Origin: Candida dubliniensis CD36
Taxonomy: Eukaryota > Ascomycota > Pichiomycetes > Serinales > Debaryomycetaceae
Reading direction: 5' to 3'
Length of the DNA stretch: 64,000 nucleotides
Assembly: GCF_000026945.1 (NCBI RefSeq)
Contig: NC_012860.1
Span: 1,550,001-1,614,000, forward strand
The position numbers and the translations under genes are program-made. The notes under the pieces are model-generated. The model saw only the letters and a program-made list of their open reading frames with translations. It was not told where the DNA came from and did not search any database. Positions 1 to 64,000 of the stretch are shown piece by piece (position 1 is the stretch's first letter; each line of letters opens with the position of its first letter).

Positions 1-432
1 CTCTTCTTCAAATTTATCAAGAACCAATTCAATATTTGGTGGTTGTAGTCTTTTTTTTAATTTCCGTTTGTGGATCTTTTCTCGTTTGAGCGGTGGTTGT
101 TGTTGAACAATACTAAGGGATTGAGCGGACGATCTTCTTCTCTTTTCAGCAATTTTTTTACTTCTACTTTTCTTTTTTGGCAGTAAATGTTGTTGTTGTT
201 GTTGTTGTTGATCATTTTCTTCTTCTTCTTCAAGAAAGGAATTTAAGGAAACTGCAGAATCACGCCTTTGTATACTATCTTTTTCTCTTTGCAACAATTC
301 CCGTACTTGCAATCGTGGATTCGTGTTACCTTCAGTTTCTTCCTCCATATCAGCTTGACAAAGAGATAATCTAGCGGTACTTTTGCTCAATGGATCATCA
401 ACTCCAAGTTCAATTTCAATCTCACTTTTCAT
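1..432 (-). CDS. Partial CDS, unrecognised charged protein (N-terminal 144 residues)
   Basis: An open frame starts at the ATG complementary to 430-432 and runs 144 codons off the left edge of the window, so only the N-terminus is visible. The visible part is strongly charged. It has an acidic start (MKSEIEIELGVDDPL), a Glu run followed by a seven-residue Gln run (around residues 78-90), then several clusters of Lys and Arg (for example PKKKSRSKKIAEKRRR), which resemble nuclear localisation signals. No enzyme domain can be seen. Composition suggests a nuclear, possibly chromatin-related or ribosome-biogenesis protein, but that is inference and I do not recognise the family. The downstream part of the gene is needed for any functional call. 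Confidence 0.6.
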   Translation of the reverse strand, partial: MKSEIEIELGVDDPLSKSTARLSLCQADMEEETEGNTNPRLQVRELLQREKDSIQRRDSAVSLNSFLEEEEENDQQQQQQQHLLPKKKSRSKKIAEKRRRSSAQSLSIVQQQPPLKREKIHKRKLKKRLQPPNIELVLDKFEEE

Positions 433-791
433 AGTATTTCTTTTACTAATCTTTTTTTTTTCTTGTATCAATTAGATCCAAGTATTAGTTATTTAAATAT
501 TTATATTCCAAATCTTTATCATGTATCTCTATTAATTAAAGAAACAAACAATTAAACAAATAAAAATGGGCTGGAATTAAAGAGAGAGAAAAAAAAAAAA
601 AAGACTAAAAAGAATTCAACAAAATGTACTGTAATGCATTCTTTTTTGTTCATCGCTTCAATTTTCAATCGATGTGAGATTTTTTTTTTCTCCCCCCCTT
701 TTTTTTTTCTCCCCTTTGTTTCCTTGTCAATAGTTAAAAGCAGTTTTGTTCCCATTTACACTACCCCATTCATAATTCACACTTAATGTAT
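433..791. promoter_or_regulatory. Intergenic: promoter of the partial gene and 3' flank of the LIC-like gene
   Basis: Both flanking genes are on the minus strand, so this holds the 3' flank of the gene ending at 792 and the promoter of the gene starting at 432. It is rich in A and T tracts, and has a C/T-rich stretch near 680-720. No other gene is seen. Confidence 0.5.
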
Positions 792-1727
792 TTACTCTAG
801 AACAGAAGGTTGAACTATTTCTCTTAACATATCACTTAATAAATACGTTGAATTTGAAAGCAGTTCAATTTTCGGTTTGTTTTTGTTTCTCGCTTGCAAA
901 TAATCTTGGGGTAATAACAAGTCGACGATTCTACTACTAACATCACTATTAGCCTCGCTACTCAACAACTTTTGGTAGTTACTGTCCAACTGTTCCAATC
1001 TTGATTCATCTCTAATTATTATCTCATCAGTATTTGGCAAAACTATTGATTTCCCTTGCACGACTATTTTATTCCAAGAATCCCATGTGTACGGTATATA
1101 TAAATTGATTTGTAACTTGTTATGACTTGCATCATGTCCATTTCTATCGGTTCTATCAACATCATCAGTTTCCAGAAACACTTCTATTCCCTTCAAATCA
1201 AATATTGGTACTGGCGATGTGGTATCCAAATTCAATAATTGCTCGATATTCTCAATGGTTAAAGCCTCTGCCACTTTTCGCAAGGACACTATTTTCATAC
1301 CATGTTTTAGACTAATATAACGAAGTAATTGCTGAATATATATGAATTGAGGTGTTAATTGATGTTTTTCGTATTGAATTGTGTCATACATTATAATAGT
1401 AGAGAAATTGGTGAACTGACATTGTTGTGACGAGTTGATCTCTTGGTATAGAAATTGAAAATAATCCAATACATCTTCAATATTACTGTTATTTCCTGCT
1501 GTCTCGGTAGTAGTTGAGCTATTGTGATTATATTGGATAATAAAAATGACTTTTTTATGTTTGGCAACCAAGCTTTTGATAAACTGATAGTATACTTTCC
1601 CATGTCGTATAATATACAACGATATACTATCATTAGTTAAGTAATGAACACTAGATTGAACTCCAGGCAACAAACATATCACGAGCTTCTTTTCAACAGG
1701 TTCAACTTGCAAGTTTTCTAAAGCCAT
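792..1727 (-). CDS. Dynein light intermediate chain-like protein
   Basis: A 311-residue protein starting at the ATG complementary to 1725-1727. The length matches budding-yeast dynein light intermediate chain (Dyn3, about 312 residues). Two stretches recall the LIC family: FIYIQQLLRYISLKHG (about residues 128-143), like the family's IQQ-LR-x-LKYGASL segment, and IPYTWDSWNKI (about 213-223), like its GWDSWxKI segment. The family serves as an accessory subunit of cytoplasmic dynein, which moves the nucleus and spindle into the bud. No P-loop is evident at the N-terminus (LLPGVQSSVHYL), as is usual for fungal LICs that have lost nucleotide binding. Divergent transcription with TAF1 shares the 417 bp between 1728 and 2144. 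The assignment rests on motif memory and is moderate; a rapidly evolving unrelated protein remains possible. Confidence 0.55.
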   Translation of the reverse strand: MALENLQVEPVEKKLVICLLPGVQSSVHYLTNDSISLYIIRHGKVYYQFIKSLVAKHKKVIFIIQYNHNSSTTTETAGNNSNIEDVLDYFQFLYQEINSSQQCQFTNFSTIIMYDTIQYEKHQLTPQFIYIQQLLRYISLKHGMKIVSLRKVAEALTIENIEQLLNLDTTSPVPIFDLKGIEVFLETDDVDRTDRNGHDASHNKLQINLYIPYTWDSWNKIVVQGKSIVLPNTDEIIIRDESRLEQLDSNYQKLLSSEANSDVSSRIVDLLLPQDYLQARNKNKPKIELLSNSTYLLSDMLREIVQPSVLE

Positions 1728-2144
1728 CTAGTAATAGAAGTCTTTTTCTTTGGCAAGATGTTATACAAAAATAATTTATTAAACAAAAACCCAAGTATGT
1801 TAATAACAATCGTAGGTGGAATAGTAGTTTGATATTCTGTTTCCTAAAAACAAAGAAACAAAAACACGACTAGAAGAAAGCTTAGTTGTGTTAGTAGAGA
1901 AAGGGTAGTTCGCTCGCTCGTCCGTTCTCTCCACCACGACATCCTCCTAAATCCAGAGAGAAAAATTTGTGAGTGCAAACGAGCCCAAAAAAAAAAAAAA
2001 AAACGACAAAAAAGATAAGCTCCCCCGAAAAAACTGAAACCAAACAAACAAAAAAGAAAAACAATTTTCTACGAAGTTCCTATATTACGTTTTTACTACA
2101 TTTGTATACAACAACAGCTACAGCCAAGGACAATACATCTATGC
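1728..2144. promoter_or_regulatory. Divergent promoter, LIC-like gene and TAF1
   Basis: A 417 bp spacer between divergent genes. It contains a repeat-like CGCTCG stretch near 1911-1923, a poly-A run near 1987-2003, and a short upstream ATG at 2141 that overlaps the TAF1 start. Confidence 0.5.
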
Positions 2145-2170
2145 ATGATAATGCCAGAAGTCACCCATAA
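2141..2170 (+). other. Overlapping upstream ORF at the TAF1 start
   Basis: ATG at 2141 opens a nine-codon frame (MHDNARSHP) ending in TAA at 2168-2170. It begins four bases before the TAF1 ATG at 2145 and overlaps it in another frame. A second in-frame TAF1 ATG follows at 2151. Ribosomes using the first ATG could not also make TAF1 without leaky scanning or a transcription start inside this stretch. Confidence 0.35.
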
Positions 2171-5100
2171 TCCAAACGGTATAGAAGAAGATGGAGACAA
2201 AGCATACAATCAATATGTAAATAGTACCGAAATTCCAGATGATCAAATTATAGATTCTATATTTTCAGAACGAAAAACGTCTCATGCTGAAGATGCCATT
2301 GATTATGAAGATATAGACGAATTGGCAGACGAAGAAGACGCAATTGAGGACCTACCCATGGATGAATCAATAAATGGATCAAACTCAAATGATAACAACA
2401 AAGATAATGATGAATTCAATAGAATGCTTCAAGAGGGGCAGCCTGAGTTAACAAATGAAGAAGAAATGGCGGCTCAAGCTGCTGCAGAGTCTCAATTTGA
2501 CGCTTTGTTTGGAAATTCTAATGATTTTGATAGCAATATTGGCCACCATGATGACATGGGTGGGGATAGTAATGAAAATCACCACAGCAGTGTAAACGAC
2601 CATGATGGTTTATTCAATAACTTAGGAAATGGGAATCATTTGTTAGAGGATGATGACGGATTGAATGATTTAGGTGACTTATTTTATGATCACGAGGAAG
2701 ACAGCAGTGTTGCCAATACCAAGAAGCATAAGCTAGATGACGATGGCAACAACAATGGCAAATCTGCTCAAGAGAATCAACAACAGAAAGAAAATAAAAG
2801 ACAATTAAAGCGGCAAAAACTACAAAAAATTGTTAAACAGCTTGAAAAAGAACAAATGAAACGAAATATCAAATACTATTTCCCTACTTACTCAAGACAT
2901 AAACCATTTAATTTCCATAAATTTTTTTCACCAAATCCTCAGTACTACCGTTATCAAAGGCCAGCGATTGCCTTTTCGAAAAATATAAAACCATTAATAC
3001 CTACAAAAGTAAATCTTGAAATTGAGGTTGATCAAAAGAAAATTTTCAAACTAAGAAGTGCTGATTCTGCCACATTGTCACATGAGGCCAAAAATGTTAC
3101 CAACATAACTCAAGCAGATTTGGATTTTATTAAAAATTTGGAAATCAAAAGATCTTCTATTGATTCGTTTATTAAAGAAATTGATTACGTTAAACGTGAT
3201 TGGACAAGTTCCGACAAGTTTGATCATTATTCCAAAGATTTAGTTCTTGCAACCACTGATTGGGATGATGATGCCATTATAAATGCTGGGGAGGATGAGT
3301 ATTCTATTGTGAAGCCAATCAATGAGCTATTGCTCGATAATCCCCTGGACGACTGTAAACTCACTGGAGCAAAAATCGATAATGACAATAGTAACAATAA
3401 CTATAACCAAAACAATGGTAATGTCCTAGAAGAGGGAGAGGATGATGATATTTTTAATGGACAAATAAACTTGAATGAGTTGAAACTTGATATGAATGAT
3501 CCTAATTTGTTATTTGTCCCTAGTAGAAAAGTCGATGCTACCAAATCGGTGGTGCCTAGTACAGATAAGTTGTTAGAACTAAAGTTCAACATATCTAACG
3601 ACCAAGAATATGAACTATTGAGAAAGAATTACAACACCAAGCAAAGATCACAATTGAGTAACCTTAATATTGAACATTCAGTTCCAGCATTGCGATTACA
3701 GGCACCTTATTATAAAGTTAAGCTTAGCACTGATGAAACGAGATCTTTCCATAGGCCAGTGTTTAATGTCAGACCTGGCACATTGGTGAGCTTTTGTAAA
3801 TTAAAATTGCGGAAGCGGAAGAAAGACAAGGGGAAATCTTTACAACAGATTTTTTCTAAAACTGGTGATTTGACAGTTGCAGATACTGGTAATATAATTG
3901 CCTTAGAGTATTCAGAACAATATCCACCAATTCTATCGAATTTTGGGATGGGGTCGAAATTGATTAACTACTATCGTAAAGAAAGACCAAACGACACTTC
4001 GCGCCCGAAGGCGCAAATTGGGGAAACTCATATTTTGGGGGTTGAGGATAGATCACCATTTTGGAATTTCGGTGAAGTTGCTCCTGGGGATTTTGTACCC
4101 ACATTATATAACAACATGGTAAGAGCGCCAATTTTTAAGCATGATAACAAACCAACTGATTTTTTATTGGTTAAATCTCAGGGGGCTGGTTCACACCAAA
4201 AGTTTTACTTGCGAGGGATTAATTTCAACTTTGCCGTTGGTAACACGTTCCCGGTAGAAGTTCCAGCGCCTCACTCGAGAAAAGTAACGAATATTTCAAA
4301 AAATCGGTTGAAAATGGTTGTTTTCAGAGTGATGAATAGCATAGGCATGCCACGTATTTCTGTGAAAGATGTTTCCAAGCATTTTCCCGAGCATACTGAT
4401 ATGCAAAATAGACAACGATTGAAGGAGTTTATGGAGTATCAAAGACAAGGTGATGACCAAGGGTATTGGAAAGTGAGGGGATTAAACGATGTAATTCCAG
4501 GGGAAGAGGAAATCCGAGCTATGATCACTCCTGAAGATTCTTCATTAATGGACACTATGCAGTATGGACAACAAGTATTGGATGATAATATGATGTTATT
4601 TGGTGAACAAAGCAGACAGGAATCATCTAGGAATAGAAAAGGTGATAAAAGGGAGGATTCAATTGTGGATGAAACAGAAAATGGAGATGACATGAATAAG
4701 GATAAGGAGAAAGAAATAGAAAAAGAAAAGGAGAGGGAAGAGGAGAAAGGAAAAGACAAGGACAAGGAGAAAGATAAAAGCGAAAAGGAGAAAGCGAAGA
4801 AATCAAAAGAGCAAGACACCGAAATTGATGTTGAAGAAGAATTGGCACCATGGAATTTATCGAGAAATTTTGTCATTGCCAATCAAACCAAGACAATGTT
4901 GCAATTAAATGGTGAAGGTGATCCAACTGGAATTGGGTTAGGATTTTCTATGTTGAGGGCTACACAAAAGAATCCATTTAAACCATTGTTTACCCCACCG
5001 CCAGAAAATGTCCCTAAAAGCAATGCCGCTGCTCATAATCAAAAGTTGTATGAACAAGAGATAAAAAGAATATGGTATTCTCAAAGGAGTTCCTTGGTTG

Positions 5101-5858
5101 ATCATGGGGAAGGATCAGATTTGAAGTTACAACAGATATATAATGAATACCCACCAGCAGACCATGAATCGTACTTGAAAAGCAAACTTGAACAGATTCA
5201 ACAGGGGCAACAAACAGACTCACAGCTGCTGTCAGATCAGCAACAACAGAATCAAGTTTTGAGGATTACTAGAAGAGTACGAGATGAAAATGGAATAGTA
5301 CATAGAAAGGTTGAATTTATCCATGATCCGAGATTAATTCGAGCATATGTTAAACGTAAGAAACAAATCGAGGATGAGTTGTTGAAGAACGCTGATGTCG
5401 ATGAAATATTACCTACCAACGATAAAGAATTAAACAAAATCCGTCGTAAAGCATTGGAAGAAAAGTTGGCTAATTTGGAGAAACGGGCAAAACAAAGTCG
5501 GGCCAAAAAACCACCGAAGGATCTGATTCACGCTGCTGCTGCTGCTGGGGCAACAATAATAGATGCTAATACTGTGATGTTACCGGATGGATCGTATGTT
5601 ATTGGTGGTAAAGGTATTGGTAAGGGGAAAAGTCGAACTCGTCGATGTAAAAATTGTGGAGCCTACGGGCATATTCGTACCAATGCAAAATGTCCGTTGT
5701 ATAAGAAGATGGTACTTGGAATTGATGATGGTTCGGCAGTACCAGTTGATTCAACACCAGCAGCTGGTGCTGGTGATGGTATTGGGGAAATAACTACATC
5801 TACTGCAGTTGCTCTTGATACACAACGTATTGAGGAACAGAATCTGGGTGAGGTGTGA
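2145..5858 (+). CDS. TAF145: TFIID subunit TAF1 (TAF145)
   Basis: A 1237-residue protein that is the largest TFIID scaffold subunit, contacting TBP and core promoters in the nucleus. The N-terminus is acidic and Asn-rich with an FDALFG segment (about 124), as expected for the TBP-inhibitory TAND region. The central conserved TAF1 domain runs from about residue 500 to 820, including PALRLQAPYYKVKL and FLLVKSQGAGSHQKFYLRG. An extreme Lys/Glu/Asp low-complexity block lies at about 845-895. A CCHC-like zinc knuckle (CKNCGAYGHIRTNAKC) begins near residue 1167. There are no bromodomains, matching yeast rather than animal TAF1. Residues 1028-1029 are encoded by consecutive CTG codons (5226-5231), so in this clade they would be Ser-Ser. 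The start at 2145 gives MIMPEV; the next in-frame ATG is at 2151. Confidence 0.93.
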   Translation: MIMPEVTHNPNGIEEDGDKAYNQYVNSTEIPDDQIIDSIFSERKTSHAEDAIDYEDIDELADEEDAIEDLPMDESINGSNSNDNNKDNDEFNRMLQEGQPELTNEEEMAAQAAAESQFDALFGNSNDFDSNIGHHDDMGGDSNENHHSSVNDHDGLFNNLGNGNHLLEDDDGLNDLGDLFYDHEEDSSVANTKKHKLDDDGNNNGKSAQENQQQKENKRQLKRQKLQKIVKQLEKEQMKRNIKYYFPTYSRHKPFNFHKFFSPNPQYYRYQRPAIAFSKNIKPLIPTKVNLEIEVDQKKIFKLRSADSATLSHEAKNVTNITQADLDFIKNLEIKRSSIDSFIKEIDYVKRDWTSSDKFDHYSKDLVLATTDWDDDAIINAGEDEYSIVKPINELLLDNPLDDCKLTGAKIDNDNSNNNYNQNNGNVLEEGEDDDIFNGQINLNELKLDMNDPNLLFVPSRKVDATKSVVPSTDKLLELKFNISNDQEYELLRKNYNTKQRSQLSNLNIEHSVPALRLQAPYYKVKLSTDETRSFHRPVFNVRPGTLVSFCKLKLRKRKKDKGKSLQQIFSKTGDLTVADTGNIIALEYSEQYPPILSNFGMGSKLINYYRKERPNDTSRPKAQIGETHILGVEDRSPFWNFGEVAPGDFVPTLYNNMVRAPIFKHDNKPTDFLLVKSQGAGSHQKFYLRGINFNFAVGNTFPVEVPAPHSRKVTNISKNRLKMVVFRVMNSIGMPRISVKDVSKHFPEHTDMQNRQRLKEFMEYQRQGDDQGYWKVRGLNDVIPGEEEIRAMITPEDSSLMDTMQYGQQVLDDNMMLFGEQSRQESSRNRKGDKREDSIVDETENGDDMNKDKEKEIEKEKEREEEKGKDKDKEKDKSEKEKAKKSKEQDTEIDVEEELAPWNLSRNFVIANQTKTMLQLNGEGDPTGIGLGFSMLRATQKNPFKPLFTPPPENVPKSNAAAHNQKLYEQEIKRIWYSQRSSLVDHGEGSDLKLQQIYNEYPPADHESYLKSKLEQIQQGQQTDSQLLSDQQQQNQVLRITRRVRDENGIVHRKVEFIHDPRLIRAYVKRKKQIEDELLKNADVDEILPTNDKELNKIRRKALEEKLANLEKRAKQSRAKKPPKDLIHAAAAAGATIIDANTVMLPDGSYVIGGKGIGKGKSRTRRCKNCGAYGHIRTNAKCPLYKKMVLGIDDGSAVPVDSTPAAGAGDGIGEITTSTAVALDTQRIEEQNLGEV

Positions 5859-8800
5859 CCGATTCCAATCGAACATAAACGTGAATCACAGGGGGTAGAG
5901 TTATCAAGATTAGGGAGGAATATGTAGTGTAGTTTACTCATAAAAAGAGGCATGTATGAGAATGTGATGGTGATGGTAGTATAGGCTTAGTTTACATATT
6001 AATGACAGACAAACAATGTAATGATATTATAAATGGTTATTTACCTATCAATTAGAAGTGTTGCAATAAAAGTAAAACAAGGACAGGGTGTCAAAATACA
6101 AGAGTTCAAGTATTATCAGTCATAAGAAATGAAACTAGGTTGTAATTCACAGGCGCCAATAGTAAGGCTATTGTCAGAGATTTAACCCCAACTACTTTTA
6201 CGTTAACAATCATTGACTGATAAGCAAGTTAGGATTAGCAGCTATTGTCCTGTCATTTCTGGTCTCTGGAATTTTATATTTTTCAATTTTCATTTCACAG
6301 CCCTGACTTGAAATTTAGTTGTGCCGTTAACAGTTTTTTTTTTTTTTAGTTTTAGTACCGTTGATTAATCCGATGCGGGATAACTAAAAAATATTTTTTT
6401 CATAGAAGAAGAAAAAAAGAAATTTTTATTGATATTATTTCTTTTTCTGCCTTAATAAATCTAAAATACCATCGTCTAACAGAACTAATTTATCCGACTT
6501 ACTATGGTTATTGCAACTGTTACTTCTCACTTGTATTCCTTCTTCTCATTTATTGTTAATAACAGCAATTATTTCAATTTTATGGTCGAAAGGCAATCAG
6601 TTTTATACAATCTCACTCGGCTATTGTAGAGAAGAAAGTGAGAAAATAAAATTTAGAGAAATTATAATCCTAAAGGTGTCTAGATGTATGTATGTCCCAA
6701 CGGCTAAACTTTCCTTTACAACACACATCAAAAAAATTAAATCAAATCATTAGACGAGAAAGTAAGACGCTTTTCAAGGTTGAAGGGTGTGAGTTGAGGG
6801 ACAATATTTGAAAGAAATTGAAAGGAGGTAACAAGTTGAACTACTCAAAAAAAAGACACATTTTATTTTTCATGAAAAAAAGGGTCTTCGGTATAGGGGC
6901 AAGCATCTACATTTAAAACTTGACTCAACCCAACAACAATAAAAAAAGAGAGGTATCGCTCAGGTTGTAAAGTGGTTCTGGCGGTGTGTTTCTTATTGCT
7001 CAATTAGAAAGTAACTATTAGCAAATCTTGCTTTAACCAATTATAATAATTATAATTGATAATATTATTTATTTAATTTATTATTCTCGACTGTTTGCAT
7101 CAAGTAAAAAACAAAACTAAAGCATGAAACGTCGAACGTGTTAGACATACGTGAAACAGGGGGGGGCATGGGGAGAGGTTTAAAATCGTGCCATAGTGAT
7201 CTGTTGTATTGAAACATTATATGTTATTAGCTAAGGATTTCATTTTTTTTCTACCAAACTGACAATGCTTCTGTTTTACTTAGAAGCGGTTTGAGGTTTT
7301 GGAGTTTTGGGCGGTTTTCGAGTTTGCCTTCCGAGGTGGGTTGCCTTATATGTATGTTAATTCAATTGAATTGAGCTTTGTGTGTACCTTTGATAATTTG
7401 TTACAAATATCTTAATTGGGATTTTGGCTTGCATATACATTGTTACACAATACCAAAAATTGAGCTAACTTTTCTTTTCAATTATTATTCCACCCCCTTT
7501 CTCCAAATCCAAGAGCAAATGCAACAAATGAAAAGAAATGGGACTTCTGGATTTGCAGTCAATTGACCAACTAATACTAATATTAATCTACTCCATTTCC
7601 TTCTCCTCTTTATCTAATTCCTACTTTATTCACTTTAGAAACCTTTTGTTTTAGTGAAAAAACAAAACTAATTTCTTTCATTTTAGATAATTTCAGTTAA
7701 GAACAATGGAGAACCACTACACAACTCGAAATAAGGACAATATCAAAGCTAAAGATTTGATTGGTTGAGCACCCTTTGCTTTTGATTATAAGTAAGTTTC
7801 CCTGATCAAGTTCGGATTTAGTCTGAATTTCAAATTGTATAAGATTTTTTGAAAGACAGAATTTAGGGGTATAAAATGATTTAACAACAACGGCTGGGTT
7901 TGTATCATCTCCAATAAAGTGCATAGTTCGTTTACGTAAAATACCTAATCTAATTTAGTATTGTTTTCGGTATGAAATTTGTTTGGTATTTTTTTAATCT
8001 ACAAAGACTAAAAATGCACAACAAAAAACTAGACAAAGAAACTAACAACCTGAAGCTATAAACTGAAAGCAATATTTAAAAAAGACACATTGAACTTTCA
8101 TTTAGATAGCCAATTCAATAGATCTAGTAAATATAGTTTTTAATTAGTTAACTAATAATGGAAAATAGTCAATTGGCTAACTCAGCTAAATTTGCAATTA
8201 TTATTTCTGATACGTGTTGGTATAGTAATCTACGCATAATATGTGAACATTCTGAGTAAACTAGAAAAGATAAATTTGAAAAAGGAAACAGATCCAAACT
8301 TACCAAAGTGCTCAATAGTTAACTGTTATTATTTACCACCACCGTGTCTTTGTCAACTACAAAGAATGTGGTAATACAATGGACAATAGCATGATGTCAT
8401 TGTTTCCTTTACAATGGTATTGGAACTCTTGTTGATTGGCTCGTTAGAATTCATTCTCTCTCCATAATGGGTCTGTCGTTTTTGCGTTTCCTGACCCGTA
8501 GTTGTGCAAATCAGAAATTAAGCTTGTCTTGAAATGCAACGTTAGTCAGATGTCTCACATTCCATGAAAAAATAGGGTTCAAAAATGACAGCAAAAATAT
8601 AAGGACAGTTTCCGAAACTTAATTTTTGTAAATCTTCAGGGGGATCATCATAACTGTTGGTAGACTTCTACAGGATTGACATAATTTTTGAATACCAAGA
8701 GAACTCTGATCTATCTCGTCTATTCTTCAAAATCGTTTTTTTTTTATATTATAATTTGCTGAATGGGTTTTATTTTTTTCTCTATTATATAACCTTGTCT

Positions 8801-10487
8801 CCAACAAATAATAATAAATTTGGAAAATTGTTTCGCCTTAATGATTTTATTCTCTTACACCAAGTGCAAATATTTTGCCTAGGAGAGGCGGCAATTGTTT
8901 GAGGAGGAAATTTTAGCCGGAAATCTCCAACATGCTTAGTCAAGGTTGTTCCTTGGTTTTTTTATTAACCAACCAACGACCCACAATCTCATAAAAACTG
9001 GGCTACATCATACTTAGAGGTCTTCTGACCGTTTCTACCACCATGTTGCAAACCACAATAGGGATTTTTACATTTTCCATCACTATTTTTCTCGAATCTT
9101 TTTGTTTTAGTTCTGCTTCTAGTAATACCACAAAATGCGGATATAATTCCCCACTAGTAAATAGAACCATCATTGGAAAAGGTACAAACTTGTGAACTCT
9201 TTGGTTTGTTGGAACGGGAGTGAGTTTCAGTCTTGATATCTTGAGTCAAAGTGCTTGTTTTGTAAGAGAATTGCAAGGACAGTATGGGCGGGGGGTGTAC
9301 TTTTTAGATGCGAAAAAAAAAAAAAAGAAGAATTTCTCTTGTGCAGCAGCCATCAACTCTTTCCAACCAACCAACTAATTCTAAACTTATCGTAATGCTT
9401 GCCCTACTTACATTCTTGTATATTTGTTTGGTCGTTAAGTTTGATTAAATAACAATGTAGATTACATGGTTTACGAACTCGTGATAATACGTAATACCAT
9501 GCTTTTATAATTTGGTGAGTTCAATATAATAGTACAAAGAAATTCTCTGGCAATACTGTATCACAAAGCAAAAACTAATTAGACTTGTTTTTAGGTGTGG
9601 CTACGCAGATATTGTTTAGTTAACAATAATTAATTAATAACAAAACCATTTAAAACAATAGCCCAAAAAGAAAAAATTAGATTTAATTTACTATTCACAA
9701 AAATTAACATGCCATACATAATAAAGAGAATTCTATATTAATACATTGAGCCTTATAATAATGATGATGGATTTTAATTTTGACTTTATTCTCTCACCAG
9801 TTGTCACTCTTCTTCTTCTTTTGACTGCCTCATCTTGTTTTATCTTTTGAGTTGGAAACGTACTATTCATCTCTAAGACATTTACTTCTTACCCATCTTC
9901 ACATAATAGAGTAAGAAAATGAAAAAGAAATTCCCGATCAGAATCAGAATCAGAAAACAAAAAAAACAGCCACATCATTTTTTTCTTGGGTAGAAATTGA
10001 GAGATGGTTTTTGTGGCCAAATCAAAGCCAATCCACCCCCCAAAAAAAAAATGGAAAAAGAAAAAAAAAAAATTTTTGCATTTGTCCTAATAAAGTTTGT
10101 GCCTTTTTTTATTATCCTTTGAAATTTCTAAAAATCATTATAATGCCGTATACGCTTCTCTCTATTTCTCTCCCCTATCATACAGTATAAGGGCTTTTTG
10201 GATATATAAATAATCTACAAAATCTCCAGGTTATCAATCTACGGTTTTTTGTCTCTTTTTTCCTTTTTTTTTTTTTCATTTAATCAGTTCACAGGTTGTT
10301 AGTGTAATCAACGTCCCCCCACCCCTCCTCCTTCCCATTCCTTTATACTTGTCAAAGTTCGTCCTTTTCATTTCTTCACAACATCGAATTCTTCCTCGCT
10401 GTATTGTTTTACTACCTTTCAGTCTATCTTCAGACTAAATTCACCATTATTTCATAAACTAATTGACATCACTATCACCATCCAAAC
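5859..10487. promoter_or_regulatory. Long gene-free regulatory stretch upstream of GAP4
   Basis: About 4.6 kb between the TAF1 stop and the GAP4 ATG. The only open frames are under about 85 codons, AT-rich and without recognisable motifs. I see no tRNA boxes. It contains G-runs (near 7158 and 9289), AT palindrome-like sequence near 7040-7080, and many homopolymer tracts. Both neighbouring genes are on the plus strand, so it is mostly GAP4 5' sequence. Long promoters of this kind are common ahead of environmentally regulated genes in Candida; that reading is inference. Confidence 0.5.
10203..10212 (+). promoter_or_regulatory. TATA box of GAP4
   Basis: TATATAAATA lies about 275 bp before the GAP4 ATG and is followed by a pyrimidine-rich leader containing a C-run and CCCCT (around 10315-10330). 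The position fits a yeast TATA element with a downstream start site, but no transcript data are available. Confidence 0.45.
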
Positions 10488-12311
10488 ATGTCCCATAAAG
10501 AAAATGACATTGAAAAGCAGCAGTCTGCTTCTACTGCTACTGCTTTTAACGACAAGCAGATTGCTTCGACCTCGGATGATGCCACCGATAGAAGCCATAA
10601 TATCCATGGTGACAACAGCTCATTGGATTCTCGCTACACCTATGAAACTGTCGACCAAGAAAAGAATTATTTCAAGAGAGTATATAACTCATTCAAACCA
10701 ATGAACTTAGAAGAGCAAGGTATTGATACTTCTCAATTAACTCCAGTCGAAAGAACCATTATTGCCTCTGCCAAACATCCATTAGCAAGAAGATTAAAGG
10801 CCAGACATTTACAAATGATTGCTATTGGTGGTAGTATTGGTACTGGGTTATTCGTTGGTTCCGGGTACGCCTTGGCTAGTGGGGGTCCTGGTGCAGTATT
10901 GATTGGTTATGTTATCGTTGGGTATGCTTTATTGACAGTGGTTAATGCATTGGGTGAATTATCCGTGCAATTCCCCGTCAGTGGTTCATTTAACGCTTTC
11001 TTCTCAAGGTTCCTTGAGCCAGCATTTGGAGGTACTTTTGGTATTTTGTATGCTGCCTCTTGGTGTATCTCATTGCCCTCAGAATTGATTGCAGCAGCTA
11101 TGACTATCCAGTACTGGAACACAGAAGTCAATCCAGCCGTTTGGGTTGCAGTTTTTTGGGTAGTAATTGTTAGTATCAATCTTTTCGGTGTTAAAGGTTA
11201 CGGTGAAATGGAATATGCTCTTTCTATTATCAAAGTATTGGCTGTCATTGGGTTTATCATTCTCGGTATTTGTATTACATGTGGTGTTGGTGACCAAGGC
11301 TATATTGGCGGCAGATACTGGCACAACCCAGGTGCATTTAATCATGGATTAAAAGGTGTCACCTCAGTATTCATCTCGGCTGCATTCTCGTTTGGTGGTA
11401 TTGAATTGGTTGCATTGGCTGCTAGTGAAACCGCTAACCCTAGAATCTCATTGCCTGCTGCAGTTAAATCGACATTCTGGAGAATCTTTATTTTCTACAT
11501 ATTGACCGCCATCATTATTGGTTGTTTGGTTCCTTATACCAATGAAGATTTACTTAACGGTGAAGGTATTGCAGCTTCTCCATTTGTTATTGCTGTCAGT
11601 CAAGGTGGAATCAAAGTGGTGCCACATATCATGAATGCCGTGGTGGTTATTGCTGTTATCTCTGTTGGTAACTCTTCAGTATATGGGTGTTCACGTACCT
11701 TGGCATCATTAGCCGTCCAGGGATTATTACCAAAAGTTATTGGATACATCGATCGTGGTGGTCGTCCATTGATCGCTATCCTTTTCACATCTGCCATTGG
11801 GTTATTAGGATTCCTTGTCGTCAATAAAAATGAAGAAGAAGTTTTCACTTGGTTTTTCTCGGTCTGTTCGTTGTCGGCATTTTTCACTTGGGGAGCAATT
11901 AATGTTGTTCACTTACGTTGGAGATTTGCCTTGGCTGCACAAGGTCGTTCCACAGACGAAATTATTTTCAGATCTCCCTTGGGGACATTTGGGTCTTGGT
12001 CTGGTATTCTTGTTTTGATCCTTATTGTCATTGGTGAAGTTTGGGTGTCCATCTGGCCTATTGGAAGTCCTGCTGATGTAAAGCAATTCTGGAAAAACTG
12101 TTTATCTTTGCCCTTGATGATTTTGATGTGGGCAGGGTTCAAGACTTACCACGGCTCATGGAATATGTTATGGGTCAAATTAGAAGACATTGATTTGGAT
12201 ACCGGTAGAAGAGAAATTGACGTTGAATTATTGAAACAAGAATTGGCAGAAGAAAGACAAATCATAAGGAGTAAACCATTTGTCTACCGTATCTATAAAT
12301 TTTTCTTCTAA
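10488..12311 (+). CDS. GAP4: Amino-acid permease of the AAP/APC family, Gap4-type
   Basis: A 607-residue plasma-membrane permease. A hydrophilic N-terminal tail of about 100 residues is followed by RRLKARHLQMIAIGGSIGTG, the hallmark entry to TM1 of yeast amino-acid permeases, and then about twelve hydrophobic segments. The FSFGGIELVALAASE segment (about 301-315) is the conserved substrate-binding region near TM6. The C-terminus is an acidic helix ending in FVYRIYKFFF, placed like the regulatory tails that control endocytosis. I recognise the protein as C. albicans Gap4, which I recall being reported as an S-adenosylmethionine transporter needed for SAM-induced filamentation. That function is literature memory and cannot be read from the sequence. 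It is isolated between a 4.6 kb upstream stretch and a convergent neighbour. Confidence 0.9.
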   Translation: MSHKENDIEKQQSASTATAFNDKQIASTSDDATDRSHNIHGDNSSLDSRYTYETVDQEKNYFKRVYNSFKPMNLEEQGIDTSQLTPVERTIIASAKHPLARRLKARHLQMIAIGGSIGTGLFVGSGYALASGGPGAVLIGYVIVGYALLTVVNALGELSVQFPVSGSFNAFFSRFLEPAFGGTFGILYAASWCISLPSELIAAAMTIQYWNTEVNPAVWVAVFWVVIVSINLFGVKGYGEMEYALSIIKVLAVIGFIILGICITCGVGDQGYIGGRYWHNPGAFNHGLKGVTSVFISAAFSFGGIELVALAASETANPRISLPAAVKSTFWRIFIFYILTAIIIGCLVPYTNEDLLNGEGIAASPFVIAVSQGGIKVVPHIMNAVVVIAVISVGNSSVYGCSRTLASLAVQGLLPKVIGYIDRGGRPLIAILFTSAIGLLGFLVVNKNEEEVFTWFFSVCSLSAFFTWGAINVVHLRWRFALAAQGRSTDEIIFRSPLGTFGSWSGILVLILIVIGEVWVSIWPIGSPADVKQFWKNCLSLPLMILMWAGFKTYHGSWNMLWVKLEDIDLDTGRREIDVELLKQELAEERQIIRSKPFVYRIYKFFF

Positions 12312-12529
12312 TGTCGGGAGTGTCTATTTTTTTCCCTATTTTATTAGAACTTTGTTTCTCTTTTCCTTTTTTTTTTTTTTGGTTAGTCTCTTTTAATTTT
12401 CTTTATAGGAATGTATATACTAATAATGTTAGATATTGCACATCTTGTTTTCTACAGAAATGGTTTTATGGATGAGAAACAGTAAGTTTATGTGTATTCA
12501 TGAAGTAGGTAAGTACTTGTAGGTCGTGT

Positions 12530-14299
12530 TTAATCAACTTCATCTATTCTATTTTCAAGTGTTTCTCTACAATCTGACTCTTGGCCATTAACAACGTTTT
12601 GTTGTTGTTTCTGTTTTTGCTGTTGTTCTGGGATTGGGTCCTTCTGTCGCCAATCCTTTTGTCGTCTTAAAACTTTCAGCTTTGCATTTTGCAACTTCTT
12701 TTTGAAATCTCGTCTTCGCTTTTCTTCAGCGCGGACTCGCTGATCATACCATTTCCTCATTTGCCTTGGTTCAGCTCCGAATACTGCCTGGTACTGACAC
12801 ATCAAACAACACTCATTGCTAATACTAGGAATCAATCCAAAATAATCTTTAGGGGTTGTAGTTGGTTGGTTGCTACTTGGATCATGAGGTATTTTAATTT
12901 CTCTAACTATTTCCAAATCGATGTTTCTTGAAATAGGCATTATTGTTGAAACTTCTTCATCTTCCTTTGATGATAGTATTCCTTCCTCCTTGAGTGGCTT
13001 GTTTTTACTTTTCTTATCGTCCTTCAGAGCATGCAACTTTTTATTTTTGTGCTTGCTTTTCTTTCCCTTCTTCTTGGTCTTGGTCTGCTCATGTGCCCTT
13101 TCTATAAATTTGTCACCATTTAGTTCCATTTCTCGCAACTTTTCAGCAACATTATTGTAAGTCGGTATCAATTTTCCTGTATGATCATATTCAAACATAA
13201 ATTCACAAGATGGACCATCACTTTCATCTTCATCATAGTCTCCTGTTCGTGCTCCTTTCCTCACATTCACTCTGCTGTTGCTACTATTACTACCGTTCCC
13301 TCGCTCAATGCAAGCATCAAATATAGGACAATCACAATAATCTTCACTCCCATGAATATCACATTCAGGTACAGCATTTAGTTCGACTTCAATATGATGC
13401 GTTGGTGGAATCGTATAAGAGAACCCACGACTATAGCCTTTTTTATCGTCGTCATCCCGAGTAATTTCCTCTAAATCGTAATCGCCTTGATCATAATCGT
13501 AATCATCACCATCGTATTCAAACTCATATTCCTTGCAATCACTACAACATGGACACATGTCAGAATTGCCAGCATGTAATCCTTCTTCATCCTTAGTGTC
13601 ATACAATGAAAACCCTTGTGTCGTTTTGGTTTGCTCACCATGTTGAATTATTTGGGTGATTTTATGTCGAAGAAAATCAATCTCTTTTTCATTCAATAAT
13701 GTATGTGTTGTAGTAGCAAACAATTTTCGTTTATTTTTCACCTCGGTTTTAATACCACTTTTATCAGTTGTGCCATTGACGGTGCCAATATTATCCTTTA
13801 GACTAGCTGAAGTTGATTCTCGTAGTTGGTCAGTCATATCATTCGACACTTCATCTAATGCTTCTAATAAATTATAGTTGAAAATTGGATTAGAGTTTTT
13901 CTCGATTGGGGAGGTTTGGTTTAATATTAAATTTAGATTGGCCTTGATCTGGTTATCATGGTTAGGAAATGGAGAAAAATTATCATCATCATTTTCGTCG
14001 TTTTCAAACCTTTTCACCATGGCTTGTTGCCAGTTTTCGTAATTTCGAGACACCAATTCAAACAATTGTTGAGGGCTTATCCCTGTATTATTATTAGCAA
14101 TGGTTGTGCTGGTGGGGTTCTTTGGTGGTTTTATATCTTTGGTGGGAGAATGTGTTGACTGTTTGTTGTCTAAAGACAGTAGGCTCTCCTTAGCTTGTAT
14201 CAGTTTTTTCGTTAGATCCTCATAATCGGTTTTCAGTTTGGATATGGCATCAGGCATTTGCTGGCTGGGTTCAGACTGTGATGATGGCAGTTGTACCAT
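12530..14299 (-). CDS. Ibd2-like spindle checkpoint protein
   Basis: A 589-residue, highly charged protein. The C-terminal segment CCLMCQYQAVFGAEPRQMRKWYDQR (from residue 497) matches the end of S. cerevisiae Ibd2, which has a CLFC-x-YYMVFGEPPRNMIKWYN pattern. Ibd2 acts in the Bub2-dependent mitotic checkpoint that delays mitotic exit. The rest is poorly conserved: a short coiled-coil-like start, an Asp/Tyr-rich acidic centre, a Lys-rich segment around 400-440, and a charged helix with a Gln tail after the motif. It is larger than the yeast protein (about 350 residues) and has extra Cys clusters (CPCCSDC near 250 and CDCPIFDAC). The family call rests on the C-terminal block; the checkpoint role is by homology only. 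Confidence 0.6.
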   Translation of the reverse strand: MVQLPSSQSEPSQQMPDAISKLKTDYEDLTKKLIQAKESLLSLDNKQSTHSPTKDIKPPKNPTSTTIANNNTGISPQQLFELVSRNYENWQQAMVKRFENDENDDDNFSPFPNHDNQIKANLNLILNQTSPIEKNSNPIFNYNLLEALDEVSNDMTDQLRESTSASLKDNIGTVNGTTDKSGIKTEVKNKRKLFATTTHTLLNEKEIDFLRHKITQIIQHGEQTKTTQGFSLYDTKDEEGLHAGNSDMCPCCSDCKEYEFEYDGDDYDYDQGDYDLEEITRDDDDKKGYSRGFSYTIPPTHHIEVELNAVPECDIHGSEDYCDCPIFDACIERGNGSNSSNSRVNVRKGARTGDYDEDESDGPSCEFMFEYDHTGKLIPTYNNVAEKLREMELNGDKFIERAHEQTKTKKKGKKSKHKNKKLHALKDDKKSKNKPLKEEGILSSKEDEEVSTIMPISRNIDLEIVREIKIPHDPSSNQPTTTPKDYFGLIPSISNECCLMCQYQAVFGAEPRQMRKWYDQRVRAEEKRRRDFKKKLQNAKLKVLRRQKDWRQKDPIPEQQQKQKQQQNVVNGQESDCRETLENRIDEVD

Positions 14300-14494
14300 T
14301 TATACAGTGAGGAAGAATAAATAAACTAATAGATATATTATGAACAACGATATATTCAAACTGAAATGTCGAGCACTATTCTTCTTTACTTCCTTCTTGC
14401 TTTTCTTAGAAGTTCTCTTTTCCGGATGTGGTGTGAATGCTTCTGGTGGTATCTTTTCCTGTTAGTATTGCATTGGATGAGGATGCTAAAAACT

Positions 14495-14526
<32 letters not shown>

Positions 14527-15070
14527 CTTCTTAGATTCTTTTCTAGGTTGGCAAATTGCAATCAATTATTTATACTTACACTTTCTTTTGTCTGTCTTGA
14601 TGAATGATTGATCTTACCAAGCTATCGTGAAGTAACAAGATTTACTTTAAAATTGTTCAATTTTTGTATCTTATTATTTGAAAAGAGCGCTGTATAATGT
14701 TGGAAGAATACTGTTGTATTCTTTTGCTGCCTAACACCACAAGCAAACTTCTACGTGATACAATTATTATTTTTGACCGTTTTTTGTAATTCTTAATTTC
14801 TTCGTAGATAATAGTAGTAGAAGTGCATCCCACCTTACTGGACAACTCTGGTTCTACAAAATACAAGACAAACTTAGTTGTGTATGTGTCTATTTGGATT
14901 ATCTCGACATTCAACTATCCTATACATCTATATCAATATATTCACTAGTGTGTTGTGTGTTGTTGTTATTTTACATTTTGTAAATATAAAATAGTGGGCA
15001 AACGGTTGCTACATCATACTATATCTTTTCTGTAATAATTTTACCCAAATCTTCTGCTTCAATGTATGAT
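14300..15070. promoter_or_regulatory. Intergenic between RIA1 and the Ibd2-like gene
   Basis: About 770 bp, with both flanking genes on the minus strand. It holds a 27-base T run (14500-14526) and, in minus orientation, a TACTAACAG string at about 14459-14467 like a branch point and acceptor, plus a GTAAGT donor-like site at about 14576-14581. No coherent spliced gene could be built from them. Confidence 0.4.
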
Positions 15071-18000
15071 CTAATCTTTTTTCAAAGTTCTTTGCTTTTC
15101 GGCATTTTTGACGACTTTCTCATCAACAAATAACCCTTTTCTTCTTCTGATATTGTTCATATATCTCCTGGCAACATTTTCTCTTTCTGCAAATTCACCC
15201 AACTCTTCTAATTCTTCTTCAGTATGGGGAACCCAAAATGGGTCGATGTCCAACATATCATACCCATCAAAAACTAATTGAGGACTAGCTGCCCCTGATG
15301 TTCTTTTCCTAATATCTTCAGAAAACCCAAAGGCTTCAATCACAGGGATTCTTGCCACAATCGTAAAGAAGGGCGTACCTTCTTTCATTTCTTCTGATAT
15401 AATTGAACCTTCACGTCGTTGAACAACAGCATAAACCTTACCCAACACTTCGGTGGCAGCTTGGATCTCGCAAGTATACATTGCAAGAAACAAACGTGGT
15501 GATTTTTGTAAAAATCGTTTGTAAATCAAGTCACGAGTCTGTGTTATTATTCTACCAGGGCTGACTATCTTATCCTCGCCGACTTCTCTTTTTTCTGCCT
15601 TCTTAAGTCTAACAATAATACCTTGCATTGGTTCAGATGCTAATGGGCCCTCATTGAAAACCAATTGGACCCCATTGAACACATTATTCTCATAAACAAA
15701 TCGAGCTTCAGTTGCTGATTCACTGAGCAAATGTCTAAATTGGTTTGACCCATAATCCTCAATGAAAATATTAGGTCCAACACGTTTAGGTCCAAAGCAA
15801 ACTATATTGTTAATAAAAGACTTGGTGTTTGGGAAGTGAGCAGTCAAATTAGAATTGTCAATTATATTAGCAAACTTTTCAACAAAATCTTTTCTAATTT
15901 CATGAGTGTCATGCATATTGTTGACAATTTCAGCAATAATCGTTTCATTGTCAATTAAAAACTGAGTGACTTCTAAGGGTAACGGAGAAACATCAAATTC
16001 TAAATCAGCAAGTTCATCTTCGCTTTCATCAGATTCATGTTCTTCATTATTGCTGCTGGTGTTGGTGCTGATTTTATCATCGGCCAACCCCTCTCTAAAG
16101 GGGATGACTGGCTCTTTAACAGTAACTTCACAGCCCTTAGCAAATCTCTCTTCCAAATCTTTCAAGCATCGTTCTAGATGCAATTCTCCAGCGACACAAA
16201 CAATCAATTCACCCGACTCATCATCGACATACCATTCCAAAACAGGGTCAGCTTTGGCCAATAAATCTAACCCTCTTTCCAATTTTGCTAGTTTTACTGG
16301 ATTTGTTGGTTCAACTGCTATTTTCATAATTGGTTTATTGTGGATCAAGGTCGACGTGGAAGCCAAATTAATGTATGGTTTGTCGTCAGGTAATGGCGAA
16401 CAAATAGTAGCATTCTTAAGCACGGCATTATCTAATCCAACAACCCCAACAATATTACCTGCGGGGACTTTATCCATTCTCACTAATTCTCGTCCCATAA
16501 TTAAAAACAAGTCTTTGATTTCAATATCGTTAGCTATTTGTTCAAAGTTGGTCTGATGATCTCTGGGTAATGAAGGGTCGTATTTTGGTCCAATCACCGT
16601 TAGTTTCTGACCTCGAGATAAAGATCCAGAATAAATACGAGTGAAGCCTACTATGGTTTCAGTTGATTCTTCAATCCCGTTTGCATCACTCTCATCATCC
16701 TCGTTCTCAAAATCCTCTTCCTCAAATTCCCATTCAAATGGATCCTTCTTGGGTTTAATGACAAATTTATCTTCATTTTTGGAAGCTTCTTGTGCCAAGG
16801 CAGCTGCTTCAGATGCCTTTTTGGCTAATTCTCGTGCAATTCTTCCTCTTTCTTGTATTTCATCGGCAGTTAATCCTCCAATCGATGAATTGCTAACCTT
16901 GGGTAAGTCTTCATTGGGAATCGATAATAATTTAGATACATAAGCTATCGTATGGATATCTGGGTGTGAACTATCACATTCCTGCATAGCCTTGACAAAT
17001 GAAGGGTCGACTAGTTTCGATTTGTCCAGTTCTGACTCCACAGCACTATAAATAGTTTCATCCAATATCTTGTCGATTCTTTCACGCTGAGCAACAATGG
17101 GACTTGGCAAATATTCGATCACTGATCCCAATATTGCATGACTCAATGGAATCCATTGAGACATAATCAAGTTTAGCAAGTTTTTGTAATCTTTGGATCG
17201 CAAGTCACGAGGTGTGATTTTCGCCCCTAATTTCTCAATTATTTTCTCCAACTTCTCTTGATTCCTTTCGATAACACAATTTTCATAAACAGCCCAGATC
17301 TGGTCCAAAATCAAAGAAACAAACAACGGCTTCAAATTGTTACTATTGTTTTTCAATTTTCTGCCAGGGACAATCTTTTTGTTTTTCATATCCAAGTAAA
17401 AGTCCCCCCAGAGAGTTTTTGATAATGCCTGTTGAGAAAAACCCAACTTCTTCAGGTATATTTTGGCAAACGTATTGACTGAAAATGCCCACCCATCTAT
17501 TGCCGAGGCAAATATTACATTATTCTTTTCAGGTGTGAAATACAAGTCTTCGTCACTTTTCTCAATAAACTCCCCCACAGAACCTGCCTCACGCCAATTT
17601 AAATCATCCTCTAGCCTATCACCAGCAAAAAAAGATCCAATCACCGAATTCACTTGTTCTATAGTTCGAGAAATGTGCTGGTATGCTTCCAGCGGAGACA
17701 ATTTCCACTCTGTGATTAGCCTATCAATTTTGTTTATAACTAGCAACGGCTTCAACTTATCAATCCAACACTGGCGTAGAACGTTGACTGTTTGTGAGCA
17801 TACACCTTCCACAGCATCGACCAAAACAACAGCCCCATCACACAATCTCGAAGAAGTACTTACTTCAGAAGAAAAGTCAATATGTCCTGGTGAATCAATC
17901 AAATTAATTAAATGCTCACGAACGTCTGGCTCTTGTGACCCTTGTTGCAATCGCATGACTTTAAAATATAACGAAATTGCCGAGGACTCCATGGTTATAC

Positions 18001-18196
18001 CTCTTAATTGTTCATCTTCTCTTGAATCAAGATATCTGACTTTTCCTGCCATACGTTGAGATATGATCCCGTTAGTGGCTAGCAACGAGTCACTCAATGA
18101 GGTTTTACCATGGTCAACATGTGCTAAAATACATATATTTCTTATACATGATGCATCCAGTTGTAACTTATTCACTGTCTCTGGTGAAATCTTCAT
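15071..18196 (-). CDS. RIA1: Ribosome-maturation GTPase Ria1/Efl1
   Basis: A 1041-residue cytoplasmic translational GTPase related to EF-2. With the SBDS homologue Sdo1 it releases Tif6 from pre-60S subunits. Motifs visible: G1 AHVDHGKT (25-32), G2 RGITM (65-69), G3 DSPGH (101-105) and G4 NKID (155-158). EF-2-like later domains follow, with GELHLERCLKDLEERFA, and near the end IPVIEAFGFSEDIRKRTSGAASPQ. The acidic insertion around FEWEFEEEDFENEDDE and a second acidic insert (ESDESEDELADL) are typical of Efl1 rather than EF-2. I chose the ATG complementary to 18194-18196 because it gives MKISPETV just before the conserved G domain. An upstream in-frame ATG would add 40 hydrophobic residues across the promoter. 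Divergent from the small gene at 18394. Confidence 0.92.
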   Translation of the reverse strand: MKISPETVNKLQLDASCIRNICILAHVDHGKTSLSDSLLATNGIISQRMAGKVRYLDSREDEQLRGITMESSAISLYFKVMRLQQGSQEPDVREHLINLIDSPGHIDFSSEVSTSSRLCDGAVVLVDAVEGVCSQTVNVLRQCWIDKLKPLLVINKIDRLITEWKLSPLEAYQHISRTIEQVNSVIGSFFAGDRLEDDLNWREAGSVGEFIEKSDEDLYFTPEKNNVIFASAIDGWAFSVNTFAKIYLKKLGFSQQALSKTLWGDFYLDMKNKKIVPGRKLKNNSNNLKPLFVSLILDQIWAVYENCVIERNQEKLEKIIEKLGAKITPRDLRSKDYKNLLNLIMSQWIPLSHAILGSVIEYLPSPIVAQRERIDKILDETIYSAVESELDKSKLVDPSFVKAMQECDSSHPDIHTIAYVSKLLSIPNEDLPKVSNSSIGGLTADEIQERGRIARELAKKASEAAALAQEASKNEDKFVIKPKKDPFEWEFEEEDFENEDDESDANGIEESTETIVGFTRIYSGSLSRGQKLTVIGPKYDPSLPRDHQTNFEQIANDIEIKDLFLIMGRELVRMDKVPAGNIVGVVGLDNAVLKNATICSPLPDDKPYINLASTSTLIHNKPIMKIAVEPTNPVKLAKLERGLDLLAKADPVLEWYVDDESGELIVCVAGELHLERCLKDLEERFAKGCEVTVKEPVIPFREGLADDKISTNTSSNNEEHESDESEDELADLEFDVSPLPLEVTQFLIDNETIIAEIVNNMHDTHEIRKDFVEKFANIIDNSNLTAHFPNTKSFINNIVCFGPKRVGPNIFIEDYGSNQFRHLLSESATEARFVYENNVFNGVQLVFNEGPLASEPMQGIIVRLKKAEKREVGEDKIVSPGRIITQTRDLIYKRFLQKSPRLFLAMYTCEIQAATEVLGKVYAVVQRREGSIISEEMKEGTPFFTIVARIPVIEAFGFSEDIRKRTSGAASPQLVFDGYDMLDIDPFWVPHTEEELEELGEFAERENVARRYMNNIRRRKGLFVDEKVVKNAEKQRTLKKD

Positions 18197-18393
18197 GATA
18201 TTAACGGTTGTTCTTGTTGGGAGTTGATGAATATGAGTCAATGGCAATGAAAATAAAACTGAAAAAAAAAAAAAAAAAATTTTGTGCGAAAACCGAGAGC
18301 AAAAAGAAGAATCCAAACATTGCGTTTTTTGCGAAGATCATCTTCGATATCATCTCGCTCCATTACACACACTATCAGAGTTCAAGAATTATT

Positions 18394-18645
18394 ATGCCGT
18401 TGACTTGTCCACTATGCCAAACTGAATTAAGGTTGCATTTACTTCAACCTGAATTATCTATTATATCATGCCCTTCACTAACGTGTATTTATCCATTTAA
18501 TCTATCTGTTGATGAGATTCATAGCAAGAGCCTACTAGTTCCAATGACGAATGATGACATTATGAATAAGATGAAACAAAAATTCAAAAATACAACAAAC
18601 ATCACAGAAGATACGAGTCGATTCATAGCAGGTGAGGAAAGCTAA
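18394..18645 (+). CDS. Small Cys-rich (zinc-ribbon-like) protein
   Basis: An 83-residue protein starting MPLTCPLC. Cysteines at 5, 8, 26 and 31 form CPLC ... CPSLTC, a plausible four-Cys metal-binding site, followed by an IYPFNL strand and a mostly helical, charged remainder. The frame is open further upstream to an ATG at 18208, but that extension crosses the divergent promoter and is Lys-rich and low-complexity, so the 18394 start just before the Cys pair is preferred. The gene shares a 197 bp promoter with RIA1. I do not recognise the family. The spaced Cys pairs and normal codon use suggest a real gene; function is unknown. Confidence 0.65.
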   Translation: MPLTCPLCQTELRLHLLQPELSIISCPSLTCIYPFNLSVDEIHSKSLLVPMTNDDIMNKMKQKFKNTTNITEDTSRFIAGEES

Positions 18646-18823
18646 AGCTGTGTCCTCAAGAAACAGAACCTATACAACACGGTTCTCGTGCTTGCTCATA
18701 TTCGTGGTTAGTTAGCTTAATATGTATTGGTTATATATTAAATAAAGTGAAGAATCCTATTTGAGAAATAAAAAAAAAAAAACGTTGTAAGGAAAGTTAG
18801 ATATAGCAGATAATGCTGTTTGA

Positions 18824-19030
18824 TTATTGTGATTTGTAGTTACCTTCGTACTGTATCTTTTGCATTGGGTGAACTCTTTCGTATTCCTTGTCGGATTCAA
18901 CGTAAACCTTTCTTATAGAAGATCTTTGAAAATAGTTTCTGGCCATCCAGATGGCCCATGAACCGTAGCAGACACCTCCAATTAATACAGCAGTACCTGG
19001 GGTGAGTAATCTAGATTTTACTAAAGCCAT
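18824..19030 (-). CDS. Small single-pass membrane protein, possibly mitochondrial
   Basis: A 68-residue protein. A short basic start (MALVKSRLL) leads into one hydrophobic segment at about residues 10-30 (TPGTAVLIGGVCYGSWAIWMA), followed by a charged tail (RNYFQRSSIRKVYVESDKEYERVH). This layout, with an Arg/Lys-bearing N-terminus, one membrane span and a soluble tail, is common among small mitochondrial inner-membrane proteins. I do not recognise a specific family, and ER or other membranes are possible. The frame is well composed compared with neighbouring spurious ORFs, which supports it being real. Its tail end is 178 bp from the convergent small Cys-rich gene. Confidence 0.6.
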   Translation of the reverse strand: MALVKSRLLTPGTAVLIGGVCYGSWAIWMARNYFQRSSIRKVYVESDKEYERVHPMQKIQYEGNYKSQ

Positions 19031-20345
19031 TTGTGATAGTTTTGGAATAGTTATATAAGCAATGTAATTGAAAATTGATTATTTAGGAGAATAGGAAAAG
19101 AATCCACTGTTATGGAAAATCTTTCTCCCCATCAAAATTGAGAGGATACCTTTTGCCCATATTTATACATGACACTATTTTTATTACCACTGTGCTCATT
19201 TGATTAATAACTATAGAAGCAGAGATATGTACATTGTTCTGGTTTTTTACGGGATATTATTCGTGGCGTGGTTAATAATAATGTTTTTTTTGTTTAATTT
19301 TCCCCTCTGTTTTGTTTTGTTTGGAGGTGCAAAAGAAGGAAAAAAAAAAAACAGAGCCTTGTTGTTTATGACATGATTTTTAGAATCTACGGCACGACAT
19401 ACTTAACGTATATTTAAGGGAATACAAAACTCTCAAAGCTAAAACTGAAGCGTATTGGTAGTTGGAGCTATTTCCTGCTCTCCACGCCCGTTTTGTTCTT
19501 GCATGGTGCGAGGTGGGGTGAGAGTGTGGGACAAACAAAACGGTAATCTACCCTTAAGGAAACACCAGGCCAGAAAAAAAAATCACCTTATTTTATTTAA
19601 CCGCACACTCATTATTCTCAACTGGTAATTAAATTTTCTCAGTCGATAATTTGTCAATTAAAAAAAAAAAATGACTGCAAAAAAAAAGAGACAAAGAAAA
19701 ATAAAAAAAATAACCTGATTTTTCAGAATCATCCAAGAATTTATTGACAAGTACCTTCTTGAAGCCCCGCCACTTCCTCCACCCTCCTTCCATAAACTGT
19801 TTTCTTGGTATATTCCTGGCTTGTTTACCAGATTTGAAAACTAAGAAAAAAAAAAAATAATTGTTATTTCTAGAATTTTTGATGTCATCTAACAGGTATT
19901 GGTCTGGTCACATGGTACCAAAAGATACAATTGTGATTCTCTTCCAGAAACTCAATATATTTTTTTCCCATATATATGTGATGGCACTCTTTTGCAAAAA
20001 GCTTTTGTTAAATTCAAATTCCAATAGATTCGATGTAAAGTCGATGTCATTAGAAATTGGCTGATACTGATTGGTTGTAAAGTTGCATTTAGTCGTGTGT
20101 GTGTCACACTAGCAAATCATAATTGTCGCAGAACACAAAACTGGGTAACAAGTTTGGCTATTCTTTTACCTCTTTTGGTCAGAATTCATTCTTTGGATTT
20201 TCATTCCCAGTAAAATCTCTATTACTATGTCTCCATATCAATAGATCTTCTCCTTTATTTTTTTTTTCTTACGTGCCTACTGTACAATGTTGATACACAA
20301 GTATTTCAAAGAATAAATAATGAATATATTACAGGAATGCTACAC
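19031..20345. promoter_or_regulatory. Intergenic upstream of the 68-residue membrane protein gene
   Basis: About 1.3 kb between two minus-strand genes, so it combines the 3' flank of the zinc-cluster gene and the promoter of the small gene. It contains several A runs and C-rich patches (near 19765-19795). A 67-codon frame at 19861 lacks motifs and is not called. Confidence 0.45.
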
Positions 20346-22043
20346 TTATACAATTGGCAAGAATTGACCTATGACAATCATGGGAATGTCAAAAATATCC
20401 CGCTTTATGGTAAAAACACAAGTGAACTTGATTAGATTACTGCTTTTAGTTTTCATTTGAATCGCTGTTTGAATGACCGACTTCAAATTACCCACAGCAA
20501 TATTGGCAAAAAGATTGAAATAATCAACAATACTGTTGTCGTCCATTAATTCAAAAATAAATCTTCTTTCTTTTAGCAAGTCAAACAGCAGGTGCTCCAA
20601 AAGGAGTGCCATGTCTTCAGTAATACTGATGATTTCTCCTGTGCGTCTCCACATGATGGTTGGTGATGAGTTCAACTCTGCTAATTTCTTGTAGTCCAAA
20701 AGAGACCTTTGCAATGTCATTTCTAGCATTAGAAGATCCTCTTGGATCAAGTCACGGTGAGCCGCAATAAATGTGGGACGGTAGCTAGCTATCAATTTTA
20801 AAATAATCAATAGTTTAGATCGTTTTTCTTGTTTCTCCTCCGGCGATAGATTATTCCCTCCAAATATCACTTTAAGCAACTTGGTAAGGGCATGGTAGCT
20901 CAAAGGGTAATAAAAATTCTTAAGCTCCTTGCTGTAGAGATCACTTGCTGTCTTGTACAAATTGTTTGTAATTGATGGTGGGACGTAGTCAGTTGTAAAC
21001 TTCGTGTTGTAGTTGATAATTGGGTTTCCTGGACCTTCGTCAGTCTTCCCCACTATATCATTGGTCATTCTATGGCCATAGTAGTCGGCGTTGTTGCTAC
21101 TATCATGTGGTGCCAACTCTTCAGTAAATCCTAAAGATATAAACGGTCTTGAATCCTTTAGTTTCTGTACAACCTTCTTTTTCGGTTGATTAAAGTCCTC
21201 AAAGTTGATGTTCAGCATGTATCCAAAGCTTGAAGGCGACAAAGTGTTGGTGTTGTTCTCGGAAGTGCTTGTGTTTGATGGTGATGGACTGACTTGTTTC
21301 GATTGCAAGATAATGTCTCCCAACATCATATATTCTTCGTTCAAATAGTTAGATTGAAATTGTTGTCCGTTGGAAAGATGGCCAGACAGTGTGTGTGCCA
21401 TCTCTAGCAAGTGGTCGCCATTGTTGTTAACACTCAATAGAGATTCAGTCTCGTAGTTATCGTTCAAAAGCTTATTTAAAACGTCAGTTGTGGTGTTTGA
21501 AACGGTGTTTGTATGAAACAGTAGTGGGTCAGGTGTGATCAAGTTCTGTGTCGTCAAAGTAATGTTGGTCCCCGGTACATCACTGTTAATCATATGTGAG
21601 TTATCGAATAATGGGGGGACTTCAAGTATATCATTGATTGGTTGGGCATCTGACGGAGTATTCATTGCACTAGGTTGTGTCGCGGTCATTACATCCACCG
21701 AGGAAGATATTGATGCTGGGAAGTGATTTGAAGACTCCACTGGAGTTGCCAAATCTGACTTCATGGAATCTGTGGGAGACATTGATGTGGATAAGGGACT
21801 GGTTTTTAGTTTTTTTCTGGGAGTGGATTGTTTACTCGAAACTGTTCCTGACACACCTTCACCAGTGAGATATTTCACTCGTTTCCGTACTATATCTTTA
21901 CATCCATGGGCAATGTTTCTTTTCACACAATTCTTGCAGGGACGTTCGTTTGAGCACTGTAGATGCTTTTGATGGCAGAATACACACGCCCTCACTGCCG
22001 GCTTTCGGTTTTTCTTTTCTTGTGGAGTCAATTTCTTAGTCAT
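20346..22043 (-). CDS. Zn2Cys6 transcription factor, RDS2/ERT1 family
   Basis: A 565-residue nuclear regulator. The binuclear zinc cluster has Cys at 20, 23, 30, 36, 39 and 48 (C-x2-C-x6-C-x5-C-x2-C-x8-C), followed by a basic linker (RKRVKYLTG). A long Ser/Thr/Asn-rich middle leads to a C-terminal PAS-like domain: RPTFIAAH, a WRRTGEIISI strand, FIFELMDD, and the ending IPMIVIGQFLPIV, which resembles the LPLMILGNFMPIL end of yeast Ert1. This combination defines the Rds2/Ert1/AcuK group, which controls gluconeogenesis and non-fermentable carbon use, with cell-wall effects for the Candida Rds2 homologue Cwt1. I cannot say which paralogue this is. Start chosen at the ATG complementary to 22041-22043, as the preceding codon is TTG. 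Confidence 0.82.
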   Translation of the reverse strand: MTKKLTPQEKKNRKPAVRACVFCHQKHLQCSNERPCKNCVKRNIAHGCKDIVRKRVKYLTGEGVSGTVSSKQSTPRKKLKTSPLSTSMSPTDSMKSDLATPVESSNHFPASISSSVDVMTATQPSAMNTPSDAQPINDILEVPPLFDNSHMINSDVPGTNITLTTQNLITPDPLLFHTNTVSNTTTDVLNKLLNDNYETESLLSVNNNGDHLLEMAHTLSGHLSNGQQFQSNYLNEEYMMLGDIILQSKQVSPSPSNTSTSENNTNTLSPSSFGYMLNINFEDFNQPKKKVVQKLKDSRPFISLGFTEELAPHDSSNNADYYGHRMTNDIVGKTDEGPGNPIINYNTKFTTDYVPPSITNNLYKTASDLYSKELKNFYYPLSYHALTKLLKVIFGGNNLSPEEKQEKRSKLLIILKLIASYRPTFIAAHRDLIQEDLLMLEMTLQRSLLDYKKLAELNSSPTIMWRRTGEIISITEDMALLLEHLLFDLLKERRFIFELMDDNSIVDYFNLFANIAVGNLKSVIQTAIQMKTKSSNLIKFTCVFTIKRDIFDIPMIVIGQFLPIV

Positions 22044-23161
22044 CAATAAAGGAAACAGGGGGGGGGAGTGGACAAGGATATGGTTTCAAATATTACGATA
22101 CAATTTGAAAGGGGGTATTGGTACTGAATATCGAATAAGATCCAAGTTATCAAATATAGCCGCAAGCGTTGATTAAAAAGTTTCCCAGGAGTAAAATGAC
22201 AAAGAAAAGAAAGAAAAAAATTTCCTGATCTGGGTTTCTTGCAAGTTTATATATACATATGTATATTTGCATGCAGCTAGTTGTCTAGGTTGGTGACCCT
22301 TACTATTTGATCGGACTTTTTGTTGGGTTGGACAAAATCTGAAAAAGCAAAGAAAATTTTGATGATGAAATTGTAAGAAAATAATATTTGGAAAAAAAAA
22401 AAAATAGAATTTTGTGAATTGTTTGGTAAAAGTGGTGGAAGTAATACAAAATTAACTACATATACTTCAAAACAAAGAGAAGAAAGATTGAAGATGAACA
22501 GTAAAAAAAAAAAAAAATAAAAATAAAGTATGGGGAAGCGAGTCGTGGGATTTGGATGAAAAAAAAAATAAAGAAAATAAATATATAAAGGCAAATAGAA
22601 GCCAATCTTCAGTAACAAATTTGTTATAATATATGTACACATGCATGAATATACTCTATTCCCTGTCCTTGTCATAAACTGATTTGTTTGGAGGTTTAGA
22701 TGGTGCTTGAATGTGTCGATTCCTTGGCCTTAGGTTTTTACATTCACTGCCTAGAAGTGTAGTATCGGGGTTTCCAGGATCAAAAAACAAAATGCGTACA
22801 GAAATGCTCCTAAAATATCCGGGAAGGTCGACTTGGACATTCCGCTACCAATCCTTAGTTGCAAACGTCTACAGTATAATCATCTACTCATTACACCCAT
22901 CACCTCTCTTTACATTGTTCAAAGTGGGCTTGTAAACAGAAAATTTCAATTGGTTAAATTTGTCTTGTAGGATTTGGGGTCCTCCTAAATCAGTTAATGA
23001 CCTTTAAGTTGACGAAAGATTCCCTTTTTCGAAATTGATTAAGTTTCTAGAATGCATTTCGGTAGATATTATATAACATTTCACTTTCTGTTGTCAAGTA
23101 GAATAATGTAGATTTGACTCATTCAAATGGTTCTAGTAAACAGGTTTCTTTATTTTTTTTC

Positions 23162-23215
<54 letters not shown>

Positions 23216-24286
23216 CGAAATGAAATTGTATTCCATGAACCTGTTGTCAATTGTATGTTTGGTCCCTACAAAGAATTGGATAGAAAATGTTGTTATAAGG
23301 ATTTTTCTTGGCAATGAAAGAGGGTTTCGTACTTTTTCTTTTGATTTGGTTTTCAAGAAAGCTAACATTTCAGACACTACTTAAACCTAATTTTGTAAGA
23401 TTTTTGCCAAAAAAGTTACCCCAAGAATTGGTTTTTTTTTTGTGAAAATAACTTAAGCGTTCTTGTCACCAATAAACTGGTAATCCTTTTGCTTTCATTA
23501 TGCTCTCAATTTCACTGTATCATTTGAATCAAAATTTTCCAGACAAGTTACTTTAGAAACCAATCAAGAATCTACGATTAGTACTAACCTGTAAATACCT
23601 GACCAATGGGTCTCCAAATCAACAATTTTAGAGACTTATTACTAGGTTGATCTAAAATTTAATTCCCCCACTAATTGTTCTGTATCTGTCGGCAATCCGT
23701 ATTTTCTAGAATCATTATTGACATTAGCGAACATATTATCACGTAGAATCAAAACTATATTCCCTCCCACAACAGAGGATCCAAAATAATAATTATTAGA
23801 CTCTTCCTCCAACACTTATCCCCCTCTACATAATAATAATTAATATATATCGTCAATTGATCGATTACCTGTTTTACTTTAATTGCATTATTGTGCTTCT
23901 ATCGTTTCTGAACTACACAATTCATCAAAGCAATGAGAGATTTGAAAATAATTAGTATACATAATAAACAAGACATATACTTTGACAAATCACATTATTT
24001 TTCTTTATATGAAATTTAGACAATAACGAATAATTGACTTTCATGAATTACTGTAGTATATATATATGTTTGTCATCATACGATTCATCTATTGTGGATG
24101 TTAAATAGAATTTTTTTTCCCCCTTCTCCTTTAAGCTCGTAAAGGATTTTTGTTCTGGTTGTATTTGTATTACTAATATGAACAAGATTGAATCGTGGCT
24201 GATTCTTTTTTTTTTTTTTTTTTTTTTTTTAACATACCCCCTTCTTATCCTTTCATCAAATCTTATAATAGAACAAAATCGATACC
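22044..24286. promoter_or_regulatory. Divergent promoter region, zinc-cluster gene and CCS1
   Basis: About 2.2 kb between divergent genes. It carries a G-run near 22060-22068, a TAT microsatellite (23162-23215) and a 25-base T run ending 56 bp before the CCS1 ATG. A 132-codon minus frame at 22277-22675 is Phe/Leu/Tyr-rich low complexity from A/T tracts and is not called. Confidence 0.45.
23162..23215. repeat. (TAT)18 microsatellite
   Basis: Eighteen uninterrupted copies of a TAT/ATT trinucleotide lie in non-coding DNA about 1.1 kb upstream of CCS1. Trinucleotide runs of this length are usually length-polymorphic between alleles and strains. Confidence 0.95.
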
Positions 24287-25033
24287 ATGACAGACACGTT
24301 TGAAATAGTATTTGCTGTACCTATGGAATGTGACTCGTGTGTTGACTCAATTGCTAGTGTATTAAAAAGCTTGGACGGAGTTGAAAAATTCAACATCAAT
24401 TTGAAGGATAATCTCGTCGTTACTGAGGGATCATTACCACCGAGTGAGATATCAAAAGCCATTCAAAGCACTGGTAAGGATGCTATAATCAGAGGCACTG
24501 GAAAACCTGATTCTGCTGCCGTTTGTATATTAGAATCTTTTGATCCCAATGACATTCAGCACCCAGTGAAGGGATTAGCAAGACTTGTTGAGGTCTCCCC
24601 AAATGATCTATTTGTTGATTTAACTGTAAATGGATTGCCCAAGGGTGTTTACTATCCCTCTATTCGCACATCTGGGAACTTATCAGAGGGTGCATTATCT
24701 ACAGGGCCAAGCTTTTATGAATTGAGCCCAATCGAAGTGAACACACCAGTGAACTCAGAGACCACCATTAGTTCCAGAGGAGCAAAGTCGGTGGAGGATT
24801 CAACTTTATATGCTGGTCAAGCTTTTCTTCATGCCAAGCTTAATATTAATCAATTAATTGGCAGAAGTGTCATTTTGTCGAAAATCAAGGATCAAGTGGC
24901 TCCAGATTCTTTGTGTGGAGTTATTGCCAGATCAGCTGGGGTTTGGGAAAACGATAAACAGATATGCAGTTGTAGTGGTAAGACAGTATGGCAAGAAAGA
25001 GTCGACGCAAGAGTTAAAGGGGTACATGTATAG
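24287..25033 (+). CDS. CCS1: Copper chaperone for Cu/Zn superoxide dismutase
   Basis: A 248-residue cytosolic and intermembrane-space chaperone that delivers copper to Sod1 and forms its disulfide. Domain 1 is an Atx1-like fold with MECDSC (Cys 15 and 18). Domain 2 is SOD-like (about 75-220) but lacks the catalytic copper histidines expected in Sod1. Domain 3 carries the CxC motif (Cys 227 and 229, CSCSGKTVWQER) essential for transfer. All three domains are intact and the length equals S. cerevisiae Ccs1 (249). The ATG at 24287 is the first in frame. Upstream is a 25-base T tract; SOG2 follows on the same strand. Confidence 0.95.
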   Translation: MTDTFEIVFAVPMECDSCVDSIASVLKSLDGVEKFNINLKDNLVVTEGSLPPSEISKAIQSTGKDAIIRGTGKPDSAAVCILESFDPNDIQHPVKGLARLVEVSPNDLFVDLTVNGLPKGVYYPSIRTSGNLSEGALSTGPSFYELSPIEVNTPVNSETTISSRGAKSVEDSTLYAGQAFLHAKLNINQLIGRSVILSKIKDQVAPDSLCGVIARSAGVWENDKQICSCSGKTVWQERVDARVKGVHV

Positions 25034-25816
25034 ATATAAACAATGACAACTTATTTTTGTCTTGTTTCATTTAGTATGTGTGGGGTGTTTTTTTTTTTTT
25101 TTTTGAAACAGTGGAGTTACAGTTACGTATATGCTTGTATTAGTCAGTATTGTTAAAGTAAATACACACCTGTAGGAGAATTAACTAAATTCTACCCGTG
25201 TAGTTGTTTGTTGCTTTTGTAAGGTGAACCTGCCACCCCATTGGCTTTACCTTAACTGAGATAAGGAATGTAGTGATTGTTGTGGCAGGATAATGAATAC
25301 ACAAGAAGAAAAAGAAGAGTAACCCACCTTTGAGTATGTTACTATAGGTTCTATGCCAATTAAATTGATAATCAATCACACTCAACTACTTCTCTGACTC
25401 TTTTCTGGGGTTTGGTTTAATTTCTATTTCTTTTATATTTTCAAATAATCGATCAGTTGTTAGACTCTTGGATCCATTAATATATTTAATTACTCATAGA
25501 GAATTTTTATTTGGCGTTGGATCACCTTCTTTCAAAGTGGCCACAAAATCGTGCAGTGAAGAACAAGAGACAGAGAAAAAAAAAAAAAAAAAGACGGAGT
25601 GGGACCAGAAGTGGAAGAATCTCTCTAAAACTAAAAAAAAAAAAACATACAATACAATACAAAAGAAAAATCAACCGTAAAACTTAGCCAACTTTGAGCA
25701 ACTAGTACCAAGAGTATCCCAACAGAACTTGTAATTATTTTGGATCATATCATTTATTTAGCGACAAAAAGAGGGATAAATTTGTTGAATCTATTATCTT
25801 GTTTTGATTGTCAGTT
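25034..25816. promoter_or_regulatory. Intergenic, CCS1 3' flank and SOG2 promoter
   Basis: About 780 bp between two plus-strand genes, with T and A runs at 25089-25104, 25576-25592 and 25634-25645. No other gene is evident. Confidence 0.45.
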
Positions 25817-28318
25817 ATGAGTAGGTCCCACGTAGTTGCGTTATTGAAGGAGCAACTTGAAACCATCGAACAAAAGAAATCAATCAAGCTAAACTCCTTA
25901 CCGTCTACCATCAAGCCATCAGAATTGATAGATACAATTTATGATTTTTTGACTAGTTGTGATCCATCGTTGGAATTAGAGAAATTGGCAATACTGAATT
26001 GCCATCTCACGGACTTACCATCAAACTTCCACAAGATTGCATCGTCTATAAAATATTTGGATTTACACCAGAATTCGATTTCATATATTCCTCAAGAATT
26101 TTTTTATCATTTTGATGCTTTGGAAATCTTGGATTTAGCATCTAATGACTTGGAATATTTGCCTGACTCGTTATCTTCTGTTACCACGTTGAAAGTAATA
26201 TCTATCAAAGATAACAATTTCAAGTACATATCACCACAACTTGGAGAACTACCAAATTTGAATTTAATCGAAGTCTCAGGTAATCCATCACTACTTCCTT
26301 CAAACGACATAATCCGAGCATTTCAGCAACAAAAGCCTGACCTAGATTGGGTGGGAGAGTTGAAGAATTATTTGGTGGCCAACAGAATGCTACTCAATCT
26401 GAAAATTCAAGAGGCTATAGAAAAGTCGTCACAAAAACGACAGCAGCAACAGCAAGCACCAAAAGATCAGACACCAGAAGTTTCTCAAACCACGAGTGAT
26501 GCAGCAATAGCGAGAAGTAAATCAGGATCTATATCGACATCGTTTTCGTCAAAAGCATCAAGAAGAATGGGGTTGATTATCAAAAAATCAGACGAAAACA
26601 GCGACGGATCTGCTAAAGAAGATGCCAATAATAGTTTGATTTCTGGGGCTGTACCAGATCATGTAACTGCAGAGGGCATTCCTCGTGTTGATTCACCGAC
26701 AGACACCTCCTTCCAGTTACCAAAGTCACCGCCAGCATCTACACCAGGAACAACGACACAATCAACAGCATTTTCATCCAACACTTCCTCAACACAAGCT
26801 GTATCCGCCACGACATCCAGTAATAAGAACCTAAGTGCGAAACAGACATCATCTGCACGGGCACGTTCAAACACTTTTAAAGAGATTGACCGTATGCTTG
26901 AAAAGAGCGAAAGTGTCGACACTGAGCGTAAATCCAATGCTTATTTCAAGCGCTTGTCCACATTGCAAGAACTCCCCACTGATGAGTTATCGGAGTATTC
27001 TCAACCCAAAAAATCCACACCAGAAGCCAAACAAGCCTCTGGCGGTGCGTCAAAAGCTAATATCACCTCTGCCAATGAAAATTCACCAATCAAACCTCAC
27101 CTGCAAAGTAAACCACACACCAACCCAGTCATAATCCGAGTGTCTCGAAAAATTCTTTTTTCCTTCAGCGAACTACATTCATCTATTCGGAGATTCACTT
27201 CGTTTTGTTCAGATAAGAAAGTCACGATGAAAATGGTGTCGTACCTTTATAGTACAAAATCCAACATCGATTCTTTAGTGGAGAATCTTGAAATAATGGA
27301 AGAATCCGGTGATAACTCAGAACAGATAGTACAAGCTTTACATCATTGCATAGGCTCATTCAAATCGATTATGAAACTTCTCCATGAGAATATTCAATCT
27401 TTTGTAGGGAACATAGAGGTTTGTTTTATAAGAATGGTCTATTTGTCTGTGTTTGGATCGTTGAATGAATTACAAAATGCCTACTTGTTGTTATGCCCTA
27501 AAGCAAATTTAAAGTCTTCTTCCACTGAAATGAAACAGAAGCTTTCCATCAATACCACAACAGATGCCGATGAAAAGTTGTACAGCACTGTTGAATTGGC
27601 TACAAGCAGCACACAAACAATATTTTCCGAGTTGAATAAAACAATCAATAAAGGTGCGACAGCCAGTGCCAATGGAGGGGTAGTTCATCCAACTGTGGCT
27701 TCCAAGATTAAAGAACTAGCCAAGGTGTGTGCTGCCTCTCTAGACATCATCAAAAGGCTCAATACAAAGTTAATTACTATCAGGAATAATCCATCTGTCA
27801 CCACCAAAAAGTTGTTTGCTGAAGATATTAATCAATTTATCAAAACTGTGGTCCAGACTTTAGCAGCAGTCAAGGCAATAGTTAAAGATATACCCATTCT
27901 AGACGATATCCGTGCGTCAATGTCGAATTTGACAAAGACAGCAAAGGAGGTGACATACTTTTTGGAAGTTTCATCGTACAAGTCGTTGCTTCCGGATTCT
28001 TCGTCGGCTGGTGTATCCCAACAGCCGCAGTTGATCTCGGTCCCTAGTGTATCAAATTTATTCACACCAGTAGCTGCTCATGCCCCTTCATTACCTGGTA
28101 GCGGAAGCCAAACAGCCAGCAATGGGCCAACCCCAATACGCAATCCCTCAACTAATTCTAGCATAACTACCACAACATTAATACTTCCTCCATTGAACTT
28201 GCAAGAAAGTGCTCCTTTGACTGCTCCGGTGCAATCTTCTGGTCAAATGTTTGCAAAACATGGAATTAATCCTTTTGATGGGTTGATCATGGCAAGAAAC
28301 AGTGAGAATCAAAGTTAG
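25817..28318 (+). CDS. SOG2: RAM-network leucine-rich-repeat protein Sog2
   Basis: An 833-residue protein with an N-terminal leucine-rich-repeat block (about residues 50-170), including IKYLDLHQNSISYIP, LEILDLASNDLEYLP and LNLIEVSGNPSL. A long Ser/Thr/Gln-rich disordered linker follows (about 190-430). The C-terminal helical Sog2 domain begins around VIIRVSRKILFSFSELHSSIRRFTSF. Sog2 works with the kinases Kic1 and Cbk1 in the RAM pathway for polarised growth and cell separation, which in Candida also affects hyphal growth. The frame is open three codons upstream to a TTG, but the first ATG is at 25817 (MSRSHVV). Order and composition match the fungal Sog2 family; the role is by homology. Confidence 0.88.
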   Translation: MSRSHVVALLKEQLETIEQKKSIKLNSLPSTIKPSELIDTIYDFLTSCDPSLELEKLAILNCHLTDLPSNFHKIASSIKYLDLHQNSISYIPQEFFYHFDALEILDLASNDLEYLPDSLSSVTTLKVISIKDNNFKYISPQLGELPNLNLIEVSGNPSLLPSNDIIRAFQQQKPDLDWVGELKNYLVANRMLLNLKIQEAIEKSSQKRQQQQQAPKDQTPEVSQTTSDAAIARSKSGSISTSFSSKASRRMGLIIKKSDENSDGSAKEDANNSLISGAVPDHVTAEGIPRVDSPTDTSFQLPKSPPASTPGTTTQSTAFSSNTSSTQAVSATTSSNKNLSAKQTSSARARSNTFKEIDRMLEKSESVDTERKSNAYFKRLSTLQELPTDELSEYSQPKKSTPEAKQASGGASKANITSANENSPIKPHLQSKPHTNPVIIRVSRKILFSFSELHSSIRRFTSFCSDKKVTMKMVSYLYSTKSNIDSLVENLEIMEESGDNSEQIVQALHHCIGSFKSIMKLLHENIQSFVGNIEVCFIRMVYLSVFGSLNELQNAYLLLCPKANLKSSSTEMKQKLSINTTTDADEKLYSTVELATSSTQTIFSELNKTINKGATASANGGVVHPTVASKIKELAKVCAASLDIIKRLNTKLITIRNNPSVTTKKLFAEDINQFIKTVVQTLAAVKAIVKDIPILDDIRASMSNLTKTAKEVTYFLEVSSYKSLLPDSSSAGVSQQPQLISVPSVSNLFTPVAAHAPSLPGSGSQTASNGPTPIRNPSTNSSITTTTLILPPLNLQESAPLTAPVQSSGQMFAKHGINPFDGLIMARNSENQS

Positions 28319-29054
28319 TAAGCATTGTGCTTTACAGGTGTGTGTGCGTGTGTATAGTCCGGTGTCTTTTAGTATTCTTTTCTATAATTATGCAATGTAG
28401 TAATTACTGTAGAACAACCACAACCACAACCACAAGCATTATTTTTTTTTTTTTTTGGTTCTTTGAGCATATTGTATTTCATTTTGATTTTGCCGGACTT
28501 TTAAAGTTAGTTTGTTGAAGTCAACTTTTGTCAATCGAGACTGAACCTACTACTAAAATATTACAAATCAATGTTATTGGGATAGCTTACGCCCATCTGA
28601 TTGGTATTTTCAAAATAGTCGTGCTACCGTGCACAAAAATTTGATCTCACACAAGAATTCTATTGAAAGCCAGTCACGACATGAATTTCAAATATACTAT
28701 CCTCAGTCTAGTCGATAATGACCTGGATCATAGTTCATTTTATTAGAGCTTGTACATCCTTTCAAGAAATATCGGATTGCGTAACATTCTATATGATTGG
28801 TGACAAATATTTGTTACTATATATGTAAGAGAAGAAATTTCCATTGTTTATTTCCAATTCTAGGTTTGCCTACTCCGGGTCCACATTGTAGCGGCTGGAT
28901 CAACGGCCTGCGGGATTACGCATATAACTCTTACCTCATCTTCTCTGAATTTTTTCGCTCACCCGCTTTTTGCCATTTTTTTTTTTTTTTTGGTTTTTGA
29001 AAAATTTTATCTAATATTTTAAAGGTTTCAGATAAGCATCTTTCCATTTATAAT
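28319..29054. promoter_or_regulatory. Intergenic, SOG2 3' flank and YMC1 promoter
   Basis: About 740 bp. It includes TG repeats (near 28338-28353), ACA/ACC repeats (near 28414-28437), a 16-base T run near 28442, and an unusually GC-rich patch (about 28872-28919) roughly 140 bp before the YMC1 ATG. Confidence 0.45.
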
Positions 29055-29954
29055 ATGACCATTGAATTAGAAGAGCCACCACTCACACAAGACAACAAGC
29101 AGGTAGCAAAAGATCTTTTTGCAGGAACGATGGGGGGTATAGCCCAAGTCTTGGTTGGCCAACCATTTGACACAGTAAAAGTCAGATTGCAATCGGCGCC
29201 CGAAGGAACATACAATGGATCCCTTGATGTTATAAAAAAGCTTTTGGCTACTGAGGGACCAAGAGGGTTTTATAAAGGTACATTAACGCCACTTGTGGGT
29301 GTAGGGGCTTGTGTGTCTGTGCAGTTTTCGGTCAATGAATACATGAAACGTTATTATGATAAGAAATTAAATGGACAACCAATGTCTATTATAGATTACT
29401 TTGTCTGTGGTGGTGTTGCTGGTTTTGCCAATGGGTTTTTAGCTAGTCCAATTGAACATATTCGTATCAGGTTGCAAACACAAACAGGAAACTCAAAGAA
29501 TTTTAATGGTCCTTTGGATTGTGCTAAAAAGATTTACCAAACAGACGGAATTAAAGGAATTTACAAAGGATTAATTCCAACTTTGATCAGAGAATCTGTT
29601 GGGTTGGGAATATATTTTGCCACCTATGAAGCATTGATTGCCCGAGAATTGAAGACAGACCCTAAGTTGACAAGAAAAGATATTCCAGCTTGGAAATTGT
29701 GTACTTTTGGTGGGTTATCTGGATATACTCTTTGGATTGGCATTTATCCTATAGATGTCATCAAGTCCAAATTGCAAACTGATTCGTTAAAAGATCCAAA
29801 ATATAAGAGTTCATTGGCGGTCATAAAAGATGTTTTTCGAACACAGGGTATAAGAGGTTTTTATAGGGGGTTCTTACCTACTATATTGAGAGCTGCCCCT
29901 GCAAATGGGGCAACATTTGCAGTGTTCGAAGTGACAATTAGACTATTGGGATAG
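29055..29954 (+). CDS. YMC1: Mitochondrial carrier, Ymc1-type
   Basis: A 299-residue inner-membrane carrier of the SLC25 family with three tandem repeats of about 100 residues. Each repeat has its signature: PFDTVKVRLQ, PIEHIRIRLQ and PIDVIKSKLQ (P-x-[D/E]-x2-[K/R]-x-[K/R]-x-Q), followed by GFYKG, GIYKG and GFYRG motifs at the ends. Six transmembrane helices are predicted, and there is no cleavable presequence. The arrangement and sequence best fit the Ymc1/Ymc2 group, proposed in yeast to carry glutamate or glycine and to support oleate use and haem precursor supply. The substrate is not settled by sequence. The gene is convergent with the ammonium-transporter-like gene, with only 130 bp between stops. 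Confidence 0.88.
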   Translation: MTIELEEPPLTQDNKQVAKDLFAGTMGGIAQVLVGQPFDTVKVRLQSAPEGTYNGSLDVIKKLLATEGPRGFYKGTLTPLVGVGACVSVQFSVNEYMKRYYDKKLNGQPMSIIDYFVCGGVAGFANGFLASPIEHIRIRLQTQTGNSKNFNGPLDCAKKIYQTDGIKGIYKGLIPTLIRESVGLGIYFATYEALIARELKTDPKLTRKDIPAWKLCTFGGLSGYTLWIGIYPIDVIKSKLQTDSLKDPKYKSSLAVIKDVFRTQGIRGFYRGFLPTILRAAPANGATFAVFEVTIRLLG

Positions 29955-29998
29955 AGTTTAGAGAAATCTCATATAAACACTATGTAAACAGAATTACC

Positions 29999-30020
29999 AA
30001 AAAAAAAAAAAAAAAAAAAA
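29999..30020. repeat. A22 homopolymer between convergent genes
   Basis: A 22-base A run just after the YMC1 stop. It lies in the short convergent spacer that must hold both 3' ends. Confidence 0.9.
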
Positions 30021-30084
30021 TGTTGAAATTCATTAAATATGTAAAAAAAAAAGCATCGTACTCTATACTATCTATATTATACAT

Positions 30085-31854
30085 CTATTCTCGTTTCGTT
30101 AAATTATGAACACCTTCTTGGTGTAACTCGAAATCTTGCCCGATGTAGCCTTCATATTGATTGGGGGGCTGTATAATGTCCCTTAGGTCGTCATCCTCAT
30201 AATCTTGTGGACGGATAGCCCTAATAAACTCCATAAAATCTAGCATAAACTCTCCATTAAACTCATATCCATCAGTACCCTGTAATTCGACTTGCTCCCA
30301 GAAACTCATTTGCTCTGTAGAATCCGATACATGGGGTATAACCTGCTGCGGCGAAGTCTGGGATTCTAGTTCCTGGTCAAGTTGTTTAGCTTTAAGCGTT
30401 TTTTCCCTCTCACGTCTATTAAAGTCCTTATCAATTCTCAAATGGAATCCTGGAATCAAATCAATCAAATACAATACCACCACTGACATGATAAAAACAT
30501 ATGCACTTGTCACAACTAATCCTAGCAACTGGTAGCCAAACTGTTTCCAATTTCCCTTCACCCATCCCCCTTTTGAATCATACAAGTCGTTAGCAAAAAT
30601 ACCAGTTAGCAATGAACCAACAATTCCTGGGATACCATGAACTGCAAAGAGATCCAATGCATCATCGATATTAAAGAAATATTTCAATCGGGTAGCTAAA
30701 TTACCCGAAACTGCACCCACTACACCAAAAATAATCCCCTTCCAAAATTCGGCATTGGAGGAAACATATCCCCCACCAGGTGTAAACACAACCAACCCGG
30801 TCATAATACCGGACGAGAATGATATCATGGAAAACTTTCTTTTTTCAACAAAATTCGATTTTGATTCATGTAATCTTTGATTAATGGACACCCCAGTTCT
30901 TGACACAATAGCTTGCAACATAGGTGAGTGGTTGTCTTCCAGAGATACCTTACTGTCTCTGTGCTTGAATCCAGCACTTTCTCCTTCCAATGGGACCGAT
31001 GAGAAGAAAAAGTCAATCGCAGTCCATACAATACCACTAGCACATGCGGCAATAAGCGTATTTAGTATAATGTATATCGAGTTGAATGAGAATTTGAAAT
31101 CGCATCCGGCAATGTAGCCTATCCATCCCATAAATACCAAGAATGTGCCAAATATAATATGCCCAGTGTTGGAGTTCCGGTAGTTATAAAGTAACTTCGG
31201 GTTTCTAGGTCCCAAAATGTACGAGTAGGCCAAACAGGTAAACCCACTGACAATGTGAACACAGTTCCCGCCAGCAAAATCCAAGACGGGCAATCTTCCT
31301 AAATCCACCGATAGCCATCCGTTTGAGTTCCAGAACCAATAAGTGACGGGGTTATAGATTATGGTTGACCAAATAAATGCAAAGAGAATCATAGGCAAAA
31401 CTCTTCCTCTCTCAGCAACACATCCGGGGAAAGTCAATGAAACACAAATAAGCTTGAAAAACATATTAAAAAGTACATGAGCACCAGCTAGTACGTGGCC
31501 CCTAGTATTTGTAAATTCAGCTGTCAAAGCATTACGAAACTGCCTAAGCACAACATAATCTAGATTGCCAATAAAATGGTTTGAAGAAGCAGAATAGCAC
31601 AATGAATAGCCCCATATGAACCAGTCTATAATGATCATGGGGGATAGTAGAAAAGGTACAGCAAACATAGTCAAGGCCGATCTTCGTTGAGTCAATCCTG
31701 AATAAAAGAATGCTATGCCTATCACAACTAGTGGTAATGGAGCCGTGCAATATAACATATACAAAGAATTTAACCCAGTGGTGACATCTAAATTTGCCAT
31801 AGGCTCACCATCTGTGGACATTGTTGAATGGCTTGATAATATCAACCTAGCCAT
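30085..31854 (-). CDS. Divergent ammonium-transporter-like protein
   Basis: A 589-residue member of the Amt/Mep/Rh family with about eleven membrane segments. Conserved marks: GIAFFYSGL, DFAGGNCVHIVSG with the first pore His at 200, FTPGGGYVS, and LFAVHGIPGIVG with the second pore His at 406, so the twin-His pore is retained. It is clearly more diverged than Mep1/Mep2: the usual GWFGFN-type stretch reads FMGWIGYIAGCDFKF. An unusual hydrophilic insert of about 55 residues (about 288-345) sits before the SSGIMTGL helix where canonical proteins have a short loop. A long charged C-terminal tail follows. The start could be Met1, Met12 or Met19; the last gives a more Mep-like N-terminus. It may transport ammonium or act mainly as a sensor; the sequence does not decide. 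Confidence 0.85.
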   Translation of the reverse strand: MARLILSSHSTMSTDGEPMANLDVTTGLNSLYMLYCTAPLPLVVIGIAFFYSGLTQRRSALTMFAVPFLLSPMIIIDWFIWGYSLCYSASSNHFIGNLDYVVLRQFRNALTAEFTNTRGHVLAGAHVLFNMFFKLICVSLTFPGCVAERGRVLPMILFAFIWSTIIYNPVTYWFWNSNGWLSVDLGRLPVLDFAGGNCVHIVSGFTCLAYSYILGPRNPKLLYNYRNSNTGHIIFGTFLVFMGWIGYIAGCDFKFSFNSIYIILNTLIAACASGIVWTAIDFFFSSVPLEGESAGFKHRDSKVSLEDNHSPMLQAIVSRTGVSINQRLHESKSNFVEKRKFSMISFSSGIMTGLVVFTPGGGYVSSNAEFWKGIIFGVVGAVSGNLATRLKYFFNIDDALDLFAVHGIPGIVGSLLTGIFANDLYDSKGGWVKGNWKQFGYQLLGLVVTSAYVFIMSVVVLYLIDLIPGFHLRIDKDFNRREREKTLKAKQLDQELESQTSPQQVIPHVSDSTEQMSFWEQVELQGTDGYEFNGEFMLDFMEFIRAIRPQDYEDDDLRDIIQPPNQYEGYIGQDFELHQEGVHNLTKRE

Positions 31855-33325
31855 AACAAGATTTTTTTTTTTTTAGTAGAAGATTTTTGTACAACGAAAA
31901 AAATTATTGTTAGTACTAAAAACGTGATATTCACGTGATTTGGATAATGGATTGTATAATCTTAGCCAATATAAATGCTATGCTTTCATTAGCATATAAA
32001 CATTAATTTCCGAAGCAAGAAGCACAGTTAGCCATAGTATCTGATGATTCAATTTTGAATTAAAACAATTAGAGTATTAGCTGCCAAAGCAAGGTGCTTT
32101 AAGGTTCAAGTGGAATTTGGCACATCTAGGTGTTAGTACAATAAATTCAGCAACGAGAAAAAAAAAACATTTCCTTCCTACAAGTGTGGACTACTTCTAC
32201 TGAAGTCTCTGTGGTATATGTGTTGTAGCACGGGTAAAGGGATCGGAAACTGCTTTCTGACTCAATACAATAACAATTTAGAATCCGCTCCAGTAGTTAA
32301 TTACTGTTATACTGTGGCACCATCGAATGAACCTGTCCTAATATACTAAGCAAAGAGTAGACACAAGTAAAAGTGCCTTGAAAACTGAAAGTCCGCGAAG
32401 TTGAACTAAACCAATCTGGGGTATTGAAAGCGCGATTGTCTAGGATAACTTAAGCGAGCATCAAAGGAAGAAAATAGTGAGAACAAAAGTGCAACCACAA
32501 ATAATTTTTAGAACTTCCCCCTTTTCTAGCACTCAATTTGTTCCGTCCGTTCTTTTGAAAATATTAACCAATTCATACTATTGTCTAGGCCACCTATTCC
32601 CTTAATTAAGTTGAAAATAAAAAATAGAAAAGGAAATCCAACATACATCTTTAACCTGGCATATGGTGATCCTAGAGGAATGTTTGAAGTAGTTGAAAGC
32701 CTAGCAAAATGTGTTGAGTGTGGTGTTGGCAGGAAGGAATTATGAATAAGGACAAGAATCGCCACATATACATTGTGTTTAGCGGAAGAATTGGCTCCAG
32801 CCTAAATGTGTGGATCCTATTGCCACTCGTTTGTTTATGAAAATGCCGCAAATTGCAAAACAAAAAAGCATACATTATGGTGACAAATCGGTCTGGCGGA
32901 ATGGAACACTCTTTTGTTTACTTCTGGTTCCTATTAGTCAAAATACCAAGAAAAAACTGAAAGGCTATTTTTAAGTTGTCTTTTTAATGTGGCCATTGAC
33001 CATCGAGTTGCTGCATCATTTTTTAGCTTGTTGTTGTTGTTGCGCTAGTGACACGACAAGGTGGACTCCACATAAACTTTGCGGCAATTTTTTTTTTTGC
33101 TCTCAATGTTAAAGGGCGCAAGAAAGAAAAAAAAAAAAGTTAGCATCCACACATGTGACCAGTTCGGACTTAAACTTCCTTAGTGTGTGCATGGTACCCC
33201 ATATTCTTAACAAAACAAAATATATAATGTAAACCAGATGACCATAAAATAATTTTCAAAAAATGTACATTTATTACATTTCACCACTAGAACAAGTATC
33301 AATATATATATAAACTATTCACGCC
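31855..33325. promoter_or_regulatory. Divergent promoter region, ammonium-transporter-like and F-box genes
   Basis: About 1.47 kb between divergent genes. It has a TCACGTGA palindrome (31931-31938) about 80 bp from the transporter start and a TTG/TTGT repeat near 33031-33041. Small frames at 32526-32875 (minus) have no motifs and are not called. Confidence 0.5.
31931..31938. promoter_or_regulatory. Cbf1-type E-box (TCACGTGA)
   Basis: A perfect palindrome matching the bHLH factor Cbf1 site, close to the start of the ammonium-transporter-like gene. The match is direct; use by Cbf1 is inference. Confidence 0.45.
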
Positions 33326-34963
33326 ATGAACTCATTGGTCGACTTGCCACTAGATCTTCTTCACCGAATAATAGAAGAGACCAGCCGTTTGGATAACCAC
33401 AACAATACCAAGAACAACCCCACTTACTCTTCACTAGTTTCATTATCCCAAACTTGCAGGTTTTTCAATTGCTTGATCAATCAACTGTTGTACCAACATA
33501 TCACGGTATACGACAATGACAATAAATCGATAATCCAGACGACTAACCAAACATATATCCATATTGATCATCTTTCAAAGTTTATAGAGGGATTGACTAT
33601 GTCGAACTTCCAGCATATTAAATCTATTCATATTCATTGCAAATCAAACTTTAGCTCGTTTAATTATGATTCGTTGTACACAAAATTGAACCAATACTGG
33701 AGTTATTTGAATCATCCCATAGAGTTTATCAATTTTGACGTAGAGAATATTCGCCAAAAACAGTCCTTGGACCAATTTCTTTCAAATAACAACTGTACTG
33801 ATATCATGGAAGAAAATGATGAAGTTGGTGGTGTTTATGATACCCACTCTTCAGTGAGAAAACTCTGCAATCTTTCCAACTTGTCCATTTTGAAAGTGCA
33901 GGAGTTAAATCAAATACCTTGTCACAATCCAAACTTGAAAAACCTAAATCTATTCATTGAAGGCAATTTCATGGATGAATATATTAAAGATCGGATACTC
34001 GATTTGGAACAATTGGAAATTTTGCAACTCAATACAACATTGTCAACAAAAATATTTGTAAACTCCAATATCAATTGCCCAAACTTAGAAAAGTTGTCAA
34101 TTTGCTACTGCCATTCTTTAAGGGAGTCACCATTAACATTTTCACAATTTGCTGCTATTGATTTTGGTAAGCTAATAGAGTTGGAATTAAAGTTGAACTG
34201 CTTCCATCGTGACTGTGATTGTATCAATCAATTCTATAATGACTTGACAAAAGCACGAGACACCAACGAATTCAATAGTTTGCGAAAGTTGTCTATTATC
34301 AACTATAAATCGAAAAACTCCAGCAATAATTTATATCAATATAACCATGTGATTAACTGCCAACTAGAATCTATATTCCACAAATTCCCCAAATTGGACT
34401 ACTTATATTTTAATTTGAATGAATTCACCAAGAATGATCAATTCAAGATCAACTGGAGCAAGTTTGTTGAGTCTATTCAGATATTGAAGGATTTGAAAAC
34501 ATTGATAGTTTACGATTTTTTCAATTATTGGTTGCCATCGATGAAATCAAACCAAACTACATCGGAAATTTTATTAAACAATTGTAAATGTGTGGAATGC
34601 AACCAAAGAAGGTGTGCGTTCAATTCAATGGCAGAATACGATGCAGCAAATAATTATGTTCATAACTTCAAGAATTATAGTGAACCCCAACTGGCTGAAG
34701 CTGCTAACGAATATCAACCTATTTTACTAAATAAGAAGAGTAATGCCAAACTATTATGGTTCATATTTAGCCAGCTTCAACTGCAGCAATTCAAGCAGCT
34801 GCCAATATATTCGATGAATTTACGTTATTTTAGAGAAGATACAGAATTGTTTTCTCAATTCCAGGAGTTGTTCAAACATAATTGCTTAAACAAATTGTGC
34901 AACGAAATTAGAGTGGGAAATACGAACACCCGAACCATCAATTTCGGTGGAATTGTTAATTAA
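33326..34963 (+). CDS. F-box protein with degenerate leucine-rich repeats
   Basis: A 545-residue protein beginning MNSLVDLPLDLLHRIIEE, a typical F-box start (residues about 3-55, continuing SLSQTCRFFNCLINQLLYQHI). The F-box would bind Skp1 in an SCF ubiquitin ligase. The remainder contains spaced Leu/Asn-rich strands such as LSNLSILKVQEL, NPNLKNLNLFIEGN and LEQLEILQLNTT, consistent with irregular LRRs that would select a substrate. A CKCVECNQRRC cluster lies near residue 424. I do not recognise a named orthologue, and such F-box/LRR proteins evolve quickly in Candida. The substrate is unknown. Confidence 0.78.
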   Translation: MNSLVDLPLDLLHRIIEETSRLDNHNNTKNNPTYSSLVSLSQTCRFFNCLINQLLYQHITVYDNDNKSIIQTTNQTYIHIDHLSKFIEGLTMSNFQHIKSIHIHCKSNFSSFNYDSLYTKLNQYWSYLNHPIEFINFDVENIRQKQSLDQFLSNNNCTDIMEENDEVGGVYDTHSSVRKLCNLSNLSILKVQELNQIPCHNPNLKNLNLFIEGNFMDEYIKDRILDLEQLEILQLNTTLSTKIFVNSNINCPNLEKLSICYCHSLRESPLTFSQFAAIDFGKLIELELKLNCFHRDCDCINQFYNDLTKARDTNEFNSLRKLSIINYKSKNSSNNLYQYNHVINCQLESIFHKFPKLDYLYFNLNEFTKNDQFKINWSKFVESIQILKDLKTLIVYDFFNYWLPSMKSNQTTSEILLNNCKCVECNQRRCAFNSMAEYDAANNYVHNFKNYSEPQLAEAANEYQPILLNKKSNAKLLWFIFSQLQLQQFKQLPIYSMNLRYFREDTELFSQFQELFKHNCLNKLCNEIRVGNTNTRTINFGGIVN

Positions 34964-35327
34964 ATCTTTCATAGTAAACTAGTCAATAATAAGTAGCTAA
35001 TATAATAGTAGTTCTAATACAATTAATTATATTTTATCAAAAAAAAAAAAAAAAAGAAACATTTTACCAATTTGCTTGTAATTACGTTTTTTTGTTATAG
35101 TCACGAGCTCTGGTAGCGTTTTGAAATTGTGTTACACGTGATAGCACCGGTTAGATGGCGATCCGCGACCCGGAAAAGAAGAAATAGGAGCACTAATTTA
35201 AAACTGTGAAATGTCGAAATTTTTGGCTATAGACAACGTTTTTTTCCTTTCTTTTATACATTCCTTTTTATCATTCTTTAGTCCACATTTGATATAATCT
35301 AGTACACTCGAACTATTTCTGCTTCAA
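34964..35327. promoter_or_regulatory. Promoter of the PHO13-type gene
   Basis: A 364 bp spacer between plus-strand genes, with an 18-base A run (35039-35056 region), CACGTG at 35135-35140 and a GC-rich patch (35145-35175) about 170 bp upstream of the ATG. Confidence 0.5.
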
Positions 35328-36254
35328 ATGTCAATTAAAATTACTTCTAAAGACCAAGTAAACCAATTACTTGACAAATACGATTACTTTCTATTTGATT
35401 GTGACGGTGTTTTATGGTTGGGCGATCATTTACTACCTTCTGTCCCTGAAGCTATATCCTTGTTAAGGTCCAAAAATAAACAGGTTATATTTGTCACGAA
35501 CAACTCAACAAAATCCCGTAACGATTATTTGAAAAAGTTTGAAAAATTGGGGATTCCAGATATAAGTAAACAAGAGATATTTGGATCGTCGTATGCATCA
35601 GCTATTTTTATTGATAAAATCTTGAAATTACCCAAAGATAAGAAGGTGTGGGTGTTAGGGGAAAAAGGAATTGAACAGGAATTGCACGAGTTGGGATACA
35701 CCACAGTTGGGGGGTCTGATCCCGATTTGATTTCTTCTGGAGTTGAATTTGATTCCAATGATCCTAGATTAAATGAATTGGACAACGATGTTGGTTGTGT
35801 TTTGTGTGGGTTGGTGTTCAACTTGAACTACTTGAAGTTATCATTAACGTTGCAGTATTTGTTGAAAGATAAGAAAACAATCCCATTTATTGCTACTAAC
35901 ATCGATTCCACTTTCCCTGCTAATGGCAAGTTACTTATCGGTGCTGGCTCAATCATTGAGACGGTGAGCTTTGCAAGTGGTAGACAGCCAGAAGCTATCT
36001 GTGGAAAACCCAATCAATCAATGATGAACAGTATAAAAGCTGCTTTTCCTGACTTGGAGAAAGCTCCAAAAAGGGGGTTAATGATTGGAGATAGGTTAAA
36101 TACTGACATGAAGTTTGGTAGAGATGGTGGTTTGGACACATTGTTAGTTTTGACAGGTATTGAAACCGAAGAAAATGTCAAACTGTTGAACGAAAATGAA
36201 GCACCCACATACTACATCAACAAATTAGGCGATTTCTGTGAGCTTAACAATTAG
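35328..36254 (+). CDS. PHO15: HAD-family p-nitrophenyl phosphatase, Pho13/Pho15-type
   Basis: A 308-residue HAD-superfamily phosphatase. Motif I is FDCDGVLW with nucleophile Asp24 and acid/base Asp26, motif II lies in FVTNNST, and motif IV is MIGDRLNTDMKFG. The cap domain (about 100-210) is the type II cap of the Pho13/phosphoglycolate phosphatase group. The yeast homologue is a metabolite-repair enzyme that removes side products such as 2-phospholactate and 4-phosphoerythronate, and hydrolyses p-nitrophenyl phosphate in vitro. All catalytic motifs are intact. The C. albicans gene here is known as PHO15 by my recollection. Cytosolic, with no targeting signal seen. Confidence 0.92.
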   Translation: MSIKITSKDQVNQLLDKYDYFLFDCDGVLWLGDHLLPSVPEAISLLRSKNKQVIFVTNNSTKSRNDYLKKFEKLGIPDISKQEIFGSSYASAIFIDKILKLPKDKKVWVLGEKGIEQELHELGYTTVGGSDPDLISSGVEFDSNDPRLNELDNDVGCVLCGLVFNLNYLKLSLTLQYLLKDKKTIPFIATNIDSTFPANGKLLIGAGSIIETVSFASGRQPEAICGKPNQSMMNSIKAAFPDLEKAPKRGLMIGDRLNTDMKFGRDGGLDTLLVLTGIETEENVKLLNENEAPTYYINKLGDFCELNN

Positions 36255-37063
36255 AAGTATATGTTTTGTTTTCTTTTTCAGTTTTATCCTAGAAATAGTT
36301 TAATATAGACAATTGTTATAGAGATGAAAATCAATGATAGGTACGGAGTCACGTGCGAGTCCTTTTGTTATTATTTTGTTGGTCTCTCTTCAAAAGTACT
36401 ATTACGTCATGGAGGTGGAGTGAGGTTTTTTTTTTTTTCTTTAGTCTTTTGAGTCTAGACTTTTCACCACAACACACAAGGACAGAGATACCTATATCTT
36501 CTTCTTCTATTGCCCTTTCCCGTTACTAGGATTTTTCTTGCTGGCAATAAATGAAACCAACCAACTATTGCCAACTTTTATGGGTTTTCTCTTTTTCTTT
36601 CTTAATTCAATTTTTGTACTTAAACATTGCCACTCAACTTTCAAATCGAAGCTACCACTAAAGATTATCGATGACGTTCTGGCTTTTTATGCTAGCACAC
36701 ACCTTGCCAACAAAAGACACAACTGTTGGTTAATCTTCTATTAGGTCTCTTATTACTGGTGATGCTACTGCTGTTGCTGCTGCTCCTCCTTCTTTCTTTC
36801 TTTTAACACACTTTCGCTCCCTTTCTCCCAGCTCCTCTTTCTCTAGCGCTAATAAAATGAGCGAAAAAAAAAAAAAGAAAAAAAAGTAAAATAAAACAAC
36901 CATAGAAAAAAACTAGTCAAAGAAAACAAAACATTTTAGATTAAAACACTTTTTTTACTTTCGACTCTGCTGTGATAGCTAATTAGGACGGTGTTATATT
37001 AATAATCCACATTTGAGAAAGTTTTTGGAATACTAATAGCAAATCTGAAACGAAGCCTTCCTA
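36255..37063. promoter_or_regulatory. Intergenic, PHO15 3' flank and YPD1 promoter
   Basis: About 810 bp with TCACGTGC (36349-36356), a T run near 36426-36439, GCT/TCC repeats (36768-36790) and A runs (36865-36887). A 68-codon frame at 36538 lacks features and is not called. Confidence 0.45.
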
Positions 37064-37615
37064 ATGTCAGAAGATAAATTACAAAAATTACAAGACTCAG
37101 GACTTGTCGACTGGGCTGTCTTTAGTGAGATAGTGACTATGGACGAGGATGAAGAAGGGTTCTCCAAATCACTAGTAGAAGTATTTGTCAGCCAAGTAGA
37201 AGAAACATTTGAAGAGATTGATAGATATTTGAAGGAGAAGAATTTGGAGAAATTGTCATCGTCGGGCCATTTTTTGAAAGGATCTGCCGCTGCATTGGGG
37301 TTAACCAAAATTTCATATCAATGCGAACGAATTCAAAATTATGGCCATAAGATCAACTTTGATAATTTTCATTTAGAAGACATAAAAACTAACGGCGATT
37401 CTGCTGGCAGTACGGAAAATGTGGCCATTAATGATAGCGAAACCAATACAGCAAATGGATCCAATGGCAACGAGACAAATAATAACAAAACAAATAGTAA
37501 TATACCGGATGAGTCAAGTGATGATTTTTGGATAGCATTGATTGAAGATGCATTGGCCAAAGCGAGAGATGGATTCGAGCAGTCTAGAAGAGCATTGGAC
37601 GAATATTACGAATAG
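37064..37615 (+). CDS. YPD1: Histidine phosphotransfer protein Ypd1
   Basis: A 183-residue HPt-domain protein that relays phosphate from sensor histidine kinases (Sln1 and Nik1 types) to the response regulators Ssk1 and Skn7, controlling the Hog1 stress pathway. The phosphorylated residue is His69 in SSSGHFLKGSAAALG, with the conserved Lys and Gly that follow it on the helix. The four-helix bundle is interrupted by a low-complexity Asn/Thr/Ser-rich insert at about 105-152, between helices, as in other Candida Ypd1 proteins. The C-terminus (FWIALIEDALAKARDGFEQSRRALDEYY) supplies the last helix. The protein is complete. The convergent neighbour ALG9 ends 150 bp away. Confidence 0.95.
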   Translation: MSEDKLQKLQDSGLVDWAVFSEIVTMDEDEEGFSKSLVEVFVSQVEETFEEIDRYLKEKNLEKLSSSGHFLKGSAAALGLTKISYQCERIQNYGHKINFDNFHLEDIKTNGDSAGSTENVAINDSETNTANGSNGNETNNNKTNSNIPDESSDDFWIALIEDALAKARDGFEQSRRALDEYYE

Positions 37616-37765
37616 TATATACTTATTATAAGAATGCCATGAGATTTCTATATTCAATTTTTTGTTTTTTTGCCTTTTTTTGCTAATACTTGATATGCTA
37701 TTAGCACCATTAAACCTAATCAACCTCTGCAAATATGGGTACTTTATTAGACCTCCTGAATGGGA

Positions 37766-39448
37766 TTACACTGTGTCTTTGATGTCTTGTTTTTTCAAAA
37801 GACAAAACTCCATATAACTAACATCATATGGAATTATCCCTCTTAAACACCTAGGAATATACAATAACTTTCCAATGGTGCTATGCTTCTCGTTTGGATC
37901 TAACATTTTATTACATTTAATTACCTCCCATTTATCAGTTGTAGACAAGTTTGGATAGATTAATTGTGGGTAGCTGTTTAGTTGTGAATTATCAACATAA
38001 TAATGACAATCATCAAGGTCGATTACCTTGTCCTTTTCGAATCGGTTCTTATTGTTCATGTTTGTTGGGACAAATGTAGTGGATTCAATTATATTCGTCA
38101 GCTCAAAAAAATCCCCAGGCAATAAACCATCAAAGCCACAATCAACGAACTGTAATCGATAGGAATCTGGTAAAAAGAAAGAAGCTGGGAAATGGTACCA
38201 TTCCTTCCCCATGCACACATTTACTGGCGATTGCAATGATTGATCCAAGTCCTCCAATTGGGAAAGTGCGTTGAATGTTTGCAATGGTGCACCATAATTC
38301 TCGACCAAATTCAAAATCCTTAAACTCGAAACAGCAACAACCGATAAAATAAATCCTAATTGAAATACGTGGTAGATTGGCTTCAGAGCAAAATTCTTCA
38401 ATCCAATAGTTAATTTGCTCAACAGTATTGCTGCCAGTAATGTGATCAACGAATAAACAGGGTACAAAAATCGCTCCTCCTTGTGTGGCTGGGCAAAGAA
38501 AATTGCAAACCAAATAATCAACTGTAAAGAAACAAAACTTGAAAACACTTTGAATTGGGTTAGTACTGGATTCAAAAATATCCCTACAGCAGCCAATGGG
38601 AAAATAGCATTGAAATTAAGAAGAAGGTTCATAATATAATAACTGAATGGTTCCACGCCAAATATCTCTGGTCCTTCGCCTTCACCTCCAAACACGTTGT
38701 ACAAAACAATGTTGATCGGAATAAACAGTACTTTTTGATAAAAAACCGAGTCAACTACCATTATAGGTATAACAACAGTTAATAAAACAGATAGAACTCG
38801 AAACAAAATCGCTAATGGAAAGTTGCCGATAAAAACTGATTGGTAAATAGTATAAAGTCCGAGTGGCAATCCCAACGCCAATGCAAATGGCCATCCTAAT
38901 ATTCCACCAACAAAATACCAAAATGTTGCTTTCAATATGCTGGTTTGTTTTTCCTGATGGTTCTTGGATTTGATCGCTTCAAGAATAAAGGCGTTGCCCA
39001 ACATCGTGGTTTGCATAGCCAATGACGAAGGCAATAATGCCACTCCTGCGTGACTCATACCGGGCGCAATGGTGCTCAACAATAGGAACCAATTGGCAAT
39101 GGACGCTGAATAACGTCGGAGGGAGCAGAATAATTTCCACTCACAGTAACACGTGAATCCAACTATTCCCAAGGTTCGAATAATGAAAAAGATTGTTGCC
39201 GGTTGAAACTGAAAAAACTGACACACCTTCCCAAGAATAAAGTATGGAACGAGATAGGCATATGAACGAATCTTGTATTCGGGGGAATACTCCCAAGTTT
39301 GCTTCCCGAAATTTCGAAGTAGCAAATTCAACGGCTCCCAATAATTGAACGTCTCATCGCAATCAGCAATAATCATAAATAACCCAGAGTATAATCGGTA
39401 TAACAAATTTAAAATGAGTAGCCCATACTGAACTGGGGTGAGACTCAT
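37766..39448 (-). CDS. ALG9: Dol-P-Man-dependent alpha-1,2-mannosyltransferase Alg9
   Basis: A 560-residue ER membrane enzyme of family GT22. It adds the seventh and ninth mannoses to the lumenal dolichol-linked oligosaccharide used in N-glycosylation, with dolichol-phosphate mannose as donor. The first lumenal loop has IADCDETFNYWEP (Asp29, Asp31, Glu32), the acidic catalytic motif of the family, followed by TWEYSPEYKIRSYAY, diagnostic for Alg9 rather than Alg12 or Gpi10. About ten hydrophobic segments follow, and the HKEERFLYPVY motif (around 323-333) is present. Length is close to the S. cerevisiae enzyme (555). Start at the ATG complementary to 39446-39448. Divergence is low and the gene is intact. 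Confidence 0.93.
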   Translation of the reverse strand: MSLTPVQYGLLILNLLYRLYSGLFMIIADCDETFNYWEPLNLLLRNFGKQTWEYSPEYKIRSYAYLVPYFILGKVCQFFQFQPATIFFIIRTLGIVGFTCYCEWKLFCSLRRYSASIANWFLLLSTIAPGMSHAGVALLPSSLAMQTTMLGNAFILEAIKSKNHQEKQTSILKATFWYFVGGILGWPFALALGLPLGLYTIYQSVFIGNFPLAILFRVLSVLLTVVIPIMVVDSVFYQKVLFIPINIVLYNVFGGEGEGPEIFGVEPFSYYIMNLLLNFNAIFPLAAVGIFLNPVLTQFKVFSSFVSLQLIIWFAIFFAQPHKEERFLYPVYSLITLLAAILLSKLTIGLKNFALKPIYHVFQLGFILSVVAVSSLRILNLVENYGAPLQTFNALSQLEDLDQSLQSPVNVCMGKEWYHFPASFFLPDSYRLQFVDCGFDGLLPGDFFELTNIIESTTFVPTNMNNKNRFEKDKVIDLDDCHYYVDNSQLNSYPQLIYPNLSTTDKWEVIKCNKMLDPNEKHSTIGKLLYIPRCLRGIIPYDVSYMEFCLLKKQDIKDTV

Positions 39449-39627
39449 GGTTATGAAAGGGTCGAATTTATGTTTCTGACTTTAAAGTAAACCTGACGAG
39501 AAGCTTCGGTGTTTTCTGTGTTCTACTGAAATATAGAATATCAAATCGTCTCACAACGCGCCTTTAAAATAGAAACAGAAAAAAAAAAAATTCTCTCTAT
39601 TATGTATGTATGTCATTATAAAACTAT

Positions 39628-41430
39628 TTATCTATATCCAGTCATTTTCATATAGGACATCTTAGACTTTTCGTCATTGAATTGGATTTCAATTTCTTCT
39701 TCATCTTCGTCCATTTCTTGTTGCTCATCATCATCTGAAACAACCACCCTTTTCCTTTTATCTACTAGACCAACAGTTTTTTGCTTTCCCGCAAGATTCT
39801 GCAACGGACGGGACGTACTCAAAGAGTGATTTGCAACACGTTGATCGTAATTTTGTAAAGTTCTGATATTTGTATTCCATTTTGCAACTTTCGACTGGCG
39901 ATCCTGTTTAGACGTAGATAATGACTTATGACTAGATGTTTTAACACTCAAATCATGCAACTCCCGTGCTCGTGATTTTTCACTCAGCTTGCTGCCGAAC
40001 GGGGTACTGTTTTGGTTCAAAGACGCACCCGTTGGGTCAAACCCGATATGTGAAAGCATTGTGTTCGTGAACCCCTTGCTCTTCAGATGATCACTCGCAA
40101 ATTTGTCAGTTGCTTCCCTTTTTTTGGATAATTGTAAATTGTTTAACAATGAAGCCGAACCTAATTTCGATAGCTTTTGTTCAAGCATCTCATTTGCCTT
40201 ATCGTCTATTAGTTTCCGCCGTTTGATTTGAGTTTGTAGTACTTTCGGATCCTGATACCTTTTTGGATCAAGAGGCGAACCGTAGCTTGTCCCTATAACA
40301 GTACTCTCTTCGTTATATTGCTTGATAAAGCCCGAACCGCTTTTAGTCATGTACATTTTTTTCTTATCTTTTTGTGGGGATCTAATCGAGACACTTCCAT
40401 TCAATTCCATTCTGGTACTAGACCTAAATTTCATATCCAAATGGATATCGCAAAATTCTTGTGTCCTTGTGTTGATGGCTCTTTTGCATCTGGTGTTGTC
40501 TAGCTTTCTCGTGAACTTGCAAAACCCAAAATCTCTCAACGACCCTATCTCTAAAATACTCGACACATTGGAGTTGTCTACTTTCAAATTGAACCCAGAC
40601 TGAAACTGGGACTTGCCAACTTGTATTTCATACTTGTTAATCAATGGATTTAATATGAACAATAAATCACCCGGTTGGACCTTCCCGTTTTTCTGGAATG
40701 CATTATCGAAAAGCATCAAGTCTACAGAATTCATAAAATTTCCAACCTTCAACTTGATGTATTTGGAGTTGTTGGCAGCAATCTGTATTGGCTCTTTGCG
40801 CAATACAAAGGCAACAAGACACCAATTACAATACTTGGGTTCAGCATAGTTGTTTGATTTATGAGTTTTGGCCAAAAACTTGTCAATTTTAAGGAACTTC
40901 ATGTTGCTATCAGTTTCGGCAATGATTTTAGCAATTTGCGGTTGGGCAAGGTATCTTCTGCGCAAATAAAGTTTGGATATCGGTTCTAGGTCATCAACGA
41001 CGTCCTTCGGCGTATAAGTATACTTTTCCAATTGAAACTCAAACTTCCTCTTACTAAAATCTATTTTATGATCATCTTCTTCACTGACTTTATTACTTGT
41101 CTCGTAGAGCTTGTTTAAAAAACTTGATTCTTTTACCTTGGAATCTCGATGATCCTTCCCGGTAAATAGCCTTTGCTTCGGTTCTTCTGCTACCTTATCC
41201 AAGTGAACTTTAACCTTTTCTGGGGTTCTTGGGATCTCCGGCTGATGCAATTTCTTTTTATTCGGCATGTCTTCCAGTGGTGACTGTGAACGACGTTTTT
41301 TCAAGGCTTTGCTCTTTTTTATTTCTGCATATTTCAACTCAAACTCCTTCACCAAGTCTTTCAATTCATCTGATGAATCTTCTGTTAGCACATCATCAGA
41401 GTCAATCTGTTGGTCCCTGGGGTCATTCAT
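39628..41430 (-). CDS. MCM10: DNA replication initiation factor Mcm10
   Basis: A 600-residue nuclear protein needed to activate the CMG helicase at origins. The conserved core is an OB fold (about 200-290, YCNWCLVAFVLRKEPIQI to GDLLFILNPLINKYEI) followed at about residue 303 by the Mcm10 CCCH zinc finger (FCKFTRKLDNTRC ... EFCDIH). The N-terminus is charged and coiled-coil-like, and the C-terminus is Lys/Arg/Ser-rich with an acidic patch (DDDEQQEMDEDEEE). The set and order of domains match fungal Mcm10. Its start is 200 bp from the divergent COG3 gene. The function is by family; nothing suggests damage. Confidence 0.85.
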   Translation of the reverse strand: MNDPRDQQIDSDDVLTEDSSDELKDLVKEFELKYAEIKKSKALKKRRSQSPLEDMPNKKKLHQPEIPRTPEKVKVHLDKVAEEPKQRLFTGKDHRDSKVKESSFLNKLYETSNKVSEEDDHKIDFSKRKFEFQLEKYTYTPKDVVDDLEPISKLYLRRRYLAQPQIAKIIAETDSNMKFLKIDKFLAKTHKSNNYAEPKYCNWCLVAFVLRKEPIQIAANNSKYIKLKVGNFMNSVDLMLFDNAFQKNGKVQPGDLLFILNPLINKYEIQVGKSQFQSGFNLKVDNSNVSSILEIGSLRDFGFCKFTRKLDNTRCKRAINTRTQEFCDIHLDMKFRSSTRMELNGSVSIRSPQKDKKKMYMTKSGSGFIKQYNEESTVIGTSYGSPLDPKRYQDPKVLQTQIKRRKLIDDKANEMLEQKLSKLGSASLLNNLQLSKKREATDKFASDHLKSKGFTNTMLSHIGFDPTGASLNQNSTPFGSKLSEKSRARELHDLSVKTSSHKSLSTSKQDRQSKVAKWNTNIRTLQNYDQRVANHSLSTSRPLQNLAGKQKTVGLVDKRKRVVVSDDDEQQEMDEDEEEIEIQFNDEKSKMSYMKMTGYR

Positions 41431-41630
41431 TTGTGAACTAATTTAACGGCTCTTTCCCTGCCAGTATACGCGTTGGAATTGAAAGACTGGAAAAAAACCA
41501 AAGAAAGAAAAAAAAATGCGTTGTTTCATTTAAGACAAGACAAAATGCTGGTAAAAAAAAACAACAACAACAATTACAGAATTAATAGAACTAATAAACC
41601 AACAAAACACACTGCTAATTTGTTATTTCC

Positions 41631-44162
41631 ATGACTAGAGGTAGAAGCAAATCAATTGTACAAAAGATAGCCAATGATGTACCGAAACTCAACAATTCAG
41701 AAAATGCTTTAGATTACTTGCTAAAGGAAAATGGTGGTGAAAATAACCTTACTCATACCTCTACTACTTACAAAATGTCACGATCCAAGTCTCTCTCACA
41801 AGAGGGTGAGAATAAAAATATAGAGCTGGAGAAAGCCCGTGTTGTGGAATCAATTACATATCCATTTACTAATGATGAATTCCAAAAGATTGAGTATGAC
41901 AACATTAACTCGTACGACTACGATACCATTTTGAAGCCCAGAGATATTTCGCATATCACAGACTTGCAATTGGATAATATTTTGAATTTTAAAAGTATGG
42001 TCCAAAGAAATAAAGTTGAAATTGGATTGTTTGTTAGTGAAACAAATGAAGTTTTGTCTAGTGTCGAAACGCTTTTATCGAAGTACAACAGAATCTCAAA
42101 TGAAACTCTTGATTTCGACAGAAGGGCCAACGAGCTATTGGAATTGCAGAACCTCAACCAGACAAAATACGACGAAATCAATAGTTATTTGCAACACTTT
42201 GAGCAATTGGATTTTATAACGAAAAATTTGTCTAGGTCAGGATCTCATTTGTTGAGCCTGAAAAGAGAGTTTTTCATCGATGTAGTTTTAAGCAAGCTTG
42301 ACACTGCATTGGACTTTATTGCTCAACATCCACAGTTTAAGGAATCTGAAATATATGGCAGTAGGTTCAGACAGTGCATGACTCGTGCCTTGACGTTGAT
42401 CAAAAACTATCTAAACAATGAGTTGAAATCGGTTGCCGATTCAATAAATAAAAAGTTGCACCAAAATAAGTTGGATTCACATTCTGTGAGTTTGACCATT
42501 GATTTATTGATATACAATGAATATAACAGCTATTTGAAATACAATCAGAGCAATTTCAATCAGTTGATTTGTGAAATGCAAAAAAGAGCTCATGACCATT
42601 CAGAATACAACGGGTTGATTGAAGAAGTCTTGAACAAATATTTTGAGGATAGGTTAGTATTATTGAGACAATATATTGATAAAACATCGAGCGTTAACTC
42701 GGTATTTACTGGCAGCAATTTCAATTTGGTTCAGACTTGTCAAGATCAGATATATTATTTTGAAAAGTTAATTGAAAGAGAGTATTTGTTGTTCAACAAA
42801 TTCTTTGTTCCTGGACAATCGGCTGATTATATCGAAAGTGCATTTTATGAGTTTTTGAAGAAAGTTTTGGAACCTTTATACGATGCCGAGAGACTACTTG
42901 TTTTAAAAGAGCTGAATATTGGTAGTTTGTGTCAATTGACAACATTGTTGCAAAAGTACTACGAGTTTGATGACGGCAATTATAGAAGTGACGGGTATTT
43001 AGAAGATGCAAACAGCTCAGTTGTGACAAATGGGAAATCTATCAAGTATGGAGTTTTGTTCCAACCGCTACTAGACGAGGCTCAAGAAAGGTTAATCTTC
43101 AGGGTACAGAATTACGTTGACAACAAATTGATGCATTTCAAACCAAGTGCTCTGGATTTAAAAATCGGAAATACGTTGAAGCGTTCTTCAAATGTAGAGG
43201 ACAAAATAAGCCCTTTGGATGTTGACTACGCTGAAAATTTGTTTCCTGATTTGTATTTGCCATTAGGAAAATCATTGACATTGTTGTCCAATATCTACGA
43301 GCTAATTAACTCAATGGTTTTTGATGATTTGGCACATTATATTGTGCATGCATGTATTGAGCTACTCAAGGGCGGGTTCTTACCTCTCGCAATAGGCCAC
43401 ATGGGCCCTGTCGATGGGCAATTAGTTTATCTTAGTAACTTGGTTATTTTGAGGAATCAAATCAACAATTTTGATATCCAATACACCAGGACTGACTACA
43501 CAATTGATTTCACAAGCGGTTTGAGCGATATTTGGCAGTTGATAAAGGATCGGAATTTTGGCTTTAACAATCGTGGTATTTTAGATTTGGCGTCCAAGGC
43601 AGCACCAAAAATTATTAACAATATGATAGATGCCAACTATGAAATAGAATTTGAGCTTAGAAGCGCCGTAACTCAATTTATCGATGAGTGCTCGAGAACA
43701 ATTTGTTATCCATTGTTGCTGGACGATTTTGATTCTGGTAACCTAGTGGCCGTCACGTCTGCATTCAAAGACAATTTGATCTCGAACATTCCTGTCTATT
43801 ACAGTCGTATTAAGCTGGTGATTAGAGATCCTGTTGTAACCCAATTTTTAATGAGTAATCTATCCGGCTTATTGGTTGCAACCTACGAAGACTTCTACAA
43901 CAAAATAGATGAAAAACTGGAAACGATGGATGTTTTGCTGAAAGATCAGCTAAACGATATCATGGATGTGGATACAACCTATGCATTCATAACCGATATG
44001 ATAGTACAGCTTGGTGATGATAGTGAGTTGAAAAGCAAGGCCAACACTCCAGAATTCAACGAGGAGATCTTAAGTAGTCTACAGCTCGATGAACCCGTCC
44101 CTGCATCTGATTTGGGCAGTAAGCCAGCGTCCCCAAAAACAGGACTTGTAGATCCACAATAA
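41631..44162 (+). CDS. COG3: Conserved oligomeric Golgi complex subunit 3
   Basis: An 843-residue peripheral Golgi tether subunit (Sec34), part of the lobe A Cog1-4 assembly that retrieves Golgi enzymes. The N-terminal coiled coil (about 95-205) precedes IAQHPQFKESEIYGSRFRQC, which matches the human Cog3 block YISSHPNFKD-x-PIYLLKFKQC. VQTCQDQIYYFEKLIEREYLLFNKFF and VDGQLVYLSNLVILRNQI match later Cog3 segments (DGQLFLIKHLLILREQI in human). It is not Exo84, which I considered first. In-frame CTG codons occur, for example at residues 697 and 729, and would be serine. Divergent from MCM10; TFB5 converges 55 bp beyond the stop. Confidence 0.88.
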   Translation: MTRGRSKSIVQKIANDVPKLNNSENALDYLLKENGGENNLTHTSTTYKMSRSKSLSQEGENKNIELEKARVVESITYPFTNDEFQKIEYDNINSYDYDTILKPRDISHITDLQLDNILNFKSMVQRNKVEIGLFVSETNEVLSSVETLLSKYNRISNETLDFDRRANELLELQNLNQTKYDEINSYLQHFEQLDFITKNLSRSGSHLLSLKREFFIDVVLSKLDTALDFIAQHPQFKESEIYGSRFRQCMTRALTLIKNYLNNELKSVADSINKKLHQNKLDSHSVSLTIDLLIYNEYNSYLKYNQSNFNQLICEMQKRAHDHSEYNGLIEEVLNKYFEDRLVLLRQYIDKTSSVNSVFTGSNFNLVQTCQDQIYYFEKLIEREYLLFNKFFVPGQSADYIESAFYEFLKKVLEPLYDAERLLVLKELNIGSLCQLTTLLQKYYEFDDGNYRSDGYLEDANSSVVTNGKSIKYGVLFQPLLDEAQERLIFRVQNYVDNKLMHFKPSALDLKIGNTLKRSSNVEDKISPLDVDYAENLFPDLYLPLGKSLTLLSNIYELINSMVFDDLAHYIVHACIELLKGGFLPLAIGHMGPVDGQLVYLSNLVILRNQINNFDIQYTRTDYTIDFTSGLSDIWQLIKDRNFGFNNRGILDLASKAAPKIINNMIDANYEIEFELRSAVTQFIDECSRTICYPLLLDDFDSGNLVAVTSAFKDNLISNIPVYYSRIKLVIRDPVVTQFLMSNLSGLLVATYEDFYNKIDEKLETMDVLLKDQLNDIMDVDTTYAFITDMIVQLGDDSELKSKANTPEFNEEILSSLQLDEPVPASDLGSKPASPKTGLVDPQ

Positions 44163-44217
44163 AGAAATTGTACAACGCTTATCGTAATATATTTACTATT
44201 TATGAACTATGTTTGTT

Positions 44218-44427
44218 TTATTCCTCTTCAAACGGATTGTATATATTTTTGGATAGTAATCGATTTAGTTCCGATTTAACAAAGTTCACTTTATCATGTT
44301 GAATTAGCAAATGCGTTTCGTCTAATTCCTCTAGAATAATTCCCGAGCTTGAGCTATCAATCTGAATAATCAAAGCTTTGATGGATGGATCACATTGAAC
44401 TAGCACTCCTTTGCTAGCTACTAACAT
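44218..44427 (-). CDS. TFB5: TFIIH subunit Tfb5
   Basis: A 69-residue protein, the smallest TFIIH core subunit, which binds and stabilises Tfb2 and is needed for nucleotide excision repair. The sequence closely follows yeast Tfb5 through KGVLVQCDPSIKALIIQID, ILEELDETHLLI and ELNRLLSKNIYNPFEEE. Length is normal (72 in yeast). The ATG complementary to 44425-44427 gives MLVASKG where yeast has MARARKG. This is the last protein gene before the centromere-like gene-free region. Confidence 0.95.
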   Translation of the reverse strand: MLVASKGVLVQCDPSIKALIIQIDSSSSGIILEELDETHLLIQHDKVNFVKSELNRLLSKNIYNPFEEE

Positions 44428-45645
44428 TGGTGGAGTTGATCTTGGATGAAACTGGTGCTAAGAGATAGGTTATAGGATGAATGTGCAAATTATAGGTGGA
44501 TTTCTAGTATTATTCTCATTTATGTCTAATTAGCTAAAATGCCTGGGACCGATTCTATTTGCAACGGACGGTGATTCGATCAGTTAAAAACCAATTATTC
44601 GAATTTTCAATTACTTTACTTTCTTAATTTTCGTTGAATTTTTTTTTTTTTTTGGTCTATTTTTTCACGAATTTCTTATTAAGATCCCACGAAAAAAAAA
44701 ATACCGCCAACCAAAATTCTTGTACTTGGTGTTCGAGTCCAGATAACCACACCTATCTGGTTCTTAATAAGCCAATTGGCTTTTATTGAAAGCAAACAAA
44801 ATGAGATATTGGATTCTCTGTTCATAGCAATATTTTTTCAAGAATGCATGGTGTATTGCCTTTTCATGAACATGCAGTTCTAGACTAGTTCCAATAAGCA
44901 AATTTACCACAGTATCCAAAGCACTAGTATTTGTCTTGTGACTAAGCAGTAGTATTGCTAATGAGGACATGTGGTAATTAGTTACAAAAATTGCTTTTCT
45001 AAGATGGTTAACTGGTTTTATTCTGATCGTGTGAATTGTTTTCCTGAACCACTTTCTTTTTGCATAACTAGTGTCCAAAAATCAATATGATTATACCCCA
45101 ATCCAGTTTTTCACTAGATTCAAGGCACATCCAATGTAATCTTTTTAGTAAAAAAAAAAAACAGTACGGGGTTTTTAAGCTCTTTTTATATATTGTTCCA
45201 ACATAAATTTTGACAAAATCGTGTAAAATACATACTCGTTCAACACAATAAATGTCTGCCAATCTGCCAACATTGGTAACTGATCCTTGTATAAAAGCAA
45301 TTGCATTTTACGTGTTACTGGTCCTTGTACTACTTCTCTTGTGCTAGCAGTGTTCTCAACAGATCTTTTCCATTTTTAACCCTACCAGTCCTTGTTAAAA
45401 CGTCGCCCACGTATTTCTTTGATGCTATACTGGCATACACTATTCTTTCTGCACCTCATCAAGGCTGAGACGGTACCAAAACTTGAATTTGCTGATGTAC
45501 AATCAAAAACTTGTTTTGACTTGATAGGTCTTGTTACTCTTCATATCTTCCCTATTCTTTCTCACAATCTGGAGTAAAAATGCTACCAAGTTGACCTTTA
45601 CATCTCTCTAAGATCAATCCTCATGTGAATTCTACGCAACATTGA
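44428..45645. promoter_or_regulatory. Gene-free flank between TFB5 and the left inverted-repeat arm
   Basis: About 1.2 kb. The first few hundred bases would include the TFB5 promoter and have T and A runs (44640-44655, 44690-44700). Small frames up to about 105 codons have biased composition and no motifs. A GTTCGAGTCC string near 44732 resembles a tRNA B box but has no matching A box or fold. Confidence 0.5.
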
Positions 45646-45994
45646 GAGCATACAGAATACAGGTATACTGGTTTGAGTTACACGTTATTGTCATAATGAG
45701 TATTTTAAAGATGTGTTGGTATATTCTGATTTATGCTGGATGCAGTCTTTTTATTGCATCCATGGTTAAACGAAGCCTTGCGACCAACTCTATTATTTCC
45801 AAGAGCTGTTCATGTCGTAATTAGATAAGCTGAAAGTGACACGTTGTCTACTGCAAGCCAGATTAACAGAACGTGAGATCCATGGAGAGCAATCATTAGA
45901 ATACAACACCCAGCTTAGTTGTCGAGTCAGGTGTCACTAAACATGTAAATATTTAGTACCAGTTTTTGTGTGAAAAATTGATCAAATTATCAAC
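45646..45994 (+). repeat. Left arm of a long inverted repeat
   Basis: About 349 bp that reappears in reverse complement at 52847-53195 with only a small number of substitutions over most of its length. Matching segments include CAGAATACAGGTATACT at one end and CAGTTTTTGTGTGAAAAATTG at the other, the similarity fading over the last dozen bases. It is non-coding in all frames. It bounds the skewed core on its left side and resembles the inverted repeats that flank some Candida centromere cores. Confidence 0.93.
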
Positions 45995-48128
45995 GATATG
46001 CAATACAATTCCACTGACACACTCCTATCACCCCAAATTTTGATAACCATTTCAGCTGAACACAAGACTACTGCCTCATTCATATCATAAAAAATCTAAA
46101 AATAGTCCTTTTCTTAGGCCCCCCAATAAACAACAATCAACAATTTCTGCTCCTCATGCCATTACATTTACAGATAGTCATACTACAAGCCTGTCAACCC
46201 CATATGAAAAAAAAACTTCTTACAAACCAGTTCACGTTGCAACTGGCACAACTCCAGCAAACATAAACATCCCCTAAAAAAAAGCCTACATACATTTTAA
46301 ACGCTTGACATTCTCCTGCTCAACAAATTCAAAAGTTAGCTCATTTGCGAATAAGGTGATACCCACTTAATAAAAACGTACACCTTCGGCAATAAATTCT
46401 TCTTGCTTATACTCGCCTTTTCTTAATCAGGGAGATCACTTACATACCACAATAAACACCAAGCTCTTCCAAACTAAACAAAGCAATCTCGAAACTGACC
46501 TCTTTCTTTCAATAACTAATAAACGATTTGGAATACCCACAAAGTCACAAATTATACAGCAAAACCTCCTACAAAATCAATGATATCAACATTTCAAACA
46601 GGAACAAAAGAAAATCGTTTGTATCAATTGATTCTCTTCCTAATACAAACTAAACACCTTGTAATTAGTTCTTATAACCAAGAATAACTAAACAATACAA
46701 AAGCTACCAAATATTATCACGTGACCAAAGCTAAATGTCCTATCTATCCCCCCTCCGAAATCACATAAATCTGAACAGATCAGGCAACACATGACACCTA
46801 AGTTAGACTTGCAAGTAGTAATATCGGCCAACCATTTGGTACTTCACACAGCACCAAACTAAAACAGACTATATGTGAACGCTCTACATTTCTTACCTTT
46901 CATGAACACGTCAATCCAAGGAATAGAATCAACATTCCACTTATGCTATGAAACTTGACTCTTAAAATACTATCACTTCCCCCTTACCTCATGTATACAA
47001 GAAGCCTTAAAAACACTATTTCTTTTTCACAAATGCTGCAATCAACTAGAATTGCTAATACCCCTTTTTAAACGTGACACGCTCAAACATACCCACCTAT
47101 AAACATCACATAAAAATGAAACAGCATTCACTAAAGCAACCATAAAACCGAACACACTCATAACTTAACTAATACACTTCCTTCATCAAAACACTCAATT
47201 GCTAAAAAAGAACCAACTAATGAAATTGACTCAAAACAAAAACTAATCAGACCGATTCTTTAGATAAATCTTAGAATGTCCATTTCCTCACGCAACTTTT
47301 CCATACTCCTTGACAATTATTCTAGTACCAGTACTTCGGCATGAAGAAGTCTCTGATGGTCCCCGGACGTCAACTGCAAAAACAAGGAAAGTCGCCTAAA
47401 TCTTGTAAAGCGCTCAACTCTTTACGACAACTCATCTCTTCGACAAGATCAAAAGAAACGAAAACAACGAAAACCAGTAATGCTTTGCCTATCAATACAG
47501 AAAAACAAACGTCACTGTTTCAACAAAAGCCACAGTCTAAAAGCCTTAAATGAACCTATTGTGCGTTGCAATTTCTTTACCATTCTTTCCTTGTCTTCCT
47601 ACCAACCAGTGTTAAACCATGCCTGTCTCAAAACCTCATTTTTGAAGCATCTTCTATAGTAAGACTCTCCTGTTTCACACTAATTAGCTAGACAAAAGTT
47701 ACACTTTACTTCTTTATGTATACTCTGTTGATCAGCTTCCCATTATGGTGATTTTCAGAAAAAAAGCGATATATAATAATTTTTTAAACTTTCACAATAA
47801 AAGAAATATTGTTTTGACATCACTTCAATTAAATTGGCTTCTAGCTTTAAAGTTCCTCAGCTTGTAGTAAATACCCTGCTGTTGCCTATCACTACTTAAT
47901 TCAGTCACATTCCTAAAGGCATTTCAATACAACATCATTCCAAAGCTAAAACTATAATAAACTACTACTCTACAAGCGGACGGACTTGCTCGGGTCAACA
48001 GCTCAAATAAATTCCACAAGTAATAGTATAGCATGACAAACATATTCATGAACACCAGAATCGGGTGCATCTAAGAAGGGTTTTACTTTAATCATAGTTT
48101 TTTAGATGCAGCAATTGGTATCAAGGAT

Positions 48129-48149
48129 GTATATTGGAATTCAATATAC
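48129..48149. repeat. Near-perfect 21 bp palindrome at the skew switch
   Basis: Arms GTATATT and AATATAC flank a centre containing GAATTC. It lies within about 100 bp of the point where C-excess changes to G-excess, so it is a candidate landmark at the middle of the core. Confidence 0.6.
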
Positions 48150-51100
48150 CATAAGAATTAGACCGAAAAAACTACAGTTTGACTTTACTCGACACTTGCG
48201 TATATTTTCTTAGAATATTCAGTTTGCACAACAATTTAATTATCAAAGCAGGATTCGTGCTGACTATAGGTGATAAACCCTACTGAGGTCAGGAAAGCTA
48301 ACAAGTTTTTCCTACTATCCGTATTTGACGGGTGCAAGGTTATATTGTAAAACTGGTATAACAAAAGTGGCCCTATCAGTATTGTTAATATTTAGTTTGG
48401 CAATGGTTAACATAGTTGTATTTATTGTATTTTGATTGGGTCAATCGAAACGAACATATGAGATGCTTCATTTGCTTTGCTCAACAAGTAATCATTTCAC
48501 TGCTTAATGCAGTATTTGATTCTATTTTAAAGAATTGGGCCCGCAGAGCTGCCAAACTTAGTTTACGTCTGTAAAAGATTATGTGTTGATTTGTATGCTA
48601 GTGTTTAGGCTCGTTGACTTTTCCACATAAATACTATATTAGTTCTTAGTCATTATAGCAGTCACACAGTATCGCATTGCGATCTTCTCCTTTCTTTTGA
48701 TTGTGTTGATGATATGCAGAAGCTTAAAAAACTAAATATTCTTATCACCCTTGTGTTGATGCGAAGACAATAATTCATATTACTTTTATAGTTGGGATTT
48801 GCAATCTCATAAACACTTTTGATTCAAGTTAAAGAGGTAATGAAGTAAGAGTCTGACTATTGGAGTAGGGAAATGGTTTTGCTGTATTTGGCTATATTGT
48901 TTCAGTTCTAACATGAGCGTATTGATAGCAGTGTATTTGTGATATAGGAGACTCTAGGTGCCATTTTGTGCTTGTTTATGTAGAGAATTACTGATGATTG
49001 TGTGAGGGCATATAGATGCACTTTATTGAGAATCGATGTTGAGAATAAAGTAAAGTTTGGGTAGCATTATCTTGTTAAAAGTTGCAGTGCATTGTACGAG
49101 GTAAGCTCCAATGATGATCTGGCGAGGTTTATAGATATTGCTCAAGTCTGCTTGTGTCAGGAATGCTTCGTTTTGTTGGGATATGATTTCCAATGATTCT
49201 GAGCCTGGTGCAGTTGGGCAACCTAAATGAATTGATGGAGGTGGGTTTGAAGTTGTCTCGGATCAGTTGCAAGCGATTATTTAGAGATGCCGGTTATCGT
49301 TTGGTAAAAGTAAGACATGATTAACACGGTATGAATTGATAGCTTGTGTAATGCTTGTATCGTGGAAAAAAAATGGGAGGTGAATGAGTTTTAACAAAGT
49401 CTTTGTAATTTATAAAGTTGAAGTTCACTGTTTTATATGTTTACTGTTTTGAGACTGTTGGAAGGTAGGGGATACGTTATTGGGATTTAGTTTTTGGTCT
49501 CGCCATAGTTGTTATTGTTGTTGTCAGTTTAGTGGATGCTTCAAAACTGGAAGGACTAGATTGTTTGGTTTTGATTGAGTTCTCTTTGTGGGTACTGTAG
49601 GTTTGCTATTGATGATGATTATAGAACAAGATTTTTTGACAAAGAGTCAAGGATGTCTTATTAGTGTACAAGAGACGTAGTCAGGTCAAGGTTGATTGAT
49701 TGTAGTTAGGATTGCTATATTGTATTGTTAGAATATTTTTTTGTCCAGTTGAAAGTGAGCACTCATTGTGATCGATTGAATAGCTTATATTTGAAAAGGA
49801 TTTGAAGACTAGGACTGTTCTGCCGAGATGATTGTGTGTGAGAGAATATGGAAGGGGCGCTGATTAACAAGTAGGCTGAAAAACTATATGTTGTTGTTAG
49901 TATTGGTGGGGATGAAAGAGGAATGAAAACTTCAATACGTGGTCTCCTTCGACGTCAGACGACATGAGATAGAGTCAGTGGTATATGCAAAATTGAGGAA
50001 GGTTTGCCAAGTTAAATAGTATATGAAGATGTTTGACTGATAATCTTTCTACAGATACAAAGGTTTAGTGTCATGATTCATGTAGATGGGATATATTTAT
50101 CATTGCCTCAAAGTGGATTATCCTAGTGTGTTTGCATTTGAAGAAATGGAATTAGAGTTTCTTACCAGTGGGAAGTAGAAAAAGCACTTACTAGATGAGA
50201 CAATTTGCGCTTTACTTGAGTTTATAGAGTTATGAGTGCATTGCGTGAATGAATGTCATTGAAATAGTCACTCGGTTGTTGGCAATTATTGGTTACTATG
50301 TGTTTTTCCGATGGCAGAGTTATAGTGGTATTGTATGAATGATTCAAATCTGTCACGTAGTCATGTCAACATGGAGGGAGGGTTCCCCAGACAGATTGAA
50401 TCTGACCGTTAGATAATATAGTAACTTAGGCTTAACCTATTTTATATTGGTTTAGACAACAAGAATTTGCAGAATATATTGATCGCAAGCGAAGCACGAA
50501 ATGACGCTTAGATGTCTAACTAATTCCCCCATTCGTTGGGAGATTTGCTACATAAATAGAATAGCTGCACTTCCCTTTACTATTATATACTTATTGGATA
50601 GGGTCTAGCTGGTTTTAGAGGACAATGCGAAGTGACAATTCAATTTCTGGTTGCTATATTCAATTGGTGAGCTATAGAGCGTATTTGAGAGATAAGGGGA
50701 ATGGTGGTCGAACAGACATTGTTTCATTTACATTGGTTAGATCAATGTCCACTTGAGCTGAATTGCTCGGCTGTGTGACAATCAAGCCCTAATATTTTCT
50801 GTTAGTAGGAATATGCCCAGATTTAAAATTCAGGACATAGTGAATCTCAGAAATTTTACACTTAGATCTCAGAAGTCGTAAAATCTAACTAAGACTAAAG
50901 CTTGTAAACAACTGACAGTGCTTCAGATACCAAACTTGGAAAAATTACGTGGAATCTATTGGGGATGAACAATGGTTCAGCACTATTAAAAGATTACACG
51001 GAGCCTCGGACCAGTTCATCATTAAAGCGTTTGCCATTCTTGGTAACACTAAATATACAGGGAACCACACCAACTCGATAGCCGGTGGTAATATCAAATG

Positions 51101-52091
51101 AAGTAAAAAAAAGTAAATGATAGAGGAAGTTTTTTTTTTCGTCAACTGGGAATGTTTGTTAGAGAGTAGGTTTCAGGTTAATTTACCCCACCCGGATGAA
51201 TTGTTTTCTGCTCGACTCTCCATGTCCACAGTGAAAAATTTTCATGGAGAAGAATATTTTCATTGGGAGATTGAAGTGTTGGAGAATAGAGAGCGAGCAC
51301 CTGGTATTCCCAAGGTATAATTAGATTGAAAGAGTTATATTAGTCATATTACTTTTGTACTTAATCAGTAGATTTTCAAGTTCTTAGTATCGTCTACCTG
51401 CATTGGCTTGTTTAAGAGATATTAAGTGGTGTTGTACCTGTGACATTCAGAAGTTACTGTTTAGTGCACCTTGGCAACCGAAAAGGGAATTTAAGCTGGG
51501 CTTTGGGTGTGGTTGTTTGACACGTGTAACAATGTAAAACTTTTGGTAAAGCAAATGTAAGGATCGACAACTAGTGTCTTGATTGATAATTATGTAAACC
51601 ATAGAGATTTGTAGTAAAAAGATACTCTACTACTTAAGTACTCTCATGAGACGACTAGATATCTATGATACAACGTGTTATCATAATTAGCTATTCGTGA
51701 GGGCACGTCTACTACCTAACAAGTAGTGTGTAAATGATTTAATACAAACAGATGTTAAGCTAGAATCTATTATTCCAACCGATGACAAATGTAAAGAAAG
51801 GAACAAGTCCAAACGCAAGTGGAATGGCTCGCTAATTTCTGATTATAGCATTCACAGATTGGACAAAATGCGATAATCAGTAACTCCTACATTCAGGTTG
51901 TCGAGCTTATGTTTCAAGTTCAGCTGACATATTTGGTCAAATACCGTAACCCATGGACAATAACTGCTTTCTAGAAATTTGGTATCTTGGGTCTGTTACA
52001 CTTCTTAGTGCTGCGTTGTTGATGATGCGGATTATCATAGTCTCTAAGTAATGATTCTTCGGTCAGTAAGTGGTGGTGTTAAAAAAAAAAA

Positions 52092-52220
52092 TGACTGAAA
52101 CGAGATTCGAACTCGCGCCCACTTTCGTAGACCAGGATTGTTATGGTAAAGGTTTTGCAGTAAATTTTTCAATTTAGCTGACTCCTTACCCTGGCGCCTT
52201 GACCGCTCGGCCATCCAGTC
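52092..52220 (-). tRNA. tRNA-Leu(AAG) with intron
   Basis: Read on the minus strand from 52220. The acceptor stem GACTGGA pairs with TTCAGTC before discriminator A at 52092, and the D arm is GCCGAGCGGTCAAGGC. The anticodon stem is CCAGG with CCTGG, with loop T33 and anticodon AAG at 52187-52185. A long variable arm follows, and the T arm is GCGAGTTCGAATCTCGT with a consensus B box. An intron of about 46 nt (52138-52183) begins one base after the anticodon, the usual nuclear tRNA position. The long variable arm and A73 fit leucine. With A34 changed to inosine it would read CUU, CUC and CUA but not CUG, as needed where CUG means serine. A T-run terminator follows at 52081-52090 (A run on the plus strand). 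Confidence 0.93.
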
Positions 52221-52846
52221 ACGTGAGTAAACTTGTTGTGTATCGTACGTGATATAAAAGAAACTTGTTCAAATTAAAATATAAAAGTTATATAAAGGTT
52301 TAAAGGAAATTAGGACCCTTTAAATAGACCGAAAATTAGAGTGATGAGATCTAACTAATTAATTAATATCAAGAAGTCGGGAACGAACTTCTTGGCAAAA
52401 TCACCGAAAATAGAAATAGATAAATAATATAGACGACGAATCGTCAAACCAATAAACAAACAATATTAATAAAAGTAATATCAACCGAATCGGAATGATC
52501 AGGAAGGGTTGAATATGCATCAAAACTTTTGAATGTCGAGTTCACTAATTGAGTAAGTTTGAACTCTTTTAATTAAAAGCACAACTGCTATTATGCTAAT
52601 AGCTTTACTACAGAGTTTGAGACTAACTTTCAAAGATAGTCGTGTATGACATTTGTTAACAGTTCCAATTAAGTCCTGAAATATTTCACTAGCAAGTTTT
52701 ATGTTACCAGTATAATTTCATTTATAGTTAGTCAATCTATTATTTTATCGTCTAAACAACTGCTACTTGTATATGTGTTTAGTAAATATTGTTTTGAAAA
52801 GACTTAGGTACATGGGTTACTGGAAGGAACAAATCATAGAATTTTT

Positions 52847-53195
52847 GTTGATAATTTTAGCAATTTTTCACACAAAAACTGGTACTAAATATTTACATGT
52901 TTAGTGACACCTGACTCGACAACTAAGCTGGGAGTTGTTTCCCAATGATTGCTCTCCACGGATCTCACGTTCTGTTAATCTGGCTTGCAGTAGACAACGT
53001 GTCACTTTCAGCTTATCTAATTACGACATGAACAGCTCTCGGAAATAATAGAGTTGGTCGCAAGGCTTCGTTTAACCATGGATGCAATAAAAAGACTGCA
53101 TCCAGCATAAATCAGAATATACCAACACATCTTTAAAATACTCATTATGACAATAACGTGTAACTCAAAGCAGTATACCTGTATTCTGTATACTC
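52847..53195 (-). repeat. Right arm of the long inverted repeat
   Basis: Reverse complement of 45646-45994. Differences are scattered single bases plus a small cluster (CATTAGAATACAAC on the left against CATTGGGAAACAAC on the right). The arm lies about 630 bp outside the tRNA-Leu gene and about 2.4 kb from the end of the skewed core, so the two arms are not equidistant from the switch point. Confidence 0.93.
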
Positions 53196-56100
53196 GCCTT
53201 TGTTGCTTAAAACCTGAAAAGCGTGCAGAGAAATATAAAAATGTGTCAGCAGAACCAAAGTATACAGTAGATACAACTTGTCATAGGTTAAGAATGAAGA
53301 GCATTTGGGTAAAAACTACCAGCATTCATCCGGGTAAAGTGTTGGGAGTGGATAGCATCGTTCACTCACACAACAAAAAAAAAAATATCAGAAAAATTTT
53401 TTCATGTCGTTGTTTTCTTTTCCTTTTTCTTTTTCTTTCTTCAAAACTGAACCTCCTACTTCTGCCCCACATTCAGACTTCTGTTGAATAATGGGTTCTG
53501 GTGAAGGAGCAAAGCAAGCTATGTGGTGACCTTGGATCCGTTGCGTGGCTTAGTGCTCATTAAGTAAGATCCTTGAGCCCGATCGGTCCCACTACAGTTG
53601 AATATTTCAAGATCATGAATAAGCAAAGAGTTACTTGGAGAACGCAGTATTTTTCAGAAACAAATGTATATGATTATTGGAGGAAAAATAAGAGACTTTA
53701 TTGTTGGTGTATTACGCAGATTCTGCTCTTGAAGTGTTCTCCTACTTATCCAAGCTCCTATCCTATAGCAGTAATTATCGAGGAAAGTCGCACGAGGCGT
53801 TATTAAAGATAAGCCCGTCTATTTTTTGCGTTTTCTCACAAGAAAGTTGTGATGTAGTGGATAGAGACATGTCGAATTACCCTAATAACCAAGTTCAAAA
53901 AATTGGAATTATATGTCTTAAATTCTCTAATTCAAAACATGTATGGCATTGAAATTATTGTAGTAGATTGAAAGAATCTGATTAGACATTTTTAAAGTTC
54001 TATAGCTGTATAAAAGAAGAATTGGTTGATTGTTCATGGCTATCTTGCGAAGAAATAGTCTTTACCTGTTTAAGCTCCCCCTAGTGGAGAGATAAAACAA
54101 ATAGAAAGTCATCTTAACACTCATTGATAGAGCTTGCAGTACTTGTGCAATTAATGAGCACAACAATTCACAGATAGTGTCAATTTAGCCATCACAGGAA
54201 TTCCACATAGTAGCCAGGCATAATAATCTATCAACAATCTTTTTGAGTTGAGACTTTCAAGCTAAACGAGAATAAATAACATTATATGACACCTGCCCTG
54301 AATGGTAATCTATCTCAAATAGAATCTCAATTAAAGATTGAATCACCCATAGAAGAACTTTAAACTGAGTCACTTTTATAGACAAATTCATCTAAGAAAC
54401 ATTCATTTATGTGAATAGTAAAAAACACTCATTAGTATAATCTGCTAATAAAGTTATTTTATGCGAATTCTTCAAATTCAAGCTCGTGAGTAAATCCTCT
54501 AGATATAATAGAAGACTTGAAACGTAATGGTATGGTAAATCTGCTTGCAACATCTTCTTGACGACAAAAAGTTGAAAACCTGTTTTTGGAAACAAAGAAT
54601 TTAACCCGAAATCGTGATTGACAATAAAAAGAGCGGAGGAGGAAGAACAGCTTCTTCTTCTTGACTCAGCAAAATTTTCCACCTTGTTTGTGATGGTACG
54701 ATAAAATAACGCAAGTCGGGAAATGTTAATTTAGTTTCTATTTATTGGCCACCAGCTACTTAGATGCATTGGGTCTAGCTTTGTACGTCAGTTGCAGAAG
54801 GAAACTTTTCCCGAAGTTCTGCCGAAACACCAAAGATAAAAAAAAACCATTGAATCTTGTGGTGAAGCTGCCCCCACTTTAATGCACTATTACTTTCATG
54901 CTTCTAAGATGATGTCAATCATTTATATTACGAGTCAGTCACAAAACATTCTTTGACGAAAATAATTTCTTCCATTATCTCTAACAATTAGCACTAAAAC
55001 TGAATTATATCATTGTGCTTGGTTTTCAAAACAAGTTCAGGTTTGTCAAACATTAATGATGCATCGTTCTCAAAATTCTCACCTTTATCATCATCGTTTC
55101 TGAATTAAAAACAGTTTAAGCAAGTCTACTTTATGCAGAAATAAACTCACACTCCCGCTCCTCCCCCAAAGATTCTTGATTGAATACAAGTGGTCCGTAA
55201 AATGTTGTAGTCCCAGAAAAAAAAAAAAAAGAATCACGCCATATCTTCTACAAACTATCGATTTCTTTATGCTACCCCCCTTTCGTATATGTGCGAGAGA
55301 AAACGTCAATTAATTTAAAGATGGTTGATGTGATAACGTAAAGTACTCTTTATCAGTTTCCGAAATTAAAGCCGTGTTTATTTTCTATAAATCAAGAACA
55401 ATTCTATACATACGTGCATTACATTTTCTATCCTTGAAACTTTGTTTATCTGGTTGAAAATTTTCATTTGATAAAATATTGTTATTCTGAGAATAGCACT
55501 TCAAATGATTTTGTATTCTAATTCCAGTTTGAGCCTTTTTCTGTGTTTTCTCGGGCTGTACAAATTCAAGCCTAAGACTTAGTTGTTTTGTGTTTAAAAC
55601 CACAAAACTTCACATATGAAACTAAGGCAGGTTGATTTGTTCAATGACAAAGTATGTGTATTTGTTTTATTTTTAGACTTGGTCCGAGATTGCAAATATA
55701 AGCTTCACTCATGTGGAGCAACGAATCTCAGACTAGAAAACGTTTTTGAAATTGCAGTCTATAATACAATCGTAAACCCTTGAAATAACCGTTGGATGTA
55801 TCAAAATGAACCATACAATAAAACGTTTTATTTAATTGAACGATACTTTATTTTGCTAGTTGTAAAATTAATCATCCCACTGACCATATCTTTTGTATTT
55901 CCCTAAGTCAATTTCAGAGCTTAACAAGGATTAATTGCAACACCTATTTTGAGAAAAATGCTGATTATCTCCGGGAATAAACAAAGCCACCATACTGTCA
56001 ATTTTATATGTATTGCAATTTCTGGAATTGGAATAAAACCAAACAAATATCCAAAAAAAAAAAACAAGCACTAATCAAGAAATAATTAATACAAACTAGA

Positions 56101-59100
56101 ATGTGGTTTTTATTGGAGTAGTAATTTTATATAAAACTATCTTCTCTATCCAACCCTTTTTTTTTTTTTATTTTTCAACAGAGTTAACAATAAACTGAAT
56201 AGTTATGCCACAAAACTAAGTTGCAGCCAAAATTGCATGATATGACACAAAACCTTAGATCTGACAAGTTGATGCAAAGTTACTTATGTGTAAAATATAT
56301 CGCCCGAAGTTTTTAGTCAAGTTCCCACGCAAAAAGAAAACAAGCACAAACAAAAAACTTTCTTCACTTGTTCAATCATATGCATTCAAAGAAATATAGA
56401 CAAGTACAAATGAATTGATAGCTCCATTTAGTTTGTAGTTCTGAGTAGAAACAAAAAGAGAAAGTTTAAAAAAAATATTATGGCTTCTTACGTAAGCGCA
56501 AGTTTAAATACTCTCTTGTGATGATACCTCGACCACCAAGCGACACACCAATATGTAGTCGCTACTCAGTATTAATTAGGAGATTTGAGAATAAAAATTA
56601 ATAGGTTCTCATACTGTCCAGTAAACACTCAGTTATACAGAGAGCAATAATTGAAGAATACCTATTTTACTTGGATGCTGTTTCTTCCCCAGTAACACCA
56701 ACGAACCGCCAAGGATAAAAATGACCATAATCCCAAATTCAAAAGGGAAAACAAAGGGTAGTTTTAAAATATTAAAAAAAATTTTTGTTTTATTTTAGAT
56801 TTAGTTAAATATTATTTTTATCCAAAGCATTATAAGAGTCAGAATGTTAGTGCATTGAAGTGTTAGCACAAACCAGGAATAAAACCAACGGAGTTTTTTT
56901 TTTTATTATTGTGAAATGACTCAAGCGGTCAGATAAAGTTATAATACACTAGACCAGATTAGGTCATATAGGTATTTAGTTTTGGGGGAGACTTTCTTAT
57001 AATTTGGGAGAAGAATAATTCTACCTTTATTTTTATTAGCAACATTTACAATGATATGAAATGGTTTGGCTCTGTAAAATGGAAAATAAAATAAAGCAAC
57101 ACGAAATTTCCATAGTTACTAACTACATTATCTATAAAAAGAAACTTGCAAAAGAAGTCAGATTTTGGTTTGTTTTCGAGTATTGTGTATTATGTGAAAC
57201 TTGAAACAATAAAGACCGTCAAGAATAATATCAAGATCAGCAAAATTTCATTCTCAAGGCTCTCGAAAGAGAAACTTTTTGCTTAGTGGCTGAAAGTAAA
57301 CAATGAATCAAATGCTGCCGCAAACAGAGTATGTTTATTCTAAGCCAGGTTTCAAGTTCACAATGACGAATTTTTTTTGCTTCAATTCAACATTTTCTTG
57401 AAGCACAAACCATAACATCATGTTACCCAGAGCCTCAGCTCAAGAATCCTAAAATATAGTTGTCTAATGTAATTAGGTTACATTTTTTATAAGCCAAAAA
57501 ACACAAAATTCTTAATTTAAAACATAACGACTTTTACTTGAAGAACAATCACGAGATCCTAATGGGGTGACTGAGAAAACTAAGATTCTGGCTTCAATGG
57601 ACACTACATTGGTGTAAACTGTGTCTAAGTGGTATCACTTTTCTTGCTATGCAGTAACTTTCATACTGGTGGTTCTATTCCGTCAAGCTCTCTTGGTGCC
57701 GTTGGTTCGACTCGCCAACAATATCGTAACACAAATAGATCCTCCAGTTTATTTTGCTTGGCACCTATATAGGCCTCGCAGTAGATTATTATTGTTTTGG
57801 TTTTGTCACATATACGAAAAGTAGAAGGAAATAGAAGGATAAAACTGTGCAGCTTGTAAAGAAAGAAAATAATCTTATGATTTAAGTAGGTTGCATGAAA
57901 ATGAAATTATACATATGAGGACTTTTATAGTTAATTACCATAACTTATGACAAATTTACGTGACTTTAAGGAAAACCCTTTCTGTTTGCCGCATCGATGT
58001 TTGGCGTGCTAGTCACATGCTGTGCATTGTCAAATTGAAAGTTACAATATCGTTAGTCTTACCGAGGTTGTATACATACACAGATCTCTATTACAATACC
58101 ATCTTATAAATTGGGTAACAAGCATTAAAAGATAACAGTTATCAAAGAAGAATCCCCTCCCCCCTAAAAGAGAAACAATAATAATAAAGTGGAAGGGCGG
58201 GTCAAGTATCTAGAATTCAACAAATCCATTGTAATCTACAGAATTGAATTGTAAATATGATATTATAATTTGCTGAGAGAAGAAAAACAATAAGAGTATG
58301 CAATATGAAAAATCTGGATTTATTTTTATGATCTCTTATCTTGCCTATATTCTTCCTCCAGTGTAAACTTCGGAAATATGAAACAGGCGTAATTCCAGTC
58401 TTTTGCTGATTATTGAACGCCTGATAGAATGATTCATGGTGGCTCCAAGATATAAGGAAAAGCTTGGTATTAATATGGCTTTTATTAGAAGGTCAATAGA
58501 GTAAACTGAATAGTTTGGCAACTGCTTTAGGACTTGTCAAAGATATGAACAACAAGAAGAAAAATTTATCTCATTTACACTTGTCCAATATCTTCTTACT
58601 CTATTTTTCTCGATACAGATGAAAGTTCTTAGTTGTTAGTAAACTATGTTGAGTTTTGCTAACAGCTCCAATTAGTAATCCAAATGAGAATATTATTTTG
58701 GCCAAATAATAAGAAGAAGAGGAGGAGGAAAAGAGCACTATCAAAATCTTCAATACGTTGGAGATTCTTTACTCGCCGTAACCGCAACTTGTCTTACTCA
58801 TTGAATAATTAAAGAACAAAGTAAAAAGAAAAGAAAATACTAAATGATACAAAAAGGAAAAGCGGAATAGATAGGAGGTATATTGCATTGTATCACAATT
58901 ACTACTATGCTAAGCGCCCTCCAATAAAACCGTATTATTAAAAAATAATTTATATCAGAGGGAATATAACAAAAAAAGGGCACCTTAATCATTTAAAAAT
59001 AACTTCTCTTCAAAGAAAATAAAATAGACTTACAGATTATCAACCTACCAAGAGGGAAACTTGTTGAATTAATAAAAGGCAAAAAGAAAAAGTGACTAAA

Positions 59101-59141
59101 AAACCGAATTTAATACCACACCACACCCAACACTCCTGGTG

Positions 59142-59159
59142 CCCTCCCCCCGCCCCCCC
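59142..59159. repeat. C-run pair (potential G-quadruplex on the minus strand)
   Basis: CCCTCCCCCCGCCCCCCC lies in an otherwise AT-rich stretch. On the minus strand it gives three adjacent G runs of 7, 6 and 3, enough for an intramolecular quadruplex if the longer runs split. Confidence 0.5.
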
Positions 59160-60593
59160 GCAACACATACACTTCAATATTACAACACAAGAATGTAATG
59201 CTTTGAGTATTAGTTTGCCTTTAGAATAACATCCGGTAGTCCTTCTTTATTAATTGACAACTAAGTAAACCTACAACAGTATTGCAAATCTTTTTGTCTT
59301 GATAGCGGGACAGTCTCTTACAACTTACAGAAGCACCTACAATTAGTTTTTCTAATTAAAGCAATCCAAGCATTGTGGGGAAAAGAGTTCACACATCTTA
59401 AACAATTTATTGGTGATAAATTGCCATTCCTTGAAACAATCACTATTATGCGCCACGTTCACCTTAAGGAGTTCTTATTCTGGTAGCTCGTTCCCAATAT
59501 ATAATATTTTGGTGGATCTTGCTTTAATATTATTTTTATTTGACCATCAAACAGGAAGATATGGGTTTGATTTGATGGAAATATAATAAAATAAAATAGA
59601 ACAATAAGAAAAACCAAGAGATTTTGGTTCTATAATAATAATAATAATAGTATTATTATTTTAAATAAACCCTTGTGACAAATAGAACTTATGATTAAGA
59701 CTTATTCTACTATTGTTTGATTGGTACTTTTTATATCTGTGTAATCCTCTTATTTGCTCTCCACAAAAGTCTTAACAATCTTTAGCTACAGATAAATTGA
59801 AATTAAATATATACTATGGTTGAAAAAAATGTGACAGGACTAGTTTGCTTTTTCTTGTTCTAATATCAACTAAAAGAAACAAACACAATAAAGTTAAAAT
59901 CCATTTTTAAAAGGACAAATTGGTATTGTGAATACTTTTTTGCTGGTAAGAATTTCGGTTATTAAAGGAGATAAGGCTAATTTACTTCCGAAACGTGGTT
60001 GCATCAGTTTTTATTGTATCATACCCTTGCTTGAGGTCACATCATTTTACCGAACTTAATATTAGATGTAACATAGTGATAAAAGCCCCTCCAAAAAGAA
60101 AAAAAAAAAAAAAAAAGAAAAGGAAAAAGAAAAACTGACAGCTGTTGATGTCAATGTTCAAGATACGGTAGACTGATTCTCGTTGCGAATACTACGGTTA
60201 TGAACAAATTTAATTGTACGATTTACAACATTATTTTGCAGTTATTTCTTCTTCTCAGGCCAAAAAAAAAAAAAAGAAAGAGGATCACACCAGAACCTGA
60301 TTAGAGAGATCCTTGAAAGATATAAATATTAATGAATGAATACAATGAACATGGCCCGAGAAATATAGTGTAAGAATAGATTAAATCAAGCAAAGCTGCT
60401 TTATCTATGCTCCCTCCCCTCCTCATCTAGATTATTGCTAATATAATTTCTGCTTCCATAGCAATTTTCACATCAATAGAATCGTTAACCAATTTAGCCA
60501 GAGTAGACATGTGTTTTTCCTGCATCCCATACTACATTATTTATCAGTTTATATTATATTAATCTATTTTAATTTCTTTTTTCTTTCTTGCTT

Positions 60594-60628
60594 CCCATCG
60601 CCCATCGCCCATCGCCCATCGCCCATCG
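60594..60628. repeat. (CCCATCG)5 tandem repeat
   Basis: Five exact 7 bp units, followed by a partial TCCCTAG. It stands out as GC-rich in the long upstream region of RME1, about 1.3 kb before the chosen ATG. Confidence 0.95.
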
Positions 60629-61384
60629 TCCCTAGTTGCTGGTTTTCATTTCTACTTTTCAGCAACAATATACAAGAAATTTACAAAATATCAAGAAAAA
60701 GAAAGGAAAGAAAGGAAAATTAAAGCAACAAAAGAAGAAGGACTATTAATTTATTGTCATGAATTTCTGCAAAGATAGTTTTTGTAACTTATTGCACGTA
60801 AGCAGTAAAGGTAAAAAGTGCATATTAAAAGTACGATTGACTAAAAATTTAAATCATCACGGATACAATCAAAATCCGTGCTGCAAGATATTAACACAAA
60901 ACCAAACCAATCTTTGGCTTTTTTTTTTTTTCAACACTTTTACACACCACCTTTCATTTTGCCACATTTTAAAAGACCATTTTATAGGATTTTGTTGTTT
61001 CCCGGTATTTCCAAAGACTTATATCATCACATACCCATACTCCCTGTTTTCCTTCTCCTCCTCTATATATATATAGGTGTAGATTTACTCACCATTAACA
61101 ATTTTATAATTGGTGTCAAAGTTGTGTAGTTTAGTTACAAGAAACAACTATTGATATATATATACATCTAGAATAAGGGATTAGTCTTCTAGTGGTGAGT
61201 CAACACAATATCTTTAACATTGTTATTATAGGCTTTTATTTCCCAATTTATTATTTAATTTAAATTATTTTATTACAGATTTTATAATTGCCATATCTTT
61301 TTATTATTGAAGGTTATATAATAATATTAAAAAGAAAAAAGCAATTATCTTCATATAATAATATCCTTACCAATTATCATCACC

Positions 61385-61440
61385 ACTACTACCACCACTA
61401 CCACCACCACTACCACCACCACTGCCACTACTACTACTTA
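61385..61440. repeat. ACC/ACT trinucleotide repeat tract
   Basis: Imperfect CCA/CTA triplets in the RME1 5' region, continuing into TTA/TAT repeats (61438-61452). It is non-coding, about 450-500 bp upstream of the RME1 ATG. Confidence 0.8.
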
Positions 61441-61506
61441 TTATTATTATAATAAAAAGAATCGAGAATTTTAAATCTTGTACATAAATACCCTGTATTT
61501 CCCTTA

Positions 61507-61514
61507 TATATAAA
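61507..61514 (+). promoter_or_regulatory. Candidate TATA box of RME1
   Basis: TATATAAA, about 380 bp before the RME1 ATG. Other TATA-like runs occur at about 61064 and 61154, so the choice is uncertain. Confidence 0.35.
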
Positions 61515-61889
61515 TAACTGAGTTGCAACATTCAAACGTACATACTTGCAAACACACATCCACACCATTATTCAATATACCCACACACTTAACCCACCAT
61601 CACATATACACACATCCATTTTCTTATCCACCGTAAACATACATTCATTCTACCCCGTTACTCCCAATTTATCCACTTTATTTAACACACACTTGTCAAT
61701 AACACATATAAAGCTAGACAAATTTTCCAGTTGTCTTCTCAATTTTAAGTTTTCCACTTTCAGTACTTGGGTAACAGTAATTAAATTATTCTAATTCATA
61801 TTCTCCTTTGTCTTTGGAAAGCTTATTTTCTTTTTTAGTTGTTTCAGCTAAGTTCAGTTCAACTCACTACCCCCTTTCCTTTCCTTCCC

Positions 61890-61949
61890 ATGTTTTCTTA
61901 TAATTTAGAGTCCAATAATGCAGGTTATTTAAATAATCATCATAGCCTT

Positions 61950-61981
<32 letters not shown>

Positions 61982-63440
61982 CAATAATAATAATAATACT
62001 AGCTCAATTACTACTAACAATAAAAGCAAGGCTCATTTACAGGAACAGAAACAACGACAAAATCAGGAACACGAACAAAATCCTCGCAATCCTCAGGTTT
62101 ATCAAAACTATCATTTCATCCAACAACAACAACATTTTCAATACTTACAAAATGCTCTTGCAAACACCATGAGCCAACTTCAACACCATCCACCATACCA
62201 TGGTCATGCTGTTTTCAAACCCAATTACATGCAAGATGTTTTTTTAAATGACTCTTGTTCATTAGGCTCCCCAGTTAACTCAATTGAAAATTCAGGCTGC
62301 ACTACAACCAAGACAACACCAATTATTCCTCCCATGTCGTTGAATGACAATGTGTTGCCACCGCCTAACCATCATGATTTTGAAACATTTATGGGCAACA
62401 ATTTTGTCGACTACACCAGTACTTATAACCCGGAGCATGCTTTACCTTCACCTCTGTCGCCACTAACTATGGTTGGTAGTGACTCTAGACGTCATGAAGA
62501 TTACATGAACTTTGCTTCGACATTTTCGGTCCATCCTGCGTCCTCAAAGTGTGCAATTCAACCTAATGCTAACTCCAATCAAGAATTTACCAAAGGTTAT
62601 CCAAACCCAAACTCTTTGGTTTATAATACAACTAATAATTGCGTTATTAACAGAAACAGCAACACCACTGATGCTAACAACAACAACAACAATAGCAGCA
62701 ACAAATATCCTTTAATTGAATATAAAGATAATAGGATGATGGAAATGACCACCCCAGAATCCCCACATAAACGGAACCTGTTGCCTAATACTCGGGTACC
62801 AATCATTCCTACCTCACCCACCTTCCCAATTGCATTGAACTTAATTCATAGTAACTCTAGTGCCAAAAGACATAAATCTTTGGGCTCTGCTGCCTCCATA
62901 TTACAACCGCCATTGGAAGATAACAAATTAATCAATAATGGCCATGCAGAACCAATGAAGAGAAAATTATTATCAAGATTTTCGTCACGATTAATTCAAA
63001 AATTGAGGCTTGCTGAAAGTGATATGAAATGTCGTAAGCATTGCAACACTAGGTTTGGAAATTATTTAGAATTGATTGACCATTTTGAAGGACACGGATT
63101 ACAACGCTATTTACTGTCAAGAACTTTTATTTGTCCAGTTAAGGAGTGTCCTATGAATATGATTGGTTTTGATAAACGGGCCGAGTTGAGACATCATGTC
63201 CATTCTGATCATGTCACTCATGGTTTGGTCAGCATTCAATATGCCAAATACAGTAAAGAGATTAAAGAGTTTTTATTTGTTTGTGACGAAGAAAATTGTG
63301 GAAAAGGTTTTTATAGAAGTGATACATTGACTAGACACATTAAATTGGTCCATAAACGTGAAAAGCATCTTACAAAAAGAAAAAGAAGACAAGTGGTTGC
63401 CCATCAAGATGATAAGGCAATTAAAAAATCTAGGAGTTAA
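61890..63440 (+). CDS. RME1: C2H2 zinc-finger regulator Rme1
   Basis: A 516-residue protein. The N-terminal two-thirds is low complexity with His and Asn runs (HHHHHHNNNNNN at about 24-36) and Gln/Ser/Thr-rich sequence. The C-terminus has three zinc fingers: an atypical one from Cys381, a second from Cys415 (CPVKEC ... HHVHSDH), and a clear C-x4-C-x12-H-x4-H finger at 465-488 (CDEENCGKGF ... HIKLVH), then a basic tail (KREKHLTKRKRRQ). This layout matches yeast Rme1, a repressor of meiosis. In C. albicans and C. dubliniensis I recall Rme1 being tied to chlamydospore formation. The frame is open upstream to a TTG at 61839, but the first ATG is 61890. Residues 297 and 409 are CTG codons (Ser here). 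The name rests on finger layout plus remembered map position. Confidence 0.8.
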
Positions 63441-64000
63441 TTGCTTCCCTCCTCCAAAGTTAAAGCTAAAAAGAATCAAGTTTTCGGTATCAAAACAGAA
63501 AAGTTTGTTTTATTTTAAAGAATTTTTTTTTTTTTTATGTATATGTTTTGATTTTACAATTCAATTCAATTCTCCATTTGTCATTCATTCATTCATTCAT
63601 TCGTTGGCTGGTTGGTTGGTAATACCATACTTATGGGAGGAAACTTCTTATTTTCCTTTTTCTTGCCAACACATTTTGCATTCACTAGCTTGCTGGATAT
63701 TTTCCATACATTTAGAGCTGGTCCGAACCCCTTGGCCTTCCAACCCACTTTTCTCATTTTCTTTATTCAATTCTTTGTTATTTTTTTTTTTCCCTCCTCA
63801 TTCAAATTTTATATTTATTATTTCTTCTTCAATTAATGATTGTAGAGTCTCTATTGGAAAATTTGTGCTTTCTCTTGTAAAATGGTTGTCAGAATTACAT
63901 GGTTTTATCACCATCAGAAGATGTCTGTTTGGCTGTTGTTGAGTGTGGAACGATGTAAACTAAGAAAATGAGAAGAGGAACAACAAAACACGTCCCAAAA
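63441..64000. other. 3' flank of RME1
   Basis: 560 bp to the window end, with a T run (63523-63536), CATT repeats (63580-63601) and a TGG repeat (63604-63620). Open frames here are pyrimidine-rich low complexity; no gene is supported. Confidence 0.5.

What the first reader, a model, noticed from the sequence alone, without database searches (positions are those of the whole stretch)
45960..50400. Sharp GC- and AT-skew reversal in a gene-free core: centromere and replication origin
The plus strand is C-rich and G-poor from about 45.96 to 48.0 kb, then G-rich and C-poor from about 48.06 to 50.4 kb. Counts from four 60-base lines: 14C/5G and 16C/4G on the left, 4C/19G and 3C/14G on the right. 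With no genes present, transcription cannot explain it. The sign (C excess on the left, G excess on the right) is that expected for bidirectional forks leaving about 48.05 kb over long evolutionary time. Early, constitutive origins with such skew have been reported at C. albicans centromeres. The two halves are almost equal, about 2.1-2.3 kb.
Basis: partly seen in the sequence, partly recalled or inferred. Interest (0 to 1): 0.85.

Follow-up and report, generated by a model that had tools for sequence, protein, structure and literature searches.

The report
Yeast centromere core with strand-bias flip
This gene-free stretch looks like the chromosome 1 centromere of a Candida yeast, and its two halves carry mirror-image base biases, a known feature of these centromeres whose cause is still disputed in print.

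Summary
GC skew is -0.41 from 45,990 to 48,050 and +0.32 from 48,050 to 50,350; AT skew flips the other way. The flip score is 0.342, against at most 0.111 in 200 dinucleotide shuffles. By inference the locus is CEN1 of Candida dubliniensis: 8-contig 14.6-Mb genome, 17.7-kb gene-free gap, pericentric inverted repeats, COG3 and a zinc-finger gene as neighbours. Using neighbouring genes as anchors, after some misses, I found one flip of this sign on each of the 8 contigs.

It is not new: Koren et al. 2010 (PMC2924309) reported it for all C. albicans and C. dubliniensis centromeres. The origin reading is disputed: PMC3459929 finds the opposite leading-strand sign in C. albicans.

What I add: the GC flip is a ramp of about 1.4-1.8 kb, not a point (AT is inconclusive). 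Arms are about 2.3 kb whatever the gene-free width (13 of 16 arms). Sequence context matters little. Forks leaving one point origin do not explain this well. I favour a strand-polar mutational process confined to the CENP-A core, most likely tied to replication starting there. Converging forks remain possible.

The parts
44163..61889 (.). gene-free interval (17.7 kb) between COG3 and a zinc-finger gene
   Evidence: ORF list under code 12 and Pfam; two ORFs of 114 and 105 aa inside have no Pfam match
45990..48050 (.). left skew arm: + strand C- and A-rich (GC skew -0.405, AT +0.148)
   Evidence: likelihood fit; shuffles
48050..50350 (.). right skew arm: + strand G- and T-rich (GC skew +0.319, AT -0.105)
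   Evidence: likelihood fit
47180..49080 (.). transition zone: best GC-ramp width 1,900 bp (CI 1,300-2,600), ramp centre 48,130
   Evidence: ramp beats step by 10.5 nats at this centromere
45646..45994 (+). left arm of pericentric inverted repeat, 349 nt, 97% to the right arm; its inner end coincides with the left skew edge
   Evidence: (two copies found in the genome)
52847..53195 (-). right arm of the pericentric inverted repeat
50350..50791 (+). decayed copy of a dispersed repeat, probably an LTR remnant (inferred), beginning at the right skew edge
   Evidence: about 60% identity to ~465-nt copies beside CEN3 and CEN6 under lenient scoring, alignment; 24 matching stretches listed genome-wide
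50792..52090 (.). weak tail of the right arm (GC skew +0.132, boot sd 0.040)
52092..52220 (-). tRNA gene; the match spans 129 nt for a 71-position model, so probably with an intron
   Evidence: Rfam RF00005, 40.4 bits; ARAGORN, bacterial settings, found none
41631..44162 (+). COG3, left flanking gene
   Evidence: Pfam COG3_N and COG3_C; Candida COG3 relatives
61890..63440 (+). C2H2 zinc-finger gene, RME1-like by position (RME1 name recalled)
   Evidence: zf-C2H2, E 3e-4, below Pfam's cut-off
39628..41430 (-). MCM10-like gene
   Evidence: zf-primase and MCM10_OB

Best explanation
The interval is the core of a small regional centromere, CEN1 of Candida dubliniensis (inferred). The flip is a mutational footprint, not a functional motif. 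Over long times a strand-polar process acting inside the CENP-A (Cse4) core enriched one strand in G and T on the right and the other on the left. It switches within a central zone of about 1-2 kb and stops about 2.3 kb out on each side. Most likely the polarity comes from replication starting constitutively and early within the core, dispersed over the central zone or wandering over time, and the effect is confined because CENP-A chromatin mutates faster or leaves more single-stranded DNA. Shown here: the flip, the GC ramp, the confinement, weak context dependence, recurrence on 8 of 8 contigs. Taken from papers: ORC and early replication (C. albicans), CENP-A width. Inferred: species, the CENP-A link, the cause.
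For: Fit and shuffles. The same sign of GC and AT flip at one locus on each of 8 contigs (CEN2). Cross-matches between the eight regions were dispersed repeats, LTR-like sequence or flanking genes; 46,000-50,400 had one match in the genome. Half-widths average 2,333 bp (sd 542) in 13 of 16 arms and do not clearly track gene-free width (2,258-13,840 bp; Pearson r 0.05, Spearman 0.28, p 0.35; without the CEN1 right outlier r 0.26, p 0.42); 9 of 13 arms stop at least 1 kb before the nearest ORF counted. At CEN1 the gene-free DNA from 52.2 to 60.7 kb has GC skew -0.021 (boot sd 0.025). Plateau composition on the G-rich strand is A .281 C .112 G .249 T .358 (n 22,800); context effects on the C/G asymmetry are small beside the overall bias. 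At CEN1 GC content is 0.35 in the arms against 0.32 in noncoding flanks. ORC at the switch, a bubble at CEN5 and earliest replication in C. albicans (PMC2924309, section read); CENP-A occupies 3-5 kb in C. dubliniensis (passages).
Against: PMC3459929 reports the opposite leading-strand bias in C. albicans and rejects a replication cause (section read). PMC3998917 reports passive replication and termination in the CEN7 core (passages). A GC ramp (pooled gain 45 nats over a step; 33.6 without CEN2) does not suit one fixed origin; AT is mixed: a step is preferred by 6-8 nats when the switch is free, a ramp by 5.7 nats when it is fixed at the GC centre. Some edges coincide with repeats or genes rather than a chromatin limit (CEN1 left and right, CEN3 right, CEN7 right). 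Koren 2010 also mentions one non-centromeric skewed site in C. dubliniensis (passage), so skew alone does not prove a centromere. CENP-A was not measured here.
Confidence: 0.5

Rival explanations
1. Converging forks. Origins at the outer edges of the core send forks inward; they stall at the kinetochore and finish in a broad central zone. With A/C-rich leading strands, as reported genome-wide for C. albicans, this gives C/A excess on the left and G/T excess on the right.
For: The sign fits the A/C-rich leading strand of PMC3459929 (section read). PMC3998917 inferred origins beside CEN7 and CEN5 with forks ending over the ~3-kb core (passages). Centre GC ramp with flat outer plateaus. Noncoding AT skew in the flanks suggests A-rich leading strands if forks leave the CEN region: left -0.032 +- 0.012, right +0.026 +- 0.009 within 8 kb as far as fetched (simple counting errors, too small if neighbouring bases are correlated).
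Against: Flanking GC skew does not reverse: left -0.048 +- 0.018, right +0.026 +- 0.013, the same signs as the arms. With a free switch AT fits a step better than a ramp. ORC averages at the switch and a bubble was seen at CEN5 (PMC2924309). The CEN7-flanking sequences failed as plasmid origins (PMC6403455, passages).
Confidence: 0.2
2. Transcription-linked bias: divergent non-coding transcripts from the core centre leave the displaced strand G/T-rich, or convergent ones act through the C bias seen at fungal gene starts.
For: Transcription-associated GC skew occurs in fungi and is large in C. albicans (PMC3315797, passages); the 61-63 kb decline in this window sits at a gene start. A centre ramp could be scattered start or end sites. 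Two other cores have an ORF of 146 and 232 aa inside a skew arm (CEN2 right, CEN4 left).
Against: No ORF of 100 aa or more in the CEN1 core. Genes beside C. albicans centromeres show reduced expression and a marker placed there is weakly repressed (PMC4871872, passages). Similar amplitude and width at eight different sequences would require the same transcription pattern at each.
Confidence: 0.17
3. Plain fork asymmetry from one fixed origin at 48.05 kb, without any special core process.
For: Reported at all centromeres of two species and read as a constitutive origin (PMC2924309, passages).
Against: Forks leaving 48 kb should also skew the gene-free DNA from 52.2 to 60.7 kb, but GC skew there is -0.021 (boot sd 0.025). 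GC ramp at the centre. Opposite sign to the leading-strand bias reported for C. albicans.
Confidence: 0.08
4. Chance or a compositional oddity of this one locus.
For: None found.
Against: 200 shuffles give at most 0.111 against 0.342; recurrence on 8 of 8 contigs.
Confidence: 0.01

Closest known systems
C. dubliniensis and C. albicans centromere skew (Koren et al. 2010, PMC2924309, Fig. 3D and S9, legends seen)
   Same: GC skew negative to positive with AT skew opposite, within about 3 kb each side, at all centromeres of both species; this locus is almost certainly one of those plotted (inference)
   Different: the ramp width, the comparison with gene-free width and the context test were not in the passages and section I read
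Small regional centromeres of Candida (3-5 kb CENP-A in a 4-18 kb gene-free region; PMC7263194 and PMC4741521, passages)
   Same: gene-free 17.7 kb, unique core, pericentric inverted repeats reported for CEN1, CEN5 and CENR
   Different: CENP-A not measured here; repeats at CEN3 and CEN6 are copies of a dispersed element
Replication-associated skew at S. cerevisiae origins (PMC3459929, section read)
   Same: strand bias that switches sign
   Different: there the jump is about 9% and fades over ~20 kb, with A/C-rich leading strands; here each arm has about 30-40% and ends near 2.3 kb
Bacterial oriC GC skew (recalled)
   Same: negative to positive flip with leading-strand G and T excess
   Different: bacterial skew continues to the terminus; here it is confined to a few kb

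Membership tests
Candida small regional centromere | gene-free region of 4-18 kb | tested here: met
   44,163-61,889 without a recognised protein gene; a tRNA lies inside
Candida small regional centromere | Cse4/CENP-A on 3-5 kb | not testable with these tools
   no ChIP data; only the skew width, 4.36 kb, matches
Candida small regional centromere | core sequence unique to the chromosome | tested here: met
   one match for 46,000-50,400 in the genome; at CEN1 cross-centromere matches start at 50,350, at the edge. Repeat copies do lie inside arms of CEN3, CEN4 and CEN5
Candida small regional centromere | inverted repeats at CEN1 unique to it | tested here: met
   349 nt, 97%, two copies found genome-wide
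Candida small regional centromere | conserved position relative to C. albicans CEN1 | tested here: inconclusive
   orf19.4439 lies beside CEN1 (PMC4871872 table); RME1 = orf19.4438 is recalled; the zinc-finger match is weak
Candida small regional centromere | GC/AT skew flip at each centromere | tested here: met
   8 of 8 contigs near anchor genes, after misses at first guesses on C4, C5, C6 and C8; whole chromosomes were not scanned
Constitutive bidirectional replication origin at the switch | ORC binding or initiation at the switch | not testable with these tools
   reported for C. albicans only
Constitutive bidirectional replication origin at the switch | abrupt sign change at one point | tested here: inconclusive
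   GC: ramp preferred, 45 nats for 8 CENs, 33.6 for 7; 20 simulated step sets gave no gain on a coarser grid. AT: step by 6-8 nats with free switch, ramp by 5.7 with fixed switch
Constitutive bidirectional replication origin at the switch | skew persists or fades slowly along the fork path | tested here: not met
   GC skew -0.021 in gene-free 52.2-60.7 kb; 9 of 13 arms stop 1 kb or more before the nearest ORF counted
Constitutive bidirectional replication origin at the switch | sign matches the genome's leading-strand bias | tested here: inconclusive
   flanking noncoding GC and AT point opposite ways; PMC3459929 says opposite for C. albicans

The most novel reading that the evidence does not exclude
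The skew does not mark an origin but a permanent fork-collision zone. Forks enter the CENP-A core from both edges, stall at the kinetochore and finish in the central 1-2 kb, and repair of the exposed single strand (for example dC insertion opposite lost bases) writes a G/T-rich strand. The centromere would then be a replication terminus readable from sequence alone. This would reconcile the reported A/C-rich leading strand, the 2D gels of PMC3998917 and the centre GC ramp. Three literature searches showed no paper proposing it, judged from listings (in full, with 10 of 24 listed) and from the papers named here.
Probability: 0.18. Interest if true: 0.75.

Novelty: already known. Interest (0 to 1): 0.35.

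Why it matters
These centromeres have no shared core sequence, so a base-composition pattern that recurs on all eight chromosomes is one of few sequence-level clues to how centromere position is inherited. Whether it records an origin, a fork-collision zone or a chromatin-limited mutational process bears on the proposal that early replication timing marks the centromere. The shape measurements here (GC ramp, roughly constant width, weak context dependence) give features that any explanation must fit.

Tried and rejected
Shared pericentric repeat as a centromere-specific element: copies beside CEN1, CEN3, CEN5, CEN6 and CEN7 looked promising, but a genome search with the CEN3 copy listed 24 matching stretches (some copies in two pieces, the query included) on all 8 contigs, so it is a dispersed, probably LTR, family. 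The more diverged CEN5 and CEN7 copies were not in that list.

Skew edges set by repeats: fits CEN1, but at CEN5 and CENR the edges fall inside the repeat arms. An idea that conversion between inverted arms would cancel skew was wrong on reflection: mirrored arms keep mirrored skew.

Sharp outer edges as evidence for edge origins: pooled steps beat 300-bp ramps by 17.5 nats over 14 edges and 7 of 14 are best at zero width, but CEN5 right prefers a ramp (CI 500-1,700) and several edges sit at genes or insertions, so I give this little weight; I did not refit without the gene-side edges.

Sign test in the flanks: inconclusive. Motif-carried skew: hexamers seen 25 times or more are at most 2.5-fold over base-composition expectation.

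First guesses for other centromeres that showed no comparable flip: C6:470-490 kb, C8:449-459, C4:847-857 and C5:1,016-1,026, C4:827-847. A_deaminase as a CEN3 anchor failed. Text searches for CdCEN and for CEN1 with RME1 (no paper) gave nothing used.
Full report
OBSERVATION. The window is G000:C2:1,550,001-1,614,000 of an unnamed 14.6-Mb genome in 8 contigs. The 1-kb profile shows GC skew of -0.466 at 46-47 kb and +0.449 at 49-50 kb, with AT skew of opposite sign. The best flip score in the window is 0.342, the next best elsewhere 0.135, and 200 dinucleotide shuffles reach at most 0.111. The cumulative curve has a second, slightly deeper low near 63 kb, where a gene start lies.

WHAT IT IS. 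The flip lies in a 17.7-kb gene-free interval between COG3 (41,631-44,162) and a C2H2 zinc-finger gene (61,890-63,440, weak match); an MCM10-like gene is next to COG3. COG3 is 91% identical to an unnamed cluster of 343 members and then 61% to Candida maltosa (7,996 candidates scored). Inverted repeats of 349 nt at 97% flank the core, found twice in the genome. PMC4741521 reports such repeats at CEN1, CEN5 and CENR of C. albicans and C. dubliniensis (passages); for C. albicans other papers list CEN4, CEN5, CENR (PMC7292649, section read) or CEN1, CEN4, CENR among those with short ones (PMC7263194, passages). PMC4871872 puts orf19.4439 beside C. albicans CEN1 (table in passages). The contig lengths fit chromosomes in the order R, 1-7 as I recall their sizes. 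I read this as CEN1 of C. dubliniensis. Species, RME1 name and contig order are inferences; orf19 gene names used to choose anchors were recalled.

ALL EIGHT. Using anchor genes (ORC4, ALS, TOM40-like porin, TrkH, ribosomal L3, FA hydroxylase, carnitine acyltransferase) I found a flip of the same sign on each other contig: switches near C3:1,944.8 kb (1-kb zero crossing), C4:873.8, C5:1,030.7, C6:497.5, C7:1,004.9, C8:436.9 and C1:1,718.3. Several first guesses missed. Whole chromosomes were not scanned; by eye L034, L035, L039, L040, L041, L048, L049 and L051 hold no comparable two-sided flip. Koren 2010 mentions one non-centromeric skewed site in C. dubliniensis (passage), which I did not look for.

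SHAPE. With the switch position left free, a ramp fits GC better than a step at 8 of 8 centromeres (gains 2.1-18.4 nats; pooled 45 nats near 1.4-1.8 kb). The CEN2 breakpoints there were set by hand; without CEN2 the pooled gain is 33.6 nats at 1.4 kb. Twenty simulated sets of true steps gave no gain on a coarser grid. AT skew is weaker and mixed: a step is preferred by 6-8 nats with a free switch, a ramp near 1.2 kb by 5.7 nats with the switch fixed at the GC centre. So the ramp rests on GC. In 13 of 16 arms (CEN2 both arms and CEN7 left were dropped because of coding or transposon DNA) the half-width is 2,333 bp (sd 542), while the gene-free half-width ranges from 2,258 to 13,840 bp; Pearson r is 0.05 and Spearman 0.28 (p 0.35). 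Without the CEN1 right outlier r is 0.26 (p 0.42) over a narrower range, 2,258-4,890 bp, so a weak link is not excluded. For these distances I passed over ORFs inside arms or repeats (CEN4 left, CEN5) and the two short ORFs right of CEN1, and CEN4 right is limited by the end of the fetched stretch. Nine of 13 stop at least 1 kb short of the nearest ORF so counted. At CEN1 the tail from 50,792 to 52,090 has +0.132 and 52.2-60.7 kb has -0.021 (boot sd 0.025). Outer edges are mostly steps (7 of 14 best at zero width), but some sit at genes or insertions.

BASES. On the G-rich strand the arm plateaus hold A .281, C .112, G .249, T .358 (n 22,800; central 700 bp each side and repeats left out, one copy of the CEN5 and CENR repeats kept). 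Against CEN1 noncoding flanks at GC 0.32, G gains most, C and A lose, T changes little. Context changes the C/G asymmetry only slightly (for example TCT -0.30 +- 0.10, CCA +0.33 +- 0.15, CCC +0.64 +- 0.26 in log2). This looks like a general strand-specific mutational bias that gains G; dC insertion opposite lost bases is one candidate (inference only).

LITERATURE. Author names other than Koren, Burrack and McLean are recalled. Koren 2010 (abstract, passages and one section read) described this pattern at all C. albicans and C. dubliniensis centromeres and read it as a constitutive early origin, with ORC at the switch and a bubble at CEN5. PMC5035033 (Burrack 2016, passages) found no consistent inversion at neocentromeres, which fits a slow footprint rather than a requirement. 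PMC3459929 (Marsolier-Kergoat 2012; passages and one section read) argued that the skew is too strong, too short and of the wrong sign to be replication, since leading strands in C. albicans are A/C-rich. PMC3998917 (Mitra 2014, passages; the word skew does not occur in it) reported flanking origins and termination in the core; PMC6403455 (Bijlani 2019, passages) found the CEN7-flanking sequences not to act as plasmid origins. Padmanabhan 2008, the C. dubliniensis centromere paper, is not held, so what it says of shared repeats is unknown to me.

MECHANISM. The confinement to a roughly fixed width is hard to explain by fork polarity alone. I therefore favour a process tied to the CENP-A core, with polarity from replication starting in it. 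Converging forks would fix the sign problem and the ramp, but flanking noncoding GC does not reverse (left -0.048 +- 0.018, right +0.026 +- 0.013), while flanking AT does (left -0.032 +- 0.012, right +0.026 +- 0.009) (simple counting errors). The sequence alone does not decide.

VERDICT. The added shape data make the open question more testable.

Noticed in passing
window 61000-63000: Strong one-sided C excess on the + strand (GC skew to -0.48) over the 5' region and low-complexity start of the zinc-finger gene; fits the C bias at gene starts reported for fungi (PMC3315797, passages).
   Followed up: partly
window 50350-50791: Decayed copy of a ~465-nt dispersed repeat, probably a solo LTR; better preserved copies lie beside CEN3 and CEN6, and 24 matching stretches were listed genome-wide.
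   Followed up: yes
window 52092-52220, - strand: tRNA gene found by Rfam but not by ARAGORN under bacterial settings, probably with an intron. No Rfam match in the 12 loci around the other centromeres that I scanned.
   Followed up: partly
L052 3222-3685 with L050 1627-2090; L038 1161-1402 with 7219-7466: Inverted repeats at CEN3 (464 nt, 97%) and CEN6 (248 nt, 72%), beyond the CEN1, CEN5 and CENR repeats listed in PMC4741521; both are copies of the dispersed repeat.
   Followed up: partly
L042 from 2433 to L045 829 (C8:428433-434829): Apparent LTR retrotransposon with identical 516-nt direct repeats and a long open frame beside CEN7. Unmasked noncoding DNA left of the CEN7 skew edge still shows GC skew -0.121 +- 0.050 of the arm's sign, as if the arm had been split; part of that stretch is itself repeat.
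   Followed up: partly
L044 378-2370 and L052 1162-3181: About 2 kb beside CEN2 and beside CEN3 are 72% identical, probably paralogous genes next to two centromeres.
   Followed up: no
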